Assembly: GCA_036984305.1 (NCBI GenBank)
Contig: BQWY01000001.1
Span: 62,001-126,000 of the forward strand
DNA from: Nitrospira sp.
Lineage (GTDB): Bacteria > Nitrospirota > Nitrospiria > Nitrospirales > Nitrospiraceae
Direction of reading: 5' to 3'
Length of the DNA: 64,000 nt
The position numbers and the translations under genes are program-made. Below, one piece after another: positions 1 to 64,000 of this stretch (the first letter of the stretch is position 1; each line of letters opens with the position of its first letter). The notes below the pieces were generated by a model. The model had not been told where the DNA came from. It saw only the letters and a list, made by a program, of their open reading frames with translations, and did no database searches.

Positions 1-294
1 GGTCGTGCCATCCAACGGATCGATGACCCATTGAAATGACGACTCTCCCCGTGCCTCCCGCCCGCCTTCTTCCGCAAGCACGTGATGGTCGGGGAATGTG
101 CTCAAAATGTGGTCGATGATGATCCGCTCGGCCTCGTGGTCGGCATCCGTGACGAGGTTGACGACCGATGTCTTCTGTTCGATGCGAAATCCTTCATGGG
201 CTTTGGCCAGTAGTGCCGCGCCAGCTAGCCGCGCGGCCGACACGGCGGTTTCCATGTGCGGTGAGTAAGGGTCCATTTCCGAAGCGTCGCTCAT
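1..294 (-). CDS. suhB: Inositol-1-monophosphatase family protein, partial (N-terminal part)
   Basis: The first 98 codons of a gene that runs off the left edge. The visible part contains the family's first metal-binding block (LAEEGG) and ends in the second (WVIDPLDGTT), which place Mg2+ for hydrolysis of inositol phosphate and related sugar phosphates. The N-terminus (SAARLAGAALLAKAH, then VTDADHEAER) also fits SuhB/IMPase. The ATG at 294 is the first start in frame. The enzyme is expected in the cytosol. The C-terminal half, which would distinguish SuhB from CysQ or a histidinol-phosphatase-type IMPase, is outside the window. Confidence 0.9.
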   Translation of the reverse strand, partial: MSDASEMDPYSPHMETAVSAARLAGAALLAKAHEGFRIEQKTSVVNLVTDADHEAERIIIDHILSTFPDHHVLAEEGGREARGESSFQWVIDPLDGTT

Positions 295-790
295 GCTGCA
301 CCTGTCGCCGAGAAGGAGTGAGGTCCGATGGTCGTCTCTTGGAGCGCGGGATGTATCCGCGTCGCGAGACCACCCGAAGAACGAGTTGCGCGCATCGTGT
401 CAATACTTTTTTGTTGATTACCTTGCTGAGTGTTGCTATAAGACACGTGACCTTTGAGTGAGACCCTATTAGTGGAAGAACTCAAAGTATACCTTTCAAC
501 CTGCGAACGTCTTCACGAAATCCTACACAAGCGCTTTGCGAACTTCGAGTGTGATCGGCACGGCAGTCGTTCAATCGAACGACGGCGTGTTTGGACACAC
601 AATGATGTCGTTTCACGTCGGCGACTCTCCTTGGTCGGATATGCGATGCGAAAGATGGTGACGGTGGGACCTTGTCATAGCGGGGAGCGCCGCGCCGGCC
701 TTGAGTTGTAGCCGCACGATGCAGCCGGGCATAGCTGCGCGTGGGATCCGTTTCGGACAGACATCCGGTGTGTGAAGGGAGGTGAGTACG
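295..790. other. Intergenic region, no recognised gene
   Basis: About 500 bases between the partial IMPase gene and the lysine-rich micro-ORF. Open frames here have no recognisable protein character and run antisense to each other. No convincing RNA gene is seen. Confidence 0.5.
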
Positions 791-829
791 TTGGCAACGA
801 AGAAAGCGGCGAAGAAGAAAAAGAAGTAA
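791..829 (+). CDS. Possible lysine-rich 12-residue micro-protein
   Basis: A very short frame starting at TTG 791 (or GTG 782), reading MATKKAAKKKKK. It is preceded by a near-perfect ribosome binding site (GGAGGTGA, 778-785) at good spacing from the TTG, and a strong intrinsic terminator follows 19 bases after the stop. SD, start, stop and terminator together suggest a real transcript. The composition resembles the basic tails of histone-like or AlgP-like proteins, so nucleic-acid binding is possible but is inference only. Alternatively this is the tail or leader of an sRNA. Confidence 0.4.
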   Translation: MATKKAAKKKKK

Positions 830-847
830 GACTCCCGCCTCGTTCCA

Positions 848-889
848 CACGCCGGACGTGAGGCCACTCGCGTCCGGCGTGCTTTTTTT
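848..889 (+). terminator. Rho-independent terminator
   Basis: An 11-bp perfect stem (CACGCCGGACG at 848-858 with CGTCCGGCGTG at 871-881), a 12-nt loop, then C and seven T residues. It lies just downstream of the lysine-rich micro-ORF on the same strand, so it probably ends that transcript. Confidence 0.85.
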
Positions 890-966
890 GTGCTCGGGCA
901 GCCATCGATGGCGCAGGACGACGGAGGACAAAGTCCCATTGGTCGTCTGGCAGTGGGGAACCGGAA

Positions 967-1902
967 TTAGGCCGCGGACGCGACGGAAGCCGCCGCATGG
1001 AATGGCTGGTGAGGAGCCGGGGATAGCTCGTGTGGCACAGAGTGATCGTCGAGGCTGAGCATCACCCAGCACTCAGGACGGCGCAGAATCTCCGTCACGA
1101 GCTTCGTGTGGAGAGCATGTCCGGAGCGGTCGGCCTTGACGTGACCGATAAACGGCATGCCCATCAGCGCCAAATCGCCGATCAGGTCGAGGATCTTGTG
1201 GCGGACGAACTCGTTCTGGAACCGAAGTCCGGTTTCGTTGACGACGCCAGTTTCGGACAGGACAACGGTATTGTCGAGCGAACCGCCCTTGCCGAGGCCT
1301 CTCGACCATAGGGCTTCCACCTCGCGCAGGAAACCGAATGTCCGAGCATCGGCAATTTCTCGCTCAAACGACAGGGGCGAATACTCGAAATCCATCGACT
1401 GCTGACCGATGAGCGGGTGATTGTAGGCGATGGTATAGGTCACACGGGGCGTCGGTGACGGTTCGATGATGACGCGGCGCACTCCGTCGGTGACTTCGAT
1501 GGGTTGGGTAACCTTCAAAAAGCGCTGTGCGCGCTTTTGCGGCACCACACCGGCAGCCCGAATCAAGCGGACAAACGGGCCTGAACTTCCGTCCAACACC
1601 GGAACTTCACCGGCGTCAATTTCGATCATGACATTGTCGACGCCGAGCCCGGATAAGGCGGCTAAGACGTGCTCAATGGTCTTGATTTGGGCACCCTGAC
1701 TCGAGATCGCCGTACATAACTCCGTCGAGACTAGGTTACGGATACTTGCGCCGAGCCGAACGGATGCTGCCCCAGACTTACGGACGAAGACTACTCCGGT
1801 GTCGGGTGCCGCCGGGGACAGGGTCATCGTGACGGGTTGACCTGAGTGGAGGCCGACTCCGGAACATGAAATAGGGGACGCTATCGTGTGTTGGTATCGC
1901 AT
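967..1902 (-). CDS. lpxC: UDP-3-O-acyl-N-acetylglucosamine deacetylase
   Basis: Zinc-dependent deacetylase that commits UDP-acyl-GlcNAc to lipid A synthesis in the cytosol. At 311 residues it has the normal family length. Family blocks are all present: SGVGLHSG near residue 14, TIEHVLAAL with zinc ligand His78, VPVLDGSS near 101, HKILDLIGDLAL with ligands His235 and Asp239, and GHALHTKLV with catalytic His262. It starts at the ATG closest to the conserved N-terminal block. It shows the organism makes lipid A, as expected for a diderm. The 280-base gap to the upstream response regulator holds no other gene. Confidence 0.97.
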   Translation of the reverse strand: MRYQHTIASPISCSGVGLHSGQPVTMTLSPAAPDTGVVFVRKSGAASVRLGASIRNLVSTELCTAISSQGAQIKTIEHVLAALSGLGVDNVMIEIDAGEVPVLDGSSGPFVRLIRAAGVVPQKRAQRFLKVTQPIEVTDGVRRVIIEPSPTPRVTYTIAYNHPLIGQQSMDFEYSPLSFEREIADARTFGFLREVEALWSRGLGKGGSLDNTVVLSETGVVNETGLRFQNEFVRHKILDLIGDLALMGMPFIGHVKADRSGHALHTKLVTEILRRPECWVMLSLDDHSVPHELSPAPHQPFHAAASVASAA

Positions 1903-2186
1903 GAGTAGACTGTGTAGGCTTATACAACTAGCGTGCCAATGGTGGGCACATGACGTTATGAACTATAAGGTATTGATATGTCAATAGAAAAATTCTGCAT
2001 GCCGCTAAAATCTGACATGTGGCAAAAAACAAACAACTGTGTTTTTTTCACGGGCGAGGGCCTTCACTCCAGAACGAGCCAACCAGCGAAGGCTTCGGCA
2101 CGCAGGCCGAATGCGTTCTCGGCCGGCCGCTCATGGTGCCTGCTAGGCGGGAGCAGTCCGTCGGCCCTCCCCTGCGTCCCGAGCCG

Positions 2187-2858
2187 TTATGGTCGTGGTT
2201 CAAGTTCGATCAAACCTTTGCGGATGGCGAGGATAGCCGCCTGCGTCCGGTCGTAGACCTGAAGCTTGTGGAAGATATTGCGTACGTGGTTCTTAACGGT
2301 CTTCTCGCTCAAATCCAACGCGTTGGCGATTTCCTTGTTCGTCTTCCCGTCTGCCACCAGACGGAGTACGGTGATCTCCCGCTCCGTGAGGTCGTGCTCC
2401 ACCCAGGCCGGCTTTTTGCCTTTCTTTTGAGCCATCAATGAAAATTCCGCCAGGATCTTGCTGGCGACCGAGGGATGAATGAGTGATTCTCCCCGATAAA
2501 TGGCTCGGATTGCGGCGACGATCTGGGACGATTCCGAGTCCTTGAGGAGGTACCCGGTGGCTCCGGCCCGAACCAAATCAAAAATGTATTGTTGTTCCTC
2601 GTACATGGTGAGGGCGACAATTCCGATATGTGGAAACTCGCGTTTGATCTGCCGAGTGGCCTCCACGCCGCCCATCCGAGGCATGCTGACGTCCATCAGG
2701 ATGACGTCCGGGAGAAGGGTGCGGGTTTTTTCCACCGCCTCCTGCCCGTCCTGCGCTTCACCGACGACGTTAATGTCATCTTTGGTCTTCAAGATCGCGG
2801 CCAATCCCTCACGGACCACTCGGTGATCGTCTGCGATCAGCACCTTAATTTTTTCCAT
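2187..2858 (-). CDS. NarL/FixJ-type response regulator
   Basis: A receiver domain (residues 1-120) joined to a LuxR-type helix-turn-helix (about 155-215). The acidic pocket is Asp10-Asp11, the phosphoacceptor is Asp56 (VILMDVSMP), and the HTH block reads LTEREITVLRLVADG followed by KEIANALDLSEKTVKNH. I chose the ATG at 2858, directly before the EKIKVLIADDH strand. A longer in-frame extension would lie wholly inside the kinase gene. The start overlaps the end of the upstream kinase gene by 14 bases, so the two are translationally coupled partners. Its target genes are unknown. Confidence 0.93.
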   Translation of the reverse strand: MEKIKVLIADDHRVVREGLAAILKTKDDINVVGEAQDGQEAVEKTRTLLPDVILMDVSMPRMGGVEATRQIKREFPHIGIVALTMYEEQQYIFDLVRAGATGYLLKDSESSQIVAAIRAIYRGESLIHPSVASKILAEFSLMAQKKGKKPAWVEHDLTEREITVLRLVADGKTNKEIANALDLSEKTVKNHVRNIFHKLQVYDRTQAAILAIRKGLIELEPRP

Positions 2859-4023
2859 TGCGCGCCGCCTCCTTCGGATCCATCGGCACATCGATGACGA
2901 TCCGAGTGCCCTGGCCTTTCTTGGATGAAATGCTCGCCTCGCCGCCGACCAGGCGAGCGCGCTCGAGGATACCACGAAGGCCGAAATGATCCCACTTCTC
3001 CGGATCGCGGGACACGGCTTCGACGTCGAAGCCGACGCCGTCGTCTTCGATGGTCACGGCCAAGCGGTCGTTGGTGATGACGAGATGGACGCAGGCCCGA
3101 CTGGCTTTCGCGTGTTTCTCGACGTTGCTGAGGGCTTCCTGGACGATACGAAAGAGAAAGATCTTGGTCCGTGGGTAGAGGTAGTGTTCATCTCCCGCGA
3201 CGCTGAACTCCGTCTTGATGTGGGTCTGCGTTTCGTAGGACTTCAGGTAGTTGGTCAGGCCGGGCACGAGCTCCATCTTGTCGTACTGTAACGGGCGCAA
3301 GTTGAAGATCACCTGACGCGCTTCCTGAATCGCGAGCTTCAATTGCGTCTTGGTCTCCTGCAGCGTGTGCCGGCAAGCGAGCGGATCTTTTCTCGCCAGT
3401 TCCTGGCACAGCTCTAACTTGAAATTCACACCGGCCAAACTCTGTACCAACCCATCGTGAATTTCACAGGCGATGCGGGTGCGTTCCTCGCTGACGGCCG
3501 TGGTCGCTTCCTTGACGTAGAGTTGATAAAGCGATTGGTACTTGGCGAGCGTCTTTTCAATTTCCGCGGTGGCGCGCACGCGGGCCTCGATCAATTCCCA
3601 CATAAATCTGGCGCTGGCCCCCCCGATGATCGCCACACCGGTGCGGTGAAATTTTCTGAGTGTGCGTCCTACCTGCGCATCACCGGACACGTCGATGATG
3701 AGATTGAGCCGCTCCATGGACAGCAGTTGATGGTAATTTCGCGTGACAGGGATTCGCAGCCGTCTCGCGAGTGACAAACCGGGTGCCTCCGAGTTGATCT
3801 CGGCGATGCCGACGATACGCACCAGCGGGTCCGGGGCCAAGATCTCCATCAACGCGGTGCCTCCGCGACCGGCCCCGATCATCGCCACACGGGTCGTGGA
3901 ACTCGCGCGGCGGGTCGACCGCTTTCGTCCCTTACTGCCGAGCGGGCGTTTGCCGCTGGTCCGGCGCCGCTTCGTCGTGCGTCGGCCGGTCCCGATCGGT
4001 GCCGAGGGATGGGTTCGAGGCAT
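2845..4023 (-). CDS. Cytoplasmic sensor histidine kinase with N-terminal NAD-type Rossmann domain
   Basis: A NarX/DegS-type kinase (HisKA_3 plus HATPase_c) without any membrane segment. After a basic N-terminal tail, residues about 45-150 look like a dinucleotide-binding Rossmann fold: RVAMIGAGRGGTAL, then the acidic end of beta-2 in VGIAEINSEAP. A linker helix leads to the phosphoacceptor histidine in ACEIHDGLVQSL (about residue 189). The ATPase part has ALSNVEKHA (N box), EDDGVGFD (G1) and FGLRGILERA (G2). It may sense NAD(P)H or another soluble ligand, which is inference. A GTG at 4029 is an alternative start. It is coupled to the NarL-type regulator downstream. Confidence 0.9.
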   Translation of the reverse strand: MPRTHPSAPIGTGRRTTKRRRTSGKRPLGSKGRKRSTRRASSTTRVAMIGAGRGGTALMEILAPDPLVRIVGIAEINSEAPGLSLARRLRIPVTRNYHQLLSMERLNLIIDVSGDAQVGRTLRKFHRTGVAIIGGASARFMWELIEARVRATAEIEKTLAKYQSLYQLYVKEATTAVSEERTRIACEIHDGLVQSLAGVNFKLELCQELARKDPLACRHTLQETKTQLKLAIQEARQVIFNLRPLQYDKMELVPGLTNYLKSYETQTHIKTEFSVAGDEHYLYPRTKIFLFRIVQEALSNVEKHAKASRACVHLVITNDRLAVTIEDDGVGFDVEAVSRDPEKWDHFGLRGILERARLVGGEASISSKKGQGTRIVIDVPMDPKEAARNGKN

Positions 4024-4180
4024 AGGCACTTACTTTACCGTATTCCGGATACGGCCGCCTACCCCACGGTCATCCGGCTTCCAAAGTGAGTTAGGAGGAC
4101 TCGGCGGTGCGAGGTGGGGTATCCCGAAGTGCCACGGAATCCGGTGGATAGCCAAGGAAGCGAGGAGTCGGGGAAGTGTT

Positions 4181-4645
<465 letters not shown>

Positions 4646-4679
4646 AACACGGGTCTCGCGACGGGTGAGAAGCGGCGGT

Positions 4680-5942
4680 TTAGTACTGCGCGAACAATGG
4701 GAAGCGATCGCACAGGGCTTTGGCCTCGGCACGGACAGCGTCCTGTACCCCGGCATCCTGCGGCGCACGCAACACGCGATCAATCATGTCGACGATCTGC
4801 TTCATCTCCGCTTCGCGCATCCCGCGCGTGGAGACAATCGGGGAGCCGATACGGATCCCGCTCGCGATGGCGGGCGGCTTTTCATCATACGGGACGGCGT
4901 TCTTGTTCACGATAATGCCGGCCGCATCCAACGCGGCATCGGCTTCCTTTCCGGTAATGCTCTTATTGGAGAGGTTCACGAGCATCAGGTGATTGTCGGT
5001 GCCGCCGGACACCACCTTATAGCCCCTGGCCAGTAACCCATCCGCGAGGGCCTTCGCGTTCGCGACAACCTGTTGCTGGTAGCGTTTGAAGGAGGGTGAA
5101 AGCGCTTCCTTGAGCGCCACGGCCTTCGCCGCAACGACATGCATAAGCGGACCGCCCTGGAGGCCCGGAAACATGATCTTGTCCACGGCCTTCGCAAACT
5201 CAGCCCGGCACATGATCATGCCGGCCCGCGGGCCGCGGAGCGTCTTGTGAGTCGTGGTGGTCACGAAATCGGCATAAGGCACAGGGTTCGGATGCAACCC
5301 TGCCGCGATCAAGCCGGCGATATGGGCGATGTCCACCATTAAATAGGCCCCGACGGATTTGGCAATCTGCTGAAAGCGAGCAAAGTCAAAAATTCTGGAG
5401 TACGCGCTGGCTCCCACGACGAGCATCTTGGGCCGGCACTCCTCGGCCCGCTTCTGGATAGCATCGTAATCGAGCTGTTCGGTCGTCCGGTCGACCCCGT
5501 ATGAGAAGGCCTGAAAGAGCATGCCCGAGAAATTGACCTTACTGCCATGGGTCAAGTGTCCCCCTTGCGCGAGATCCATACCAAGAATCGGGTCGCCGGT
5601 TTTGAGCACCGCGAGGTAGGCGGCCATATTGGCCTGCGAGCCTGAGTGGGGCTGCACGTTGACATGCTCGGCGCCGAAAATCTGTTTAGCGCGCTCGATG
5701 GCGAGCGTTTCGACGGTATCCACGTGCTGGCAGCCGCCGTAATACCGCTTGCCGGGATAGCCTTCGGCATACTTGTTGGTCATGATCGACCCCTGAGCCG
5801 CCAAGACCGCCGAACTCGCGAAGTTTTCCGAGGCAATGAGGAGCAGCTTTTCTTGTTGCCGCTGCGCCTCCGCCATGAGGGCGTTGTAAGTGTCGAGGTC
5901 GGTGGACTTGAGTGCGTCGAGAGAGCCGATCACGTCGCTCAT
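4680..5942 (-). CDS. glyA: Serine hydroxymethyltransferase
   Basis: PLP enzyme that interconverts serine and glycine and charges tetrahydrofolate with a one-carbon unit. The 420 residues match the usual length. Seen: [18 protein letters not shown] near the N-terminus, the [14 protein letters not shown] substrate loop, and the PLP-lysine motif [14 protein letters not shown]. The ATG at 5942 has a GAGG ribosome site just upstream. The open frame continues upstream through the rplI region, but that part is only a shadow of rplI. Probable operon order is rplI, glyA, nrdR. Confidence 0.97.
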
Positions 5943-6019
5943 GGAGGTCCTCTGTCGTAGCCAGGCGGCTTGCCCCATTCGTGTCAATAGGCAAGCCGTC
6001 TCGTTGTGTGGGAGGGCGG

Positions 6020-6496
6020 TTAGCTTGCGGCCGGTGTTTCGGCCTCTGCCTCTTGCTGTTTGACCACGTGAATGGCCACGGTCGCCGACACCTCTCGCGG
6101 CAGTTTCACCGCGACCGTGTGGGTTCCCAGGTCCTTGATCGGGTGCGCGAGCTGGATCTTCCGGCGGTCGACCGTAAAGCCCTTGGCGGCCAAGCCTTCG
6201 GCAATATCCTTGCTGGTGACCGACCCGAACAACTTGTCGTCCTTGCCGACTTGCATCGGGATCGTCAGGCTTACGGTCGAGATTTGTTTGGCGTGCGCCT
6301 CGATCTCCTGCTTTTCCTTCTGTGCTTTCTCGGCGGCCACCCGCTTGGCATGCTCGAATTCCTTGATGCTGCGGATGTTGGCCTCGACGGCCTTCTTCCG
6401 AGGCAACAGATAATTGCGGGCATATCCCGGGCGGACATCGAGTACGTCCCCGAGATTGCCCACCCCATCGATCGTTTCTTGGAGAATGACCTTCAT
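6020..6496 (-). CDS. rplI: 50S ribosomal protein L9
   Basis: L9 binds 23S rRNA at the base of the L1 stalk. The 158 residues show the diagnostic N-terminal domain ([13 protein letters not shown], then [16 protein letters not shown]), the long connecting helix rich in Ala, Glu and Lys, and the C-terminal domain ([16 protein letters not shown]). The ATG at 6496 is chosen because GAAGGGG lies at good distance; a GTG two codons earlier is possible. A 77-base gap separates it from glyA. No rpsF, rpsR or dnaB neighbour is seen upstream; the next gene there runs the other way. Confidence 0.97.
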
Positions 6497-6740
6497 AGAC
6501 ACACCCCTTCACCTAAAAAAGAAACCCCAAGATACCGGCGAAAGGCTCCAAAAGTCAACGAATTCGGCTGCCGCCTCCCTTGCCTCCGTGTGCGAGCCTC
6601 TGAGCGGCACTAAATAGAGCACTCTGCAGTCGATCCTCTTTTGAAGTCGGCCGAGTCCACGAGGTCCGCGACGGCAGCAGTAGACGGGCCGCTTCCGGAT
6701 TCAGTATCTTGCTTCGGTTCGATTCCTGACGAGTCGCTTC

Positions 6741-8228
6741 ATGTCAATACTCACCGCTATAGAAACGCTGGCCCGGCGGCTTCGTGTGGAGCGGGATTCG
6801 GCGCCGGGCCGAGGATTGGACGCTCCCATGGAGGTACAGTCCCTCACCCTGCGTGCCGCGATCGGGACCCTCCATATGTATGACTGTGTTGCGCCGACGG
6901 ATCGGCTTGCGTTGGAAGACACGCCGATCACGATCGTCCCGGGGGATGCAGGCGAACCGACTGAGGGAGTGGTTCTTCGGCAGCGGGGAACAACCCTGTG
7001 GCTCCAGGTGGTGGAGAGTGTCGGGCACACGCAAGCGACGGCGACCGTGGTGCCGGATGCGACCGCCTTTTTGGATGCCGTCGCCCGTCGCCTGACTGAC
7101 ATTGCCACCAAGCCCCATGTCTATACGCTTGGACCGGCCGAGCGATTGGCCGGATTTCTGGACGCCGACCTCGACCGTATCCGGCAGGTCTCCGCCGGGA
7201 CACCATCGGCTGTCGTGACCTCGATCTGGAGCGACGTCCTTGCCGAGCGCCGCACCCGCTTGGCTGCGCTTCTCCTCGAGCTCGTGCGCAGCAACAAGAA
7301 AGTGCTCTTGATCGGGCCGGATCAACACACCGTCGACGACGTGCTCGGTGCGGTCGCCCGCAATCTCAAGGCGTCGGGGTTGCCGTACAAGAGCCACGTG
7401 ACCCGCTACGAGCTGGCGCTTGCAAAAGAAGTGCAGAGTATTCCATTGGGCGAGTTAGGGTTCGAGGCGCAGATGCATTCCTTCTTCGCCAAGTCCCGCT
7501 CGGACAAGGCGGCCCTCCGCTCAAAGTACGAACGGTTCCGCGAGCTGACGCCGATTCTCGCCTACAAGGCGCAGAAACAGCAGGAACTGGATGAAGTGCG
7601 GTTGCTCGAATGGAGGCTCATGACCCAGCTGACCGAACATCGCACGAAAATCGCCGAAATTGACCTCACTGTGGCAAGCTACGAAGCCTTGCCGATTTGG
7701 AAGCGCGTCACCATGCAAGCGGTGGGAAAGAACGTGGCGACGCTCGGAGAGTATCGCGCGATTCACGAACAACACGTGGCCGCGTTGACCAAAGAAGTGG
7801 ATATTGCCAAGGCTCGAATTGCCGAATTGAGTCCCGAGGCGGCAGTCCCGCTCAGCATGCGACCAGAATACGACGAACTGAAAGAAGAAGTCATCCGGCT
7901 GGGTGGAACGAAAAAAATCCGGGAACTGTTGGCGGCGGAAGAAGGCACCAACCGGCAGGCCTTTATCCAGAATCGTCGTGTCGTCGCCACCACCGCGGCG
8001 CGTGCGGTCACCGACCCGCTGTTCGGCAAAGTCAGATTCGACGTGTTGGTCGTGGACGAGGCGCCATGGGTTCCGGCTGCGTTCGTCCTTGGCGTCGCGG
8101 CGTTGGTGCGAGAGCGAATCGTCCTGAGCGGGAATCCGGCCGACTTTTCACTGAGCCATGCCTGGGAGACGGGCGGCACGGAACGGGTGTGGCGGTCGAT
8201 GAAGGCGCAGTCAGAGACGGTGGCGTGA
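6741..8228 (+). CDS. Degenerate superfamily 1 (Upf1/AAA_11-like) helicase-related protein
   Basis: A 495-residue protein that I recognise only distantly. It has features of the first RecA domain of Upf1-type helicases: a motif Ia-like stretch (KKVLLIGPDQHTVDDVL), a motif II-like stretch (DVLVVDEAPWV, where real helicases have DEAS/DEAQ), and a motif III-like stretch (RIVLSGNPADFSLS). A long coiled-coil insertion lies between, about residues 250-400. The Walker A glycine/lysine loop expected before motif Ia is missing, and so is the whole second RecA domain, so it is unlikely to be an active helicase. No good ribosome site precedes the ATG. It may be a conserved lineage-specific protein; no function is assigned. 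Confidence 0.7.
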   Translation: MSILTAIETLARRLRVERDSAPGRGLDAPMEVQSLTLRAAIGTLHMYDCVAPTDRLALEDTPITIVPGDAGEPTEGVVLRQRGTTLWLQVVESVGHTQATATVVPDATAFLDAVARRLTDIATKPHVYTLGPAERLAGFLDADLDRIRQVSAGTPSAVVTSIWSDVLAERRTRLAALLLELVRSNKKVLLIGPDQHTVDDVLGAVARNLKASGLPYKSHVTRYELALAKEVQSIPLGELGFEAQMHSFFAKSRSDKAALRSKYERFRELTPILAYKAQKQQELDEVRLLEWRLMTQLTEHRTKIAEIDLTVASYEALPIWKRVTMQAVGKNVATLGEYRAIHEQHVAALTKEVDIAKARIAELSPEAAVPLSMRPEYDELKEEVIRLGGTKKIRELLAAEEGTNRQAFIQNRRVVATTAARAVTDPLFGKVRFDVLVVDEAPWVPAAFVLGVAALVRERIVLSGNPADFSLSHAWETGGTERVWRSMKAQSETVA

Positions 8229-8441
8229 CGGCCGAGCCGATGCACTCAGCAGCGCTTACCTTGACGGCACCGCAATCCTTTCGCCATAATCGATCCCGCT
8301 CTCTCCCTGCGGGCTTGCCTTGCAGGGCGCAGTGAGCAAAAAAGTGAGGCGTGGTGATTCTGGGGAACGGCTCAAAATGGGTTCTACCGAGGCTGTAACG
8401 AGAGAGGATCCGAGGCGTAGTTGATGCGTTTTGTGTGCTGA
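8229..8441. other. Intergenic region before the inverted-repeat element
   Basis: About 210 bases between the helicase-like gene and the inverted-repeat element. No gene is seen. It holds an imperfect hairpin around CCTGCGGG-CTTGCC-TTGCAGGG near 8307-8328. Confidence 0.4.
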
Positions 8442-8563
8442 AGGATGTTCAAAAAGGCCGTTCAGCAAGGCCGCAGGGAGCTCGCGAGGGGGACGTACAC
8501 GGCAGCTACGTCGCAGTGAAGCGGGCGACCGAGAACGAAGCTGGCGGGCTTTTTCAACATCCT
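8442..8563. repeat. Inverted-repeat (MITE/REP-like) intergenic element
   Basis: A 122-bp element bounded by 18-bp imperfect inverted repeats: AGGATGTTCAAAAAGGCC at the left and, read on the other strand, AGGATGTTGAAAAAGCCC at the right (16 of 18 match). It ends four bases before the tRNA-Leu gene. I associate elements with these ends with Nitrospira intergenic regions, but have not verified copy number. It could fold into one long hairpin. Confidence 0.7.
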
Positions 8564-8567
8564 ACGT

Positions 8568-8654
8568 GCCGAAGTGGCGGAACTGGCAGACGCACTAGAT
8601 TCAGGGTCTAGCGCCCTCCGGGGTGTCCGGGTTCAAATCCCGGCTTCGGCACCA
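8568..8654 (+). tRNA. tRNA-Leu (anticodon CAG)
   Basis: A complete cloverleaf of the class II type: acceptor GCCGAAG pairs with CTTCGGC, the anticodon stem CTAGA/TCTAG holds a seven-base loop TTCAGGG with anticodon CAG, a long variable arm follows, and the T arm is GGGTTCAAATCCC. CCA is encoded (8652-8654). It reads CUG leucine codons. Its 3' end is the attachment site of the genomic island downstream. Confidence 0.97.
8636..8654 (+). other. attL: tRNA-Leu 3'-end direct repeat
   Basis: AATCCCGGCTTCGGCACCA, the last 19 bases of the tRNA including CCA. An identical 19-bp copy lies at 42990-43008, and its first 13 bases recur at 28988-29000. The phage-type integrase gene begins to be encoded only 31 bases downstream, so this is the left attachment site. 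Confidence 0.9.
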
Positions 8655-8684
8655 ACTGCTTGATTAGCCTAAGATTGCAATCAC

Positions 8685-9779
8685 TTAGTGTGCAGCGACA
8701 GTGGCAGGTGTTATTAGAGTGTTAAGCGATGCATCCAGTCGCCTCATGGCTGCATCCAGTTTCTCCGCCCGAACCTTCCGGTAGCGCAGGTACATTTCCA
8801 CCGAAGAATGCCCCACGATCTTCATGATCGTCTCGGTATCCACCCCGGCATCGGCCAGATTCGTCACGGCACAGTGCCGAAGATCATGGAACACAAAACC
8901 CTCGATCTTCTGTTCTATGCAGAGCCGTTGTACCTCCCGATAGGTGTGGTTGAGCTTCTCCCCGTCCTTCTCGAAGACGAGACCCTGAATCCGAGTGACC
9001 CCTCCCTGATGCCGCAACATTGACAGCGTTTGCCGCAGTGTGGGCGTCATGGGGACTTCCCGGTCCTCACCCGTTTTGGTCAGGGAGCCAGGTAGGAAGA
9101 TTCGCCCCTTCTCCAGATCGAGCCGATCCCACGTCAGGGTTAGAATTTCTTCCAAGCGCATCCCGGTGTGGTAGCCCGTCAGCAAGACAGGCTTGAACCA
9201 ATCGGGCGCAGCGCCATAGAGCCGTGTCCATTCTTCTGGCGTCAGCACCCGATCCCGCCCATTTTTGGGCTTCGGAGCAGCCACCAGACAGGCCACGTTG
9301 CGTGTGACGAGATCGCGCTTCATGGCGTGCTTCAGCATGTGCTTGAGGATACTGTGATCCACGTTCACCGTGGCCACGGCACGACCGTGAAGCCGTTCCT
9401 GCCGCCAGATCTGCACGTCCTTCACAGTCAGGTCCTGGAGCAATCGCTTCCCGAATGCCGGGACCAAGACGGTCCGAATCCGTTGGCATCGCTCCCGGTA
9501 GGAACGTAATCGCCGTACCTCCTCAAACTCCATATACTCTTCAGCCCAGGCACCGAACGTGATGAGTGTCTCCTCAACCTGCTCGCTCGGCATGGTGCCC
9601 GTTAGCAGCTTGGTCTGAATCATCGCCTCATGCTGTTTGGCGACGGTCTTGTTCAGACACCCCACTTTCCACCGCTTCACCCGTGCCCCTGAGATCCCTC
9701 GGGCAAGTGTGAGCGTTTTCCCGTCGTCTACCACGGGAAACTCGACGTAGTAGCTATCCTTCCGCTTGGTCAGGCCCAT
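8685..9779 (-). CDS. int: Tyrosine recombinase / phage-type integrase
   Basis: Site-specific recombinase likely to integrate the island into tRNA-Leu. An N-terminal SAM-like domain (about residues 70-150) precedes the catalytic domain. Catalytic residues are visible: Arg in HTGMRLEEIL, HDLRH (His-x-x-Arg), GHSSVEMYLRY with His and the nucleophile Tyr. The ATG at 9779 follows a GGGAGG ribosome site; the longer frame overlaps the XRE gene. The gene points towards the tRNA and stops 31 bases from it, as is typical of tRNA-integrating islands. It is complete, so the element may still be mobile. Confidence 0.95.
   Translation of the reverse strand: MGLTKRKDSYYVEFPVVDDGKTLTLARGISGARVKRWKVGCLNKTVAKQHEAMIQTKLLTGTMPSEQVEETLITFGAWAEEYMEFEEVRRLRSYRERCQRIRTVLVPAFGKRLLQDLTVKDVQIWRQERLHGRAVATVNVDHSILKHMLKHAMKRDLVTRNVACLVAAPKPKNGRDRVLTPEEWTRLYGAAPDWFKPVLLTGYHTGMRLEEILTLTWDRLDLEKGRIFLPGSLTKTGEDREVPMTPTLRQTLSMLRHQGGVTRIQGLVFEKDGEKLNHTYREVQRLCIEQKIEGFVFHDLRHCAVTNLADAGVDTETIMKIVGHSSVEMYLRYRKVRAEKLDAAMRRLDASLNTLITPATVAAH
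8705..8724 (+). repeat. Terminal motif shared by element ends (left copy)
   Basis: This 20-bp stretch in the 3' end of the integrase gene differs by one base from CAGGTGTTATTACAGTGTTA found at 28837-28856 and 42839-42858, inside the two right ends. It may be an integrase arm-binding site, or the right ends may carry a remnant of an integrase 3' end. Confidence 0.6.
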
Positions 9780-9783
9780 AGCC

Positions 9784-9987
9784 CTACCTCCCTTTCTGCC
9801 TCGACTGAGGCACCAGTTGATTGAGTGTGATCCCCAAGGCACGACAGACCTTTAGCAAGGTCGAGAGCTGTGGGTCGAGCAATTCACGCTCCATATTGGA
9901 AAGCGTGACATAGTGGACCCCCGAAACCTCCCCGAGCGCCCGTAAACTGAGCCCTCTGCGTTCCCGCCATGCCTTCAGTTGAATCAC
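9784..9987 (-). CDS. XRE-family helix-turn-helix regulator
   Basis: A 67-residue Cro/C1-type HTH protein: RERRGLSLRALGEVSG, HYVTLSNMERELLDP, then LLKVCRALGITLNQLV. The start is a GTG. It ends four bases before the integrase start, so the two genes are cotranscribed, and it may control integration or excision. Confidence 0.85.
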   Translation of the reverse strand: MIQLKAWRERRGLSLRALGEVSGVHYVTLSNMERELLDPQLSTLLKVCRALGITLNQLVPQSRQKGR

Positions 9988-10024
9988 GCGCCAGATGTTA
10001 GTCCATAGACTAATTACCTGTCAA

Positions 10025-10234
10025 TCAGCTTGCATGAGGCAATGGCATCACGGTCTGTGTCTTAATCCAGGCGTTGAGCTCGTCCCGGTCGAACATCAGA
10101 CGCCCACCAATCTTCGTCTTTGGCAGCCGCCGCTGACTGGCCATTTTGTAGACGGTGTGTTGCGATAACCCCAAATAACATGCAGTCTCCTCAACGGACA
10201 GTAACCTGCGTGCCGGCGTTTCAGTGTGTTCCAT
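10025..10234 (-). CDS. Excisionase-type (HTH_17/MerR-like) DNA-binding protein
   Basis: A 69-residue protein of the excisionase helix-turn-helix family: LLSVEETACYLGLSQHTVYK, then LPKTKIGGRLMFDRDELNAW. Proteins of this type bind near att sites and steer recombination towards excision. It lies 37 bases upstream of the XRE gene on the same strand, so an xis-xre-int cassette is likely. Confidence 0.85.
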   Translation of the reverse strand: MEHTETPARRLLSVEETACYLGLSQHTVYKMASQRRLPKTKIGGRLMFDRDELNAWIKTQTVMPLPHAS

Positions 10235-10572
10235 AACAATTCCTCACCATGTCCCCCTTTTTCTCATCGGTATATCCGAGGGGGCCCTAGAAGCTGCTGG
10301 GGGTATCGTGTTTCTTTGGCAACCCTCAATGGCCAATCCGCGACGAAATTTTCTGGTCGAGTAATTGTCACCTCCCGACCGAATGGTTATCCAAAAGGCG
10401 TTCATTTGTATTCGCTATTTTCTACGTTCGTCCCTGCAGTCAAGACGGCAGCCGATGTCAGCATGAGATTCAGGGCCGAGGCCCATTTCTTAGAAGCACG
10501 TCGTTTGCGTCCTTGCAGGTGTTGTGTAATGAACAGTCACAAGCACGAGTCCATTCCGCCTCCACGCGAAAT
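10235..10572. other. Intergenic region, nothing recognised
   Basis: About 340 bases upstream of the excisionase-type gene. It probably contains that gene's promoter. No motif stands out. Confidence 0.4.
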
Positions 10573-10779
10573 TTAGGCCTGACTGGGGATCACGCGATCC
10601 AGTCGTTTGAGGTCGTCATGCGGAGGATCAAGCCAATCAAACTGACTCTTTGTCTCAAATGGCACACTGACCACGTAAGTAATGCCTGCCGCCAACACGG
10701 CCAGAACATCGCGCTCCCCCGAGGCCTTGATTTCCTCACCGCCCAGGGGATCGTCTTCTGAGCGCCTGCAATTAGACAT
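10573..10779 (-). CDS. Small hypothetical protein
   Basis: A 68-residue acidic protein that I do not recognise. The middle (DVLAVLAAGITYVVSVPFE) is hydrophobic, but the protein has no clear signal or membrane segment. Its ATG follows the stop of the zinc-binding gene upstream by two bases, so the pair is translationally coupled, which is the main reason to accept it. Confidence 0.5.
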   Translation of the reverse strand: MSNCRRSEDDPLGGEEIKASGERDVLAVLAAGITYVVSVPFETKSQFDWLDPPHDDLKRLDRVIPSQA

Positions 10780-10781
10780 GC

Positions 10782-11030
10782 CTAATTCACCCTGTCCTCT
10801 GAAACCCCATATTTCACGAGTTCAGCAATCTGGTTCGACTCCTTGCCTTCGCTCGACGCATCAGCCTCTGAAAACGGAGGTTTGACGAGGTTTGGATCCT
10901 CGTAGCCCCTATATTTTCGGAATGGCCACAGTGGGCACTCCCTGCGCTGGCAGTTTTTGACCCTCTCCGAGGTGCGTTCACAGTAGAGGCAAAAGGCTCG
11001 AATAGCTCTGCGAGAGGTTGGTTTTTTCAT
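10782..11030 (-). CDS. Small zinc-finger-like phage/plasmid protein
   Basis: An 82-residue protein with a four-cysteine cluster: RRAIRAFCLYCERTSERVK then NCQRRECPLWPFR. The CxxC...C-x4-CPLWPFR pattern occurs in small proteins of phages and integrative elements that lie near replication or regulation genes. I start it at the ATG at 11030 (an ATG six codons earlier is possible). It is coupled to the next small gene downstream. Confidence 0.75.
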   Translation of the reverse strand: MKKPTSRRAIRAFCLYCERTSERVKNCQRRECPLWPFRKYRGYEDPNLVKPPFSEADASSEGKESNQIAELVKYGVSEDRVN

Positions 11031-11059
11031 GGTTCGCATTCCTTTCATTGGCTAATGTG

Positions 11060-11305
11060 TTACATGGTTCCTGCCAATTCACTGAGCACGTCACTAGCGA
11101 GCCCACCCGAATCGTGCTGTGGTTCTTGGGGGCGTTTTAGAACCTGATCGATATTCTCGACACAAAAGAGAACCTCTTCACCGGGATCAGCCTGGTACTT
11201 TTCGTTCGCTCTCGCTTGCTCGATTACGTCTAGTCCCACTGCGGTACTCCGTCGCCGGTTCCTATTTGGACGTAGTGTCGTCAGGTTTCTTCGAGTCAAA
11301 TTCAT
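11060..11305 (-). CDS. Small hypothetical protein overlapping the P63C gene
   Basis: An 81-residue frame whose ATG lies 44 bases inside the 3' end of the P63C gene. The N-terminus is Arg/Asn-rich and could be spurious; the C-terminal part (VGLDVIEQARANEKYQADPG) looks like a real acidic protein. The true start may be downstream. It is not recognised. Confidence 0.45.
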   Translation of the reverse strand: MNLTRRNLTTLRPNRNRRRSTAVGLDVIEQARANEKYQADPGEEVLFCVENIDQVLKRPQEPQHDSGGLASDVLSELAGTM

Positions 11306-12302
11306 GGAGGATGCCGAGGCTCTCCGAAGTGCGAGGTAACGCCCGGTCGAGCAGTCGCTTGAATTCCTCCCAGGAGTCGGACGCCAACATGAGGATGCAA
11401 AGCGCGTGGACATGTTGGGTGAGAAACATCGGTCCATCTGTGATCTCGAATAAGCGAATCGTCTCTTTGAGCCTTCGATCCCACTTTCCATGAGGCCTAG
11501 CCCTCAGGAGCTCTCGCAGGCATCCGCCCGGCATTCGCTCGAACACCAGGTCCGTGGTCGTAGCAGCAAGTTCAGGCGGTGCAGCAAGATGCATTTTCTC
11601 CCTGCTCCATCCCCTAATCCGAAAAAGCCCCCAGTAGAAGTCTTGAGGTAAGGCTAAGGCCCAGGCCGCGAGGTTTGGACGAAGGTCACGTCGGAGGTAG
11701 CCTGTCAGTGTCTTGAAGTCCTTTGCCGCCTGGTACCCTGTGGCCTGGTCTACGGCCTGATCCAACGAGACTGTCTTGAGATCTTTAAGGATCCTTTCCG
11801 CAAGCCCCCAAGCGCGACCTAGCGCGGCATCATCGGAGATGCGAACACGTAGCTTGTCGTGCCATTCAAGAATGCCCTGGCACACGAAGAGAAGCAGTTC
11901 GACTTCGTAGCCAACCTGATGCGCTCCATCCTTGGTTTGGAACAGTATGGGTGTCATGGCTGCCAGCAATCCCTGCTCAGCTGAGTCGTCTCTAGCGAGT
12001 AACTGAACCACATTCACCATTTCCTTTCTGGTAGAGCGATTGGCCAACGAGAAATCCAGCAAGTCGAACAACCCGAAAGGAGTCAGCAGGCTCTCCTGCT
12101 CGATAATCCGCTTGCTGGTGGAGAGAACGTGGCAGCGAAATACCGCGCCGCCTGCGCGCAGGTCGCCTTGCCAGATTCCCACGGGAATATGCCTGTGCCA
12201 CCTTGCCATCCCGGCCTTACGGGCGAGCTGTTGCCGTTCCTCAGGAGAAAGAGCCTTCACACGTGCCCGCCCTGCCAAGACCTTCTTTCTGTCCTTCTTC
12301 AT
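11262..12302 (-). CDS. P63C domain protein
   Basis: A 346-residue protein of the P63C family found in phages and integrative elements. The N-terminus has the typical basic helix (LSPEERQQLARKAGMARW). The middle has GYEVELLLFVCQGILEW, and LPQDFYWGLFRIRGWSRE is the characteristic P63C block near residue 225. The biochemical role of the family is not known to me. The ATG at 12302 has a GAGG site upstream; the ATG ten codons earlier is an alternative. It starts an apparent unit of small element genes reading towards the integrase. Confidence 0.8.
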   Translation of the reverse strand: MKKDRKKVLAGRARVKALSPEERQQLARKAGMARWHRHIPVGIWQGDLRAGGAVFRCHVLSTSKRIIEQESLLTPFGLFDLLDFSLANRSTRKEMVNVVQLLARDDSAEQGLLAAMTPILFQTKDGAHQVGYEVELLLFVCQGILEWHDKLRVRISDDAALGRAWGLAERILKDLKTVSLDQAVDQATGYQAAKDFKTLTGYLRRDLRPNLAAWALALPQDFYWGLFRIRGWSREKMHLAAPPELAATTTDLVFERMPGGCLRELLRARPHGKWDRRLKETIRLFEITDGPMFLTQHVHALCILMLASDSWEEFKRLLDRALPRTSESLGILHEFDSKKPDDTTSK

Positions 12303-12668
12303 GCAAGCACCTCTTCGTTGTTGTACAAGCACAGTTATAACACGCTAGCAATGGAAGTCAACAGCACTCACGACCGACAGTCTGAGTCAGGCCGTTGGGT
12401 TGGCGAAGAGGATCCGAGCGCTTCAACGCCAGCGTTCCACTTCTTCCTGGTGTTGCTGTCTCAGGTACCCGGCAGGGTGTCTTGGTCCGTGTCTGCTCCC
12501 CTTACTTACTACACAGTGTTTTTGACCAAAACGTCCCAGGTATTTTCAAACTTTCTTCAGCTTGGAAGGGGGGGGTGCCAGCGGAACTGTCTGGTCGTAG
12601 AGCCTTTGCCGGGGGGATGGTATGGGCGTGTAGCTCTAAGAGCTATCCAGGGAGTCGTATATCAACGT

Positions 12669-12932
12669 CTGAGCCCGCAAGGGCTCAGGAAACGTCTATC
12701 AGCCCCGCAGGGGCTTAGTAACGTAGAGCTAGCTAGACGACGTAGAGCCTATCGGCTCTCTTCTTCTAGCTATGAGACGATAGACGTAGAGCTAGCTATA
12801 CGTCTTTGAGCCTATCGGCTCTTCTTAGAGCTATAGCCGATAGACGTGTAGCTCTAAGTGCTCTTAGAGCTAGACGTATATATATATCTTAGAGCTAGAC
12901 GTTTAGCTCTAAGTCTTCTAGCTCTAAGTATA
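12669..12932. repeat. Cluster of small palindromes with TAGAGCTA motifs
   Basis: A run of short hairpins: GAGCCCGCAAGGGCTC (12671-12686), AGCCCCGCAGGGGCT (12701-12715), AGAGCCTATCGGCTCT (12744-12759), GAGCCTATCGGCTC (12808-12821). They are mixed with many copies of TAGAGCTA or its reverse TAGCTCTA and with TATATATATA tracts. It codes for no plausible protein. It could be an origin, a structured RNA, or a recombination-prone region. Confidence 0.75.
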
Positions 12933-12956
12933 TATATAAGCTCAAATCCTCTAAAA

Positions 12957-13101
12957 CTACAGCGTATATCCAAGAGGTGGGAATCTAAGAGCTTTCCCCC
13001 CGTGTTGAGTAAACTACAGAAACTACAGAGCAACTACAGAAACTACAGGGTAAAACTACAGAAGCTACAGAAACTACAGAGCAAAACTACAGAAACTACA
13101 G
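12957..13101 (+). repeat. Iteron-like array of CTACAG units
   Basis: Ten copies of CTACAG, nine of them packed in 13014-13101 with starts spaced 9, 11, 9, 13, 9, 9, 13 and 9 bases, usually as AAACTACAGA. All are in the same orientation. The spacing is too tight for CRISPR and irregular for a coding repeat. It resembles iterons bound by a replication initiator, or a multi-site operator. Confidence 0.75.
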
Positions 13102-13787
13102 ACCAACTACACACTCTCTCGACAGAGAGACAAGTTGTCTCCAGGAAAAGCGACCATCTCCTGACGGCTCGACCGAGATGACGGTAGTGCCCCTCTAGTA
13201 TCCAGGGAGCCTCAGAGCTGCGTACCTGAACAGAGGAGCGAGTGCTGCGGGCCTCGCACTTTTTATAAGGATCGGGGCATCCAACAACGACCGTCCTCCT
13301 TGGGGTTAGCTGAACTCGGCAAAGTCGCCATTTAGTTTTATGATATCAATGACTTACGGATGGATTCGGAGCAAGATCAAATGGAAGCTTGTCAACATCG
13401 GTTAGGCCAATCCAATCTGGTGGCTAATCAATGCATCTAGTGGTTCAGATCTCCTACCGGCTCGCAGCGCTGTCATCTTCGGTGATTTCGGTGGCCACTA
13501 CAAAAAAATCGACCTCGCTAGGGTTCCGCCTAATATTCGCCCTGAACCAGATACTGCCGGGCAATTCTCTGCTTTCAGCATCGATGAGGTAAGACGGCCG
13601 TTCACCCATGATTCGCCGATCCATGCGGGCAATAACCGACCGGTCATTCCACAGCAGACGACCAGCGAATAACGAAATCGCAGGTCGAACTTGAACTTGC
13701 CGGATGCCTCTGGTTGCCGAATTGACCGCTTGAATAGAGATTGATAGATTGCCCCACCTGATTCGGCTTGTTCCAAGGAGGTATCGC

Positions 13788-14267
13788 GTGGTGGATATAC
13801 CCAGCATTACCAGCGCAATCAGTGGCCTTAAAGCCGCAGCTGATATCGCCAAGGCAATGAGGGAACTGAAAGACTCGCGAGAAGTCCAAACTAGAGTGAT
13901 CGACCTGCAAAGCACCATTCTTGACGCCCAAACAAATGCACTTGCCGCGCAGTCCGATGCATTCATGATGATGCAAAAAATCCGCGAACTCGAAAATGAC
14001 CTTGCTCGCGCAAAAGCATGGGAAGAATCCAAGCACCGTTATAAATTGATTGTCCCGTGGGAAGGTTGCCAGGTGTATGCATTGAAAGAGTCAAGCAAGG
14101 GGAGCGACCCGTCCCATTGGATATGTCCGCATTGCTATGAGAATGGCAGAAGGTCGATGCTGCATGACGCTGAAAAACACGACAAACACAGACGGCATGT
14201 AATCATGTGCCCAAACTGCAAGTTCGATTGTGAATACTTTGATTGCCCGAGACGAGAATACGTTTAG
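13788..14267 (+). CDS. Coiled-coil / zinc-ribbon hypothetical protein
   Basis: 159 residues. An N-terminal helical region (SAISGLKAAADIAKAMRELK, then a coiled coil to about residue 80) is followed by a zinc-ribbon-like end with four cysteines in two pairs (ICPHCYENG and MCPNCKFD). I recognise this as a widespread short protein of accessory regions without known function. The GTG at 13788 (or the adjacent GTG at 13791) is chosen because AAGGAGG lies six to nine bases upstream; the longer ATG frame at 13749 precedes that site. Confidence 0.8.
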   Translation: MVDIPSITSAISGLKAAADIAKAMRELKDSREVQTRVIDLQSTILDAQTNALAAQSDAFMMMQKIRELENDLARAKAWEESKHRYKLIVPWEGCQVYALKESSKGSDPSHWICPHCYENGRRSMLHDAEKHDKHRRHVIMCPNCKFDCEYFDCPRREYV

Positions 14268-14598
14268 TCTCACCCACCCGCTTGCATACTGTGTGGTAGG
14301 GTCGTCGGTCAAAGACAGGAATACTTTAGTCGCCATCATCCCCTCGCCTAGTTGCTACCGCGCGGCCACCAGGACAGGACAAACCATCCCCCTCTCACCC
14401 TACATCGGAGGAGTCCTCGTGTGTGGTTTGTTGTGGGGTCAGGAGGTAGGACTCGGGGTAATTCGTAGATCGCAGGTCAACCTAATCGACAAATAGACGC
14501 TCATTGCACATATTCGTATCACCATTGCCGTGCGCGGAATTTTCCGACAGTAGTAGCCGCCCTTCCAGTACTGCAAGCGATCAACAGGGTCTACACGT
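14268..14598. other. Intergenic region between convergent genes
   Basis: About 330 bases separate two converging genes. No gene, tRNA or clear terminator is seen. Confidence 0.4.
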
Positions 14599-14949
14599 TC
14601 AGCGGGGACTGGTTGGCAGTCGGTTCAGCGGGGCGAAGGGCGTGGTGGGGTTAAAGCGATTGGCGGGGTTCAAAGGATTCTCAGTGTTATACAGGTTAGC
14701 AGGATTAAACGGGTTGTCTGGTGCATAGCGATTCGCCGGATTCACGGGATTACCGGGGTCAAATCGGTTCGCCGGGTTGAATGGATTATCCGGGGCGTAG
14801 GTCTGGGAAGGATTCAGTGGATTGTCCGGTGCATACCGATTGGCTGGATTGAAGATGTTATAGTCGCGCTCGTACTTCTCGTCAAAGCCGAATTCCGCCG
14901 ACGCGGGGGCGGTGAGGAGCAGAATACCTATAATCAACAGCCGCCACAT
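14599..14949 (-). CDS. Secreted Asn/Pro-rich tandem-repeat protein
   Basis: A 116-residue exported protein: a clear signal peptide (LLIIGILLLTAPASA, cleaved after residue 18), then repeats of an 11-residue unit of the type NPANRYAPDNP/NPANRFDPGNP, about eight in a row. The start has a good AGGAGG site. Such Asn-Pro repeat proteins occur in mobile islands of several phyla; their role is unknown. The repeats could bind metal or cell-wall material, or be a surface filament; that is speculation. It stands alone between small element genes and the restriction-like operon. Confidence 0.8.
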   Translation of the reverse strand: MWRLLIIGILLLTAPASAEFGFDEKYERDYNIFNPANRYAPDNPLNPSQTYAPDNPFNPANRFDPGNPVNPANRYAPDNPFNPANLYNTENPLNPANRFNPTTPFAPLNRLPTSPR

Positions 14950-15244
14950 GGCATTCCTCCTGACTTAAGCCTCGATTCGCGCTTCACTTCTTTGTGTCAG
15001 CCTACTCCCGTGATGTTAAGGGATACAAGCGTCAGATTCGGAACATAGCATGGTGCAAAACCTAAACCTCCCAGTTGGCTGCGATCGCCTAAAGGAGCGC
15101 ATCCCTCTCCGATGCTAGGCATTATGATGCCGCGCCCTAGCTACCAGGCCAGTGTCGGATTGTAGGGGGCGGCTCCCCTCGTAGCGACTATTTTTAAGTC
15201 CTGCGGGTGGTGACGGCAGGGTTTGATCGAGGCGTTATTCTCGT

Positions 15245-15790
15245 TCAGTATGCTTCCAACACCTGCAGGGCACGACGTAGTGATCTGTTTACTTCCTCGG
15301 GGGCCTTGCAGAAATAGTCTAACGCCTGGTCGCGCTTTGCTCCGTTTAATCCTTTCAAACAAGCCATCCCTCGCTCTGCGGAAAACTGTTCGCCGATCTT
15401 TTGGTGAAAGTTCGTCGCCAGCGCTGTCCAGACCACGGCACCGACACCTGCAGTCTCTGCCCATTCCCATATCAAACTTGTGAAGGTAGATTTAGTCGGA
15501 TTCGCTGTTCCATTCACCAAATCCACGAATCCAATGCAGGCTTGTGTTGTGCCTTCCCGCCTCGACAAATCATCAACGGCGTACTCTGTATTGGTTCGCG
15601 AACTAAATGCATATCGGGTTACTGTGTCAATGCCATTGTCCTCATCAATCACCAGAGTCAAGCGGCGATCGCTCGAAACTCGCGAAAGCTCGATTGGCAA
15701 TACCGGTCCTCCTCGCTGCCAATCTCCTACGATGGGAAGCCCGCGAGGGCTCCATATAAGCGAACCCCATCCGAGAAACACGATCTTCAT
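15245..15790 (-). CDS. Gamma-glutamylcyclotransferase-like protein
   Basis: A 181-residue protein with the GGCT-like N-terminal signature (VFLGWGSLIW) followed by LPIELSRVSSDRRLTLVID. It overlaps the methylase gene upstream by four bases (ATGA), so it is the third gene of that operon. In GGCT-fold enzymes a glutamate supports cyclisation of gamma-glutamyl amines; whether this distant member is an enzyme cannot be told. Its tight coupling to a DNA methylase suggests a role in the defence system, possibly as effector or metabolic sensor (inference). Confidence 0.75.
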   Translation of the reverse strand: MKIVFLGWGSLIWSPRGLPIVGDWQRGGPVLPIELSRVSSDRRLTLVIDEDNGIDTVTRYAFSSRTNTEYAVDDLSRREGTTQACIGFVDLVNGTANPTKSTFTSLIWEWAETAGVGAVVWTALATNFHQKIGEQFSAERGMACLKGLNGAKRDQALDYFCKAPEEVNRSLRRALQVLEAY

Positions 15791-18700
15791 CTCGCGCTGG
15801 CTTCAACGATTTGGATTTCCTCGCGTGTCAGGCCGTAGAGCGCATAGACCATTTGGTCGATCTCCTGCTCCAACGCGCTCACGTCCGCCTCCACACCCTC
15901 CTGCTTCGCCGCGAGAATGCGATCAACTAAGCACTCGACAGCCTGTTGCTTTTCGGGTGAAGCGTCAGGGATGGGAATCTGCTCGACGTATTGCCTGATA
16001 AAGCGAACGAAACCACCCCTGATAGTATTGCTGATTTGACAGAGGAACCAAAAAGCTACCTTTGAGTTCAAGACACCCAGAAGCCACTTCTGAGCTGGTA
16101 TGAAATACGCTGTGTTCTCCACTGCGTGGCCCAGGTTGTCCCAGGCAAAGGATGGTTCGACCGCTATATCAGGAAAAACAATTTTGGGCGATTTAAAATA
16201 CGGTGCCGACTCTGGTCTTGGCCGTGAAAGGCAAAACCATTCGTAGCGGATTCCTATTTCTGACTGGTCCCGCTTTAGAAGCTCTTCGCGAAATGTAGCC
16301 AAGTGAGCGAACACCTTTGGAAACTGTTTTCTAAATGCTTTTTCGGCAGCGGTGGACGAAGAGTCAATTGCATCTTCGGGTTTGTAAGGGAAGTGCCATG
16401 AGACATACAGTAACCAACGAGACGTTGGCTCAATACGCCAACGCCTAATATCCCTTCCCTTCAACAATGGTTTAATCAGCGCTCGCGATTCCGGTTCACT
16501 TTCGGCAAATCGATGACGCTGTTCGTTTGATAGAGTAAAGGCGTCTTTGTGTCCTGATTTAATTCCATTATAAATGCGTTCGTGCACAAATGTTCCCAGC
16601 GGGACGCCTGCCAATTTAATCTTGTGGCGCAACGCATAAACACCTGGAATTTTAAACTGCCATCCCTCAGGCTTTAATTCACTCTGAGGTATTTCCTGAC
16701 CACGTTCAAAAATGACTTGCGCGATGCGGTCGAAAGACATTCCCTGCTCCCATGTATAACATCGCGGGGCGGTCTTTTGTGATGGGGTGACGCGGACGCC
16801 GGTAAGGATGGAAGCGTAGGCGATGGCCTCGAATACAGGGGCGTCGCCAAAATCAATCAGCCGATCTAGGGTGAGTTCACGCGCAAGGAATCCACGCAAA
16901 GCTTTACCATAGCCAGAGCGGTAGTATTTGTTAGATGAGATAAAGGCGATTGCCCCGCCAACCCTGAGCAGTTTGATGCCGCGTTCGTAAAAGTAAACGA
17001 ACAAGTCGGCGATACCATTAAAGCACTCATAACCCACAGCCTTGAGTGTAGGCTTGATTTCCTTTAGCTTTTCCTGCCGGACATACGGCGGATTAGCTAT
17101 GACCACATCGAAGCCGCCCTTTGCATCGAACACTTCGGAGAAGTAAATGCCGAAGTCAAAGTTCACTTCATAGCCAAGGCTCCTTTTGGAGGATTCAAAG
17201 CATTCGATAAGCGTTTTCTCGATATCCTGCTTCAGTCTAGCCTTTCGGTCGTAGTCGGCTTCCTCGAAGAAGCGCGCCTTGAGTTTTTCTATTTCATGGA
17301 GTCGTTGAGATTTGAACGGAAAACCTAATAGCGAATTACCAGTAACAACCCTATAGTCGAGATTCGGTAGCGGTTTGATCTGCTTTACGTCCTGCTCGTC
17401 TACCACAAGCGATAGCCAGAGGCGAAGCTTGGCTATTTCGACCGCGCCGGGATCAATGTCCACGCCGTACAGGCAGTTCTGGATTGCGTGACGTTTGAAA
17501 TGGTATGGCGTGCGATCGTGAATATCGTTGAAGTATGGTGTGAGCGCAGAGCGGGCGCGGACAATCTCCGCCATCATACCCACCGGAAAGGCACCTGAGC
17601 CAACGGCTGGATCGCAGACGGTGATTTCGGCGAGCTTTTCATCAATCAGTCGTGCGTGTTTCTCGATGCTGTTGGGCATCTTTATCGCATAGCGTGTCTC
17701 GACGGCCTCGTAATGGGAAATTTGGTCGCCTAGGTGAACAAAAGTTGCAATGTCGGAGCGGGGAATATTCTCGCGTTGAACTGTTGTTTTGAGACCGAGC
17801 TGTTCTGGTTCTGGCTCGCCGAGAAGTTTGGTTTGTATCGGCTTGGCCCAAGCGATGAATTCCTTCTCAGTGTTGAGGGCGGTGTTAAGGTAATTGATGA
17901 GGCTTTCTTGGCACATATAGTGGACAACCTCGCGCGGCGTGTAGTATGAGCCAAGACCTTTGCGGCGATTCTCCTCAATCAAATTTTCAAAGACCTTGCC
18001 GAGCATTTCGGGGTCAATGGCCACCTCTTTTTCCAGCGGTTCGGCTTCGTTGACGGTAAAATTGTAGCGCTCAAAGACATCGAGCACACCTGTCCCGGTG
18101 ATGCCCTCCTCGACGATCTCGTAATTGGTGAACAGCTTGTCAGGCAGAATGATATCGGTCCTCTTCCAGTCGTAATCACCTAGGGGCTCGAAGAGCCCGC
18201 CGTTGAGGAACGGGATGCGGCATTTGAAGGTTTTGCACCAAGCCTCGTGCCCACGGTCGGTAGCGAGCGTGTCATAGAAGAGAGGTTCGAGGATGTCGTT
18301 GAAGAAGTTTGCGTAAGTACCGTATTTGCTATCAGCGAGCTGACGCAGGAAATTATGGGGACCAGTACCCCAATCCTTCCCTTTCTCGACGCCTAGCCAG
18401 CCTTTCTTCTGGAGAAAGTACAAGAACACGATCTGACCCATGAGCTTCTTGGCGAAGTCCACAGTGTTGACGTGGTTCTTCCTGAACTCGTCGCGGATGG
18501 TTTTGTCTTTAATTGCCAAGTTTTCCAGCGCAGCGTTGATGTCCTCGAAGAGCTTCCGATATTGTGTGAAAAATTCCTTGGTAACGGCTTCGACGCTGAA
18601 GGCATCCTCAACATGTACGAGTGTCGGATTGTCTTTAGTGTCTTGGAGCAAATCGAGAAAGCGGGCTTGCGCGGTGTGGCAGCTTTCGCCTTTGCCGACG

Positions 18701-19164
18701 ATGTAGGAAAAGCGACGGGCGGGCGTCAGTCTTGACTCCACCCCGATTTTTCCCGACTCCTTTTGTACCGTGGCATACTCCATCTTGACGTAGGAGAATC
18801 GCCACTGTTGTTCCGTTGGCGAGACGAAGGCGACAAGGGCGGCCTCTTTGTTGTCACGCTGCCTGAGATGATCCGCCACAAAGTTACGTATCGCCGTGCG
18901 GGCGCGCTCCAATTTGGATTCGTTGGTCAGATGCACGATAAGCACATCGAGCTTTGCCCCTTCAGGAGATGTGTAGGTGCCAAGACGTTCGAAGCGCGAC
19001 ACGTGCTCTTTGAAGGCATCCTTGATATAGGCGCTGTTGTAAAAGAACGCTTTCGCCTCGTCTAATTTGTTGAGGAGATTGATCACGAAGTTGCGAAACT
19101 TGACCTTGTCGAACGCGTGGGTAAACGTGGATCGGACGAGAGCGCGAGCTTGGTCGCGATTCAC
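15787..19164 (-). CDS. Eco57I-type adenine-specific DNA methylase / specificity protein
   Basis: 1125 residues, class COG1002. Methylase motif I is CDPAVGSGAFPVGM (about residue 520) and motif IV is IANPPYVRQEKL (about 690), the N6-adenine signature. The C-terminal third has the target-recognition region with IPIPDASPEKQQAVE near its end, as in type IIG and type I specificity parts. No PD-(D/E)xK nuclease is obvious in the N-terminus. The GTG start overlaps the stop of the helicase gene (GTGA), so the helicase with its PLD domain probably supplies motor and nuclease. A restriction-modification or methylation-guided defence role is likely. Confidence 0.9.
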   Translation of the reverse strand: MNRDQARALVRSTFTHAFDKVKFRNFVINLLNKLDEAKAFFYNSAYIKDAFKEHVSRFERLGTYTSPEGAKLDVLIVHLTNESKLERARTAIRNFVADHLRQRDNKEAALVAFVSPTEQQWRFSYVKMEYATVQKESGKIGVESRLTPARRFSYIVGKGESCHTAQARFLDLLQDTKDNPTLVHVEDAFSVEAVTKEFFTQYRKLFEDINAALENLAIKDKTIRDEFRKNHVNTVDFAKKLMGQIVFLYFLQKKGWLGVEKGKDWGTGPHNFLRQLADSKYGTYANFFNDILEPLFYDTLATDRGHEAWCKTFKCRIPFLNGGLFEPLGDYDWKRTDIILPDKLFTNYEIVEEGITGTGVLDVFERYNFTVNEAEPLEKEVAIDPEMLGKVFENLIEENRRKGLGSYYTPREVVHYMCQESLINYLNTALNTEKEFIAWAKPIQTKLLGEPEPEQLGLKTTVQRENIPRSDIATFVHLGDQISHYEAVETRYAIKMPNSIEKHARLIDEKLAEITVCDPAVGSGAFPVGMMAEIVRARSALTPYFNDIHDRTPYHFKRHAIQNCLYGVDIDPGAVEIAKLRLWLSLVVDEQDVKQIKPLPNLDYRVVTGNSLLGFPFKSQRLHEIEKLKARFFEEADYDRKARLKQDIEKTLIECFESSKRSLGYEVNFDFGIYFSEVFDAKGGFDVVIANPPYVRQEKLKEIKPTLKAVGYECFNGIADLFVYFYERGIKLLRVGGAIAFISSNKYYRSGYGKALRGFLARELTLDRLIDFGDAPVFEAIAYASILTGVRVTPSQKTAPRCYTWEQGMSFDRIAQVIFERGQEIPQSELKPEGWQFKIPGVYALRHKIKLAGVPLGTFVHERIYNGIKSGHKDAFTLSNEQRHRFAESEPESRALIKPLLKGRDIRRWRIEPTSRWLLYVSWHFPYKPEDAIDSSSTAAEKAFRKQFPKVFAHLATFREELLKRDQSEIGIRYEWFCLSRPRPESAPYFKSPKIVFPDIAVEPSFAWDNLGHAVENTAYFIPAQKWLLGVLNSKVAFWFLCQISNTIRGGFVRFIRQYVEQIPIPDASPEKQQAVECLVDRILAAKQEGVEADVSALEQEIDQMVYALYGLTREEIQIVEASAR

Positions 19165-22100
19165 TTTGTCCTCAACAGACAGGAGGACAAGATCACTTCG
19201 CGCGGGCTGAGGGCGTGGAATGTCCGTTGAGCACGCGTGGGTTGGAACAACTGCGAGGGGATATCCCGCCGTAGGACTCCCAAGACCTTTAATGGTTCGA
19301 GCTCTTTCTTCAGCGCCTCTGCGACTTTCTTTGTGGTGGGCCTGGGAAGCGCCCCGTCGTTCAAGAGCTGGATAACCTGCCGGACATAGTCCTCGTCATC
19401 CTCGGTAAAGCCGTGGTAGGAACGGACTTCTTTCGCCTTGAGCCGTTTGAGAATGTACGCATCGTTCGCACTACCTTTGTGCTGGGACGTGGCATCTTCG
19501 CTGGAGGGGCTGGTTGCTGCTGTGAAGGCCGCTTTATTGCTTTCGAGGAGTGCGTAGAACTCCTGGGGAATGATCTGCCGTGCTTCTGCTCCATTGTTGG
19601 GCTTGAGGATCTGCGCAGCAGCCAAGAAGTCGAGTTCGACTGCCTCTCCAGCGCCCTGTTGAGCAGCGAAAAACTTATCGAGTCGGCCCTGGCGGAAGTA
19701 GGTCAACAACGCCGGGAATCGATTGACCGTGGAGGGAGGGTTATCCCCTAGTAGCCTGGATGACCTGGCTTTTTTCGGAAGCCGCTTGATGCGTGTGAAT
19801 AGCTCCGGGTTCTGGTCGCGCACCTCACGTATTTCCGTCAGATATTCGAGCTCGCTGTCTTCCTCTTCATCCTCCCCTGTGATCGTCTTCTTGGAATTCA
19901 ACTGGGCAAAGAGGTCGTGCGACTTGATCTCCTCGCCTTCGGTCAGCAGCCTTGCGTCCGCGCCGAGCATCTCGATGAAGGCGTGAATCTTGGCTTCGGC
20001 TGCCTCTTTCAGCTTGATCAGATCATTGCCCTCCTCGGTTGGAAAGAAATTGTACGTGTGAATCGTGTCAAATTTGGTATCAACCCGGTTGACACGCCCT
20101 ACGCGCTGGATAAGACGTGTGGGATTCCAGGGGATGTCGTAGTTCATGACGATGTTGGACCGGTGCAAGTTCACGCCTTCGGAGAGTACCTCGGTGGCGA
20201 TAAGGATCCGATGGTCGTCTTTCGGCTGAGACGCTCTGGCGTCGAAGTTTCCAATGACTTGCTTTCGAGTGGCGTCATCGGAATGTCCTGTGAACAGCAG
20301 GACCTTGGGGTCGATTTCATTGGAGATCCGATCTGCGAGGTATTCGGCTGTTTCCCTGGACTCCGAGAAGATAATGAGTTTGTTACTTTTCAGCGCTTTC
20401 GTCGTGGTGAGAATTTCTCGAAACGACTCCCACTTTGGATCGCGGGTGATCTGCTGCCAGTGCTTTTCGACTAGTCGAAGGATCTTGAGATCGTTCTCCA
20501 AGTCACGAATGAACTCTGATGAAAACTCCTTAGCCACTAATTTTTCGGCTTTGTCCTCGGAGAGCAGTTGATCTATCGTCTGCTGATCATCGCTTTCCAA
20601 GAGCTCAAAAATCTTGTTGATGTATTGTTTGCTGATATAGACATGGCCCTTGCCGAACTCTTCGATGACCCGTGCGTAGGATTTAATGAATCGATTGAGC
20701 GTGAGCCGGAACGCATAAAAGCTGCTTTCCAGACGCTTCACGATGAGGATTCTCATAAACTTCGCCAAGTTGCGTTGGCTCTGCACTTCACGCTCCTCGC
20801 GCTCGCCTTCGTAATAGGTTAACGGCTTGTACCGGGCATATTTGAACTCCTGCACCAGCAGGCGAATGGTCTCACTGAAGATTTGGTTTTCACTTTTGCT
20901 GAACTTGTAGAACAGTGGCTTTGGGTTGACCACGTCTGGGAATTTCAACCCCTGCCGGGTCAAATCTTCTCCATAGTAGTTCACGATCTCACTGCGCGTG
21001 CGGCGGATCATGAGATATTTGAGGACCTTCTCCCGGGTGGCTTTGGCGTTCGCCTTGACATGCTTGAAGTATTCCTCGCGGTCTCTCTGGCGGTCGAGGC
21101 CGTAAAGATTCTTTTCGAGTTTGGAGAAGAACGCTTCAAGATTTCTCACATTCGGGATGGTACTGCTTTTCCCGTTTTGGAACAGTTTGATTTGACTCAG
21201 GATATCCCGCGGGGTGTTGTTGAGCGGAGTGGCAGAGACCAGAATCACGCGCTTGCCTCGACAGACTTGGGCAAGCATCTCATAAGTCTGGTTGGTTTCG
21301 GTGCGGAAGCGATGCGACTCATCAATGAAGACGTTTGTGTATTTGGAAATGTCCCACTCCAAGAGTGCATCGAGTTTTCCAGAGGACTCGAAATCCGTGT
21401 GGGGTACATGGAAATCTCCAAACACGTTGGGCCATGAACCGGGGTTGTTCTTGTCGAGAAGGGTCGGAGGAGCGATGACCAAGCAACGGCCATCAAGCTG
21501 CTGAGCGAGAAGTGCAGCCATATATGTCTTGCCTAGCCCAACGACATCGGAGAGAAACACCCCACCATATTCGTCGAGGACCTTGCGTGCACTTAGAACG
21601 GCTTCCTCCTGGTACTTCAGTTTCTTGAAACCATCAGGCACATACATGCCTTCCAATTCCGATGGGCGGTTGAGTTCGCCTTGAAAGTACTCGTACAGAA
21701 ATTTGAGGTAGAGTTCATAGGGTGTGAAATGAGCATAGGGCGATTTGTTGCGAACCGTGTCTTCATACGGTTTAGAAACATCGACTGCCATTGCCCAGAG
21801 TTCGTTGAATTTGTCGGTCGCGAAGTCATAATCAGATCTGTTCTTGAGCTCAACATTAAACTCCAGATTGTCCTGGAGCCCCGATTGGGACATGTTGCTG
21901 GAACCGGTAATCACTCGCCCTTTGTCCCGGTCCCCCTCGGCGAACGTCATGATATAGACTTTCGCATGCAGGTTCGCGGAAGGGTGCGCCCTGATTTCGA
22001 GTTTGCCCGAGCGAATCCATTCGACAAATTTGTGAACCCCCGTTTCGATTTCGCTGGTATCAGCAGAGTTTTCGAGCTCGGCAAGCAATTCTTTGGACGC

Positions 22101-22430
22101 TTGTTCTTTCGATGAAGCGTGGGATTGTAGGCGCAGCTCGCCTTTTTCTTTGGCCTTTTCGAGCAGTTCGTAAGCTGGGCGGTCTGTCTGAAGCCCAACT
22201 AGAATACGGACTTTCTCCACTTTCTCTAAAGCTGGATAAAGCTTGTAAAAGCCACTAATGAAGAAGTAGGCGACGAGACAGTCGAAATGCGAGGTGCCTC
22301 CCCTTAGCAAGACCTCAAAGCGGTCACGCAGACTTTTGCCAGCCTCGTTCGTGATGAAGGTAAGATCTGAAGACACCTTAGGTAACTCCGGTTGGTGCCG
22401 AAGCATACATCTTTCGCCTACAAAAATCAT
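19161..22430 (-). CDS. PLD-nuclease / SNF2-type helicase protein
   Basis: 1089 residues. The N-terminal phospholipase D-like nuclease domain has the HxK and GSSN elements (NLHAKVYIM and ITGSSNMSQSGL, about residues 150-190). An SNF2-like motor follows: Walker A LSDVVGLGKTYMAALL (about 298), FIDESHRF (about 370), SATPLNNTPRD, and a helicase C-terminal domain with SEGVNLHRSNIVMNYD and RLIQRVGRVNRVD (about 765). It leads a three-gene operon with the methylase and the GGCT-like gene, all with four-base overlaps. It is likely the translocating/cleaving part of an RM-like system. The start could also be the ATG at 22406. Confidence 0.88.
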   Translation of the reverse strand: MIFVGERCMLRHQPELPKVSSDLTFITNEAGKSLRDRFEVLLRGGTSHFDCLVAYFFISGFYKLYPALEKVEKVRILVGLQTDRPAYELLEKAKEKGELRLQSHASSKEQASKELLAELENSADTSEIETGVHKFVEWIRSGKLEIRAHPSANLHAKVYIMTFAEGDRDKGRVITGSSNMSQSGLQDNLEFNVELKNRSDYDFATDKFNELWAMAVDVSKPYEDTVRNKSPYAHFTPYELYLKFLYEYFQGELNRPSELEGMYVPDGFKKLKYQEEAVLSARKVLDEYGGVFLSDVVGLGKTYMAALLAQQLDGRCLVIAPPTLLDKNNPGSWPNVFGDFHVPHTDFESSGKLDALLEWDISKYTNVFIDESHRFRTETNQTYEMLAQVCRGKRVILVSATPLNNTPRDILSQIKLFQNGKSSTIPNVRNLEAFFSKLEKNLYGLDRQRDREEYFKHVKANAKATREKVLKYLMIRRTRSEIVNYYGEDLTRQGLKFPDVVNPKPLFYKFSKSENQIFSETIRLLVQEFKYARYKPLTYYEGEREEREVQSQRNLAKFMRILIVKRLESSFYAFRLTLNRFIKSYARVIEEFGKGHVYISKQYINKIFELLESDDQQTIDQLLSEDKAEKLVAKEFSSEFIRDLENDLKILRLVEKHWQQITRDPKWESFREILTTTKALKSNKLIIFSESRETAEYLADRISNEIDPKVLLFTGHSDDATRKQVIGNFDARASQPKDDHRILIATEVLSEGVNLHRSNIVMNYDIPWNPTRLIQRVGRVNRVDTKFDTIHTYNFFPTEEGNDLIKLKEAAEAKIHAFIEMLGADARLLTEGEEIKSHDLFAQLNSKKTITGEDEEEDSELEYLTEIREVRDQNPELFTRIKRLPKKARSSRLLGDNPPSTVNRFPALLTYFRQGRLDKFFAAQQGAGEAVELDFLAAAQILKPNNGAEARQIIPQEFYALLESNKAAFTAATSPSSEDATSQHKGSANDAYILKRLKAKEVRSYHGFTEDDEDYVRQVIQLLNDGALPRPTTKKVAEALKKELEPLKVLGVLRRDIPSQLFQPTRAQRTFHALSPREVILSSCLLRTK

Positions 22431-22570
22431 GCCCGCAGTAGTTAGCGTTAAGCGGCCCGAAGCACGAATAACTGAATGAGACGAACGGATTCTTATGTCC
22501 TGCCTCGGTTTTTTACGGACACCTGAATCAAGGTCGATGATGGGCCAAAAGGGGTGTCATGGGATCATGA

Positions 22571-22756
22571 CTGGAGCTTTCAGCGGAGTCCAAACGAGAA
22601 GCGGTGATCATGCTCTGCGCACCGTGCGTAACGGTGAACCAGATCGCTGCAAAGCTTGGGATTGGGGCCACTATGTTGAGGCGTCGGCGACGGGGGTTAC
22701 GGGCCGCTCAGGAACTCTTAACCCACGTGTCCGTAGAACAGAGTAGAACACCATAG
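22571..22756 (+). pseudogene. IS3-family transposase OrfA remnant
   Basis: A frame without its own start reads ELSAESKREAVIML, then TVNQIAAKLGIGATMLRR, the helix-turn-helix of IS3-type OrfA (compare FSAEFKREAV...VAQIAAKLGI). It ends in a TAG at 22754. No OrfB is present, and the upstream part is interrupted by a stop. It is a relic insertion between the restriction-like operon and the CBASS genes. Confidence 0.7.
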
Positions 22757-22778
22757 CGAGTTACGCTATCACGCCTGA

Positions 22779-23777
22779 CTACTCTCTGGCGGGATGGAAA
22801 GGAGTGAAGAGTTCACGGTGTTCACCGAAGAATACGTTTTCAATTTGAGGTATGGCCTCACGAGCGAGGCTTGAACCGATCCCCTTCAATGCGGCTATGC
22901 GGTTCGTGGAATCCAGCAAGAATTCCCCATCTCTGGCGGAGTGTTGGTAACGATATACTCGCCTATTGCTCTCGGTATGTCCGATGAGAAGTTTCGCAGT
23001 ACCGATAGCACTTCTGGACTGGCCTAGGAGAAACATGTCGGCGAGCTTGAACGCCAGATTGGTCGTTCCTGCGTTTGCAGGAATGGCGAGGACCTCTTCC
23101 GAACATCCAATGCTGAGTATATGAATCTGGTCTTGAGGCCATCGAAGAACCCCTACTGCTTCAACGGCTGCGATTCCGACGGGATTGTTCGCCCAGATAC
23201 CGCCGTCTAGTAAAGAGATCCCATTCTGAAGAGAGTGGCAGGGCAAATATGTTGGTGCTGCGGCTGTTGCGAGGGCGATATCTACAGCACGCTCTCTCCA
23301 ATCAAGGACGAATCGCGAATGATGAGAAGTCTTAAATACATGCACTTCGCGGCGCTCTCGGTCGAAAGCAGGGATGATCAATCGCGTAGTTGATTCGGAT
23401 AGGGTTCGCTGACCGAATGCTCTTTCAAGTGCTGTGCGGAGGGCTGTTTGATTATACTTTGAAGAGAAAAGTCTGCGGGCCGAACGGACTTTGCGATTCA
23501 GCAAGCTCATGATTTGTTCACGAATGGACCGGTTGCCTCCATATTGGCCAAAGATCTTAGGCCCCTCTACTTCGTAGAAGGTAAGAATGTCTCTCGCAGT
23601 CAATCCGAGGCCGAGACCAAGCGCTATAATGCCTCCTGTCGAGGTTCCGGCGATGAGGTCAAAATAGTCGAGAATTCTCTTGCCTGTGGTCTCTTCTATC
23701 GTCGTAAGAAACGCCGCGGGCATTGTGCCCTTAATCCCACCGCCATCAATCGAAAGAATTCTTCGGAAGTGTTCCAT
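22779..23777 (-). CDS. capV: CBASS effector: patatin-like phospholipase (CapV type)
   Basis: A 332-residue patatin-fold lipase. Seen: oxyanion loop DGGGIKG (residues 11-17), nucleophile elbow GTSTGG with Ser46, and the second catalytic residue Asp191 in LLDGGIWANNP. In CBASS such effectors are switched on by a cyclic nucleotide and degrade the inner membrane of the infected cell. The ATG at 23777 has a GGAG site; the longer frame upstream only overlaps the E2 gene. It overlaps the end of the E2 gene by 32 bases. Third gene of the operon CD-NTase, E2, effector. Confidence 0.92.
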   Translation of the reverse strand: MEHFRRILSIDGGGIKGTMPAAFLTTIEETTGKRILDYFDLIAGTSTGGIIALGLGLGLTARDILTFYEVEGPKIFGQYGGNRSIREQIMSLLNRKVRSARRLFSSKYNQTALRTALERAFGQRTLSESTTRLIIPAFDRERREVHVFKTSHHSRFVLDWRERAVDIALATAAAPTYLPCHSLQNGISLLDGGIWANNPVGIAAVEAVGVLRWPQDQIHILSIGCSEEVLAIPANAGTTNLAFKLADMFLLGQSRSAIGTAKLLIGHTESNRRVYRYQHSARDGEFLLDSTNRIAALKGIGSSLAREAIPQIENVFFGEHRELFTPFHPARE

Positions 23778-24207
23778 TGTCAGTCTCCGGATGAACGCCC
23801 CCGCCCTTCCATTCGTTAGTAGAAAGCCAATCTTCGAAGTAATACAACCAGAGATAGGACCAAGGGACAATGGTCTTATCAATGAACATGTGTGATTGCC
23901 ATTCGCCCGCGCCTGGTAGATAAAGACACAGGCGCGTAGGTCTTTGCTCGTAAACGTGAGGGATCGACCGATCACCGGAGAGTCCGACTAGATCAGGGGC
24001 TAAAACGTAGACCTTTGGTGTGTACTCAGGCCGATAGTCAATCCGCAGTTGATATGACCGGCTCAAGGGAGTGGGCCTTGCGAGGAAATCCCAACGAAGT
24101 TTTTGCTTTCGGACGCTTCCTTGACCTCGACAAATTGGAGACGTCGATAGACCAAAATACTGCTGCGATACGTTAAGGCTCCTTTGTCTCGGGAAGTGCA
24201 AGATCAC
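23746..24207 (-). CDS. CBASS-associated E2-like conjugating protein
   Basis: 153 residues of the E2-fold family that accompanies short type II CBASS operons lacking E1 and JAB proteins. The active cysteine is probably Cys94 in RLCLYLPGAGEW, followed by the family pattern TIVPWSYLWLYYFEDWL and NEWKGGG. Known members attach the CD-NTase C-terminus to targets and thereby prime cyclic nucleotide synthesis; the same role is inferred here. It starts with a GTG seven bases after the CD-NTase stop; no clear ribosome site is seen, so translation may be coupled. Confidence 0.85.
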   Translation of the reverse strand: MILHFPRQRSLNVSQQYFGLSTSPICRGQGSVRKQKLRWDFLARPTPLSRSYQLRIDYRPEYTPKVYVLAPDLVGLSGDRSIPHVYEQRPTRLCLYLPGAGEWQSHMFIDKTIVPWSYLWLYYFEDWLSTNEWKGGGVHPETDNGTLPKNSFD

Positions 24208-24214
24208 CGGATCA

Positions 24215-25393
24215 TCAACGCCCGTAAAATGTGTTTGATCGGATAGGCACCGTATTCGGTCTTATATTGGTAAGGCCGAGGCCGGTTCCGACCGCAAGAG
24301 TCCCCTTCGAGCGATGCGAGTTGATGGAGCTTGTGAGGGACGACATGGCCTTCGATATCACGGTTTCGCCGAATACAGGGGATAAGGACTGTCTGATCTC
24401 ATCAAGCCCTGAAACAGAAGGAAGGTTTGCAAAGTCGGCCAGAGCCTGCTTATGCCAGGAGAAGAAGTTATCAGCTAGGCGAACGTCGTGATTCCATTTT
24501 TCTGCAAAGTTCTCATGCAAGGTGGTGTCATTCCAGATGCAGTACTGCCAAAGGCCATTCCGTAATTGTATGTCGATGAATTTCTCAGCATGACGGAAGA
24601 CTTCAATGAACAAATCAAACTCGTTCTCACAGGGGACTTTCTCTATGCAAAAGGCATAGCTCTTTGCGAGCAGCGTCGTCAGGATGATTGAAATCGGTGC
24701 GAGCGACGAATCTTTGGTGCTGAACCAAACGTCACGATGCCTCTTGCATAGCTGAACGATCCTGGGAAGAAATCCTTTGAATCTAGTCGGCGTGGGTAGA
24801 TCCTCAACTTGCCGCAAGGCCTCGACCAGATGGGATTCATGCAACAGGAGGCGAGGCTGTAGTTTGGCCCGATCTTCAAACCAAGATCGATACCCCCTCG
24901 GGTTCGAGGGTTTCCACCTATTCACTTTCTTGTCTGGGACCAGTTCGCCGCCCCTGGCGCAGGCTGGATTGTAGGTAGAAGGCGTAATGTCGAGATGGAA
25001 TTCATTGGCATAGGTGATTCTCCAGCAGCGAGACTTCTCCTCAAGCATGCTGCTATATGTCGCATTGTCACGCAGTCGATCTCCGATCAGGCGCTTCAAC
25101 TCTGACGGTTGCGCGGTAGGAGAGAATTTTGGCACGTGGCACACAAGATCCAAGTCGTGCTCTTCACTGCCCATGGGCTTTACTGTGGTACGTATGGCGA
25201 AGGAGCCCTGAGGATAGATCTCGGCTCCATGGAACAATGCGTTCTCTGATGAAAACAGCCAATCACCTACGGCCTTGTACCTGGACTCGGCGGTCTTGTA
25301 TTGCGTATCGCTAAGCTCCAGTTCCTGGCAGACGGTTTCGAGAATTCCTACCAGCTGTGACTTACGGACGCTCGAATCAATGGCTTGCAACAT
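24215..25393 (-). CDS. CD-NTase (cGAS/DncV-like cyclic oligonucleotide synthase)
   Basis: A 392-residue nucleotidyltransferase. The active-site motifs are visible: GSFAIRTTV (residues 63-71), HDLDLV with metal-binding Asp80 and Asp82, and a third aspartate, Asp135, in EFHLDITPS. It would sense infection and make a cyclic nucleotide that activates the patatin. The C-terminus ends in ...SNTFYGR; E2-CBASS synthases are conjugated through their C-terminal residue. The ATG at 25393 has a strong GGGAGGG site. First gene of the CBASS operon. Confidence 0.92.
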   Translation of the reverse strand: MLQAIDSSVRKSQLVGILETVCQELELSDTQYKTAESRYKAVGDWLFSSENALFHGAEIYPQGSFAIRTTVKPMGSEEHDLDLVCHVPKFSPTAQPSELKRLIGDRLRDNATYSSMLEEKSRCWRITYANEFHLDITPSTYNPACARGGELVPDKKVNRWKPSNPRGYRSWFEDRAKLQPRLLLHESHLVEALRQVEDLPTPTRFKGFLPRIVQLCKRHRDVWFSTKDSSLAPISIILTTLLAKSYAFCIEKVPCENEFDLFIEVFRHAEKFIDIQLRNGLWQYCIWNDTTLHENFAEKWNHDVRLADNFFSWHKQALADFANLPSVSGLDEIRQSLSPVFGETVISKAMSSLTSSINSHRSKGTLAVGTGLGLTNIRPNTVPIRSNTFYGR

Positions 25394-25475
25394 GGTGCCC
25401 TCCCAATGAGCATACTGATAGTTAATCTAATGAGGTTCTCGTTCAATGAACACGGTGAACCAGAAGTCAAAGAAA

Positions 25476-26030
25476 TCAACAAATCCGAAAGTAGGTGAAC
25501 TCCAAACCACCGGACTCAGCCACCTCCTCTCTTCGAAGAAGAAATCCCTTCTCCCATAGCCTTCTGAACTTATTACTGGCATTCGTCACAGAAGTACCTT
25601 CGACTGAAGATACGAAATCTGCGACGCGCGAGCTGGGCCGCTCCAACGCGAAACGAAGGACATCAAGATGACCCTGACTTGGCGTGACACCAAGCACTCG
25701 TGAGACCCCGTTAGTCTTGATCATAAGGGGCTGATCCTTGCGATGAGCAGCGGCTTCCAGGTTTTCTATGAGATCGGCGTTGTTCGGATCTTCAATACAA
25801 AAGCCTTTGTTCCCCCTGTATCGCCTTGCTGCTTCGACAATCGTCTCCGAAGCAAACGAAATATCAAACCGTTGAACGCCTTCAAGCGAAATACTAAACA
25901 CCAAGATGCCAGGGTGGCTCTCAAGAAAGTCTATGAGCTTAAGATATACCCCACGGCCTTCGGCGCGTCCCCAGCCTTCGTCTCTATCCATGTAGTCGCG
26001 CAGCCGAATCGTGGTCGTAATCTGATTCAC
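25476..26030 (-). CDS. STAS-like (DUF4325) protein with winged-helix end
   Basis: 184 residues. The central part (GILVFSISLEGVQRFDISFA) matches STAS-like DUF4325 domains. The C-terminal 60 residues (SSRVADFVSSVEGTSVTNAS, then KFRRLWEKGFLLRRE) look like a winged helix. It is paired with a GHKL ATPase gene 21 bases upstream and lies 82 bases upstream of the CBASS operon on the same strand. A switch like an anti-sigma/anti-anti-sigma pair, acting on defence gene expression, is possible; this is inference. Confidence 0.75.
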   Translation of the reverse strand: MNQITTTIRLRDYMDRDEGWGRAEGRGVYLKLIDFLESHPGILVFSISLEGVQRFDISFASETIVEAARRYRGNKGFCIEDPNNADLIENLEAAAHRKDQPLMIKTNGVSRVLGVTPSQGHLDVLRFALERPSSRVADFVSSVEGTSVTNASNKFRRLWEKGFLLRREEVAESGGLEFTYFRIC

Positions 26031-26051
26031 TGAACCAGATTAATCAGGTTC

Positions 26052-26969
26052 TCATGCGTTGTCAAGACGGAAAGTGAAGCAAATGTGGGTTCCCCACAGA
26101 AGCGCCAGGTTCTCATAGCAATGGGCCGTGTTGGGCATATACCCTTCTTGCCCTGGGGTAAGCAGGACCCTAACCTTTGGCAAGCGCACGTCGAGATCTG
26201 CCCTGTACTTCATCGCCTTCTGAGCGCTACCCTTCAGCCCGCATCCACGATCAGATCCGTGACGAGATAAGCCTTGGCGGAATACCTCGACCAAAAGATC
26301 TATGTCGGAAAGCGCAGCCAAAGTTGGAGACTCGCTCTCAAGCGTTGGTCGAAGTGTGTTCATTATCCCAAGACCGCTATCTGAAACTGCAACTTTTAGA
26401 CTATGCCCTCGCGGGTATACTTGCAGTGCGGCAAACCCGGCCAGCGGTGTCTTGCTGTGAGAGAAAATGTTGTCTATCAGTTCTGCGAAAATTGTCCATG
26501 CCGCACCTTCCAACTCCCCTGCATCGGGACTCACGCCACACGCTTCCATTAGCACAGTAGTAAGTCTTGTCGGCAAGGTATTGTCTCTGTTGCCTGCATT
26601 GATCTGGGCAATTTCTACCAACCGACGATTTCCCCCACCGTAGACCACAGCTCCTGAGTATGCAGGTCTTGGTGGTGTCACATCCACATTCGGCGATAGA
26701 TGATCAAAGAAGCCCATTCGGTTAAGATAGCCCATTGCACCTTCTTCGCCTTCCTCAAACTCCAGCGTTACGTGCTTACAGCAGGTGTCGAGCTGATTCA
26801 GAAGCGAGAGCATCCGTACAGCGGCATCAATCATGACTTTACAACCAACTGGAAAGACGAATCTTATATCGGGGGTCTGAGATTCGTGAGGGCTTGGGCT
26901 AGACCGTAGAGATGCTTCGAGCGATGAGGCATCCATCCAACCGGATGGAAAGGTGACGAGGGCATTCAT
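26052..26969 (-). CDS. GHKL (histidine-kinase-type) ATPase-domain protein
   Basis: 305 residues. A C-terminal GHKL ATPase has an N box (IFAELIDNIFSHS), a G1 box (VSDSGLGIM) and a G2 box (DRGCGLKGSAQKA). There is no phosphoacceptor histidine domain, so it is a stand-alone ATPase. The N-terminal 110 residues are not recognised. It is the partner of the STAS-like gene downstream, with the CBASS operon behind it. No ribosome site is seen before the ATG. A regulatory or defence role is inferred from location only. Confidence 0.78.
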   Translation of the reverse strand: MNALVTFPSGWMDASSLEASLRSSPSPHESQTPDIRFVFPVGCKVMIDAAVRMLSLLNQLDTCCKHVTLEFEEGEEGAMGYLNRMGFFDHLSPNVDVTPPRPAYSGAVVYGGGNRRLVEIAQINAGNRDNTLPTRLTTVLMEACGVSPDAGELEGAAWTIFAELIDNIFSHSKTPLAGFAALQVYPRGHSLKVAVSDSGLGIMNTLRPTLESESPTLAALSDIDLLVEVFRQGLSRHGSDRGCGLKGSAQKAMKYRADLDVRLPKVRVLLTPGQEGYMPNTAHCYENLALLWGTHICFTFRLDNA

Positions 26970-27523
26970 GTCTTAGGATTCTAGGGCAATCGATTACCCA
27001 CAGACCAGTCCATCTAGAGAAGCTGCTACACACAGGCGGTCGCAGCAAGGTCGGAAAGCAGAGGGTCCTAGTTCCTTTCAGCGGACGGGCGAATTACGTG
27101 TGGTCGTCTGCCTCGCCAATAGCCAATCGCTAGGTGTGCCAAACGTTGCGCCTGCATTCGACCTTGCCCACAGTCTTCGAGGCCTCTCATGAAAATGAAG
27201 GCAACTGGGCACTAAACAGGAAGGAGGTTGTCACACCGGGACGGAGCGCTACTGCAGCGCAGGATTCCTGCTCCGTTTCAATAACTGCCTTTGCAGTGAA
27301 ACTAGCCTCCGCGTGACGAAGCTAGAGTCCTTGCGCCAAACCCCCGTCGGCCCCGCGGCGCTGGGGCTGGTGACGTCCCTTGGGGTATCAAGAGCACGGC
27401 CGCCCGGTCTTTCGCTAGAAACAGGAGTATTTACACTGGGACGAGAGGTCGATCTCGGCTATAGTGCTTTTCCTTAGCCATGGGTTTAGTTTCTGGGAAA
27501 AAATAGCGTGCGCCTCCTCATGC
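26970..27523. other. Intergenic region with GC-rich palindromes
   Basis: About 550 bases. No gene is recognised. Around 27340-27397 it has a GC-rich stretch (CCCCCGTCGGCCCCGCGG, then TGACGTCCCTTGG) that resembles sequences near both right ends of the island elements. Confidence 0.4.
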
Positions 27524-28585
27524 CTATTTGGCTGTCAACGGGTCAATCCGGTCTGCGTGTTGATGGGCCCAGGTCAGCCATTGATCTGCGGGGCTCCCCT
27601 GTTCGATCTTGCCATGCTTCTGTATGAGCATGTTCTTCACTTCGCTCAGATAGGCACGGAGCTGTTGCGCCTTTGCCCAGTTAACGGCCTCCTGTTCTAA
27701 CGCCTTTTGTCTCGCCAATTCCTCTTCGCACCGCTGTCCCTCCTCGATTCTCCGGCGACTCTGTGTTCTTATCGCTTCTAGCTCAAGTCGCCATGCCTTC
27801 TGCCCTTCCGCCACTTTGAGCAGGCCGATAACAAAGTCATTGAGGCAGGTTTCGAGTCTGGTCGTCTTTCCATCTCGCCAGTTAATTTGAAGACCGTCGC
27901 CGCGCTGGTAGCTGATATGCAGACAAAGTCGCCCCCGAACATTCTGATCGCTCGGCGCGTCTTCTTGAAGGAGACAGAATTCAACACGCTCGCCGTTCAT
28001 GATAACCCCGAAGGGATGCTCGTGGTCCTGCTCAACCTTAAATTGATACCCGCGGGCCTCTAGACCTTTGAGGAGGGTGTCGAGTATGCAGTACGCCCGA
28101 GGGAGGAGTTGGGGGCCGACATGAATGTTCAGTAGTCCAAGGATTTTTCGACGAGCAGCCCCGCTGCTATCATCTTTTGCTCTTTCCAGATCCGCAAGGA
28201 GTCCCATCAGGAGCGGATGGGGGTTCGTCAATCGATGGGGAACGTCGAGCTTTTGTCTTTCCTCCCGTTCTTCGTTGATCCATCGCACCAGGTCCTCAGA
28301 CATTTGCCGGAGTGCAACGGGGAGGATAGCTCCCCGAATGGTAATCATCTGTTTGTTTGGGTCCAAGGTTGGCGGAAGCGGCACCTGCTTCACAGGTTTC
28401 CCCGTCTCCTTCCTCCGCCAATAGCCCATGCCGGGATATGGGATGTCGTGCTTCCTGCATTGCTTCGCGAGGGCTACATCCGAAACTTCGTACTGTTTTG
28501 CCAGCTTGCTCATGGGCGTTGCCCACACCTGCTCGTACAGCGTTTGTCGAGAGACTTTGGTCTCTTTCGATCTCTCAAGAAGCAT
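27524..28585 (-). CDS. Conserved hypothetical protein with N-terminal helix-turn-helix
   Basis: A 353-residue protein of a family common in integrative elements. The N-terminus (SRQTLYEQVWATPMSKLAK, then VSDVALAKQCRKHDIPYPG) is an HTH-like segment, followed by GYWRRKETGK. The rest is an unknown domain with a coiled coil near residues 280-330. The start has a clear GGAGG site. Its role is unknown; DNA binding is likely from the HTH. It is the last gene of element 1, close to the middle att site. Confidence 0.75.
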   Translation of the reverse strand: MLLERSKETKVSRQTLYEQVWATPMSKLAKQYEVSDVALAKQCRKHDIPYPGMGYWRRKETGKPVKQVPLPPTLDPNKQMITIRGAILPVALRQMSEDLVRWINEEREERQKLDVPHRLTNPHPLLMGLLADLERAKDDSSGAARRKILGLLNIHVGPQLLPRAYCILDTLLKGLEARGYQFKVEQDHEHPFGVIMNGERVEFCLLQEDAPSDQNVRGRLCLHISYQRGDGLQINWRDGKTTRLETCLNDFVIGLLKVAEGQKAWRLELEAIRTQSRRRIEEGQRCEEELARQKALEQEAVNWAKAQQLRAYLSEVKNMLIQKHGKIEQGSPADQWLTWAHQHADRIDPLTAK

Positions 28586-28835
28586 GAGGCCTCCTAGGTG
28601 ACTGTACAGGGGTCACGTTAACAACCATAGCCCGAATCCCTCACGATTCGGAAGTGGGCCTTTGAAGTGGGGCTTTTGTGTACCAAACAGTCCGCGCGTC
28701 AGCTAGCGGTAGCCGATTTGGGAGACCCCCATCGACCCCCGGCCCTGAGGCCTGTAACGTCCCTAGGGCGTCCTGGATGCGCGGAAAGGGGTATTCTGGC
28801 GAGGTCTCAGCGTGAAGCGTAGAGGGGAGCGTTCG
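28586..28835. other. Right-end region of element 1
   Basis: No gene. It contains a hairpin (CCGAATC-CCTCAC-GATTCGG, 28631-28650). A GC-rich block at 28724-28767 (CCCCCATCGACCCCCGGCCC, then TGTAACGTCCCT) recurs almost unchanged at 42727-42770 near the far right end of the island. Confidence 0.6.
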
Positions 28836-29000
28836 ACAGGTGTTATTACAGTGTTAGAAATTCCGACAAACCCCATCAGAGGGAGACAAAACGAGGCAAA
28901 CAGGGAAAACGCGCAAACCGTTACTGGGAGCGGGTTGGAGAGGAGATGACCCAAGATTCTAAGTACTTGAGCCATCCCCTCCTTTACAATCCCGGCTTCG
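28836..29000 (+). repeat. Element right-end repeat, copy 1, ending in partial tRNA sequence
   Basis: 165 bp that match 42838-43002 with about 12 mismatches by hand count. It ends in AATCCCGGCTTCG, the tRNA-Leu T-arm/acceptor sequence, after which similarity to the tRNA end stops. This marks the junction between two accreted elements. Confidence 0.88.
28987..29000 (+). other. Internal partial attachment site
   Basis: CAATCCCGGCTTCG is identical to 42989-43002, and 13 of these 14 bases also match the tRNA-Leu end. The following GCACCA is replaced by TAACTA. It is probably the former right att of element 1 or left att of element 2. Confidence 0.75.
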
Positions 29001-29092
29001 TAACTAGCACTACTACTTAGTTCATATCAACAGATTGCACAGCGTCATGGCCCAGCTTAGTCTGCTTGACCAATCAGCACCCGTTCTTGCTT

Positions 29093-30037
29093 TCAGCCCT
29101 TCGGAGCCGGCTTGGCGTACAGCCGCCCTCTAGTACGTTCGTCGCGGAACACATTGAGGAGTTCAGCTCCGCGTGAACTCAGCTCGACGTACTCAATCGA
29201 ATCATCCCAATCCCAGCCCTCGTAAGAGGTAAACTGGTCAATGTTTAAGAACTTGAAGATACCGTATACGACCAGCCACCAGTAGGCTGTATCTGTTGCG
29301 GCATTCCCCCATTTCTTGAAAATAGGCGCCATGAGGTCAACTGGGTTCACACCTGAGTGCCACCGCCGGTGCCGGGTACGGGCGGCAAACGACACCAAAT
29401 CTCCGAGGACAACCAGGCGTCGCCTACCATCTCTGAACTCGCATTCATCCAACGTCTGGCGCAGAGCCAGCACTTCATCGTACACGCTGCGGGGAGCAGG
29501 ACCGAGCTCACCGATTCGCACCACAATCTGCGTAGCCGCGGTGTCAATGTCCGCCTCGATTCTACTGCCATCCTTACGTCCAGCCGTTGGACGGTAATTT
29601 GCCGTGAGAAGCCCTTCAAGGTCGCTGGGGGTTCGCAGTAGGCTATTAAGAGGCCTAGGTACTACTAAGAATGTCCGTTGGTGACCCAGGCCACCCATAA
29701 ATACGCCAGCCTCGAAAAGAACGTTATCTCGCACGGTCATCGTGGTCGGTTGTGTAGGTACTTGCCTGCTACCCTTGGAGTTGTGTTGCTCTTGGATCAG
29801 GAGAATGTCGTCCGCGGCAAAGACGAATACCCCGAAGTCGTACTCCTTAACAAGGCGTACGATTTGATCGAGAAGTAACTGACCTGGTCTGAACGCCTCG
29901 TCCCACACGGTCACGGCCGCCTGAGGAGCCTTGGCGAGAAGAGCATTCTTGAGTTGTCGCGCCAGTCCAACGCTGTTGGAAGATGAGCCTATAAACACTC
30001 GCGCTAGTCGTCCTACTCTGTGTATACGACTTGGCAT
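29093..30037 (-). CDS. CAP12/PCTIR-type TIR domain nucleotide-binding protein
   Basis: 314 residues. The N-terminal 145 residues have the CAP12-type TIR pattern: ARVFIGSSSNSVGLARQL, FGVFVFAADD, then RDNVLFEAGVFMGGLG. Such domains in bacterial immunity bind nucleotides and many destroy NAD+. The C-terminal half (residues 180-314) is not recognised; it has a Trp-rich stretch (DTAYWWLVVYGIFKF) and may be a sensor. It reads towards the middle att site and is the first gene of element 2. No strong ribosome site precedes the ATG. Confidence 0.82.
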   Translation of the reverse strand: MPSRIHRVGRLARVFIGSSSNSVGLARQLKNALLAKAPQAAVTVWDEAFRPGQLLLDQIVRLVKEYDFGVFVFAADDILLIQEQHNSKGSRQVPTQPTTMTVRDNVLFEAGVFMGGLGHQRTFLVVPRPLNSLLRTPSDLEGLLTANYRPTAGRKDGSRIEADIDTAATQIVVRIGELGPAPRSVYDEVLALRQTLDECEFRDGRRRLVVLGDLVSFAARTRHRRWHSGVNPVDLMAPIFKKWGNAATDTAYWWLVVYGIFKFLNIDQFTSYEGWDWDDSIEYVELSSRGAELLNVFRDERTRGRLYAKPAPKG

Positions 30038-30148
30038 TGCAATTCCATTCAGGAGCGGTTGCCCACGTGCCAGTTGGTCAAGGGAACATAAGCCAGCAGA
30101 GGCGAGCCGTGAGCGGGGGCCCGCCCACTACACAGATTCAATAGCCTA

Positions 30149-33100
30149 CTACGTCGCCCGTGGCTTCCTACCGCTGACCCCCCAAATCAATTGTTGAAGC
30201 GGGTCCGGTTCTTTCTTTCGAAAATCGACCCAGGTATTGATTTCCAGGAAGATTGGTAGTCGAGGTACCTTCGGCGTGTCTGCCAATAATACTGGGACGA
30301 CCGGACATCCTCGTTGAGTGAATTTTTGAAGTAGCATGGAGATTTCCCTGCTTTGCCAGGGTCCCGTTCCATTGGCTCCAACGAACACCGCAGCCGATCG
30401 TATGTTGTCTATTTGCTCCCCCATTTGCTGCATCCACGGAAGCCCTGGTTGCAATTGTTCCTCATCAAGCCAGGGCAGAATCTGCTCATTCCTCAGCCGC
30501 CTCGCTATCGTTTTGACGACAGGCTTGTCCGAACTGTTGTGACACAGGAATACGTCAAAATCATCCGATGCGATCTTGCCTTGCATCGCTGTTCGAGCGA
30601 TTTCACGCTGGCGTTGCCTGTCCGCAGCCGAGTCAATGTCGAAGGTCACTGACGCATGAACCTGAGCCGTCACCGGAGCTTCCAAGAAAATGATAGTCTC
30701 GTCACACACAGGACATTGTATACTATTGAATCCTCGCTCTTTCCGACGCGTGACTTGCTCATTGGTGAATACCTGTCCGCAATCGGGGGTAGGGCAGGAG
30801 ACGATGCGTCTTTTTTCAACGCTGCCTGGAAGTGCTTTTCGAGACAAATGTGTGTCAACGTACTGCTCGAACTGCTGTCTGGTTTCCTGAGTTGCCGTTT
30901 GATCGAAGAATACTGTTAGCTCGCCACGCCCCTCCCCCGTTTCGTGACATATTATTCCGCAGACACTCCGATTTTTTGTCGAGAACTTCACAGAATTCTT
31001 CCACATCGCCTTTTTTGCAAAAATGTTGCTGTGGGACAGTCGAACAACCAGCGTGGCATAAATATTCTGGATGGCGCCCTCGAATTGGTAGACGGTAGTT
31101 TTCCCCTGCAAGTCCGGCAGTTCCGGATTTTCACGTGTAAGCTGGGATGGGAAAACCAGAAGTGTTCCGTCCGCACTGTTCTCACGAAAGGCGATTTCAT
31201 GGCGCAAGAGTTCCTCAATGGTCGCAAGCACTAGTAATTCTTCCTGGTGACGGTCCTTAATCCGCTCATCATTGGCCAGGCGCAGTTCTCCTAACCGTAG
31301 GCGCTCCTCATTAATGCACCCCAAACCATCCGGCTCATCCTTTGCGGCATTGGCCATCGCGGATGCGTAGGCATCGCGTAGCTCTGGCTGTAGAAGAATA
31401 AAGTTTCCAAAGTTTAGCCTTTGGATCAGCCCGCGTGATTCGATGAGACCAATACAAACATTAAAATCCCCTCGCAACTGATCGGAAGAACTGGCTCCGC
31501 TTGAGAGCTGATATGAGCGGTAGAGATCATTAAATGTGGAGAGAAGCCTTCCCGACTCCTTTTCAGCAACCAGGAAGGTCTTGATGTTTTGAAACAGCTC
31601 CGTTGAGCTGACTTGAGGGAGCGTCTCCCAGTGGATTCCTCGGCGGATCGCGTCCGCCAGCGCAGAAATGTGCCAGCCTTCTTTTGCGCTCGTTTTGAAA
31701 TATTGGCTAAAGCCGCATTCCTCCATCAATCCGTCGATGCGGTCGCTGCTGACACCGATCGCTCCCACATCCATTCGCGCGGCGATGAGAAACTTGGTTA
31801 TTGGACGAGTTGTGTCGCCAAGGACCTGAGCCGCTTGTCGGATAGCCTTGTCCCAGTACCGCACGCCCGCAAATGGGTCGGTCTGGCTCCTGGAATCAAA
31901 GACGATCAGGGCTAGTGCAACTTCGTTTAAATTGAGTTGATGAATTAGTCGATAATCTGGTTGACCAGCCAGATCCCATAGAAGCGTCTCTCGAGTCTCC
32001 GTGCGACCGCGGTCATCAGTAAACTGAGTATTCTCGAAAACCCACACTCGCCGTCCATGCGTTGATCCTGTCTCTTTCCACCGCTCCCCGGTTAACACTA
32101 GTGCGAGACCCGACTTTCCAACCCCAGTATCGCCGACCACTACCACTTTGGAGTTACGATAGAGATGCTGTTCTGCCCTGGATGACTTTCCCGACAGTGA
32201 TTCAACATCGATATTCCACAGCCGGACTACCCTATCCTTGTTGCCTAAAGTTGCAAGCGAATTCGATCGCGGGTTGAATGCGATGCCAGATGTTGGGACT
32301 AACACGTTGGCCGCTTCTTCTCGCAGAATCCCAACCGTCTGGTAGGTGTCAACCCGCCAGAACCGAATCGTGTTGTCAAAGGATTTCGATGCAAGTAAGG
32401 AACCGTCAGGGGAGAAGGATATACTGCCGATCCCCTGGCTGTGTCCTTCAATCACGGTCACAAGGCGACCGGTCTCTGCCTCCCAAACGCGGATTGTACC
32501 GTCGGCTGAAGATGAGGCGATCGTCCTGCCATCGGGCGCCCATGCAAGACCTAAGACCGCCTCCACGTGACCGACAAGTACCGCGGGCGCTTCTGGTTTC
32601 GCGACATTCCAAAGCCGAACGGTCTGGTCTTCTGAACCAGACGCGAGACGTCCCCCATCAGGCGACCATGCCAGATTATGAACTCCACCAGAATGGCCGG
32701 TGAGCGTTCTGACGGCCGTCCCATCGATCGGGCTCCAAAGTCTAATCGTCTTGTCGTCGGACCCAGAAGCGATGAGATCCACGCTTGGAGACCAGGCCAA
32801 GCTCAGCACCCACGACTCATGCCCCTTAAGGTCTCGCAGCTTTTTTCTGGCGACCGCGTCCCAGATTCTCAAACTGTTGTCATTAGAACCTGACGCAATC
32901 AGCGAACCTGCAGGAGGTGACCAGGCCACGCAACTCGTCCAAAATGGAGCGTGACCTGCGCATTCCCAATATGGTCTGCTCGAGTCGGCCGCCCAGAACC
33001 AAATGGCCCCGCCCTGAGTTGGACAAGCCAATTTCATTCCATCGGGAGTCCAAGCAATCCTGGTTATCTGACCGCCATAGGTGGGCTCAAGGGTGGCTTT

Positions 33101-33154
33101 GATCGACACCCCCTGAGGTATTTCATTGTGAGGCGATTTCTTGGCTCGTTTCAT
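30149..33154 (-). CDS. WD40 - Ras/Roc-type GTPase - zinc ribbon - TIR multidomain protein
   Basis: 1001 residues. About seven WD40 repeats form a beta-propeller (residues 20-325; e.g. GSDDKTIRLW, GSEDQTVRLW, SSADGTIRVW). A Ras-like GTPase follows with P-loop VVGDTGVGKSGLAL (about 346), switch II LLWDLAGQ and a TSAKEG loop, but with AARMD in place of NKxD. A helical linker, a four-cysteine zinc ribbon (SCPTPDCG and CPVC, about 800) and a C-terminal TIR domain (DFDVFLCHNSSD, about 868; candidate catalytic Glu in GPWQSREI) complete it. The propeller probably senses, the GTPase switches, and the TIR acts, perhaps on NAD+. ATG 33154 is preferred; TTG 33193 is possible. Confidence 0.88.
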   Translation of the reverse strand: MKRAKKSPHNEIPQGVSIKATLEPTYGGQITRIAWTPDGMKLACPTQGGAIWFWAADSSRPYWECAGHAPFWTSCVAWSPPAGSLIASGSNDNSLRIWDAVARKKLRDLKGHESWVLSLAWSPSVDLIASGSDDKTIRLWSPIDGTAVRTLTGHSGGVHNLAWSPDGGRLASGSEDQTVRLWNVAKPEAPAVLVGHVEAVLGLAWAPDGRTIASSSADGTIRVWEAETGRLVTVIEGHSQGIGSISFSPDGSLLASKSFDNTIRFWRVDTYQTVGILREEAANVLVPTSGIAFNPRSNSLATLGNKDRVVRLWNIDVESLSGKSSRAEQHLYRNSKVVVVGDTGVGKSGLALVLTGERWKETGSTHGRRVWVFENTQFTDDRGRTETRETLLWDLAGQPDYRLIHQLNLNEVALALIVFDSRSQTDPFAGVRYWDKAIRQAAQVLGDTTRPITKFLIAARMDVGAIGVSSDRIDGLMEECGFSQYFKTSAKEGWHISALADAIRRGIHWETLPQVSSTELFQNIKTFLVAEKESGRLLSTFNDLYRSYQLSSGASSSDQLRGDFNVCIGLIESRGLIQRLNFGNFILLQPELRDAYASAMANAAKDEPDGLGCINEERLRLGELRLANDERIKDRHQEELLVLATIEELLRHEIAFRENSADGTLLVFPSQLTRENPELPDLQGKTTVYQFEGAIQNIYATLVVRLSHSNIFAKKAMWKNSVKFSTKNRSVCGIICHETGEGRGELTVFFDQTATQETRQQFEQYVDTHLSRKALPGSVEKRRIVSCPTPDCGQVFTNEQVTRRKERGFNSIQCPVCDETIIFLEAPVTAQVHASVTFDIDSAADRQRQREIARTAMQGKIASDDFDVFLCHNSSDKPVVKTIARRLRNEQILPWLDEEQLQPGLPWMQQMGEQIDNIRSAAVFVGANGTGPWQSREISMLLQKFTQRGCPVVPVLLADTPKVPRLPIFLEINTWVDFRKKEPDPLQQLIWGVSGRKPRAT

Positions 33155-33724
33155 CGCAAAAACGTCTTTCTTGCGACGTCGGAGGACGTTCAAGGCAGCT
33201 AGGCACTATGGCCGAATCGTGCGTGGGCCTAGCATAGTGGCCGACAATGTAGATCCCGTTCATAATCGGAGTCAATCTATGGCCGAACCAAATACAACCA
33301 TTTTAGTGGGTTGGAACGGGTGGGTTGCGTTTGTGAATGCGCAACATCGGTTAGCCTTAATGTTCGCAAGCCACGTATGAAATACAACCTAACTAAATGC
33401 CGTCGCATGAACTTCTGGGCCTGACGGAATAAACACTTGGGGGGATTGAGCACACTTCTTATCCTTGTTCGTAGAGCCAACCAACCATCCTGGACAGCTG
33501 TAAGGATCCCCTTGAGGATCTAGGAAAGACTCCCAAGGCCGAGTCCCCGGAAGATGCTGCCCGAGCGGTCGGTCCCCGAAGTCCGTTTGAGGCAGATCAC
33601 AGTATCGAAGCTAGAGGCCGAATTGGCTCCCTGCGGAAGCGCAGCGGCTCCGAAATGCTTTCCGTTCAAGTGATAGTGAGGTGGTCTATGATGTCGAGCA
33701 TGCCTTCCCGTCGCCCGATCATTG
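33155..33724. other. Intergenic region, nothing recognised
   Basis: About 570 bases between the WD40-GTPase-TIR gene and the next TIR gene. It has a short palindrome near 33504-33523 (AAGGATCCCCTTGAGGATCT). No gene is seen. Confidence 0.4.
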
Positions 33725-34636
33725 TCATAGGGCATTCATAAAAGCCGCGAGCGTGCGCTCGATCGGTCCTATCGAATTCTTATTCCTCAGCGATGCGTAG
33801 ATGTCCCCGCCAAGGTCGGCTGGCATCTTTGAGCCCGCTTGTCGGATGATCAACACGTTTCGCTTCCCTTTCAAGCCGATAAAGTATCCCGCTTCAAAGA
33901 CCACGTTATCGCGCGGAACAGCAAGCTCGGCCTGACCATGGTCAGCAAGATCGTCATCCTTGGTGAACAGAAAGATGCCGCCGACCGAACGAGTTGCAGC
34001 TTGGTCGATTTGCTCGAGTATCGTACGGCCTGGAATAAAGTCTGACTGCCAGTCTAATACCTTAGCCCCAAGACTCTGCAGGTAGCGTTTGATGGCTGCG
34101 GCCGTACCTTCTGAGGCACTTGAGTAACCAAGAAAAACATCACACCGCTCACATAGGAGTCTGCGCCAGTAGTCGAACGGAACACGGAAGCTCTCCGTGT
34201 GAAGCCATTCAACGTTGGATTTGGAGTCAAATTCGCCGACATACCCGCCAAAGCTCTTGTCAAATACCACGCGAGGGAGAACATCGCGTTGCATCAGGAC
34301 GAGAGTAGGCAGTCGGAGCGTGTGAAATAGCGCGCCTTCGTAATGATTGAATTCGGTCGGAAGCAAAACCTCCTTCCCTTCTGAGTCGGCGAACCTCCAC
34401 CGCGGCATTCCAAGCACTGCAGCGCCGGTGCACCGCCGAGCGATCTCATCTGCGTCCCGCGGGTGCCAGGACTTGCCAGAGGCCAACCCGGGCTTTCCCA
34501 GCGGGTTGGTAAAAATCTCAGGAACGTAGCCCAGCTTTTCGATCTCCTCGACGATGCCCCACTTTAGCCGGTTTAAATTGTCCGGAAGCCAGTGATCTGC
34601 GGGCAGACTGATATAGATACGGCGTACTATCGCCAT
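33725..34636 (-). CDS. Two-domain CAP12-type TIR protein
   Basis: 303 residues. The C-terminal domain (about 165-300) is a CAP12/PCTIR TIR fold: CDVFLGYSSASEGTAAAIKR, GGIFLFTKDDDL, then PRDNVVFEAGYFIGLKG. The N-terminal domain (1-150) starts RRIYISLPADHWL and has DADEIARRCTGAAVLGMPRW, which suggests a deoxyribosyltransferase-like or second TIR-like alpha/beta fold. It is likely a nucleotide-processing or sensing immune protein. It stands alone on this strand with long flanking gaps; no clear ribosome site. Confidence 0.78.
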   Translation of the reverse strand: MAIVRRIYISLPADHWLPDNLNRLKWGIVEEIEKLGYVPEIFTNPLGKPGLASGKSWHPRDADEIARRCTGAAVLGMPRWRFADSEGKEVLLPTEFNHYEGALFHTLRLPTLVLMQRDVLPRVVFDKSFGGYVGEFDSKSNVEWLHTESFRVPFDYWRRLLCERCDVFLGYSSASEGTAAAIKRYLQSLGAKVLDWQSDFIPGRTILEQIDQAATRSVGGIFLFTKDDDLADHGQAELAVPRDNVVFEAGYFIGLKGKRNVLIIRQAGSKMPADLGGDIYASLRNKNSIGPIERTLAAFMNAL

Positions 34637-35237
34637 GATTCTACTTCACTCTTCATACCAATCAGCGCAACCTCAGCTGAGGGACGTTTCATGGAAGCTG
34701 AACACGCTCGTCATGCGCGGAAGGCAAACATCTCGATGAAGGGAGATTAGGCTACTTGCGTATGAACTCTATTGTCAATGCAGCTGATCTCTGCACCTCA
34801 AACAACGGCAAGCGGAAAGTAGGCGAAGCGGCAAAGTTGTTATAGCAGGGAAGGTAGTACTGTTACCGAAAGCGAGATCCCCCCATTTCCATCGAATACT
34901 GAAGTCCCAGGCTGCCCGGACCCTAGTTCAAGTGACGTCGCATCGAGCGGGGAGCGATTTCCTGCAGCTGGACACTCCATCAGGCCCTCAGTTTTTAAGC
35001 TCGAATGGGACATTAAGGGCCATAACTGGTCTGAAGTGCATATACCGTTGGCCAGGAGTTCGCGCCATCAAACTACATGCGTAATGCGCCGTGCGTAACC
35101 CAAAATAGGAGCATTTCTTCGGCCTTCACACTCGCTCACTGCGCCTGTACTGCTTTGCCTTTCTTGGGTGAAAGCGTAGAATTCCGGCTCAGGCTGGATC
35201 GCAGGGTCATGCATGCGTCAGTAATAGGCTAACCTAA
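34637..35237. other. Intergenic region between divergent genes
   Basis: About 600 bases between the two-domain TIR gene and the DUF4062 remnant. It probably holds promoters for both directions, but none is clear. No gene is seen. Confidence 0.4.
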
Positions 35238-35450
35238 GTGAGCTCCTCCATGGGGACGATCTTTCTCTCCTCGACGTGCGAAATCTCAAAGATTACCGAC
35301 TGGCGGTCATTGACGCTTAGGGAAAGCGACTACTACATCATCGCGCTGGAAGATTACGTCTCGACAGACCAGCAGCCTTCCATCCTGAGACGGCAAGGCC
35401 CACTGCCTAATGGCAATGGAGATCGCAAACATGAGTCAGCTTCACAGTGA
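35238..35450 (+). pseudogene. Truncated, frameshifted DUF4062 gene
   Basis: The frame from GTG 35238 reads SSMGTIFLSSTCE, the start of DUF4062 proteins, and later RESDYYIIALEDYVSTDQQP, also typical. The stretch between does not fit in this frame, but in the +1 frame it reads NLKDYRLAVIDA, exactly what the family has there. So two compensating frameshifts are present. After about 35373 similarity ends. The remnant precedes and overlaps the TPR-patatin gene, and may have been its original partner. Confidence 0.75.
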
Positions 35451-37995
35451 GACCATCCGTCGAGCTAAAGAGGTTTCGAAGGGACAGAGCATCGCTCCAC
35501 CTGAAGCCCTCCAGCTGGTGCGAGCATTGAAGAAAGAGCGGGCCTTTGGTTATGCGAGGAAACTCCTCGCCGAGGCTCGTAAGGATCCACAGGTCCTCAA
35601 TGACCCGCCCCTACGGCGTAAGTTCGCTCAGGAACATGCCTTGTGTACGTATAAAGATCCTGACCTGCAACCTGACCAAAAGCTGGACCAAGCACTGATG
35701 ATCTTACAGGTAGAGGATAATCCCACTACAAGTGTCGATCAGGAAACCTTAGGGCTGGCCGGCTCAATCTATAAACAGAAATGGCAGCGAGATGCCCAAA
35801 GGCAGCATCTCATTCGTTCTCTGGCCTATTATTACAAAGGCTATCGACAGAAGGTCGAGGGAGATTACGGCTACACAGGCATCAACGCGGCCTTTGTCCT
35901 CGATGTCCTGGCTCAACAAGAGGCTCTCGAGGCCTCGCAAGCGGGAACGGACTCAGGTATCGCCGAAATGCGACAGGAAGAAGCCAAGCGGATACGAGAA
36001 GATATCGTCTCCGTTTTGCCTGGGCTTGTCGATGTCCCTGCAAACAAATGGTTGTCAACCACCTGGTGGTTCCTCGTCACAGTTGGAGAGGCCTATTTCG
36101 GCCTGGAGCGGTACAACGAAGCGCTGACGTGGTTAAAGAAGGCGACGGCATTGCCTGATGTGGCTGATTGGGAACGGGAAGCGACAGCCCGTCAACTGGC
36201 ATGGCTAGCCCAACTCAAGCACAACGGCTCCACGACGACCGAAGATTCACAAGCTTGGAAGGTCTTGCAAGAGTTCTTAGGGCACAATTTTGCGGCTGCG
36301 CGCTCGGTGCTGACAGGAAAAGTGGGCCTGGCGCTATCGGGCGGGGGGTTCCGTGCTGCCCTGTTCCACATTGGCGTGCTGGCTAAGTTGGCGGAACTGG
36401 ACATGCTTCGTCACGTTGAAGTGCTGTCTTGCGTGTCAGGGGGGGCGATCATTGGTGCGCACTACTACCTTGAGGTGAGGCAGTTGATGCACACCAAGAC
36501 CGATCGTGAGATGACGCGTGACGATTATGTTGCGATTGTCCAGCGGATCGAACGCGATTTCCTGGCCGGTGTGCAACGGAACATTCGGACGCGGGTTGCG
36601 GCAGAGTGGACGACCAACCTCAAAATGCTCCTGCTGCCAAACTATTCTCGGACGATGCGTGCAGGGGAACTGTATGAGCGAGAGATCTTCGCCAAGGTGG
36701 ACCATGGAGGAAAGGACAAGGTCCGCTGGCTCAACGAGTTGAAGATCCAGCCAAAAGGGGAAACCGCGCCATTTTTACCGAAGGACCACAACTGGCGGCG
36801 AAACGCCAAAGTGCCCATCCTAATTCTCAACGCCACGACACTGAATACTGGGCATAACTGGCAATTTACGGCTACCTGGATGGGGGAGCCGCCTTCAGGC
36901 GTGGATAGTGAAGTCGATGGTAATGACCGGCTTCGTCGAATGTATTATGAGGATGCGCCCAGCCAGCACAGGAAAGTCCGGTTGGGCCATGCCGTGGCTG
37001 CGTCAGCCTGTGTGCCTGGATTATTTGAGCCCCTCGCTCTTGCCAAGCTGTACCCCAACAAGGTCGTACGACTCGTCGACGGAGGAGTGCATGACAATCA
37101 AGGGATCGTCGGGTTACTGGATCAGGGCTGCACTGTGCTGCTGGTCAGCGACGCGAGCGGGCAAATGGATACGGAGGATTATCCCAGCAACGGTCTCCTG
37201 AGAGTCCCGTTACGCGCGAACAGTATTCTTGGGGCGAGGGTCCGTTCGGCTGAATATGATGAATTAGAAGAGCGACGACGGGCATCTCTACTCCGAGGCC
37301 TGATGTTCGTACACCTGAAGAAAGATCTCGATGCGAAGAAGGTGGATTGGCTGCATTGTCCCGATCCTTCGGAGCAACAACGTTCAACTCCATTAACATC
37401 GTATGGGATCGAGAAAAGCCTTCAGCGGCAGTTAGCGGCGGTTCGAACGGACCTCGATTCGTTTTCTGACACCGAAGCCTATGCGCTGATGATGAGTGGA
37501 TATCGGATGACCCAATCCGCGTTTCCACCATCCGTGACGGGCTTTTCCACGTCCAAAGAACGGTCGAAATGGCAGTTCCTCGTGATGGAAGAAGTGATGC
37601 AGCACGTGGAGCCTGAGCCGTGGCTCGTTCGACAGTTGGAAGTGGCCAAGTATATCCCATTCAAAGTCTGGATCCTGTCTCGCGAACTTCAGATCGTTGC
37701 TGCGGTTGTGAGCCTCATGGCCCTCATCGCCTTGTTCTTGTCACGCGATCGCTGGTGGTCGGTCTCCCTTTTAACGATAACGTTCGGCGGCATTGCCATT
37801 GCGCTCCTCACCTTCCTCGCCGGTCGCATTTTCGGACAGCGCGTGGTCCGCATTCTCAACTATCAAAAGACTCTACAAGATATCGCCATCGGTTTTGGCA
37901 TGGCGACAATTGGGTTTGCCTTCGCTCGGCTACATCTGCACGTATTTGACAAGTGGTTTCTCCGACAGGGGCGAATCAAGCAGCCAGGTACTTGA
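35431..37995 (+). CDS. TPR/TRAF-binding-like - patatin - membrane protein
   Basis: 854 residues. The N-terminal 285 residues are helical TPR-like repeats resembling the MAP3K TRAF-binding domain (WFLVTVGEAYFGLERYNEAL, then WLKKATALP). The patatin domain has GLALSGGGFRAALFHIG (oxyanion loop), the nucleophile elbow in LSCVSGGAIIG and the catalytic Asp in RLVDGGVHDNQG. Two or more C-terminal membrane helices (about 745-790: IVAAVVSLMALIALFL, ITFGGIAIALLTFLA) anchor it at the membrane. Likely a membrane lipase that acts when the TPR part is engaged. The ATG at 35431 has GGAG upstream. Confidence 0.85.
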   Translation: MSQLHSETIRRAKEVSKGQSIAPPEALQLVRALKKERAFGYARKLLAEARKDPQVLNDPPLRRKFAQEHALCTYKDPDLQPDQKLDQALMILQVEDNPTTSVDQETLGLAGSIYKQKWQRDAQRQHLIRSLAYYYKGYRQKVEGDYGYTGINAAFVLDVLAQQEALEASQAGTDSGIAEMRQEEAKRIREDIVSVLPGLVDVPANKWLSTTWWFLVTVGEAYFGLERYNEALTWLKKATALPDVADWEREATARQLAWLAQLKHNGSTTTEDSQAWKVLQEFLGHNFAAARSVLTGKVGLALSGGGFRAALFHIGVLAKLAELDMLRHVEVLSCVSGGAIIGAHYYLEVRQLMHTKTDREMTRDDYVAIVQRIERDFLAGVQRNIRTRVAAEWTTNLKMLLLPNYSRTMRAGELYEREIFAKVDHGGKDKVRWLNELKIQPKGETAPFLPKDHNWRRNAKVPILILNATTLNTGHNWQFTATWMGEPPSGVDSEVDGNDRLRRMYYEDAPSQHRKVRLGHAVAASACVPGLFEPLALAKLYPNKVVRLVDGGVHDNQGIVGLLDQGCTVLLVSDASGQMDTEDYPSNGLLRVPLRANSILGARVRSAEYDELEERRRASLLRGLMFVHLKKDLDAKKVDWLHCPDPSEQQRSTPLTSYGIEKSLQRQLAAVRTDLDSFSDTEAYALMMSGYRMTQSAFPPSVTGFSTSKERSKWQFLVMEEVMQHVEPEPWLVRQLEVAKYIPFKVWILSRELQIVAAVVSLMALIALFLSRDRWWSVSLLTITFGGIAIALLTFLAGRIFGQRVVRILNYQKTLQDIAIGFGMATIGFAFARLHLHVFDKWFLRQGRIKQPGT

Positions 37996-38206
37996 CCATC
38001 CTTTTATCGCCAGAGCCGAGCGTCTCATAAGGGTTCCCCCAACACTTCTCAGATTTGTTCACCGGCAAAAGTGAGACCGGGAACGGAGTTCCGCAAAAGC
38101 TCGGGAGTGAAAAAGTTAGCGAGCTTCTTCTCAGCACCTTATCAATTGGCTAGCCTCGTCCAAGCGGCGGTGGCAAGCCACATGGCGACCGCCCCCCTCG
38201 CAAGCC
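37996..38206. other. Intergenic region before the STAND remnant
   Basis: About 210 bases with no recognised feature. With the remnant at 38207-38449 and another 400 bases to 38857 it forms a gene-poor stretch of decayed sequence. Confidence 0.4.
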
Positions 38207-38449
38207 ATGAACATTCCACAAGTGCCAGCGCCTACCATCACCTGGGACATCGACAAGCTGGGCTCGCCTTATCCAGGCTTATTCCACTTCACGTGCAACC
38301 ACGCCCCGGCTTTTTTTGGACCCGACGCGGAAGTGCGGGCGGTCCTGGATCGCCTGCGCTTGTCGGAATGACATTTTCTCCTCATCAGTGGGGCGTCCGG
38401 GACCGGTAAGTCCTCGCTCGTGGCCGCCGGGGGTCTTACCGCACCCTGA
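38207..38449 (+). pseudogene. STAND NTPase gene remnant
   Basis: Reading from ATG 38207 gives GSPYPGLFHFTCNHAPAFFG, then AEVRAVLDRLRLSE, a TGA stop, then in the same frame HFLLISGASGTGKSSLVAAG and another TGA. This is the start of a novel STAND NTPase (nSTAND1) with its Walker A loop, broken by an in-frame stop. It resembles the block PYRGLLYFREEDAPFFFG of the intact TIR-STAND protein at 39933. The stretch 38450-38857 beyond it holds nothing recognised. Confidence 0.82.
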
Positions 38450-38857
38450 GCAAGGTGGCCCGGCGGGAAGGAAGAAAAATCTAGCTTTCGCTGGTCTCGT
38501 TTTCTGGGAGGAACGTCAACTACAACCCGCCTCTCTTCTTATAGGATGGCAAGCTCCACTCCAATGTCATTCTCGTCTGACTCCTTTACCGTCAGGCACA
38601 AACACAGACACACGTTTTATGATCGTGGCAGCGTGTTCGCCTCACCATGCCGTGCAGGGGCATATTTGTGCCAAGAGTCATCGGTTGAAAGAGCCCAGTC
38701 GCAATGTGTACAGCGGGGAAATGCAAGCATTTATCCAATCCATGTTGACACCTCGCCTTCCCAAAAGTAGCCTCTTTGTCCACAGCTACTAAAAATCAAT
38801 GCTGGGTAGGAAACCGCATGAGGCTACTGTGCCGAGTTTTCTCTAGTTGGAGGAGAC

Positions 38858-39787
38858 ATGAAGAAATATCTAGGATATGTCATCGACGATAGCACTAGCT
38901 TGCGCGATATGTTAGTTGAGCAGCTTCGCTTCAACGATTTCGAGGCTCACGGTTATGCGGAAGCAGAGACCTTCTTGAGGGATGTATTCTCTGCCACAAG
39001 CCTGAATCTTCCCGATTTGATAGTCGTTGACTTGAAGTTACGACCCAGCAGGATGCAAGGAATTAATCTGGTGAGTGAGTTGGCAGATCGAGAGGTGCCA
39101 TCGGAGATTCTGGTGATTTCGGGAAACCAGCCTTCAAAGGATCTAGTAGAAGCTATTCGTATTGGGGCAGCTACTTCAGCCTCAAAACCATTTGACAGCA
39201 TTTTCAAACTTACTGATACCATGGTGCGATTGGCAGAGATCGGAAAAAGGCGCAGAAGACAAAGTTTGGGAAAGGGCAGAGGATGGGAGGAGTTGGATAC
39301 AAGCCGAGAACATCGGCCCGTGTTCCTTAGTCACAGTAGCCAAGACAAACGAATAGCGCATGGTATTCGACGCAACCTGGAAGCGCGGGATATTGGGGTT
39401 TGGTATGCTCCTTCAATATTGGACGTTGGCGATAAGTGGAGAAATCGCATCGAGAATGGCATTGATCAGGCGACTGTTTTCATCGCCCTTATTACCGAAG
39501 CTTACGTTGCATCACCTATCTGTTTGGGGGAACTCACAAGGTACTTCCGTCGCATTCAGGTGCAAGCGGATAATCAGTTGCTGCTACTGCCGGTACTGGT
39601 GTCCTCATCCACCGCTATTAAGAGAAATGATCTAATTCGTCCAATCTTTGATGGTTATCATTATCTGGATCTTTCAACTCAATTCATCGATGGATTAACG
39701 GTGCTCTTAGCTCGTATCCAAAGATCACTCGGAGGTCATGTTAAGGAAGGAGTTTCCCGCGTAGAGCATAAGGGCTCACACGTTTAG
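38858..39787 (+). CDS. Receiver (REC) - TIR domain fusion protein
   Basis: 309 residues. The N-terminal receiver domain (1-125) looks intact: acidic pair Asp10-Asp11, phosphoacceptor Asp58 in LIVVDLKL, Ser88 in VISGN and Lys110-Pro111. A basic linker (KRRRRQSLGKG) leads to a TIR domain (about 152-300): PVFLSHSSQDKRIAHGI, VWYAPSILDVGDKW, and the candidate catalytic Glu225 in SPICLGELTRYF. Phosphorylation by a histidine kinase could therefore gate TIR activity. No kinase is encoded nearby. The start has a strong GGAGG site. I know no well-described system with this architecture. Confidence 0.88.
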   Translation: MKKYLGYVIDDSTSLRDMLVEQLRFNDFEAHGYAEAETFLRDVFSATSLNLPDLIVVDLKLRPSRMQGINLVSELADREVPSEILVISGNQPSKDLVEAIRIGAATSASKPFDSIFKLTDTMVRLAEIGKRRRRQSLGKGRGWEELDTSREHRPVFLSHSSQDKRIAHGIRRNLEARDIGVWYAPSILDVGDKWRNRIENGIDQATVFIALITEAYVASPICLGELTRYFRRIQVQADNQLLLLPVLVSSSTAIKRNDLIRPIFDGYHYLDLSTQFIDGLTVLLARIQRSLGGHVKEGVSRVEHKGSHV

Positions 39788-39932
39788 CCCTGGTGGATTA
39801 GTGGGCAGGAATCTTCTAGCTGACGAGTGAATTCCTCACGGGGTCACTAGGGGAGAATTGGACCTTTGACACGACACTTCTGGAGGTCACGTCCTAGCAT
39901 GCTTTTAGCTTCCTTGATCTAGATCACCGCAT

Positions 39933-42557
39933 ATGCCCACTGCTGACTTCGATGTCTTTCTGAGCTACCACTGGCGGGATCATGCCGAGGTGGAGCAGCT
40001 AGCGCGGCGGTTGCGCGAGCAGCAGCTCACCGTCTTCCTCGACCGGTGGTACCTGACCCCGGGACAATCCTGGCCGAGTGCCTTGGAAACTACTCTAGCG
40101 CACTGTCGAGCCGTCGCCGTCTGCATCGGGCAAGGCGAGATGGGCCCCTGGCAACAGCGCGAACTCTATCTCGCGCTGGAGCGTCAGGTCGCCGCGGAGC
40201 GGACAAGCGGCAGCTACCCGGTCATTCCAGTTCTGCTACCAGGCTCCGAGCCACCCCTTGGATTTCTGAGTCAACACACCTGGGTGGACTTCCGAGACCG
40301 TGCCGCCGATCCCCTCCTGCTCACCACACTCGTTCGAGCGATTCGCGGGCAGTCCCCTGGTCCCGATGCGCAAGAGACGATCGGAAAGACCTTCGCCGCC
40401 ATTTGCCCCTATCGGGGCCTGCTCTACTTCCGTGAGGAGGACGCGCCGTTCTTCTTTGGGCGGGCCACCGCCGTCACGCACCTCATTCACGCCGTGAGCC
40501 AGCATAGCCTGGTGGCCGTCGTTGGAGCTTCCGGCAGCGGCAAGTCGTCTGTCGTTCGGGCGGGCTTGGTCCCGGCACTGCGACCGAGTCATGCGCCCGT
40601 CTGGGAGGTGGCGACGTTCGTGCCGACCGATCGTCCGTTCCAGGCGATGGCGGCCGCGCTCATGCCGTGGCTCGAGCCGGACCTTCGCGAGACCGACCGG
40701 TTGATCGAGACGACCAAGCTGGCCGATGCCCTGCGCCACCGGCACACCGTCCTTCGCGATGTCGCGGACTCCGTGCTCAAGAAGCAGCTTGGCACGGACC
40801 GCCTCTTGCTCGTCGTGGATCAGTGGGAGGAACTGTGCACGCTCTGTCAGGACGAGCCGGCGCGCCGGGCTTTCATCGATCAGGTGCTCGACGCCACCGC
40901 CGCAACCAAATTAAGCGTCGTGCTCACTCTACGAGGGGATTTTTATGACCGGGCGATCACCACCTATCGGCCCCTATCCGATCGCGTGCAAGGGGCCTTG
41001 GTGAATCTCGGACCGATGACCCAGGAAGAATTGCGTCTGGCCATCGAGGAGCCGGCACGACAGGTGGGGCTGTCGTTTGAACCGGGGCTGGTGGAGCTCA
41101 TCCTGGAGCAGGCCGGTGACGAACCGGGCCATTTGCCTCTGGTCGAATTCGTGCTGCGCCAGCTCTGGGCGCACCGCCGCGGCGGGCAGCTGCATCACGA
41201 AGCCTACAAGGCCATGGGACAGCTCGAGGGCGCCATCGCGAATAAAGCCGAATCCCTGTACGTGAACCTCTCGGAAGCCGATCAACGCAAACTGCAACAG
41301 ATTTTCTTGCGGCTTGTCCGACCGGGAGAGGGTGAGGCGGATACCAGACGTCGCGCGACGTTGGTGGAAGTGGGAGAAGACGTTGGGGCGCTTGCGAAGC
41401 GGTTGGCCGATGAGCGGTTGTTGGTGACCTCACGGCTCGCGGGGAGCGCGGAGGACTCGCTCGAAGTGTCGCATGAAGCCTTGATCCGCCATTGGGACCG
41501 GCTCAAACGGTGGGTGGACGCCGATCGGCGATTCCTTGCCTGGCACGAGCGCCTGCGCGCCGCGGTCGAACAGTACCAAGAGAGCCAGAAGAGTGAGGAC
41601 GCTCTACTGCGCGGGTTTGCCTTGACCGAGGCGCGTGACTGGCTCGAGCAGAAGCCCGAGTATTTCTCCGCCCTCGAACGACACTTTATCGCAGCAAGCC
41701 AACGCTGCAAGGTACGAAGGCACGTGGTAGCGGCCGCGACCGTGGGCCTCGTGCTCCTGCTGGTAGGGGGACCATTCGCGTGGATGTCGAAGGAGGGCTT
41801 GACACCGGAAGATGCAGTTTTGACGGCTCAATCCCACTTCATGAGCATCGCCATTGTCCCAGAGGTACAACGGATTGAAAGTGGCACTTTCCTGCAGGGA
41901 GACAGCCATGGCCTTGGGATCAAAGATGAGCAGCCTCTGCGCGAAGTCAGGATTAAGCGCTTTGCCATAGGTAAGCACGAAGTCACCTTTGACGAATACA
42001 AGCGATTTGCCCTCGCCACGAAACGACCACTGCCTCATGATGAATATTGGGGACACGGGCGCCGGCCGGTGATCAATGTCTCGTGGGAAGATGCGAAGGC
42101 CTATGCGAAGTGGCTGTCGCAGGAGACCGATCAGCGATACCGACTGCCGACGGAATCCGAATGGGAATATGCCGCTCGGAGTATAGCCATCAACAAGGAT
42201 GAGATCTGGGCCGGAACATCCGAGGAGGCGCAACTCAAAGAGTATGTGGTGTACGAAGCAAAAAACACGGAGCCGGTTGGGAGCAAGAAAGCCAACGGTC
42301 TCGACCTGTATGATATGAGCGGCAATGTCTGGGAATGGGTGGAGGATTGTTGGCACGAGAATTACAGGGGGGCTCCGACGGATGGATCTCCCTGGCTACA
42401 AAGCGAGGGCGGAGGTTGCCGCCTGCGCGTGATTCGGGGCGGCGCCTGGAACGTTACCCCCCCAGGGGCCTTGCGTACGTCATTCCGGATCTGGAGCCCC
42501 GCCGGCGATCGGAATGAGGACGTGGGCTTCCGTCTTGTCCAGGACGTAGATTTCTAA
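39933..42557 (+). CDS. TIR - STAND NTPase - transmembrane - FGE-fold protein
   Basis: 874 residues. The TIR domain (1-140) starts DFDVFLSYHWRDH, with candidate catalytic Glu77 in GPWQQRELYL. The nSTAND1 NTPase has Walker A GASGSGKSSVV (198-208) and Walker B LLLVVDQWEEL (291-301). One membrane helix lies near 595-615. The C-terminal FGE-sulfatase (C-type lectin-like) domain shows RLPTESEWEYAAR, DMSGNVWEWVEDCW, then RGGAW and DVGFRLV; the FGE catalytic cysteine pair is absent, so it more likely binds a ligand. Probably an NLR-like sensor whose external or lectin-like end detects a trigger and whose TIR responds. Confidence 0.9.
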   Translation: MPTADFDVFLSYHWRDHAEVEQLARRLREQQLTVFLDRWYLTPGQSWPSALETTLAHCRAVAVCIGQGEMGPWQQRELYLALERQVAAERTSGSYPVIPVLLPGSEPPLGFLSQHTWVDFRDRAADPLLLTTLVRAIRGQSPGPDAQETIGKTFAAICPYRGLLYFREEDAPFFFGRATAVTHLIHAVSQHSLVAVVGASGSGKSSVVRAGLVPALRPSHAPVWEVATFVPTDRPFQAMAAALMPWLEPDLRETDRLIETTKLADALRHRHTVLRDVADSVLKKQLGTDRLLLVVDQWEELCTLCQDEPARRAFIDQVLDATAATKLSVVLTLRGDFYDRAITTYRPLSDRVQGALVNLGPMTQEELRLAIEEPARQVGLSFEPGLVELILEQAGDEPGHLPLVEFVLRQLWAHRRGGQLHHEAYKAMGQLEGAIANKAESLYVNLSEADQRKLQQIFLRLVRPGEGEADTRRRATLVEVGEDVGALAKRLADERLLVTSRLAGSAEDSLEVSHEALIRHWDRLKRWVDADRRFLAWHERLRAAVEQYQESQKSEDALLRGFALTEARDWLEQKPEYFSALERHFIAASQRCKVRRHVVAAATVGLVLLLVGGPFAWMSKEGLTPEDAVLTAQSHFMSIAIVPEVQRIESGTFLQGDSHGLGIKDEQPLREVRIKRFAIGKHEVTFDEYKRFALATKRPLPHDEYWGHGRRPVINVSWEDAKAYAKWLSQETDQRYRLPTESEWEYAARSIAINKDEIWAGTSEEAQLKEYVVYEAKNTEPVGSKKANGLDLYDMSGNVWEWVEDCWHENYRGAPTDGSPWLQSEGGGCRLRVIRGGAWNVTPPGALRTSFRIWSPAGDRNEDVGFRLVQDVDF

Positions 42558-42837
42558 CCCTTTGCGCTTTGACCCTTTGCTCTGCTCCGGCGGTAGAGCT
42601 CGGCCGTGGCTGAACTGGGTCCTCGGCGGTTGAGCGTTCCAAGGGACGCGAATGAGTTGACCCCGGGCGCCGACCTTTTGATAGCGAAATAAAGTCCGCG
42701 CGACCCGACGGGAACCCATATGGTCGGACCCCCATCGACCCCCGGCCCTCGAGCCTGTAACGTCCCTTGGTCGGTTGTAGAACATAATATTTATCCTGGT
42801 ATTCGTGCAGACTCTAGAGTAAGCCAGGTAGGATAGA
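42558..42837. other. Right-end region of element 2
   Basis: No gene. It includes the block at 42727-42770 that matches 28724-28767, part of the duplicated right end. Confidence 0.6.
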
Positions 42838-43002
42838 ACAGGTGTTATTACAGTGTTAGAAATTTAGACAAATCCCATCAGAGGGAGACAAAACGAGGCA
42901 AACAGAGGAAAGGCGCAAACCGTGACTGGAAGCAGGCTGGAGAGGAGATGACCCAAGATTATACGTACTTGAGCCATCCCCTCCTTTACAATCCCGGCTT
43001 CG
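42838..43002 (+). repeat. Element right-end repeat, copy 2
   Basis: The second copy of the 165-bp right-end sequence (first at 28836-29000; about 12 mismatches by hand count). Here it runs on into the complete tRNA-end repeat. Confidence 0.88.
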
Positions 43003-43008
43003 GCACCA
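42990..43008 (+). other. attR: tRNA-Leu 3'-end direct repeat
   Basis: AATCCCGGCTTCGGCACCA, identical to the tRNA-Leu end at 8636-8654. It marks the right boundary of the island; core-genome genes resume after it. Confidence 0.9.
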
Positions 43009-43118
43009 CACAAGACTCGCTAGCATCTGTGGCTCACAAGGCGAAGTGTCTCTTCGTCGACGTCACTCCAAGTCGCGACTAAATCGTTATCGGTTCGGCT
43101 GTTAAGCCGTTGACGCAG

Positions 43119-43850
43119 TCACTCCTGTCCGATCTCATAGATCAACGTCACCGTGGCCTCGACGTTGATCTCGCCGGAAAAGATCGGCGGTTCCCCGCCG
43201 CCGAATTCCATGGCCATCGCTGCCCGAGCGACCCGCGGGGCCGGTTGAACGACATGGCTTGCCTCGGTGATGCTGGTCAACCGGATCAATCGTACTTTCA
43301 AAGCCTCGCTGAGGGCCGTGGCTTTTGCGCGGGCCTTCGCCGCAGCCTGCTTCAAGGCGTCCAACTTTGCCTGTTGCTCGTCGCGAAGCGCCCAGTGCAG
43401 ACCCTGAAAGCGATTCGCTCCGGCTGTCAGTGCCTCCTCAATCACCACGCCCACCTGCTCGAGATTCCGCACCTCCACCGTGACGGTATTGCTCACCAGG
43501 TAGCCGATGATCTCCGGAGGAAGTGGTGGCGCGTCGCCAGAAGGTTTGGGCACCGACCGGTACTGCGGGGAGACGGTGAAGGAGGTCGTCTGGATCCGCT
43601 CGTTCTCGATGTGCAACGCCCGAAGCCGCTGCGTCACGCTCTGCATTGCCGTCTGATTCTGCCGCTGGGCCTCGTGAAGTGCCTTGTCGGCCGTCTCCAT
43701 GCCGAGGGTCACGAATGCCGTGTCGGGCTCGAGTGAGAGGTGGCCGGTCCCCGTCACGGTCAACCTTGGGCCCTCCGGTCTCGTGTCATCATCTGCCCGT
43801 GCGGCGATCGGAAGGGCGAGTAGTCCTACCAGCAATGTGACAATCACCAT
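43119..43850 (-). CDS. SIMPL domain (DUF541) periplasmic protein
   Basis: A 243-residue exported protein. A signal peptide (VIVTLLVGLLALPIAARA) is followed by a SIMPL domain: LTVTGTGHLSLEPDTAFVTL, QNQTAMQSVTQRLRAL, GYLVSNTVTVEVRNLE. These proteins form periplasmic rings and are linked to oxidative stress tolerance in some bacteria; the function is not settled. The ATG at 43850 has AAGGAG upstream. First core gene after the island. Confidence 0.88.
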   Translation of the reverse strand: MVIVTLLVGLLALPIAARADDDTRPEGPRLTVTGTGHLSLEPDTAFVTLGMETADKALHEAQRQNQTAMQSVTQRLRALHIENERIQTTSFTVSPQYRSVPKPSGDAPPLPPEIIGYLVSNTVTVEVRNLEQVGVVIEEALTAGANRFQGLHWALRDEQQAKLDALKQAAAKARAKATALSEALKVRLIRLTSITEASHVVQPAPRVARAAMAMEFGGGEPPIFSGEINVEATVTLIYEIGQE

Positions 43851-43895
43851 GTGCACTCCTTCCTCTCGTGAACCATTGGCGAAGGGATACATTAT

Positions 43896-44300
43896 TTATG
43901 ACCGTTCCCGTTCGATCGCCTGCGCGAAGATCACGGGTATGCTCTTCGGGTTGTTCTGATCCGTCACGACGACGATGCCGCGGATGCGAACCAGTTCGTT
44001 CTCGACGACCGGCTTCATCACATTCGGCCGGCACGCGCCGGTCGTGCCGACTCCGATGCTGCCGGACTTGTCGTGCAGTGTGAACGTTTGGCTGTCGTAG
44101 ACCGTGCCTCCTCCACAATTGCGTGTTCCACGATGAGCCGGCAACGTGCTGACGGCCCTGGCGCGGCCTTCGACCGTCACGACTGTGGCCCCATAGGTGG
44201 AAGGATGTTCAAGAATGGTTTTGATGGGCACATGATCGCCCGCCGAACCCGTCGAGGTCAGGCCAAGCCCAAGGCACCAGCATAGGAGGCTGCGTGCCAT
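43896..44300 (-). CDS. Exported hypothetical protein, OB-fold-like
   Basis: About 134 residues with a signal peptide (LLCWCLGLGLTSTGSAG). The mature part (TILEHPSTYGATVVTVEGRA, then NELVRIRGIVVV) has the look of an OB-fold nucleic-acid/ligand-binding domain seen in small periplasmic proteins. I chose the ATG directly before the signal peptide; the frame stays open to 44435. No ribosome site is evident. Not recognised further. Confidence 0.65.
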   Translation of the reverse strand: MARSLLCWCLGLGLTSTGSAGDHVPIKTILEHPSTYGATVVTVEGRARAVSTLPAHRGTRNCGGGTVYDSQTFTLHDKSGSIGVGTTGACRPNVMKPVVENELVRIRGIVVVTDQNNPKSIPVIFAQAIERERS

Positions 44301-44448
44301 GAGCGCCGTCGCGCGTGTTCCATAGCCTCGCCCGGGATCACCGTATCGCGAAAAGCCGTTCGGGGGAGGTCCTAGTGTGGGGCGCTCCCGCATTGGCATG
44401 AGTACCGGTGGGAAAGGAACCTTCACCTGACTCACCTTGAATCGCGTG

Positions 44449-44796
44449 TCAGTGCCACCCGCTCACCTCGTAACCTCGAGCCGAGAGACAGTGTTCCATT
44501 TCCTGACGATAAGCCGTTTGGGAAGGCCACACAGGGTGCGGCACGTCAACGGAACCCAACACCACCCCGGTCTCTGTCATGCTCAGAGGCGGAAGCCAGC
44601 GTGGTTGCATGCTGATCGGGGCGGCATTGGATACCGTCTGCCGGCAAAGACGAAGGTCTTCGGCGGGGTCGTAGCTGCCGGATCGGGTGAGTGCGGCCGA
44701 GGGTTCGATGATCGGTTGGGGACCCATGCGGGCACACGCACCCGCTCCAACCAGTAGGAGAAGTCCCAATGCGATCATGGAAGGACGAAGGGCCAT
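44449..44796 (-). CDS. Lipoprotein, hypothetical
   Basis: 115 residues with a lipoprotein signal (MIALGLLLLVGAGAC, lipid on the cysteine at residue 21). The mature part has three cysteines and no recognised domain; the end (AYRQEMEHCLSARGYEVSGW) resembles short outer-membrane lipoproteins with a conserved C-terminal Cys-x-RGY. Stand-alone gene. Confidence 0.7.
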   Translation of the reverse strand: MALRPSMIALGLLLLVGAGACARMGPQPIIEPSAALTRSGSYDPAEDLRLCRQTVSNAAPISMQPRWLPPLSMTETGVVLGSVDVPHPVWPSQTAYRQEMEHCLSARGYEVSGWH

Positions 44797-44921
44797 ACTT
44801 CAGCCTACGCTCCATTATAAGAGCGGCGCAAGGGAAGCCGTGGTGTCGGATGGTTACAGGTTCCTGCTTGGGCGGCAGATCGACTTACAGGGGCGCCTGC
44901 GACATTCATCTCGACTGCACA

Positions 44922-45950
44922 TCATGGTGTGGTCCTTCCGCCCTGGGGCGGGATGAAAGCTTCGTTGAGGTCGCTGAACGAGCCGCCGGGAGTCGGTCCA
45001 CCATCGAGCACATAAATCTGACCCTGCACCACAGCCGATCCTAAGCCGTGGCGACCGCTCGGCATCGGCGCCATCACCCGCCAAACGTCCTGCGCCGGAT
45101 CGTAGGCTTCATTTTCGCGAAACGTCCCATCTTCGCCTTCTCCACCGAACACGTAAATCTTGTCGTCCACCACCGAAGCCGTGATACCGCTCCGCGCGGT
45201 CGGCAGGTCCGCAACGCGGGTCCATTGATCGGTAGCGGGATCGTAAACTTCCGTGACGGACAGATTCCGATGGAAATCACCGTTCAGGCGCCCACCGATC
45301 GCATAGATCTTCCCTGAGACCGTTGCCGTGGCCAGATGATCGCGCGGCGTTGGCAGCGGTACGCGTGAGGTCCACACGTTCCGGTCTGGATCGTACACTT
45401 CCACCGCCGCGATATTCGTCGAGCGATCGTAACCGCCGATGGCATAGAGCTTCCCTTCGTGGACCGTCACCGATAGGGCGCCGCGACCTGTCGGCATGGG
45501 GGCGCGCTCGGCCCAGGTATCCGAGGCCGGATCATAGGCATAGACGGTTGCCATCGGGTGCCACACGTTGAGGCCGGACTGCCGGTACCCACCGATTACA
45601 TACAAGCGCCCGTCGACGACCCCGATCCCCACGTGATGGAGGCCCACCGGCATCGGAGCCTTGCTCCTCCATTGGTCAGCGACGGGATCGTAGACCTCGA
45701 CGGACGGCGTGATCGACAGGTTGAGCAGATTGCTCAGTCCGGGCTTTTCGAATCCGCCGACCACGTAGATGCTGTCGTGCACCGTCGCGGCGGCCACCTC
45801 CGTGCGCTTGGTCGGCGCGGACGTCGCCTGCCGCCATTGGCCGCGACCCGCATCAGCTTGCGCGAGGACTGTCGAGACTACCAGCCAAAGAAGGCAAAGA
45901 GCGGACACAATCGCTAGGACACCAGCGGCCTGTATCTCCCGTCGTGTCAT
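44922..45950 (-). CDS. Kelch-repeat protein
   Basis: 342 residues. An N-terminal membrane/signal helix (AGVLAIVSALCLLWLVVS) precedes six kelch repeats of the form YVVGGF...VEVYDPVADQWRSKAPMP, spaced about 48 residues, which form a six-bladed propeller outside the cytoplasmic membrane. Binding partner unknown. The in-frame ATG at 45971 is an alternative start: it lies five bases after a TATAAT box, so a leaderless transcript is conceivable. Confidence 0.85.
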   Translation of the reverse strand: MTRREIQAAGVLAIVSALCLLWLVVSTVLAQADAGRGQWRQATSAPTKRTEVAAATVHDSIYVVGGFEKPGLSNLLNLSITPSVEVYDPVADQWRSKAPMPVGLHHVGIGVVDGRLYVIGGYRQSGLNVWHPMATVYAYDPASDTWAERAPMPTGRGALSVTVHEGKLYAIGGYDRSTNIAAVEVYDPDRNVWTSRVPLPTPRDHLATATVSGKIYAIGGRLNGDFHRNLSVTEVYDPATDQWTRVADLPTARSGITASVVDDKIYVFGGEGEDGTFRENEAYDPAQDVWRVMAPMPSGRHGLGSAVVQGQIYVLDGGPTPGGSFSDLNEAFIPPQGGRTTP

Positions 45951-46220
45951 GTGTCGGAATGAGAGGTGCATGCAGCATTATACAGTCAACACGTTCAACC
46001 TGGGCAACATGGAGAGAGCGCGATCAGGTCAGGTCGGTCCAGTATCTGAAGGACTGAAGCCGGGATGTCTAGTATGATGGCGGGGATTGTAGACGTTATT
46101 CCGGCGGAGCGATTCAGGGAGCCGTTGTGTTTGCCGCCCTCACGGAGACGATGCACGCCATGGCGTTCAGGACAACGGATCGCCTCGACCCGTTCATACG
46201 GTAGAGGCATACAGGCCAAG

Positions 46221-47000
46221 CTAATACCACATTCTTCCTTCTAGTAACTCCTGGACGTTCGTGGCCTGTTGCAGTCTCTCAAATTCAACCAGGCGTTTAC
46301 CCATTTCGACGGCGGAGATCGCGGCATCGAAGGCGTCTTCGCTGCTGATCGCATCTTTGCGCTGTCCTTGCGTGAGAGACCTTTCATAGGCTTTAAGGTG
46401 TGCCTCACGGGCGGATGGGGACGACTTCTTCACCGAACCGGTGAAAAGTCGGGGATAGATCTCGACGACCAATGGCCAATTGGGTGGGTCGAAAGGCCAA
46501 ATCGAGCAACCGCCATCGTGAAGGCGCTTCAACATTGGCATGCCCCGGATCGAGCCAGTGCCGACTGCGCCGGCTCCGCCGATTTGGAAAATGGATTTCG
46601 GCCGACATCCTGATCCGTTACTCAAGGCCGCCAACTCTGTTTGACGGAAGCAGCCAGCTGATGAATGCCTTTTTCGTCCCGGCTTTCCCCAAAAGGGAAT
46701 CCGGCACTGCGTGAGCCACGTCTCTCCCTCGGCGGTGACGAGTTCCCACAAATCGTAGGCGGTCGCAGCTTTCACGCTCTCGCAAAATGGCCGAGGGAAT
46801 GAAAAAGCGAAATCCAATCCAACGACGAAGTTAGGATCTCGTGTTGCTGCCTCTAAGAGAAAGTCGGCGATCTCCTCTCGACTCCTCCCATTCTCTAGTC
46901 GCACGAGCCGGGACGCGGCTCCCTCGCCAAGCCAGATTTTACTTCTGGCATGACGTTGATCCCCAGACCAGTCGATCGCGAATACTCGGGATGGAGCCAC
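46221..47000 (-). CDS. DUF429 family protein
   Basis: 259 residues. The N-terminus VFAIDWSGDQ and the block VVGLDFAFSFPRPFCES are typical of DUF429, which has an RNase H-like fold and may be a nuclease. EDAFDAAISAVEM near the C-terminus supplies another conserved acidic pair. It ends a possible two-gene unit with pssA, which lies four bases upstream on the same strand. Substrate unknown. Confidence 0.8.
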   Translation of the reverse strand: MAPSRVFAIDWSGDQRHARSKIWLGEGAASRLVRLENGRSREEIADFLLEAATRDPNFVVGLDFAFSFPRPFCESVKAATAYDLWELVTAEGETWLTQCRIPFWGKPGRKRHSSAGCFRQTELAALSNGSGCRPKSIFQIGGAGAVGTGSIRGMPMLKRLHDGGCSIWPFDPPNWPLVVEIYPRLFTGSVKKSSPSAREAHLKAYERSLTQGQRKDAISSEDAFDAAISAVEMGKRLVEFERLQQATNVQELLEGRMWY

Positions 47001-47004
47001 GGCG

Positions 47005-47643
47005 CTACAGTTTAGGGATGTGGAGCGTTTTGCTGATCATGAGGCTGCCGGAGAGCACGTAGAGTAACGACAGAGCGTGTATATCCCAAGGACCGACAGT
47101 CCACATTCCGCCGTACAATTGTTCTCCGAGCCGCCCCTGCCATGCGGCGACGGCGAGCGCGCCGGTCAGCACCACCGTCGTGGGAATGGGGGTGCCTTCG
47201 AAATAGGCCACCTTGTCGCTGCCCTCCGAGAGTCGCTGGGCGGTCACGTTGTACCGGGCCAGGCGGCTCACTCCGCAGCAGATGAAATAGAGTAGCGCCA
47301 GCCAATCCCAGCCAGCCCGCAGACCGGCGGCGAATCCGAGCACGGCCGGCGTCACTCCGAAGGAAATAATATCCGCCAGCGAGTCCAATTCTCGGCCGAG
47401 TGCCGATTGTTCGTGGCGCCAGCGGGCAACCCGTCCATCGAGCCAGTCGAAGAGCAGCGCGGCCGGGGTCAGGGTCACAGCGGCGAAAAAATGATTCGGC
47501 GCGTGGCTGCTCATGTACAGCATGCTGAAGAACACGGCGGCAAGTCCACAGGCAGCATTGGCCAACGTCAACACGTCGGCCAGGTGAAACTCGCGGATCA
47601 TTGAAAAGTGTCGCGGAGGTGTGGCGGCCACGGCAGAACCCAT
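47005..47643 (-). CDS. pssA: CDP-diacylglycerol-serine O-phosphatidyltransferase
   Basis: A 212-residue integral membrane enzyme that makes phosphatidylserine, the precursor of phosphatidylethanolamine. The CDP-alcohol phosphatidyltransferase motif DG-x2-AR-x8-G-x3-D-x3-D is perfect (DWLDGRVARW, then ALGRELDSLAD). The rest has about six hydrophobic helices. The early block LADVLTLANAACGLAAVFF is typical of PssA. The start may be the ATG at 47601 instead. No psd gene is adjacent in the window. Confidence 0.92.
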   Translation of the reverse strand: MGSAVAATPPRHFSMIREFHLADVLTLANAACGLAAVFFSMLYMSSHAPNHFFAAVTLTPAALLFDWLDGRVARWRHEQSALGRELDSLADIISFGVTPAVLGFAAGLRAGWDWLALLYFICCGVSRLARYNVTAQRLSEGSDKVAYFEGTPIPTTVVLTGALAVAAWQGRLGEQLYGGMWTVGPWDIHALSLLYVLSGSLMISKTLHIPKL

Positions 47644-47912
47644 CGACGCGGCATGGTCTTGATTCGCCAGTGTGGCAGCCTAGTCTTCCTGGTTCAAGGC
47701 GTCATTCCAGGGAGCGCAGCCAACGATTCAGCGTGTAGACAAACCGGAATGAGGTCTCGCGCCGGCATGTCCCGGGCTTGAACTGGAGTCACAGATCATG
47801 TGCGAGGTCCGACAGCGTCACGCTGCAGCAGACTGGTGTTCAAGTGGCCCGTTTCGGTGCGATTGACAGGGCAGCGTAGATCCCCGTAGGCTTGGGACGA
47901 AGGAGGTGCTCC

Positions 47913-48206
47913 ATGAGGATCTGGCTTGTTCTGATGTTCGCCATGTTGCCCCTGCTCGCCGAGGCCGCTCCCTCCGAGGGGCAGGGATCGACCGCGTCCC
48001 ACGAGGTGAAAGGTGATGTGTTGTACTGGGAGGGAGAAGAGGTCATCGTCAAGGAGATGTCGGGCAACCAGGTCCGGGTGCACGTGGGGCCTGACACGAA
48101 AATCGAAGGCGTTGCCGGCGGCCGCTTGAAGAGCGGCGATAAGGTGGTCGCCACGGTAAACGGAGAGGGGCATGCCCAGTCCATTGTTTTACAGATTCCC
48201 AAATAA
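47913..48206 (+). CDS. Small exported protein
   Basis: 97 residues with a signal peptide (IWLVLMFAMLPLLAEA). The mature part, VKGDVLYWEGEEVIVKE then RVHVGPDTKIEG and LKSGDKVVATVNGEGHA, looks like a small beta-barrel of the PRC/DUF5666 type found in periplasmic proteins. The start has a strong AAGGAGG site. Function unknown. Confidence 0.75.
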   Translation: MRIWLVLMFAMLPLLAEAAPSEGQGSTASHEVKGDVLYWEGEEVIVKEMSGNQVRVHVGPDTKIEGVAGGRLKSGDKVVATVNGEGHAQSIVLQIPK

Positions 48207-48576
48207 CGGCACCGGCATGTTGCGATCAGAGTGATTGGGATGTGACTAGAATCAACGATCCGGTCGCCTCCCGGCGGCGCTGCCCGTCTCCCCTAACCGG
48301 GTTCGTGTAAGGCTCCCTGAAGGGGTTGTGTCCTTGTCGCGGGTCCACACGCGCACCGTCCGATCTTTCACCATCTCGCCGGTCCGCAGATCCCGCAGAG
48401 CCTAGCCGAAACGAGTTGTTGGCCGATGTTCGGTTGCTTGCTCCGTGCGCCGTTACAACCGGGCTCGTATGGATGAACGATCTCTGCGAACTGGCCCCGC
48501 CCATCATATCGTTCGCCTTGCGACATGCGCTGCTGTGTCTCTGTCTGCGAGGCGCCGTCTGAGTGAGCAAATCAAT
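48207..48576. other. Intergenic region before the DUF4832 gene
   Basis: About 370 bases. The frame of the next gene is open from 48445, but that extension has no protein character. No RNA gene is seen. Confidence 0.4.
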
Positions 48577-49986
48577 ATGTCCTATGTCCGAGCGCTTGGA
48601 ATACAACTTCTCGTTCTCACCCTCACCGCACTGTCAGTCTCCTGCGTCACGGCCGACTCTAGCGCGACCAGGACCGACACGTCTGAGTCATACGCAAAGA
48701 CTGTGCACCCAGTCGAAACCGACGACCTTCTCTTCAACCCCGGCATGGGCATGGCCGATTTTCATTTTGGATTCGGTCATCCCCCGAACGTGCCTGAGGA
48801 ATACCCGCCATCGACCGTGGCCTATTTTCGATGGACGTGGGCCGATCTCGAACCCGAGGACGGCCGCTATGCATTTGATTTTGTGGACGGCATCATTGCT
48901 CAGGCCAAGGAGAAGGGCGAGACCCTCGCCTTTCGTATCGTGACGGAATATGAAAAGGGGACACCGGCCTGGCTGCTCGATAAGGGCATCGAGTCATTCA
49001 AAGAGACGGACGGGACGTTCCCCGATTATAACAATCCCACGTTCCTCGACTATCACGATCGTCTCATCAAGGCGTTTGGCACCCGCTACAACGGCTCGCC
49101 GGATATCGATCACATCGACATCGGGTCGGTCGGCTGTTGGGGGGAATGGAACACGGCGTGCTGTCTAAAGGAACAAGTGCCTCAATGCCAGGCGCTCTTC
49201 CCGACGAAAGAAAACCAGCGCCGGATTACGGAAGCCTACTTCGCGGCCTTTCCCGACACCCCGTTGGTCTCTCTGCACGGGGGCCTGTTGCGGTATGGAT
49301 CGGAGAAGGGGGCGGGATGGCGTGGAGACTGTTTTGGTGACTACGGCTACTTCACTCCAACGTGGAATCACATGGAGGACGCCTACGAACCTGTCCTCAA
49401 GGATCCCGTGATCGCTGACGCCTGGAAGCACGGCCCCGTTCAATTCGAAGTATGCGGAGTCGTTCAGGACTGGTACGACAAAGGCTTCGATCTCGATCGA
49501 ATTCTTCAAAAGGGGTTGGACTGGCATGTCTCGGTCTTGAACGCGAAGTCGTCGCCCATTCCCCAGGAGTGGCGTGCGCAGTTCGATGCGTTTCTCAAGA
49601 AGGTTGGCTATCGGATAGTCCTTCGCGAGATCGCGCATCCAGCCCGCCTGAACGCTGGAGACACACTTGTGCTTCGTTCGCGGTGGGACAATGTCGGAGT
49701 GGCGCCGATCTATCACCCCTGGCCTTTGGCCTATCGCCTGCGATCCGCTGCCGGTCAGGTCGTGGCGCAGTGGACAAGTCAATCTGACCTGAAGCGTTGG
49801 CTTCCGGGAGTCCGGCAATCCGTCGAAGATCGCGTGGTGTTGCCGAAGACACTGGCGTCGGGCAGTTACATGCTGGAGGTCGCGATCCTCGATCAGGCTG
49901 CTTTCAAACCTTACGTACGACTGGCCATTGAAGGTCGGCAATTGGATGGATGGTTTACGGTCTCGCGTATCGATATTCTCCCGTGA
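48577..49986 (+). CDS. DUF4832 family exported protein
   Basis: 469 residues. A lipoprotein-like signal (LLVLTLTALSVSC) is followed by a TIM-barrel-like region as in glycoside hydrolases: LLFNPGMGMADFHF, YFRWTWADLEPEDGRY, IGSVGCWGEWN. The C-terminal part (IAHPARLNAGDTLVLRSRWD) is the DUF4832 beta domain. It is probably a carbohydrate-binding or -cleaving lipoprotein; the activity is unproven. The ATG at 48577 is just before the signal peptide. Confidence 0.82.
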   Translation: MSYVRALGIQLLVLTLTALSVSCVTADSSATRTDTSESYAKTVHPVETDDLLFNPGMGMADFHFGFGHPPNVPEEYPPSTVAYFRWTWADLEPEDGRYAFDFVDGIIAQAKEKGETLAFRIVTEYEKGTPAWLLDKGIESFKETDGTFPDYNNPTFLDYHDRLIKAFGTRYNGSPDIDHIDIGSVGCWGEWNTACCLKEQVPQCQALFPTKENQRRITEAYFAAFPDTPLVSLHGGLLRYGSEKGAGWRGDCFGDYGYFTPTWNHMEDAYEPVLKDPVIADAWKHGPVQFEVCGVVQDWYDKGFDLDRILQKGLDWHVSVLNAKSSPIPQEWRAQFDAFLKKVGYRIVLREIAHPARLNAGDTLVLRSRWDNVGVAPIYHPWPLAYRLRSAAGQVVAQWTSQSDLKRWLPGVRQSVEDRVVLPKTLASGSYMLEVAILDQAAFKPYVRLAIEGRQLDGWFTVSRIDILP

Positions 49987-50026
49987 CCGGAGGATTGACC
50001 TGACCCGGATGCCGTCCGGTCCTCCG
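49986..50026. terminator. Possible bidirectional terminator hairpin
   Basis: CGGAGGA (49988-49994) can pair with TCCTCCG (50020-50026), with an inner CCGGA/TCCGG stem. It lies exactly between two converging genes. There is no T run, so it is only a candidate. Confidence 0.35.
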
Positions 50027-50029
50027 TGT

Positions 50030-50953
50030 CTATCGGGAGGAGGGACTGCGGGCTGGAAGCAAACGATCGAGCAACCGATCTAGCGAATCCATATTGTCCA
50101 ATAGCACCACGTTGCGCATCTCGCCCCAATCCCCTGCGGTCTCGATGCCCAGCCCACCGATTCCTACGGGACAAAGCGGCGCCACTTCTTCTTCGATCGA
50201 TTGGAGGAGTTGCCTAAGTTCGTTCCCTTGTGTGGCCAACGTCAAGGAGAGCAAGACTAACACCGGCTCCACAGCGCGGCAAAGGCCCGCGAGATCCTCG
50301 ATCGGTGTATCGCCCCCCAGGTAAATCACTCGGCATCCGCGGACAGCGCAGTGATACGCCACGGTCAGGGCACCTAACTCATGCGTCTCGTTCGGGGGAC
50401 AGGCCACGATGACTTTGGGGCCGTGGTCCGCAATGGGCAGTTGGTTGATCACCGAGAAGAGTTTTTGCTGCACCAGCTTGCTGACGTAGTGCTCGACCGC
50501 AATGCTGAGCCGGGCGGCATGCCATAGTTCTCCGACGCGTTCTTGGAGAGGAATGAGGATTCCGTGAAGCGCCTCCTCGAACGGTACGATCGCCACCGCA
50601 CCGTTGAGTCGCCGTTCGAAGGCCGTCTTATCGAGCGGATCTAGACAGGCCACTAATTCATCGAGCAATCGCACAAAAGGATTGTGTTCGGCAATGCGCG
50701 CGGGAGAGGTGACGACGCGCGCCCGCTGAAGCAAATCGTCGCGCCCCTGAGCCGCGAGTTCGCCGATGGATGCCCCCTTGTCCAGTTCCTGCTTGAGATA
50801 GCGAAGCAGCATGACATCGTCGTCCGAATAGTTTCGGTACCGGTTGGCACCTCGAATAGGCTGCAGTAGTCCATACCTGCGTTCCCATATACGGATCACA
50901 TCTTTCGTCAGGCCAGTCAACTTCGCAACTCTATGAATTCTATGAGTATTCAT
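50030..50953 (-). CDS. carH: CarH/LitR-type MerR regulator with B12-binding domain
   Basis: 307 residues. The MerR HTH is at the N-terminus (HRVAKLTGLTKDVIRIWERR). The helical bundle carries the W-x9-EH signature (Trp144, Glu154-His155), and the Rossmann B12 domain has E-x-H-x-x-G (Glu189, His191, Gly194) and LGGDTP. In known CarH proteins adenosylcobalamin makes a DNA-bound tetramer in the dark and light breaks it. A photolyase operon reads away from it, with operators between, so the same light switch is likely here. The ATG at 50953 lies within the leftmost operator copy. Confidence 0.93.
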   Translation of the reverse strand: MNTHRIHRVAKLTGLTKDVIRIWERRYGLLQPIRGANRYRNYSDDDVMLLRYLKQELDKGASIGELAAQGRDDLLQRARVVTSPARIAEHNPFVRLLDELVACLDPLDKTAFERRLNGAVAIVPFEEALHGILIPLQERVGELWHAARLSIAVEHYVSKLVQQKLFSVINQLPIADHGPKVIVACPPNETHELGALTVAYHCAVRGCRVIYLGGDTPIEDLAGLCRAVEPVLVLLSLTLATQGNELRQLLQSIEEEVAPLCPVGIGGLGIETAGDWGEMRNVVLLDNMDSLDRLLDRLLPARSPSSR

Positions 50954-51065
50954 TGGATATAGCCTAAAGAGTACCACATAATGTCCAATGTTTGTTGAAT
51001 ATTTTCTTAAATAACTATTGACACATTGGACATACTGCGCGTATATTCCTTTATAACATTGGACA
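50951..51065. promoter_or_regulatory. Array of four CATTGGACAT-type operators (CarH sites)
   Basis: Copies: CATTGGATAT (50951-50960), ATGTCCAATG (50981-50990, inverted), CATTGGACAT (51024-51033) and CATTGGACA (51057-51065). They fill the region between carH and the divergent operon and overlap both the carH start and the operon promoter. Repression of both genes by CarH is inferred. Confidence 0.8.
51018..51047 (+). promoter_or_regulatory. Sigma70-type promoter of the light operon
   Basis: A perfect -35 box TTGACA (51018-51023) and -10 box TATATT (51042-51047), 18 bases apart. A CATTGGACAT operator fills the spacer and another follows the -10, so a bound repressor would block RNA polymerase. 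Confidence 0.8.
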
Positions 51066-51095
51066 AACACTGGTCATAAGGGAGGAAGAAAAGCG

Positions 51096-51401
51096 ATGCA
51101 TGGAGTCATTACAAAGAAACAACCCGAGCTGAGCTTCAACAGACGCGACTCCGGCCGCTCGGTGCTAACGCCGACTTGCTTGCGCTGCGGCGGCTTCTTG
51201 GTGGTGGAGCACTGGACAGATCTCCTGTCGACCGCCGCCGACCCGGACTCTTGCGCAATGCGCTGCGTGCAGTGCGGGGATGTGATTGACGCAGTGATCT
51301 TACGACATCGACAGATTCAAAACAGGCTCAAGCCCTCCAGTACAACGGCCGCCTGCACGAAGATGGCGTTCGTGGGAGTCGAGACGGCCACGGGCTCGTA
51401 A
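51096..51401 (+). CDS. Small zinc-finger-like protein
   Basis: 101 residues with two cysteine pairs (PTCLRCGGFL and MRCVQCGDVID), which should hold one zinc ion. It is the first gene behind the CarH-controlled promoter; a GGAGG site lies ten bases before the ATG. It may be a regulator or a small RNA/DNA-binding protein; not recognised. Confidence 0.8.
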   Translation: MHGVITKKQPELSFNRRDSGRSVLTPTCLRCGGFLVVEHWTDLLSTAADPDSCAMRCVQCGDVIDAVILRHRQIQNRLKPSSTTAACTKMAFVGVETATGS

Positions 51402-51480
51402 GGGCGGGATGTTCGGCTGGAAATGCGATGACGAAGGACGCAGAGCATTCATCTTCAACTAACAAGGGAGGAAGTCAGCC

Positions 51481-52440
51481 ATGCGGAGGACACACATTCT
51501 ATACGGCGCAGCCATCGGCATCGGCGTAGTGATGGGATTGGGATCTGGACCTGTTTTGGCGGCAACGGCGGGCCATGACAACATGGTGAACATTCCTGGC
51601 GGCGAATTTGTGATGGGGAGCCATGAACACTCGGATGAGCCGACCCACAAAGTGGTGTTGGACTCGTTCTTGATCGACATCTACGAAACCTCAAACGTGC
51701 GGTTCAAAGAATTCATGAAGGCAACGGGTCATCCGGCCCCAGCGTACTGGGATGACCCACGGTTGAATAAGCCGACTCAGCCCGTCGTGGGGGTGAGTTG
51801 GAACGACGCTGCGGCCTTCTGCAAGTGGGAGGGGAAGCGGCTCCCGACAGAAGCTGAATGGGAGCGGGCGGCGAAAGGACCATCGGGGGACTCGCATTAC
51901 CCCTGGGGTCACTCACTCGATCCGAAGAAAGCCAACTACGGACAAAATGTCGGGCACACGCAGCCAGTGGACTCATATCCCGAGGGAGTCAGCGGCTTCG
52001 GAGTCTATAACATGGCTGGCAATGTCTTCGAGTGGGTGTCCGATTGGTACGAGCCCAAATATTATAAGGACAGCCCGGCGCTAAACCCACAGGGGCCGAA
52101 CAAGGGCTACAACTTCGCCAATCAAGGACCGGTCAAAGTCCTCCGAGGCGGGTCATGGCTCGCGCCTGAAACATCCCTACACACGAGTCACCGGTTCTGG
52201 AATCAACCGGACAACAACTCCTATGGCGTGGGATTGGGATTCCGCTGCGCCAAATCGGCAGCGCCCATCGTCGAACACGATCAAACCGGTCGCGACGCCT
52301 TCATTCATGCTCTGATCAGCATGGGCATCGAAAAGTATGCAGACGCCATGGTCTCGATCGAGCAGGCTCTGAAGGTGGATCCGAAGAACGAGGAGTACCT
52401 GGCGACGAAAGCGTTGATTCGGAAGAACCTGAAGAAGTAG
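51481..52440 (+). CDS. Secreted FGE/SUMF1-fold protein 1
   Basis: 319 residues. A signal peptide (AIGIGVVMGLGSGPVLAA) precedes an FGE-sulfatase domain: IPGGEFVMGSHEHSDEP, RLPTEAEWERAAKG, NMAGNVFEWVSDWY, VLRGGSW, LGFRCAKS. The two cysteines that catalyse formylglycine formation are missing (LAPETSLHTSHRFW stands there), so it is probably not a true FGE. A short helical TPR-like tail (MGIEKYADAMVSIEQALKV) follows. A GGGAGGAAG site precedes the ATG. It is paralogous to the next gene. Confidence 0.88.
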   Translation: MRRTHILYGAAIGIGVVMGLGSGPVLAATAGHDNMVNIPGGEFVMGSHEHSDEPTHKVVLDSFLIDIYETSNVRFKEFMKATGHPAPAYWDDPRLNKPTQPVVGVSWNDAAAFCKWEGKRLPTEAEWERAAKGPSGDSHYPWGHSLDPKKANYGQNVGHTQPVDSYPEGVSGFGVYNMAGNVFEWVSDWYEPKYYKDSPALNPQGPNKGYNFANQGPVKVLRGGSWLAPETSLHTSHRFWNQPDNNSYGVGLGFRCAKSAAPIVEHDQTGRDAFIHALISMGIEKYADAMVSIEQALKVDPKNEEYLATKALIRKNLKK

Positions 52441-52524
52441 CCGGATGTTCTCACGGTCGCCGGTTTCGACCGGCGGCCGTGGGACGATGTCCACACCCAG
52501 CAGGTCGAATGAGAGGAGGTAATC

Positions 52525-53589
52525 ATGACACGCGCATCCAGCGTTCTCTCAGTGCTTATGATGGTCATGATCGCCGTGCCTGCCGCCACGCGAGCTGGAG
52601 AACCGCAGATTCCTCCTGACATGGCCTACATCGCCGGAGGCGGATCGGTGATGGGTATCGATAAGGAGCGACCAGAACAGCCTGCCACCAAGATGACGCT
52701 GTATCAAGCACGCATGAGCATGCCTTGGTCGGCTCAGGCATTCGATGATGAGGGGCCCGCTCATATGGTCATGCTGGACCCGTACTTGATGGACAAGTAT
52801 GAAGTTTCCAACAAGCAGTTTGGTGAATTCATGAAGGTCACTCAGCACCAGGCTCCGGCCTACTGGGACGATCCGCGATTGAACAAGCCGGAACAACCGG
52901 TCGTGGGCGTCAATTGGCACGACGCGATGTCGTACTGCGAGTGGAAGAGCAAACGATTGCCGACCGAGGCCGAATGGGAGAAGGCCGCCCGTGGACCAGC
53001 CGGGTTCGTGTACCCCTGGGGCAATGAATTCGATCCAAGTAAGGCGAACTACGGGAAACAGCGCGATGGCACCATGCCGGTCGATTCGTATCCGGAGGGC
53101 GCCAGCTACTACGGTGTCCACAACATGGCGGGCAATGTCTTCGAATGGGTCTCCGACTGGTACGATCCGCAATGGTATGGGCGACTGGTGACAAGCGTGA
53201 ATCCCAGAGGACCTTCCGAGCCGATCTGGCTTGGCGGGACGGGGACGTACGTGGATCGGTTGACCGTCGGCGAAAAGCGGGTGATTCGCGGCGGGTCCTG
53301 GATCGCGCCCGAAGCCACCCTCCGCACGACGCATCGATTCTGGAATCATCCGCTGAACAACAGTTATGGCGTCGGCTTGGGATTCCGATGCGCTCAGACA
53401 GCGCCGCCTGAGATCGAGGAACGGCTACGGGCCGCATCCATCGACGCGTATCTGAAGATGGGACGAGAAGAACACCACGCGGCCATGCAAGCGGTCGAGC
53501 AGGGGTTACAAGTGGACCCGGTGAACCCCGAATTGATGGAACTCCGTCAACAGATTCAGCAGTCTATGAAAAAGGGGTCACGATCATGA
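52525..53589 (+). CDS. Secreted FGE/SUMF1-fold protein 2
   Basis: A 354-residue paralogue of the preceding gene: signal peptide (VLSVLMMVMIAVPAATRA), FGE-like fold with KRLPTEAEWEKAARG, NMAGNVFEWVSDWYDP, VIRGGSWIAPEATL and LGFRCAQ, then a similar helical tail. It has an insert of about 25 residues near the N-terminus (QPATKMTLYQARMSMPWSA). The FGE catalytic cysteines are absent. The start has GGAGG. It overlaps the next gene by four bases. Confidence 0.88.
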   Translation: MTRASSVLSVLMMVMIAVPAATRAGEPQIPPDMAYIAGGGSVMGIDKERPEQPATKMTLYQARMSMPWSAQAFDDEGPAHMVMLDPYLMDKYEVSNKQFGEFMKVTQHQAPAYWDDPRLNKPEQPVVGVNWHDAMSYCEWKSKRLPTEAEWEKAARGPAGFVYPWGNEFDPSKANYGKQRDGTMPVDSYPEGASYYGVHNMAGNVFEWVSDWYDPQWYGRLVTSVNPRGPSEPIWLGGTGTYVDRLTVGEKRVIRGGSWIAPEATLRTTHRFWNHPLNNSYGVGLGFRCAQTAPPEIEERLRAASIDAYLKMGREEHHAAMQAVEQGLQVDPVNPELMELRQQIQQSMKKGSRS

Positions 53590-54005
53590 GGTCACTGTTC
53601 ACATCAGGGAGTGCATGCATGACGATCAATGATCATATCTACCCCAATCGAGCAGGATGGTATCTTGTGGTACTCCTCTCAGCGTTCCTGGTCGGTGAAC
53701 TCCAGGCCGGTCCTCTTGAGCCGTTGGCGCACCCGCATCCGCGGGCGGCTCAGATCGTTCACGAAGCCGAGCACGCGGTGGATCATGCCTGGGAGACCTA
53801 TCATAAGGCTGCATTAGGAGGCACCATCGCGTCACCGGCCATGCAAACCGATATTGAGAAGCATCTCCATGATGCGCGGGCCTTGATGCCCCGTGCGCAT
53901 CTGGCAGCCGAGCGTGGTGACATGGGAGAGGTCGATAGCTTGGTGCAACAGATTCACGACCATTCCAATGCAGCGATCGCAGAAAGTATGGAGCATAAGA
54001 AATGA
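53586..54005 (+). CDS. His-rich small exported protein (SmbP-like)
   Basis: 139 residues. A membrane/signal helix (WYLVVLLSAFLVGELQAG) precedes a helical hairpin rich in His (HPHPRAAQIVHEAEHAVDH, then IEKHLHDARALMPRAHLAA and IHDHSNAAIAESMEH). This pattern resembles small metal-binding protein SmbP of ammonia oxidisers, so copper or other metal binding in the periplasm is possible (inference). ATG 53586 overlaps the stop of the preceding gene (ATGA). Confidence 0.7.
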   Translation: MRSLFTSGSACMTINDHIYPNRAGWYLVVLLSAFLVGELQAGPLEPLAHPHPRAAQIVHEAEHAVDHAWETYHKAALGGTIASPAMQTDIEKHLHDARALMPRAHLAAERGDMGEVDSLVQQIHDHSNAAIAESMEHKK

Positions 54006-54838
54006 GACCATTCAATGCGGAGTGTCAGTTGAGGCATAGCGTTGGGAGGATGGCCTTGCTGCTTTGCGTCATCCTCTTTGCGTATGCGGGGGCTGCTCGA
54101 GCGGCGGGCGAACATGATCCCGTATCGATGGTCACGATCCCGGCCGGAACGTTCAAAATGGGAACTGTCGAAGGCAAAGGGCGGGACGACGAGCGCCCGC
54201 AGCACGAGGTGTATCTAGACGCCTTTGCCATCGATCAGGTTGAAGTGACGAATGAGCGGTACATGGCCTTCGTGCGCGTGAGTGGACACCGGAATCCGGT
54301 GAATCCATACGGCACGGGGTTGTTACTGTCGGCAGAAGGCATCGAGCGATTACCGGTGGTGCAGGTGACCTGGTACGACGCGAAAGCGTATTGCGCGTGG
54401 GCCAAGAAACGCCTGCCCACGGAGGCTGAATGGGAGAAAGCGGCACGTGGAACCGACGGCCGCCGGTTTCCATGGGGCGAGGCTGCCCCCTCCCCCACCG
54501 AGGCGGTCTTCGATGTAGAGTGGAACGGTGAGGAGACCATGCGCCCGGTCGGGACGTTACCGGCAGGCGACTCGCCATACGGGGTGAAAGACATGTCGGG
54601 GAACGCCCGCGAATGGGTGGAAGATTGGTACGACCCTGAATATTACGCGAAGGCGCCCGATCGAAACCCGAAGGGTCCCTCCAAAGGTGTTGTCCGGAGC
54701 ATTAGAGGTGGATCGTGGCATAGCCCGCTGTGGGACATCGGGACGGCTTCGCGCGGCCGTGGCGGGTTTGCGCTGCAGACGCATGGCACCGGCTTTCGTT
54801 GCGCACGCAGTGTCGCCGCTGATGGAGTTGCGAAATAG
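54002..54838 (+). CDS. Secreted FGE/SUMF1-fold protein 3
   Basis: 278 residues: signal peptide (LLLCVILFAYAGAARAAG), then an FGE-like domain with TIPAGTFKMGTVEGKGRDDE, KRLPTEAEWEKAARGTDG, DMSGNAREWVEDWYDPEYY, SIRGGSWHSP and GTGFRCARS. It is shorter than its two neighbours because it lacks the helical tail. The catalytic cysteine pair is again missing. It overlaps the His-rich gene by four bases (ATGA). Confidence 0.87.
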   Translation: MRPFNAECQLRHSVGRMALLLCVILFAYAGAARAAGEHDPVSMVTIPAGTFKMGTVEGKGRDDERPQHEVYLDAFAIDQVEVTNERYMAFVRVSGHRNPVNPYGTGLLLSAEGIERLPVVQVTWYDAKAYCAWAKKRLPTEAEWEKAARGTDGRRFPWGEAAPSPTEAVFDVEWNGEETMRPVGTLPAGDSPYGVKDMSGNAREWVEDWYDPEYYAKAPDRNPKGPSKGVVRSIRGGSWHSPLWDIGTASRGRGGFALQTHGTGFRCARSVAADGVAK

Positions 54839-54847
54839 GAGGCCGAT

Positions 54848-55831
54848 ATGAGGATCGTCGTCACGGGCGGAACAGGATTCATCGGCAAGGCGTTGTGCCG
54901 GTATCTATTGTCTGAGGGCCACCGGGTCACAGTGCTGACTCGGAATCTGGCCCAGGCCTGGCGGATGTTCGGGGCCGGCCCCGAGTTACTCCAGTGGGAC
55001 GGGGCCCATGCCGGCGACTGGGAACACACGCTCGAAGATGCCGACGCTGTGGTCAACTTGGCCGGAGCCTCGATCGCCGACGCCTGGTGGACGCCTGCGC
55101 GCAAGCGCCTTCTCATCGAGAGTCGAGTGGCTGCGACCAGAGCTCTGGTGGAGGGTCTCTCCCGACGTGCGCGTCGTCGCGTCGTCCTCGTGAACGCCTC
55201 GGGCATCGGATACTACGGAGCCAGCGAGGGTGGGCGGTTCGATGAGACGGCCCCACGCGGCGGAGGCTTTCTGGCCGATCTTTCGGCCGCCTGGGAGAGT
55301 GAAGCGAGCCGTGCCGAGTCGTTCGGGGTTCGCGTGGTCCGTCTCCGCCTCGGCATGGTGCTCGAACGTGATGGAGGAGCCTTGCCCCGAATGCTGCTTC
55401 CCTTTCGCTTGGGGGTCGGCGGCCCGATTTCACCTGGAACACAATGGGTCTCCTGGATTCACCGGGATGATCTCATCCGTCTGATTGGGCATACGGCAAC
55501 CAATGAGTCGATCGCCGGGGCCGTCAATGCGGTGGCGCCGGAGGTGGTCACCATGAAAGAGTTTTGCCGGACGCTAGGTCATGTCATGCACCGGCCGTCT
55601 TGGCTGTCTGTTCCCGAGTTTGCGCTCAAGCTCGGGCTGGGCGAACTCGGCTCGCTCCTGACCACAGGCCAGTACGTGATCCCGGCCAAGGCTCTGGCCT
55701 CGGGTTTTTCGTTCTCCTACGCCGATCTGGAGTCCGCACTCCAAGCCATTCTGCGACCACACCAAGCAGCTCACCGCACGCGGTCAGCGCCCTCTCGTTC
55801 CTCTGTGTCGGATAGAGGGAGGTGCTCATGA
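54848..55831 (+). CDS. TIGR01777-type NAD(P)-dependent epimerase
   Basis: A 327-residue extended short-chain dehydrogenase. NAD(P)-binding loop RIVVTGGTGFIGKAL at the N-terminus; VNLAGASIADAWWTPARKR and VLVNASGIGYYGASEGG are the family blocks, with the active-site Tyr in YYG. Members (YfcH, SulA-like) often lie beside photolyase genes in light-induced operons. The substrate is unknown. A GGAGG site precedes the ATG. Confidence 0.9.
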   Translation: MRIVVTGGTGFIGKALCRYLLSEGHRVTVLTRNLAQAWRMFGAGPELLQWDGAHAGDWEHTLEDADAVVNLAGASIADAWWTPARKRLLIESRVAATRALVEGLSRRARRRVVLVNASGIGYYGASEGGRFDETAPRGGGFLADLSAAWESEASRAESFGVRVVRLRLGMVLERDGGALPRMLLPFRLGVGGPISPGTQWVSWIHRDDLIRLIGHTATNESIAGAVNAVAPEVVTMKEFCRTLGHVMHRPSWLSVPEFALKLGLGELGSLLTTGQYVIPAKALASGFSFSYADLESALQAILRPHQAAHRTRSAPSRSSVSDRGRCS

Positions 55832-56403
55832 GTCGACTCCGGATTCCACTCATCGCCATTTGTGTGATCATCACGATGTTGATGCCGGCCTGGTCGCCGG
55901 CCGGTGCGGTGCGCCCGCAGGAAGGTAGTGAAGCGACACTGCGCGTCGGGGACCGATTGCCAGACGCTTCATTGAGCGCGATGAAGGGTCGCACCGTGAC
56001 GCTGGACGAGCTGCTCGGGCACGTCAAATTGATCAGTATCGTGCCGCAACTGAACACCCCGGTGTGCGACGAGCAGACGCATCGTTTCAGCGACCGTGCC
56101 GGCGAGCTTGGCCGCCAGGTGAAGATCGTTACCATCAGCACCAATACGAGCGACGATCAACACACGTTCGCCGCGCGGGCCGGCATTTCCAATATTCGAT
56201 TTCTGTCTGATGTGCCGGGCTATGTATTCGGACGTGAGTCCGGACTCCTCCTCCCACAGCTTGGAATTCTGCATCGAGCCGTCGTCGTGGCCGATGCCGA
56301 CAACGTCATACGGTATCTCGAATTGGTGCCCATGGGATCGTTGCCGAACTTTGACGCCGCCCTTACTGCCGCAAAGCGCCTCGCAAGTGAGGGCGGACGA
56401 TGA
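55828..56403 (+). CDS. tpx: Exported Tpx-type peroxiredoxin (one cysteine)
   Basis: A 191-residue thiol peroxidase with a signal peptide (LIAICVIITMLMPAWSPAGA), unusual for Tpx. The peroxidatic cysteine is Cys80 in VPQLNTPVCDEQTHRFSD. The resolving cysteine that normal Tpx carries is missing from the TNTSDDQHTFAARAGI stretch, so another thiol must reduce it. It would detoxify peroxides outside the cytoplasmic membrane, fitting a photo-oxidative stress operon. It overlaps the epimerase gene by four bases. Confidence 0.85.
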   Translation: MSRLRIPLIAICVIITMLMPAWSPAGAVRPQEGSEATLRVGDRLPDASLSAMKGRTVTLDELLGHVKLISIVPQLNTPVCDEQTHRFSDRAGELGRQVKIVTISTNTSDDQHTFAARAGISNIRFLSDVPGYVFGRESGLLLPQLGILHRAVVVADADNVIRYLELVPMGSLPNFDAALTAAKRLASEGGR

Positions 56404-56891
56404 AGACAGACGTCATCACGGCAGGCCTCAACTATGTGCATCTACTGTCGGCGGGCACGCTGGTAGGTAAGGTCGCCTTGCTTTCCTTCGTCGTGGCACC
56501 GGTTCTGGCGAGGCAACTGGATACCGAGTCCTTCGGTCGGGTCGTGCGGCAACTGTTTCCTCATTACTACGCGATGGGGATGCTCTCCGCCTCGGCCGGG
56601 CTGATAGCGCTTGGGGGACTTGCTTTTCTGCGCGGCATGACCACGACGGTTGCGGTCGGGGTTGGTCTTTGGTTGAGTGTGTTGGGTGCCGAGACCTATT
56701 GCCGATCGCCACTGACGCCGCAGAGCAATGCCATGCGCGATCGGCTGAAGGCTCTGCAGGCAGAGGGCGCCGTGGATACCCGGTTGCATATCTCATGGGA
56801 AAGACTGCATCGGCGCTCGATATATCTCAACACGTTGGTCTTACTCGCGGGTCTCGTGCTGGTCGGTTGTGCCATGGTCGCCACACACTAA
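56400..56891 (+). CDS. DUF4149-like membrane protein
   Basis: 163 residues with about four membrane helices (e.g. LSAGTLVGKVALLSFVVAPV, ASAGLIALGGLAFL, NTLVLLAGLVLVGCAMVA). The layout with PVLAR after helix 1 and RLHISWERLHRRS before the last helix fits DUF4149. Its function is unknown. ATGA overlap with the peroxiredoxin gene. Confidence 0.75.
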   Translation: MKTDVITAGLNYVHLLSAGTLVGKVALLSFVVAPVLARQLDTESFGRVVRQLFPHYYAMGMLSASAGLIALGGLAFLRGMTTTVAVGVGLWLSVLGAETYCRSPLTPQSNAMRDRLKALQAEGAVDTRLHISWERLHRRSIYLNTLVLLAGLVLVGCAMVATH

Positions 56892-56905
56892 ACGGAGGGA
56901 ACATG

Positions 56906-57403
56906 ATGCGTCGTACAGAAGCGAAAACAGGACGATGTGGACGTCTCGGTGCGAGTGCACTCCTGCTCGCGTGGAGTTTTAGTCCGACTCAGCTTGGCCT
57001 CGCAGCAGACGGTGACGGCATGCATGCCAACCAGGGCCGGTCCTCGACGGAGGCCCACATGGCCATGCCCAAGGGAGTCATTGGCGTGTCACTTCACGTC
57101 GGGGCCGAGCGAGTCGGCGATCCGGCCTTATTGTACGTTGCCCATGTGCACCCTGAGGGTCCGGCGCAACGCGCCGGTCTGGTCCATGGAGATGAGATCA
57201 CCGCCGTGGATGGCACCTCGGTCGCTGGAAAGACCTACGAGGAGGTCGTCATGATGATTCGGGGTGACGTCGGTGACACGGTGAAGTTGACCGTCCAAGG
57301 CGACACTGGACCGCAGGATGTGTCGATCGCACGCGTGACGGAGGCGAGCTTGTACAAGAGCGCCTCGGGGACGAAGGGGCCCCACGAGGGATCCGCACGG
57401 TGA
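56906..57403 (+). CDS. Exported PDZ-domain protein
   Basis: 165 residues: a signal peptide (ALLLAWSFSPTQLGLAA), then one PDZ domain (VIGVSLHVG, PAQRAGLVHGDEITAVDGTS, VVMMIRGDVGDTVKLTVQ). No protease domain is attached, so it probably acts as an adaptor for secreted proteins. ATG 56906 is preferred over 56903 because of its distance to GGAGG. Confidence 0.85.
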   Translation: MRRTEAKTGRCGRLGASALLLAWSFSPTQLGLAADGDGMHANQGRSSTEAHMAMPKGVIGVSLHVGAERVGDPALLYVAHVHPEGPAQRAGLVHGDEITAVDGTSVAGKTYEEVVMMIRGDVGDTVKLTVQGDTGPQDVSIARVTEASLYKSASGTKGPHEGSAR

Positions 57404-57410
57404 GGGTTCG

Positions 57411-57890
57411 GTGGCGACGACGCCCTATCATCACCGCATGCGGGAGATCGGTCGACCGACGAGTGTCCATCGCGTTCGTCACCGCGGGCTCGATCTCCAG
57501 ATTGTGGGCGTCCTATGCATGATCACGGGCGTCGCTCTTTCGGTCGTGTCGGTCTTTCTCGAGGGTACGCCGCTCGCGCTCTTTGGGACGGTTGTCTCCC
57601 CCCAGATGTCCGGCTTCGTCTGGGCGCTGGCGGCGGGGCTGCTATTGACGATCGGCCATGGATTCACCTTTCTCCATGAATGGGTATGGGACATGACACT
57701 GACGACATCGGGGGTTCTGACGGCGGGCATCGCGATGAACGGTGTGACTTGGGGTGTGACGATTGCAGGGGCCCCCGCGTTCGCCGCGATGTCGATATTG
57801 GCCGTGTATCTCGTGTGGAGAAGGGAGTCCTTCGTCACGCTCGAGTCGTCACGACAGCCGCGAGCATTGCAGCGAGGGAGGCGCGAATGA
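57411..57890 (+). CDS. Four-helix membrane protein, hypothetical
   Basis: 159 residues with about four hydrophobic helices (IVGVLCMITGVALSVVSVFL, FVWALAAGLLLTIGHGFTF, and two more). The start is a GTG seven bases after the PDZ stop; an ATG at 57438 is possible. A 34-codon frame (57887-57991) overlaps its end with ATGA and could be another tiny gene. Not recognised. Confidence 0.65.
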   Translation: MATTPYHHRMREIGRPTSVHRVRHRGLDLQIVGVLCMITGVALSVVSVFLEGTPLALFGTVVSPQMSGFVWALAAGLLLTIGHGFTFLHEWVWDMTLTTSGVLTAGIAMNGVTWGVTIAGAPAFAAMSILAVYLVWRRESFVTLESSRQPRALQRGRRE

Positions 57891-57987
57891 CGAGGCACGC
57901 CTTCCTCGGGCGGAGTGAGCCGACGGCGTTGGGTTGCCACGCGGCTCGCTCCGGCCTCTCCACGATTGATGCAGCAGAAGGATGCCT

Positions 57988-58584
57988 ATGACCGACCACA
58001 TGACCAGGCAACGGACTATAGGGGATGGCTCAGGATGCTCATGGCGCTCGATTGCACAGATAGTTGCCATGGCCCTACTCTTCACCGCTTGGATACCAGT
58101 CTTCGAGAGCGTGGCGGTCTCTGACGTTCTGCCGCGCACGCAGACCTCAATGCCTGGAAATTTGGCCAGGGCAAAAGTGTATCTCGCAGCCGGAGACTAT
58201 CGACGGGCTTTGGAAGCGTGCCAGCAGGAGGTGAACGAACGGCCGTCTGCGGGAAGCTATACCTATCTCACCTATGTGTACCACGCCATCGACGGCTACC
58301 TGGAACAGCTTGCGACGCATGACGAATGGGGGGCGGTCGAAAGATTGTTCTGGAATTTGGCCTATCGCGACGCTCAGGACCTGATCGACCCTCCGGGGGG
58401 GTTGGCGCGCATGGCCAAGGAGATGATCCAGACCAGCGTGCGGGACCAAGCCGATTTGCATGCGGCGATGGCCGCACGGCTGGATCGACGGGTGTCCGAT
58501 GCGCTGTGGCTTCAACAGAAGGCGTGGCGCCAGAGGGAGCCGGAGCATTGGTGGTCCGGCGTGCCGGTCGAGTGGAGGTGGTAG
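57988..58584 (+). CDS. Exported TPR-like helical protein
   Basis: 198 residues. A membrane helix (IVAMALLFTAWIPVFESVAV) is followed by helical repeats (NLARAKVYLAAGDYRRALEA, then QEVNERPSAGSYTYLTYVYH) of TPR character. The ATG at 57988 has AAGGA at good distance. Function unknown; likely periplasmic. Confidence 0.75.
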   Translation: MTDHMTRQRTIGDGSGCSWRSIAQIVAMALLFTAWIPVFESVAVSDVLPRTQTSMPGNLARAKVYLAAGDYRRALEACQQEVNERPSAGSYTYLTYVYHAIDGYLEQLATHDEWGAVERLFWNLAYRDAQDLIDPPGGLARMAKEMIQTSVRDQADLHAAMAARLDRRVSDALWLQQKAWRQREPEHWWSGVPVEWRW

Positions 58585-58765
58585 CAGTCAACCGAGGCGG
58601 GAGCGTCGCGACTCCGCACGGCGTTCCCCACGAGGAGAGTGGGCGGCTGCGATGGGCTCACAGTCGTTCACTCCCTCGGTCTCCTTGTGGGTTATCACCG
58701 GACCGGACGGCACGCTGGTGTCCCTGCGATGCCGATGCGATGCGAGCTAAGGAGGGTCCAGATTC

Positions 58766-60244
58766 ATGATTCAGCGTGCGCTCTGTTGGTTCCGGCGCGA
58801 TTTGCGAGTTCGGGACAATCCGGCCTTGATGGCGTCGCGACTGGAATCGCGGGAGGTGGTCCCTGTTTTTATCTTCGACCGACCGCTTCTCGCATCGAAC
58901 TGCTTCGGGCCTGCCTGTGTTTCGTTCATGTTGGAGTCGCTACACGAGTTGCGCGAGACGTTGGCTCAACAGGGACTGTCGCTTCACTGGTGCATCGGCG
59001 ATCCGTGCGAGGAAGTTCCGCGGCTGGCACGAGACCTCTACGTCGAGGCCGTGTATTGGAACCGCGATTACGAACCCAGCGCCGTCCGCCGGGACCAGAC
59101 GGTGGACAAGGCCCTGCAGAAATCGGGAATTGTCGTCAAGACCTTCTCCGATCACCTGATCTTCGAACCTCATGAATTGCGAAACCTCAGCGGCCAGCCG
59201 TTCCAACGATTCGGCGCCTTCCGCCGAGCATGGTGGAAACGGTGGCAAGCCAGTGCGGCACTCTCTCGATCGGGCCTAACCCAACCTCGTTCGGAGCGTA
59301 GCAGAGTCGATTTGTCCGAGTTGAGCGCCTCTCCCCCCCTCCCTGTGAGTACGGAACTCGGGTATGAGTCCGTCGAGCTTGTCATCCGAGGAGGCGAGCA
59401 GGTGGGACGCGCACGGTTGCAGAGATTCTCTTCGGGAGCACTGCAGACGTACGGTCAAGGGCGCAATCGGCCGGATCAGGACGCCACGTCAGTGTTATCG
59501 CCCCATTTCCGATTCGGTACGGTGAACACCCGGACCGCCGTTCGAATGGCCCTCAACCGGTTGGCTCGCGGGGGCTACGCCGCCCGAGCCGACGTGCATG
59601 CGTGGATCGATGAGCTGATCTGGCGCGAATTCTTTTATCATGTCCTGGCCGGATATCCTCGCGTACTGGACGGGCCCTTCAGGCCATCCGCCGCTGTGGC
59701 CGCATCCCGTCCCGCGAGCGCGACCTCCACCAACCTCTTCCACGCGTGGTGCGACGGGAGAACCGGCTATCCCCTGGTCGATGCCGGCATGCGGCAGCTC
59801 AATTCCACTGGGTGGATGCACAACCGCGTCCGGATGGTCGTGGCGTCCTTTCTCGTGAAGGACTTGCGTCTTGACTGGCGTTGGGGCGAGAGGTACTTCA
59901 TGAGCCGTTTGTTGGATGCCGATATGGCTGTGAACAATGGCAATTGGCAATGGTGTGCCTCTACGGGAACCGATGCGATGCCCGGCTATCGAATCTTCAA
60001 TCCAACCGTCCAAAGCAAGAAGTTCGATCCCGACGGGGCGTACATTCGGCGCTATGTCCCGGAACTTGCGGACGTCCCAACCAAGTACATTCATCAGCCG
60101 TCGGCGATGAGCGTTGACTGGCAGGACCGCGCCCGTTGTCGTGTCGGCTCCGATTACCCTCATCCGATTGTCGAACACGAACGGGCCAGGCAAGAATACC
60201 TCGACCTGGTCGAGGCGCGCGGGAAGGCAGGGCATGCAGACTGA
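58766..60244 (+). CDS. phrB: Deoxyribodipyrimidine (CPD) photolyase
   Basis: 492 residues. FAD enzyme that splits UV-induced pyrimidine dimers with blue light. N-terminal antenna domain CWFRRDLRVRDNPALM; FAD domain with TGYPLVDAGMRQLNSTGWMH and NRVRMVVASFLVKDL; then DADMAVNNGNWQWCASTG and RIFNP, which fit class I CPD photolyases. The ATG has AGGAGGGTC upstream. It is central to the CarH-controlled operon, as expected for a light-induced gene set. Confidence 0.95.
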   Translation: MIQRALCWFRRDLRVRDNPALMASRLESREVVPVFIFDRPLLASNCFGPACVSFMLESLHELRETLAQQGLSLHWCIGDPCEEVPRLARDLYVEAVYWNRDYEPSAVRRDQTVDKALQKSGIVVKTFSDHLIFEPHELRNLSGQPFQRFGAFRRAWWKRWQASAALSRSGLTQPRSERSRVDLSELSASPPLPVSTELGYESVELVIRGGEQVGRARLQRFSSGALQTYGQGRNRPDQDATSVLSPHFRFGTVNTRTAVRMALNRLARGGYAARADVHAWIDELIWREFFYHVLAGYPRVLDGPFRPSAAVAASRPASATSTNLFHAWCDGRTGYPLVDAGMRQLNSTGWMHNRVRMVVASFLVKDLRLDWRWGERYFMSRLLDADMAVNNGNWQWCASTGTDAMPGYRIFNPTVQSKKFDPDGAYIRRYVPELADVPTKYIHQPSAMSVDWQDRARCRVGSDYPHPIVEHERARQEYLDLVEARGKAGHAD

Positions 60245-61193
60245 TACTCCGCCCATTCGTCTCGGCATCAGCCGGTGCCTCCTTGGGGAGGGCGTGCGGT
60301 ATGACGGCGGACATAAGCGGGATACGTTTCTCGTCGACGTGCTGGGGCCGCACGTTGAATGGGTTCCGGTGTGTCCGGAAGCGGAGGCCGGACTCGGCAC
60401 ACCACGGGAGGCCATGCGCCTGGAGGGGACGTCAGACCGTTGTCGCCTCATTACGATTCAGACGCGCGTGGACCACACGGAGCGTCTCACGAACTGGGGG
60501 CACGTGAGGCTTCACGAACTGGCGGCTCAAGACCTGTCCGGGTATGTCTTCAAGAAGGACTCGCCGAGCTGCGGCGTCGAACGTGTGCGCATTTTCAATA
60601 CCCACGGCATGCCGGCGAAGAAAGGCGCGGGACTCTTTGCCCGGGCATTTCAGTCGCGCTTCCCCATGATACCGGTGGAGGAGGAAGGCCGTCTGTGTGA
60701 TCCGGTCCTTCGCGACAACTTTATCGAACGCGTCTTTGCCTATCATCGGTGGCTGACCGCCGTCCAAGCGGGACTGACGCGAACACGCATCGTCCGTTTC
60801 CATACGATGCACAAGTACCTCTTGCTGGCGCACAGTGAGCCGCATTATCGGACACTCGGCCGCCTCGTGGCACAGGCCGATCGGTGGAGCCCCAGAGAGC
60901 TGGGTTTCCGGTACGGTCGCCTGTTCATGGACGCGCTCGGCAAACGAGCGACGATTCGGAAGCATGTCAACGTGCTCCAGCATCTGGTGGGTCATTTCAG
61001 GGCGCACCTCTCCACGAACCAGACACGTGAGCTCCATGAGGTCATCGCCGACTATCACCGCGGCCTGCTCCCTTTGATCGTGCCGATGACCTTGGTGCGC
61101 CACTACGTTCGTCTGTTCGACGTGCCCTACGTTCGCGATCAAGTGTATTTGAATCCGCATCCAAAGGAGTTGATGTTGCGTAACCACGTCTGA
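60234..61193 (+). CDS. YbgA-like protein (DUF523-DUF1722)
   Basis: 319 residues. The N-terminal DUF523 part has LGISRCLLGEGVRYDGGHKR and VPVCPEAEAGLGTPRE with conserved cysteines, and KKDSPSCGVERVR. The C-terminal DUF1722 part begins around residue 190 (FHTMHKYLLLAHS). In E. coli ybgA lies beside phrB, as here. The function is unsettled. It overlaps the photolyase gene by 11 bases. Confidence 0.9.
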   Translation: MQTDTPPIRLGISRCLLGEGVRYDGGHKRDTFLVDVLGPHVEWVPVCPEAEAGLGTPREAMRLEGTSDRCRLITIQTRVDHTERLTNWGHVRLHELAAQDLSGYVFKKDSPSCGVERVRIFNTHGMPAKKGAGLFARAFQSRFPMIPVEEEGRLCDPVLRDNFIERVFAYHRWLTAVQAGLTRTRIVRFHTMHKYLLLAHSEPHYRTLGRLVAQADRWSPRELGFRYGRLFMDALGKRATIRKHVNVLQHLVGHFRAHLSTNQTRELHEVIADYHRGLLPLIVPMTLVRHYVRLFDVPYVRDQVYLNPHPKELMLRNHV

Positions 61194-61231
61194 TGATTCG
61201 CACTCAGAACGCACTGAAAGGAGCAGGCGAC

Positions 61232-61738
61232 ATGCCGATGACAAGCGGAGTGATCTTGGTGGGACACGGGGGGATTCCGAAGGATTGTCCGGGAGACCTG
61301 GTGACCCGACTCAAGCGGCTGGAAGCGCAACGGCGTGCGACTCATTCGGCGCCGAGTGCCGAGGAGATCGAACTCGACACGAAGATTCGACATTGGCCGC
61401 GCACCAGCGCCACCGATCCTTATCGATGGGGCCTGGAAGCGGTGGCGAAGGAGCTGCGGTCGGCTCTGAGCGGAGAACTCTTTGCCGTCGCCTACAATGA
61501 ATATTGTGCGCCCACGATTCAGGAGGCGGCGGAGGACCTCATTCGTCAAGGAGCCAGGAGGATCTCCGTCATCACGACCATGTTTACTCCTGGGGGATCG
61601 CATTCCGAAGTTGAGATCCCGGAGATTCTCAGCGAGCTACGAGCCAAGCACGAACATGTGACGTTCCACTACGCCTGGCCCTTCGATCTCAAGCTGGTGG
61701 CTGGAACGCTCGCGACGCAGTTGGAGCGATTCCGGTGA
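61232..61738 (+). CDS. CbiX/SirB-type chelatase-like protein
   Basis: 168 residues. Both metal-binding histidines of the family seem present: GVILVGHGGIPKDCP at the N-terminus and TPGGSHSEVEIPEI near residue 130. CbiX inserts cobalt during cobalamin synthesis and SirB iron for siroheme; the substrate here is open. Its place in a B12-sensing operon is suggestive. ATG 61232 has AAAGGAG upstream; an ATG 13 codons earlier is less likely. Confidence 0.85.
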   Translation: MPMTSGVILVGHGGIPKDCPGDLVTRLKRLEAQRRATHSAPSAEEIELDTKIRHWPRTSATDPYRWGLEAVAKELRSALSGELFAVAYNEYCAPTIQEAAEDLIRQGARRISVITTMFTPGGSHSEVEIPEILSELRAKHEHVTFHYAWPFDLKLVAGTLATQLERFR

Positions 61739-62220
61739 GTCGAGTAGCGGAGATCAATCGAGGAGCCGCGAGCCGATCCTTCCCCCCATCAACGGCTCCG
61801 ACCTGGTGGACCTCGGGGGGCGACATCCGTTCGATCGGATGGCTCTTCCTGGCTTCGGGAATGATCGATCTCATGTGGATTCTGTCGTATCCTGCATACC
61901 AGCTCAAAGTCTTTGGGGCCACGTTCAGTGGAACAGGAGGATGGATCATTAAACTCCAGCATCCCGTCATTCACTGGGCGATCGGCTGGGGATTTGTGCG
62001 GACACGCCCATGGGCGTGGTGGGCGTACTTGGCGTATCTGTTGGTGGCCTGTACGAGTGAAATCGTCACGCAAATGGTTGAGGGAGTCCATCCTGTGCGT
62101 CTTTCGATGATCGGGTTCAGTGTGGCGTTCGCGGGTTACATCGTGACGCGACGGCACGTGTTTCGCCCAGGGGTTCAGGGAGCGTCGGCGGAGACACGGT
62201 TATGGCAGGATGTTAGATGA
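61735..62220 (+). CDS. Small multi-helix membrane protein
   Basis: 161 residues with about four membrane helices (e.g. SIGWLFLASGMIDLMWILSY, AWWAYLAYLLVACTSEIV). It starts with a GTG that overlaps the stop of the chelatase gene (GTGA). Not recognised; last gene clearly coupled to the operon. Confidence 0.75.
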   Translation: MSRVAEINRGAASRSFPPSTAPTWWTSGGDIRSIGWLFLASGMIDLMWILSYPAYQLKVFGATFSGTGGWIIKLQHPVIHWAIGWGFVRTRPWAWWAYLAYLLVACTSEIVTQMVEGVHPVRLSMIGFSVAFAGYIVTRRHVFRPGVQGASAETRLWQDVR

Positions 62221-62294
62221 CAACCTCTGCATGGCCCGGTATACTGCGCCTCGCCTTCCGGCCTGATAGGTCGGATCAACGGACGACCGCCCCG

Positions 62295-62888
62295 ATGACA
62301 GATCCAGCCTGGAAAGCGTCTCTCGTCAAAGCGTTCTTCGACACTCAGTCGTTTCGTTACGATCCAGGCAAAGGGTTCAGACTCGCCTCCGGCCTGACAA
62401 GTCCGTTCTACGTGGATTGCCGGGTGCTAATGGCACATCCCGGTGCCCGACGCTTGGTCGCGCAGGCCGCGTGGGAGCGGCTGCAGGGGCGCCCGTTCGA
62501 CTGTATCGGTGGGTTGGAAATCGGCGCGATTTCCATCGCAACGACGATTTCGGACTACGCGTTTGCCGCCGACTCAACGAAGGTCTGGCGCACCTTTGTC
62601 GTGCGCAAACAAGCCAAGGATCATGGGACGGGCAAGCTGATCGAAGGCGAAGTACGAGCTGGAGAACGCGCGGTCATCGTCGACGACGTGCTAACCAGCG
62701 GGGGCTCTCTGCTGAAAGCCGTGGCCGCAGCTCGTGACGCCGGACTCGAGGTGATCGATGCGCTCGTCATTGTCGATCGGAAGGAACAAGACGGGAGGGC
62801 GCGCGTCGAGGCGGCGGGACTGACCGTGACCAGTCTGCTGGCTATCGACGATCTGGTGGCTAGGACGGCTGTGTCTCATCAACGGTAA
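62295..62888 (+). CDS. pyrE: Orotate phosphoribosyltransferase
   Basis: 197 residues. Makes OMP from orotate and PRPP in pyrimidine synthesis. Seen: RLASGLTSPFYVDCR near the N-terminus, IGGLEIGAISIAT, and the PRPP-binding loop AVIVDDVLTSGGS. I start it at ATG 62295, which gives the usual length; the ATG at 62217, overlapping the preceding stop, would add 26 residues without family character. It may be the end of the operon or have its own promoter. Confidence 0.92.
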   Translation: MTDPAWKASLVKAFFDTQSFRYDPGKGFRLASGLTSPFYVDCRVLMAHPGARRLVAQAAWERLQGRPFDCIGGLEIGAISIATTISDYAFAADSTKVWRTFVVRKQAKDHGTGKLIEGEVRAGERAVIVDDVLTSGGSLLKAVAAARDAGLEVIDALVIVDRKEQDGRARVEAAGLTVTSLLAIDDLVARTAVSHQR

Positions 62889-62894
62889 CCCTGT

Positions 62895-63218
62895 CTACCG
62901 ACATTCGAATTGTACGCCCCATCGGTGGTCGCGCACGATCTCTTCCGCCCCTGGCACGACCGTCGAGACACGATCCCGTCCTTTGGTTTCGCCCTCTCGG
63001 ACGATCCGGTAGCGTCCGCCGCAGCGACGGTCGATCAAGCGCATGGCCTCGGCCCGAAAGGAGGAGGTCATCGCGCCGCGTTCCGGCACGTAGGGGTACA
63101 CCGCAATGCCACCCTTCTCTGTTTCCTGCACCAGCCGTGCCCCTTGCGCGCATCCCGTGAACAACCACATTCCCACGAGGACGGGCAGGAGCCAGTGGTG
63201 CCTTGACCACCTTTTCAT
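62895..63218 (-). CDS. Lipoprotein, hypothetical
   Basis: 107 residues with a lipoprotein signal (LLPVLVGMWLFTGC, lipidated Cys23). The mature part (GGIAVYPYVPERGAMTSSFR, then AEAMRLIDRRCGGRYRIVRE) resembles small envelope lipoproteins found in Nitrospira-like genomes. Its 3' end almost touches pyrE, so the genes converge. Confidence 0.8.
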   Translation of the reverse strand: MKRWSRHHWLLPVLVGMWLFTGCAQGARLVQETEKGGIAVYPYVPERGAMTSSFRAEAMRLIDRRCGGRYRIVREGETKGRDRVSTVVPGAEEIVRDHRWGVQFECR

Positions 63219-63292
63219 AGGGTTCGTATCATAGGGATGAGTCTGATGCGGAACAAGGTCCGCACATGAACCACAGAGGGAGGGCGGATCCG

Positions 63293-63718
63293 ATGATACG
63301 ACACGGACGGCTATGGGCGATAGCGGTAATCCTGGGACTGATGTCGCTTGGAACGTCGGTGGGCTTTGCGGCGGAAACCTATGTGCTCACCGTTCAACAG
63401 CTCAGAGCGGGATTGATGAAGGCGGCGACGCCTTCGTCGAAAGGCTTTGTGCTCGTCGACGTGCGGACGCCTGAGGAGCATGCGGGTGGGTACATCCCGG
63501 GAACCGACAAGAACATCGAGTTTCGGCAAATGCAGAGCCGGCATCGCGAACTCGGCGCCAAACTGGATGATCATATCGTGGTGTATTGTCAGTCCGGGCA
63601 CCGGAGCGGCATCGCCGCCGAGACGCTCAGTGAACTGGGCTACCGATACGTGTACAACGTCGACGGCAGTATGAACGCGTGGCTGGAAGCCGGGTATCCC
63701 GTCGAGCGAGGAAAATGA
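63293..63718 (+). CDS. Exported rhodanese-like protein
   Basis: 141 residues. A signal peptide (LWAIAVILGLMSLGTSVGFA) precedes a single rhodanese domain: GFVLVDVRTPEEHAGGYIPG, then the active cysteine in VVYCQSGHRS, and GSMNAWLEAGYPV. It would handle sulfane sulfur in the periplasm. The ATG at 63293 follows GGGAGGG. Confidence 0.9.
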   Translation: MIRHGRLWAIAVILGLMSLGTSVGFAAETYVLTVQQLRAGLMKAATPSSKGFVLVDVRTPEEHAGGYIPGTDKNIEFRQMQSRHRELGAKLDDHIVVYCQSGHRSGIAAETLSELGYRYVYNVDGSMNAWLEAGYPVERGK

Positions 63719-63722
63719 CGGG

Positions 63723-64000
63723 CTACGGGCGACGCCCCGCTCGAGGCGCGGCCTGCGAACCGGCGCGTGGAACGACCCCGATTACGGCAGGGAGGGGGAT
63801 ATGCGTCGCCGGGGCTGTCCCATCGACAATCGATCGCCAGGGCACTCCCACTGCATGCTTGCCGGCTTCCTGTAGCGTGTTGGCACCGATGAGGAGATCC
63901 GAGGATGAGCCACCGTCCATCGCCATGATCTGTCGCAGCCACGGCAACGTGGCGCGTATGCACTCCGCCAGTCCATAGAGACTCGCCCCGGTCACTGTCT
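63723..64000 (-). CDS. Phosphodiester glycosidase-like protein, C-terminal part
   Basis: The last 92 codons of a gene that runs off the right edge; the frame is open to the window end. The block IMAMDGGSSSDLLIG matches the NAGPA/DUF2233 signature (DGGGSS). The rest is outside, so the identity is tentative. Confidence 0.6.
   Translation of the reverse strand, partial: TVTGASLYGLAECIRATLPWLRQIMAMDGGSSSDLLIGANTLQEAGKHAVGVPWRSIVDGTAPATHIPLPAVIGVVPRAGSQAAPRAGRRP

What the first reader, a model, noticed from the sequence alone, without database searches (positions are those of the whole stretch)
29093..42557. Five TIR-type proteins of five different architectures in one 14-kb cargo segment
Within element 2 five genes carry TIR-family domains, each fused differently: CAP12-type with an unknown C-terminus (29093), WD40-GTPase-zinc ribbon-TIR (30149), N-domain-CAP12 (33725), receiver-TIR (38858) and TIR-STAND-TM-FGE fold (39933), plus a TPR-patatin membrane lipase. 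This looks like a TIR immune island, and the parts could share a nucleotide signal or act as layered sensors. That they work together is inference.
Basis: partly seen in the sequence, partly recalled or inferred. Interest (0 to 1): 0.88.

Follow-up and report, generated by a model that had tools for sequence, protein, structure and literature searches.

The report
TIR island around a TPR-S lipase
A mobile island in a Nitrospira-family bacterium carries five NAD-cutting-type TIR proteins beside a membrane lipase whose sensor domain has the fold of the human stress kinase ASK1's regulatory region; the same lipase sits next to TIR genes in many unrelated bacteria, so it is probably switched on by a small signal that a TIR makes, and this can be tested directly.

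Summary
Five ORFs at the stated coordinates carry TIR domains above Pfam cut-offs, in five architectures, all with the catalytic-type Glu. They are cargo at one end of a 34.4-kb integrative island in tRNA-Leu, bounded by a 19-bp att repeat, which also carries a short type II CBASS.

"One TIR immune island sharing a signal" is only partly supported. The gene with real comparative evidence is the sixth one: TPR-S–patatin (35410-37995). Its homologues in several phyla have a TIR gene nearby in 11 of 21 loci (0.41 expected; 0 of 85 methylase genes in the same genomes). An nSTAND1 gene is often there too, and in Catalimonadaceae one chain is TPR-S–patatin–TIR. In a Nitrospira relative its neighbour 41 bp downstream is a TIR–nSTAND1–FGS protein like 39933. 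The modelled TPR part matches the ASK1 regulatory region (Z 18.4) and the lipase matches CBASS CapV/CapE (Z about 19).

Best reading: a Thoeris-like two-step system. The TIR–STAND–FGS sensor makes an NAD-derived messenger that activates the TPR-S–patatin membrane lipase. The N-domain–CAP12 gene may belong (one independent co-occurrence). The receiver-TIR is unique, and the other two TIR genes look like separate defences. The signalling is inferred, not shown.

The parts
8568..8654 (+). tRNA-Leu (CAG), integration target; its 3' end (8636-8654) is one att repeat
   Evidence: ARAGORN; repeat
8685..9842 (-). tyrosine integrase of the island
   Evidence: Pfam Phage_integrase 3e-26
42990..43008 (+). 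second copy of the 19-bp att repeat; right end of the 34.4-kb island
   Evidence: exact repeat of the tRNA 3' end
29093..30037 (-). CAP12-type TIR (13-148) + C-terminal domain of unknown fold, 314 aa
   Evidence: Pfam PF10137 2e-22; phmmer to Cap12 structures 9lmq/7un8; E109
30149..33193 (-). WD40 propeller - Roc/Ras GTPase - Cys pairs (zinc ribbon) - TIR, 1014 aa
   Evidence: Pfam; Calothrix homologue 52%
33725..34636 (-). unknown N-domain - CAP12-type TIR, 303 aa; divergent neighbour of the TPR-S lipase gene
   Evidence: Pfam PF10137 4e-28; PADLOC PDC-S35 3e-18; 68.6% full-length homologue on a Rhizobium plasmid beside TPR-S genes
35410..37995 (+). TPR-S sensor - patatin phospholipase (Ser343/Asp557) - C-terminal transmembrane segments, 861 aa; proposed effector
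   Evidence: Pfam TPR-S 1e-17, patatin 3e-16; model pLDDT 81, pTM 0.84; Z 18.4 to the ASK1 regulatory region, about 19-20 to CapV/CapE and patatins
38858..39787 (+). receiver domain (acidic pair D10/D11, D59, and the S/T and K motif residues present) - TIR, 309 aa
   Evidence: Pfam Response_reg 1e-11, TIR_2 2e-19; motif read-out
39933..42557 (+). TIR - nSTAND1 - one hydrophobic segment - FGS (FGE/C-type-lectin fold), 874 aa; proposed phage sensor and messenger maker
   Evidence: Pfam; paired homologue next to TPR-S-patatin in Nitrospira KAN-bin2
22779..23975 (-). CapV-type patatin of the island's separate CBASS
   Evidence: PADLOC CBASS phospholipase effector 4e-96
23746..24207 (-). CBASS E2-like protein
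   Evidence: PADLOC E2 8e-54
24215..25393 (-). CBASS CD-NTase (SMODS)
   Evidence: Pfam SMODS 3e-17, PADLOC cyclase 6e-113

Best explanation
The segment is a defence cargo cluster whose functional core is a Thoeris-like, TIR-signalled lipase system. The TIR-nSTAND1-FGS protein (39933-42557) detects a phage product through its C-terminal lectin-fold FGS domain, oligomerises through the STAND ATPase, and its TIR domains cleave NAD+ to an ADP-ribose-type messenger. The ASK1-like TPR-S domain of the 35410-37995 protein binds that messenger and releases or assembles its membrane-anchored patatin lipase, which degrades membrane lipids and aborts infection. The N-domain-CAP12 TIR (33725), divergently placed, is possibly a second messenger maker or regulator for the same lipase. 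The receiver-TIR (38858) would be a further input that depends on phosphorylation. The WD40-GTPase-TIR and the CAP12-X gene are most likely independent defence genes that share the island. Shown: domains, retained catalytic residues, TIR linkage of the lipase family, folds. Inferred: signal, its identity, trigger, lipase activation and abortive infection.
For: Linkage: 33 loci encode relatives of the lipase in Nitrospirota, Pseudomonadota, Acidobacteriota, Bacteroidota, Myxococcota and others. A TIR gene lies in 11 of 21 loci against 0.41 expected, P 3e-15; 9 of 21 without two weak or broken TIRs, P 2e-11; 8 of 20 with one near-identical pair also reduced, P 7e-10. 0 of 85 N6-methylase genes in the same set of genomes lie within 10 kb of a TIR (Fisher 1e-9). 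The association is scattered over the lipase tree, at least 4 changes forced. nSTAND1 genes are also there in the window, L071, L081, L082, L089, L095 and L096. Pairing: Nitrospira KAN-bin2 has the lipase (55%) and, 41 bp downstream, TIR-nSTAND1-FGS (39%; FGS 54%). Fusion: one 1249-aa chain is TPR-S-patatin-TIR (L095). An Aliarcobacter plasmid has TIR then lipase 52 bp apart. NAD/ADPR context: TIR-NUDIX + macro gene (L069), SIR2-TIR (L089). Further set: 8 of 16 Nitrospirota TPR-S clusters have a TIR within about 10 kb, 0.76 expected. Structure: TPR part Z 18.4 to ASK1, unrelated TPRs 13.3 or less; patatin part Z 19-21 to CapV, CapE, PlpD, cPLA2. Eight TPR-S polar or aromatic residues (Y81, K82, E112, Y141, N159, R196, T224, Q262) and the lipase S343/D557 are invariant in 23 homologues. 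Precedents: TIR-made 3'cADPR, His-ADPR and N7-cADPR activate SIR2, TM-macro and caspase effectors (PMC12847820); FGS proposed as invader sensor on STAND proteins, with TIR at the N-terminus in some (PMC8195603).
Against: About half of the lipase loci have no TIR nearby, and three genomes (L087, L093, L094; drafts that may be incomplete) have no TIR_2 hit at all, so TIR is not obligatory. In the window the lipase and the TIR-STAND gene are separated by 1.9 kb and the receiver-TIR, and differ in G+C (55% and 62%). The TIR-STAND half is closer to a Caballeronia plasmid protein (59%; no TPR-S gene annotated near it) than to the Nitrospira one (TIR 30%, STAND 33%), so the pair is a re-assembly, not a conserved operon. 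No biochemical data; messenger binding by TPR-S is a published prediction only (Burroughs & Aravind 2020, recalled, paper not held).
Confidence: 0.55

Rival explanations
1. A passive defence island: each TIR protein is a stand-alone abortive-infection NADase with its own sensor, collected by the integrative element; closeness to the lipase has no functional meaning.
For: Different architectures, long intergenic gaps and different G+C. The complete set was found nowhere else. The genome is TIR-rich with other clusters. The island also carries CBASS and R-M genes. Single-gene TIR defences exist, e.g. SpbK (PMC12847820).
Against: The lipase family is linked to TIR genes far above chance and above an R-M control, a TPR-S-patatin-TIR fusion exists, and the lipase with TIR-STAND-FGS recurs in Nitrospira. 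The rival stays likely for 29093 and 30149.
Confidence: 0.3
2. TPR-S is a protein-binding scaffold, as in ASK1, not a nucleotide sensor: TIR proteins and lipase form one complex and the lipase is activated by contact.
For: Best TPR match is the ASK1 regulatory region; STAND proteins assemble complexes; the L095 fusion fits either model.
Against: TPR-S neighbours include ADPR-handling domains (NUDIX, macro, SIR2), invariant polar residues in TPR-S suggest a ligand site, and the related CapV/CapE lipases are activated by nucleotides (PDB titles).
Confidence: 0.12
3. The CAP12-type TIRs (29093, 33725) are extra effectors of the island's CBASS, answering the cyclic nucleotide of the CD-NTase at 24215.
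For: TIR domains closest to Cap12/PycTIR structures; CD-NTase 3.7 kb from 29093 on the same strand.
Against: No STING, SAVED or cNMP-sensor domain in either; both far below NCBIfam's Cap12 cut-off (66 and 48 bits against 450); the CBASS already has its own CapV patatin; on the Rhizobium plasmid the 33725 homologue has TPR-S genes and no annotated CD-NTase nearby.
Confidence: 0.05

Closest known systems
Thoeris (types I, II, IV)
   Same: TIR protein and a sensor-effector protein in one locus; the TIR is expected to make an NAD-derived messenger that switches on the effector
   Different: Sensor is an ASK1-like TPR-S domain and effector a membrane patatin lipase, not SLOG-SIR2, TM-macro or caspase; the TIR is fused to nSTAND1-FGS; no messenger measured
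TPR-S / NAD+-signal systems predicted by Burroughs & Aravind (2020, from memory)
   Same: PF20308 TPR-S domain with TIR genes; ASK relationship
   Different: Here specifically TPR-S-patatin with TIR-nSTAND1; linkage tested against controls and ASK1 similarity shown on a model. Whether that paper lists this exact pairing could not be checked
CBASS CapV/CapE patatin effectors
   Same: Patatin fold and Ser-Asp dyad; nucleotide-activated lipases
   Different: N-terminal TPR-S and C-terminal transmembrane segments; no CD-NTase partner of its own
STAND-FGS conflict proteins and AP-GTPase-TIR proteins (PMC8195603)
   Same: TIR-STAND-FGS and GTPase-TIR architectures are of these described classes
   Different: Linked here to a TPR-S lipase; the WD40-Roc-TIR order is one further variant
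Detocs (REC-effector two-component defence, from memory)
   Same: An intact receiver fused to a nucleotide-consuming effector
   Different: TIR instead of a nucleosidase; no histidine kinase or decoy receiver was identified beside it

Membership tests
Thoeris | TIR-domain protein encoded next to the effector | tested here: met
   Two TIR genes directly downstream of the TPR-S-patatin; linkage in 11 of 21 homologous loci
Thoeris | effector with a described Thoeris architecture (SIR2-SLOG, TM-macro, caspase-like) | tested here: not met
   Effector is TPR-S-patatin-TM; no ThsA match in PADLOC
Thoeris | TIR makes an ADPR-type messenger that activates the effector | not testable with these tools
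   Needs biochemistry; only the catalytic-type Glu was checked
TPR-S (PF20308) proteins | TPR-S domain above the curated cut-off | tested here: met
   64.9 bits against 27.6
TPR-S (PF20308) proteins | fold related to the ASK1 regulatory region | tested here: met
   Z 18.4, rmsd 4.3, 254 residues aligned; next TPRs 13.3 or less
Patatin phospholipases | GGGxR loop, Ser in VSGG, Asp in DGG | tested here: met
   310-315, S343, D557; invariant in 23 homologues
CBASS Cap12 (TIR-STING/SAVED) | STING or SAVED sensor fused to the TIR | tested here: not met
   No Pfam hit outside the TIR in 29093 and 33725; NCBIfam Cap12 scores far below cut-off
Short type II CBASS (separate, 22779-25393) | CD-NTase + E2 + effector | tested here: met
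   PADLOC cyclase, E2 and phospholipase profiles
STAND-FGS proteins | STAND NTPase with intact P-loop plus FGE-type C-terminal domain | tested here: met
   nSTAND1 2.7e-120, GASGSGKSS at 198, FGE-sulfatase 1.5e-52

The most novel reading that the evidence does not exclude
Several TIR sensors of different input type (lectin-fold STAND, phosphorylatable receiver, N-domain-CAP12, perhaps the WD40-GTPase) feed one NAD-derived messenger into a single ASK1-like TPR-S lipase, a many-sensors-to-one-effector immune network and a bacterial counterpart of the ASK1 signalosome.
Probability: 0.15. Interest if true: 0.88.

Novelty: new variant of a known kind. Interest (0 to 1): 0.62.

Why it matters
If right, it adds a further effector class (a TPR-S-gated membrane lipase) to TIR-messenger immunity and gives a biochemical handle on the TPR-S domain, the bacterial relative of the regulatory region of human ASK1 (MAP3K5). 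It makes the question 'does the ASK1-type TPR fold bind an NAD-derived nucleotide?' directly testable with two bacterial proteins.

Tried and rejected
Receiver-TIR relatives: full-length search gave only receiver hits or TIR-only hits; linker+TIR found nothing else in 396 genomes at 1e-10; plasmids and viral contigs none. N-domain-CAP12: none in 296 Nitrospirota or 385 Alphaproteobacteria at the set thresholds, one on a Rhizobium plasmid. Viral contigs gave nothing for 29093 or 33725 and one partial TPR-S hit. Single-sequence model of 33725 was poor (pLDDT 39) and was not used. Pfam found nothing in the C-terminus of 29093 or N-domain of 33725. Literature for TPR-S, DUF4071 and TIR-patatin-STAND gave no paper describing this system; the key 2020 J Bacteriol paper is not held. 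SMODS as linkage control gave too few sites; N6-methylases were used instead.
Full report
OBSERVATION. The window lies in a 4.35-Mb genome of the phylum Nitrospirota. Its family includes G177, which search for related loci shows to be Nitrospira sp. KAN-bin2, placed in another genus. The six ORFs are at the stated coordinates and Pfam confirms every TIR domain above its curated cut-off. The 30149 protein has a Roc/Ras-type GTPase. All five TIRs keep a Glu at the catalytic motif position: E109 and E248 in RDNVxFEAG, as in Cap12; E950, E225 and E77 in the W/C..E-type motif. These genes are cargo of a 34.4-kb integrative island between tRNA-Leu 8568-8654 and 43008, with a 19-bp att repeat and integrase. 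About 27 TIR sites in the genome give 0.083 expected in this interval, but the genome has three more TIR clusters, so TIR clustering is a habit here.

THE GENE THAT MATTERS. An AlphaFold model from 23 homologues is good (pLDDT 81, pTM 0.84). Its TPR part aligns to the ASK1 central regulatory region with Z 18.4, well above other TPRs (13.3 or less). Its second half aligns to cPLA2, PlpD, patatin and the CBASS lipases CapV and CapE with Z about 19-21. The Ser343/Asp557 dyad and eight polar or aromatic TPR-S residues are invariant, and two C-terminal hydrophobic segments suggest membrane anchoring.

LINKAGE TO TIR. One scan of 84,980 species genomes with the lipase alignment gave 33 loci in many phyla. 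With whole-genome TIR counts as expectation, 11 of 21 loci hold a TIR gene where 0.41 were expected (P 3e-15). Leaving out one TIR without Pfam support (L076) and one broken fragment (L092) gives 9 of 21, P 2e-11; also reducing the near-identical pair L081/L082 gives 8 of 20, P 7e-10. As a defence-gene control, 0 of 85 N6-methylase genes in the same set of genomes lie within 10 kb of a TIR. The label is scattered on the lipase tree (7 changes, at least 4 forced by well-supported branches), so the association arose or was lost repeatedly. In a separate look at all TPR-S genes, 8 of 16 Nitrospirota clusters have a TIR within about 10 kb, against 0.76 expected; these genomes were picked for strong TPR-S hits and include the window itself, so this set is not random.

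WHAT THE NEIGHBOURS ARE. In Nitrospira KAN-bin2 the lipase is followed 41 bp downstream by a TIR-nSTAND1-FGS protein, then a MAP3K-like TPR-S protein, two TIR proteins and a TIR-WD40 protein. Separate TIR and nSTAND1 genes flank the lipase in Methylomicrobium, Methylicorpusculum and Flavobacterium; Spirosoma has TIR-nSTAND1-WD40 and a small TIR; Catalimonadaceae has TIR, nSTAND1 and then a TPR-S-patatin-TIR fusion. Desulfobacterales has TIR-NUDIX and macro genes, and an Aliarcobacter plasmid has TIR and lipase 52 bp apart. These are the partners expected for an ADP-ribose-type signal.

THE OTHER TIR GENES. The N-domain-CAP12 protein has one 68.6% full-length homologue, on a Rhizobium plasmid. 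There too it is divergent to a cluster with two TPR-S genes, a SLATT membrane protein, a muramidase and a CapV-like patatin. Two loci are suggestive only. The WD40-GTPase-TIR homologue on a Calothrix plasmid has its TIR in a separate gene and no TPR-S annotated nearby. The TIR-STAND half of 39933 is 59% identical to a Caballeronia plasmid protein with a WD40 C-terminus, while its FGS domain is 54% identical to the Nitrospira one: sensors are swapped. The receiver-TIR is unique among 396 genomes; its receiver residues look intact, so phosphorylation is a possible input. Nothing supports 29093 as part of the system.

MECHANISM. By analogy with Thoeris, where TIR-made 3'cADPR, His-ADPR or N7-cADPR switch on SIR2, TM-macro or caspase effectors (PMC12847820), and with the proposal that FGS domains on STAND proteins sense invaders (PMC8195603), I propose: phage product - FGS - STAND assembly - TIR NADase - messenger - TPR-S - patatin - membrane damage. 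Every step of this chain is inferred; what is shown is the domains, retained catalytic residues, linkage and folds. About half of the lipase loci lack a nearby TIR, and three genomes have no TIR_2 hit; other signal makers or trans-acting TIRs must be allowed for.

MEMBERSHIP AND NOVELTY. It works like Thoeris but is not filed there: the effector architecture differs, and the messenger is untested. Each domain architecture is of a described class, so this is a new variant of a known kind. The CAP12-type proteins fail the Cap12 test (no STING or SAVED). The island's true CBASS is the separate short type II locus 22779-25393.

Noticed in passing
window 22779-25393: A short type II CBASS (CapV patatin, E2-like protein, CD-NTase) in the same island
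   Followed up: partly
window 15787-22430: Type IIG restriction-methylase (Eco57I/TaqI type, PADLOC 2e-284) beside an HKD/PLD-Snf2 helicase
   Followed up: no
G000:C1:3644151-3660880: Three TIR hits repeat at a constant 10.64-kb offset: an apparent tandem duplication of a TIR cluster, second copy with shorter frames; could be an assembly artefact
   Followed up: no
G000:C1:574000-588600 (L055): A second TPR-S cluster in the same genome: TIR, TIR-nSTAND1-like-WD40-like (1416 aa) and a 492-aa TPR-S protein
   Followed up: partly
L095:9974-13723: TPR-S-patatin-TIR in a single 1249-aa protein (Catalimonadaceae JC749), a compact candidate for biochemistry
   Followed up: partly
L069:4744-8860: TIR-NUDIX fusion, a macro-domain gene and a second TPR-S gene upstream of the lipase
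   Followed up: partly
window 26052-26969: GHKL-type ATPase (weak HATPase_c, weak DrmA N-terminal similarity) between the CBASS and TIR genes, role unclear
   Followed up: no
G000:C1:3628859-3629944: A related integrase (48%, one stop) about 15 kb from the 3.644-Mb TIR cluster
   Followed up: no
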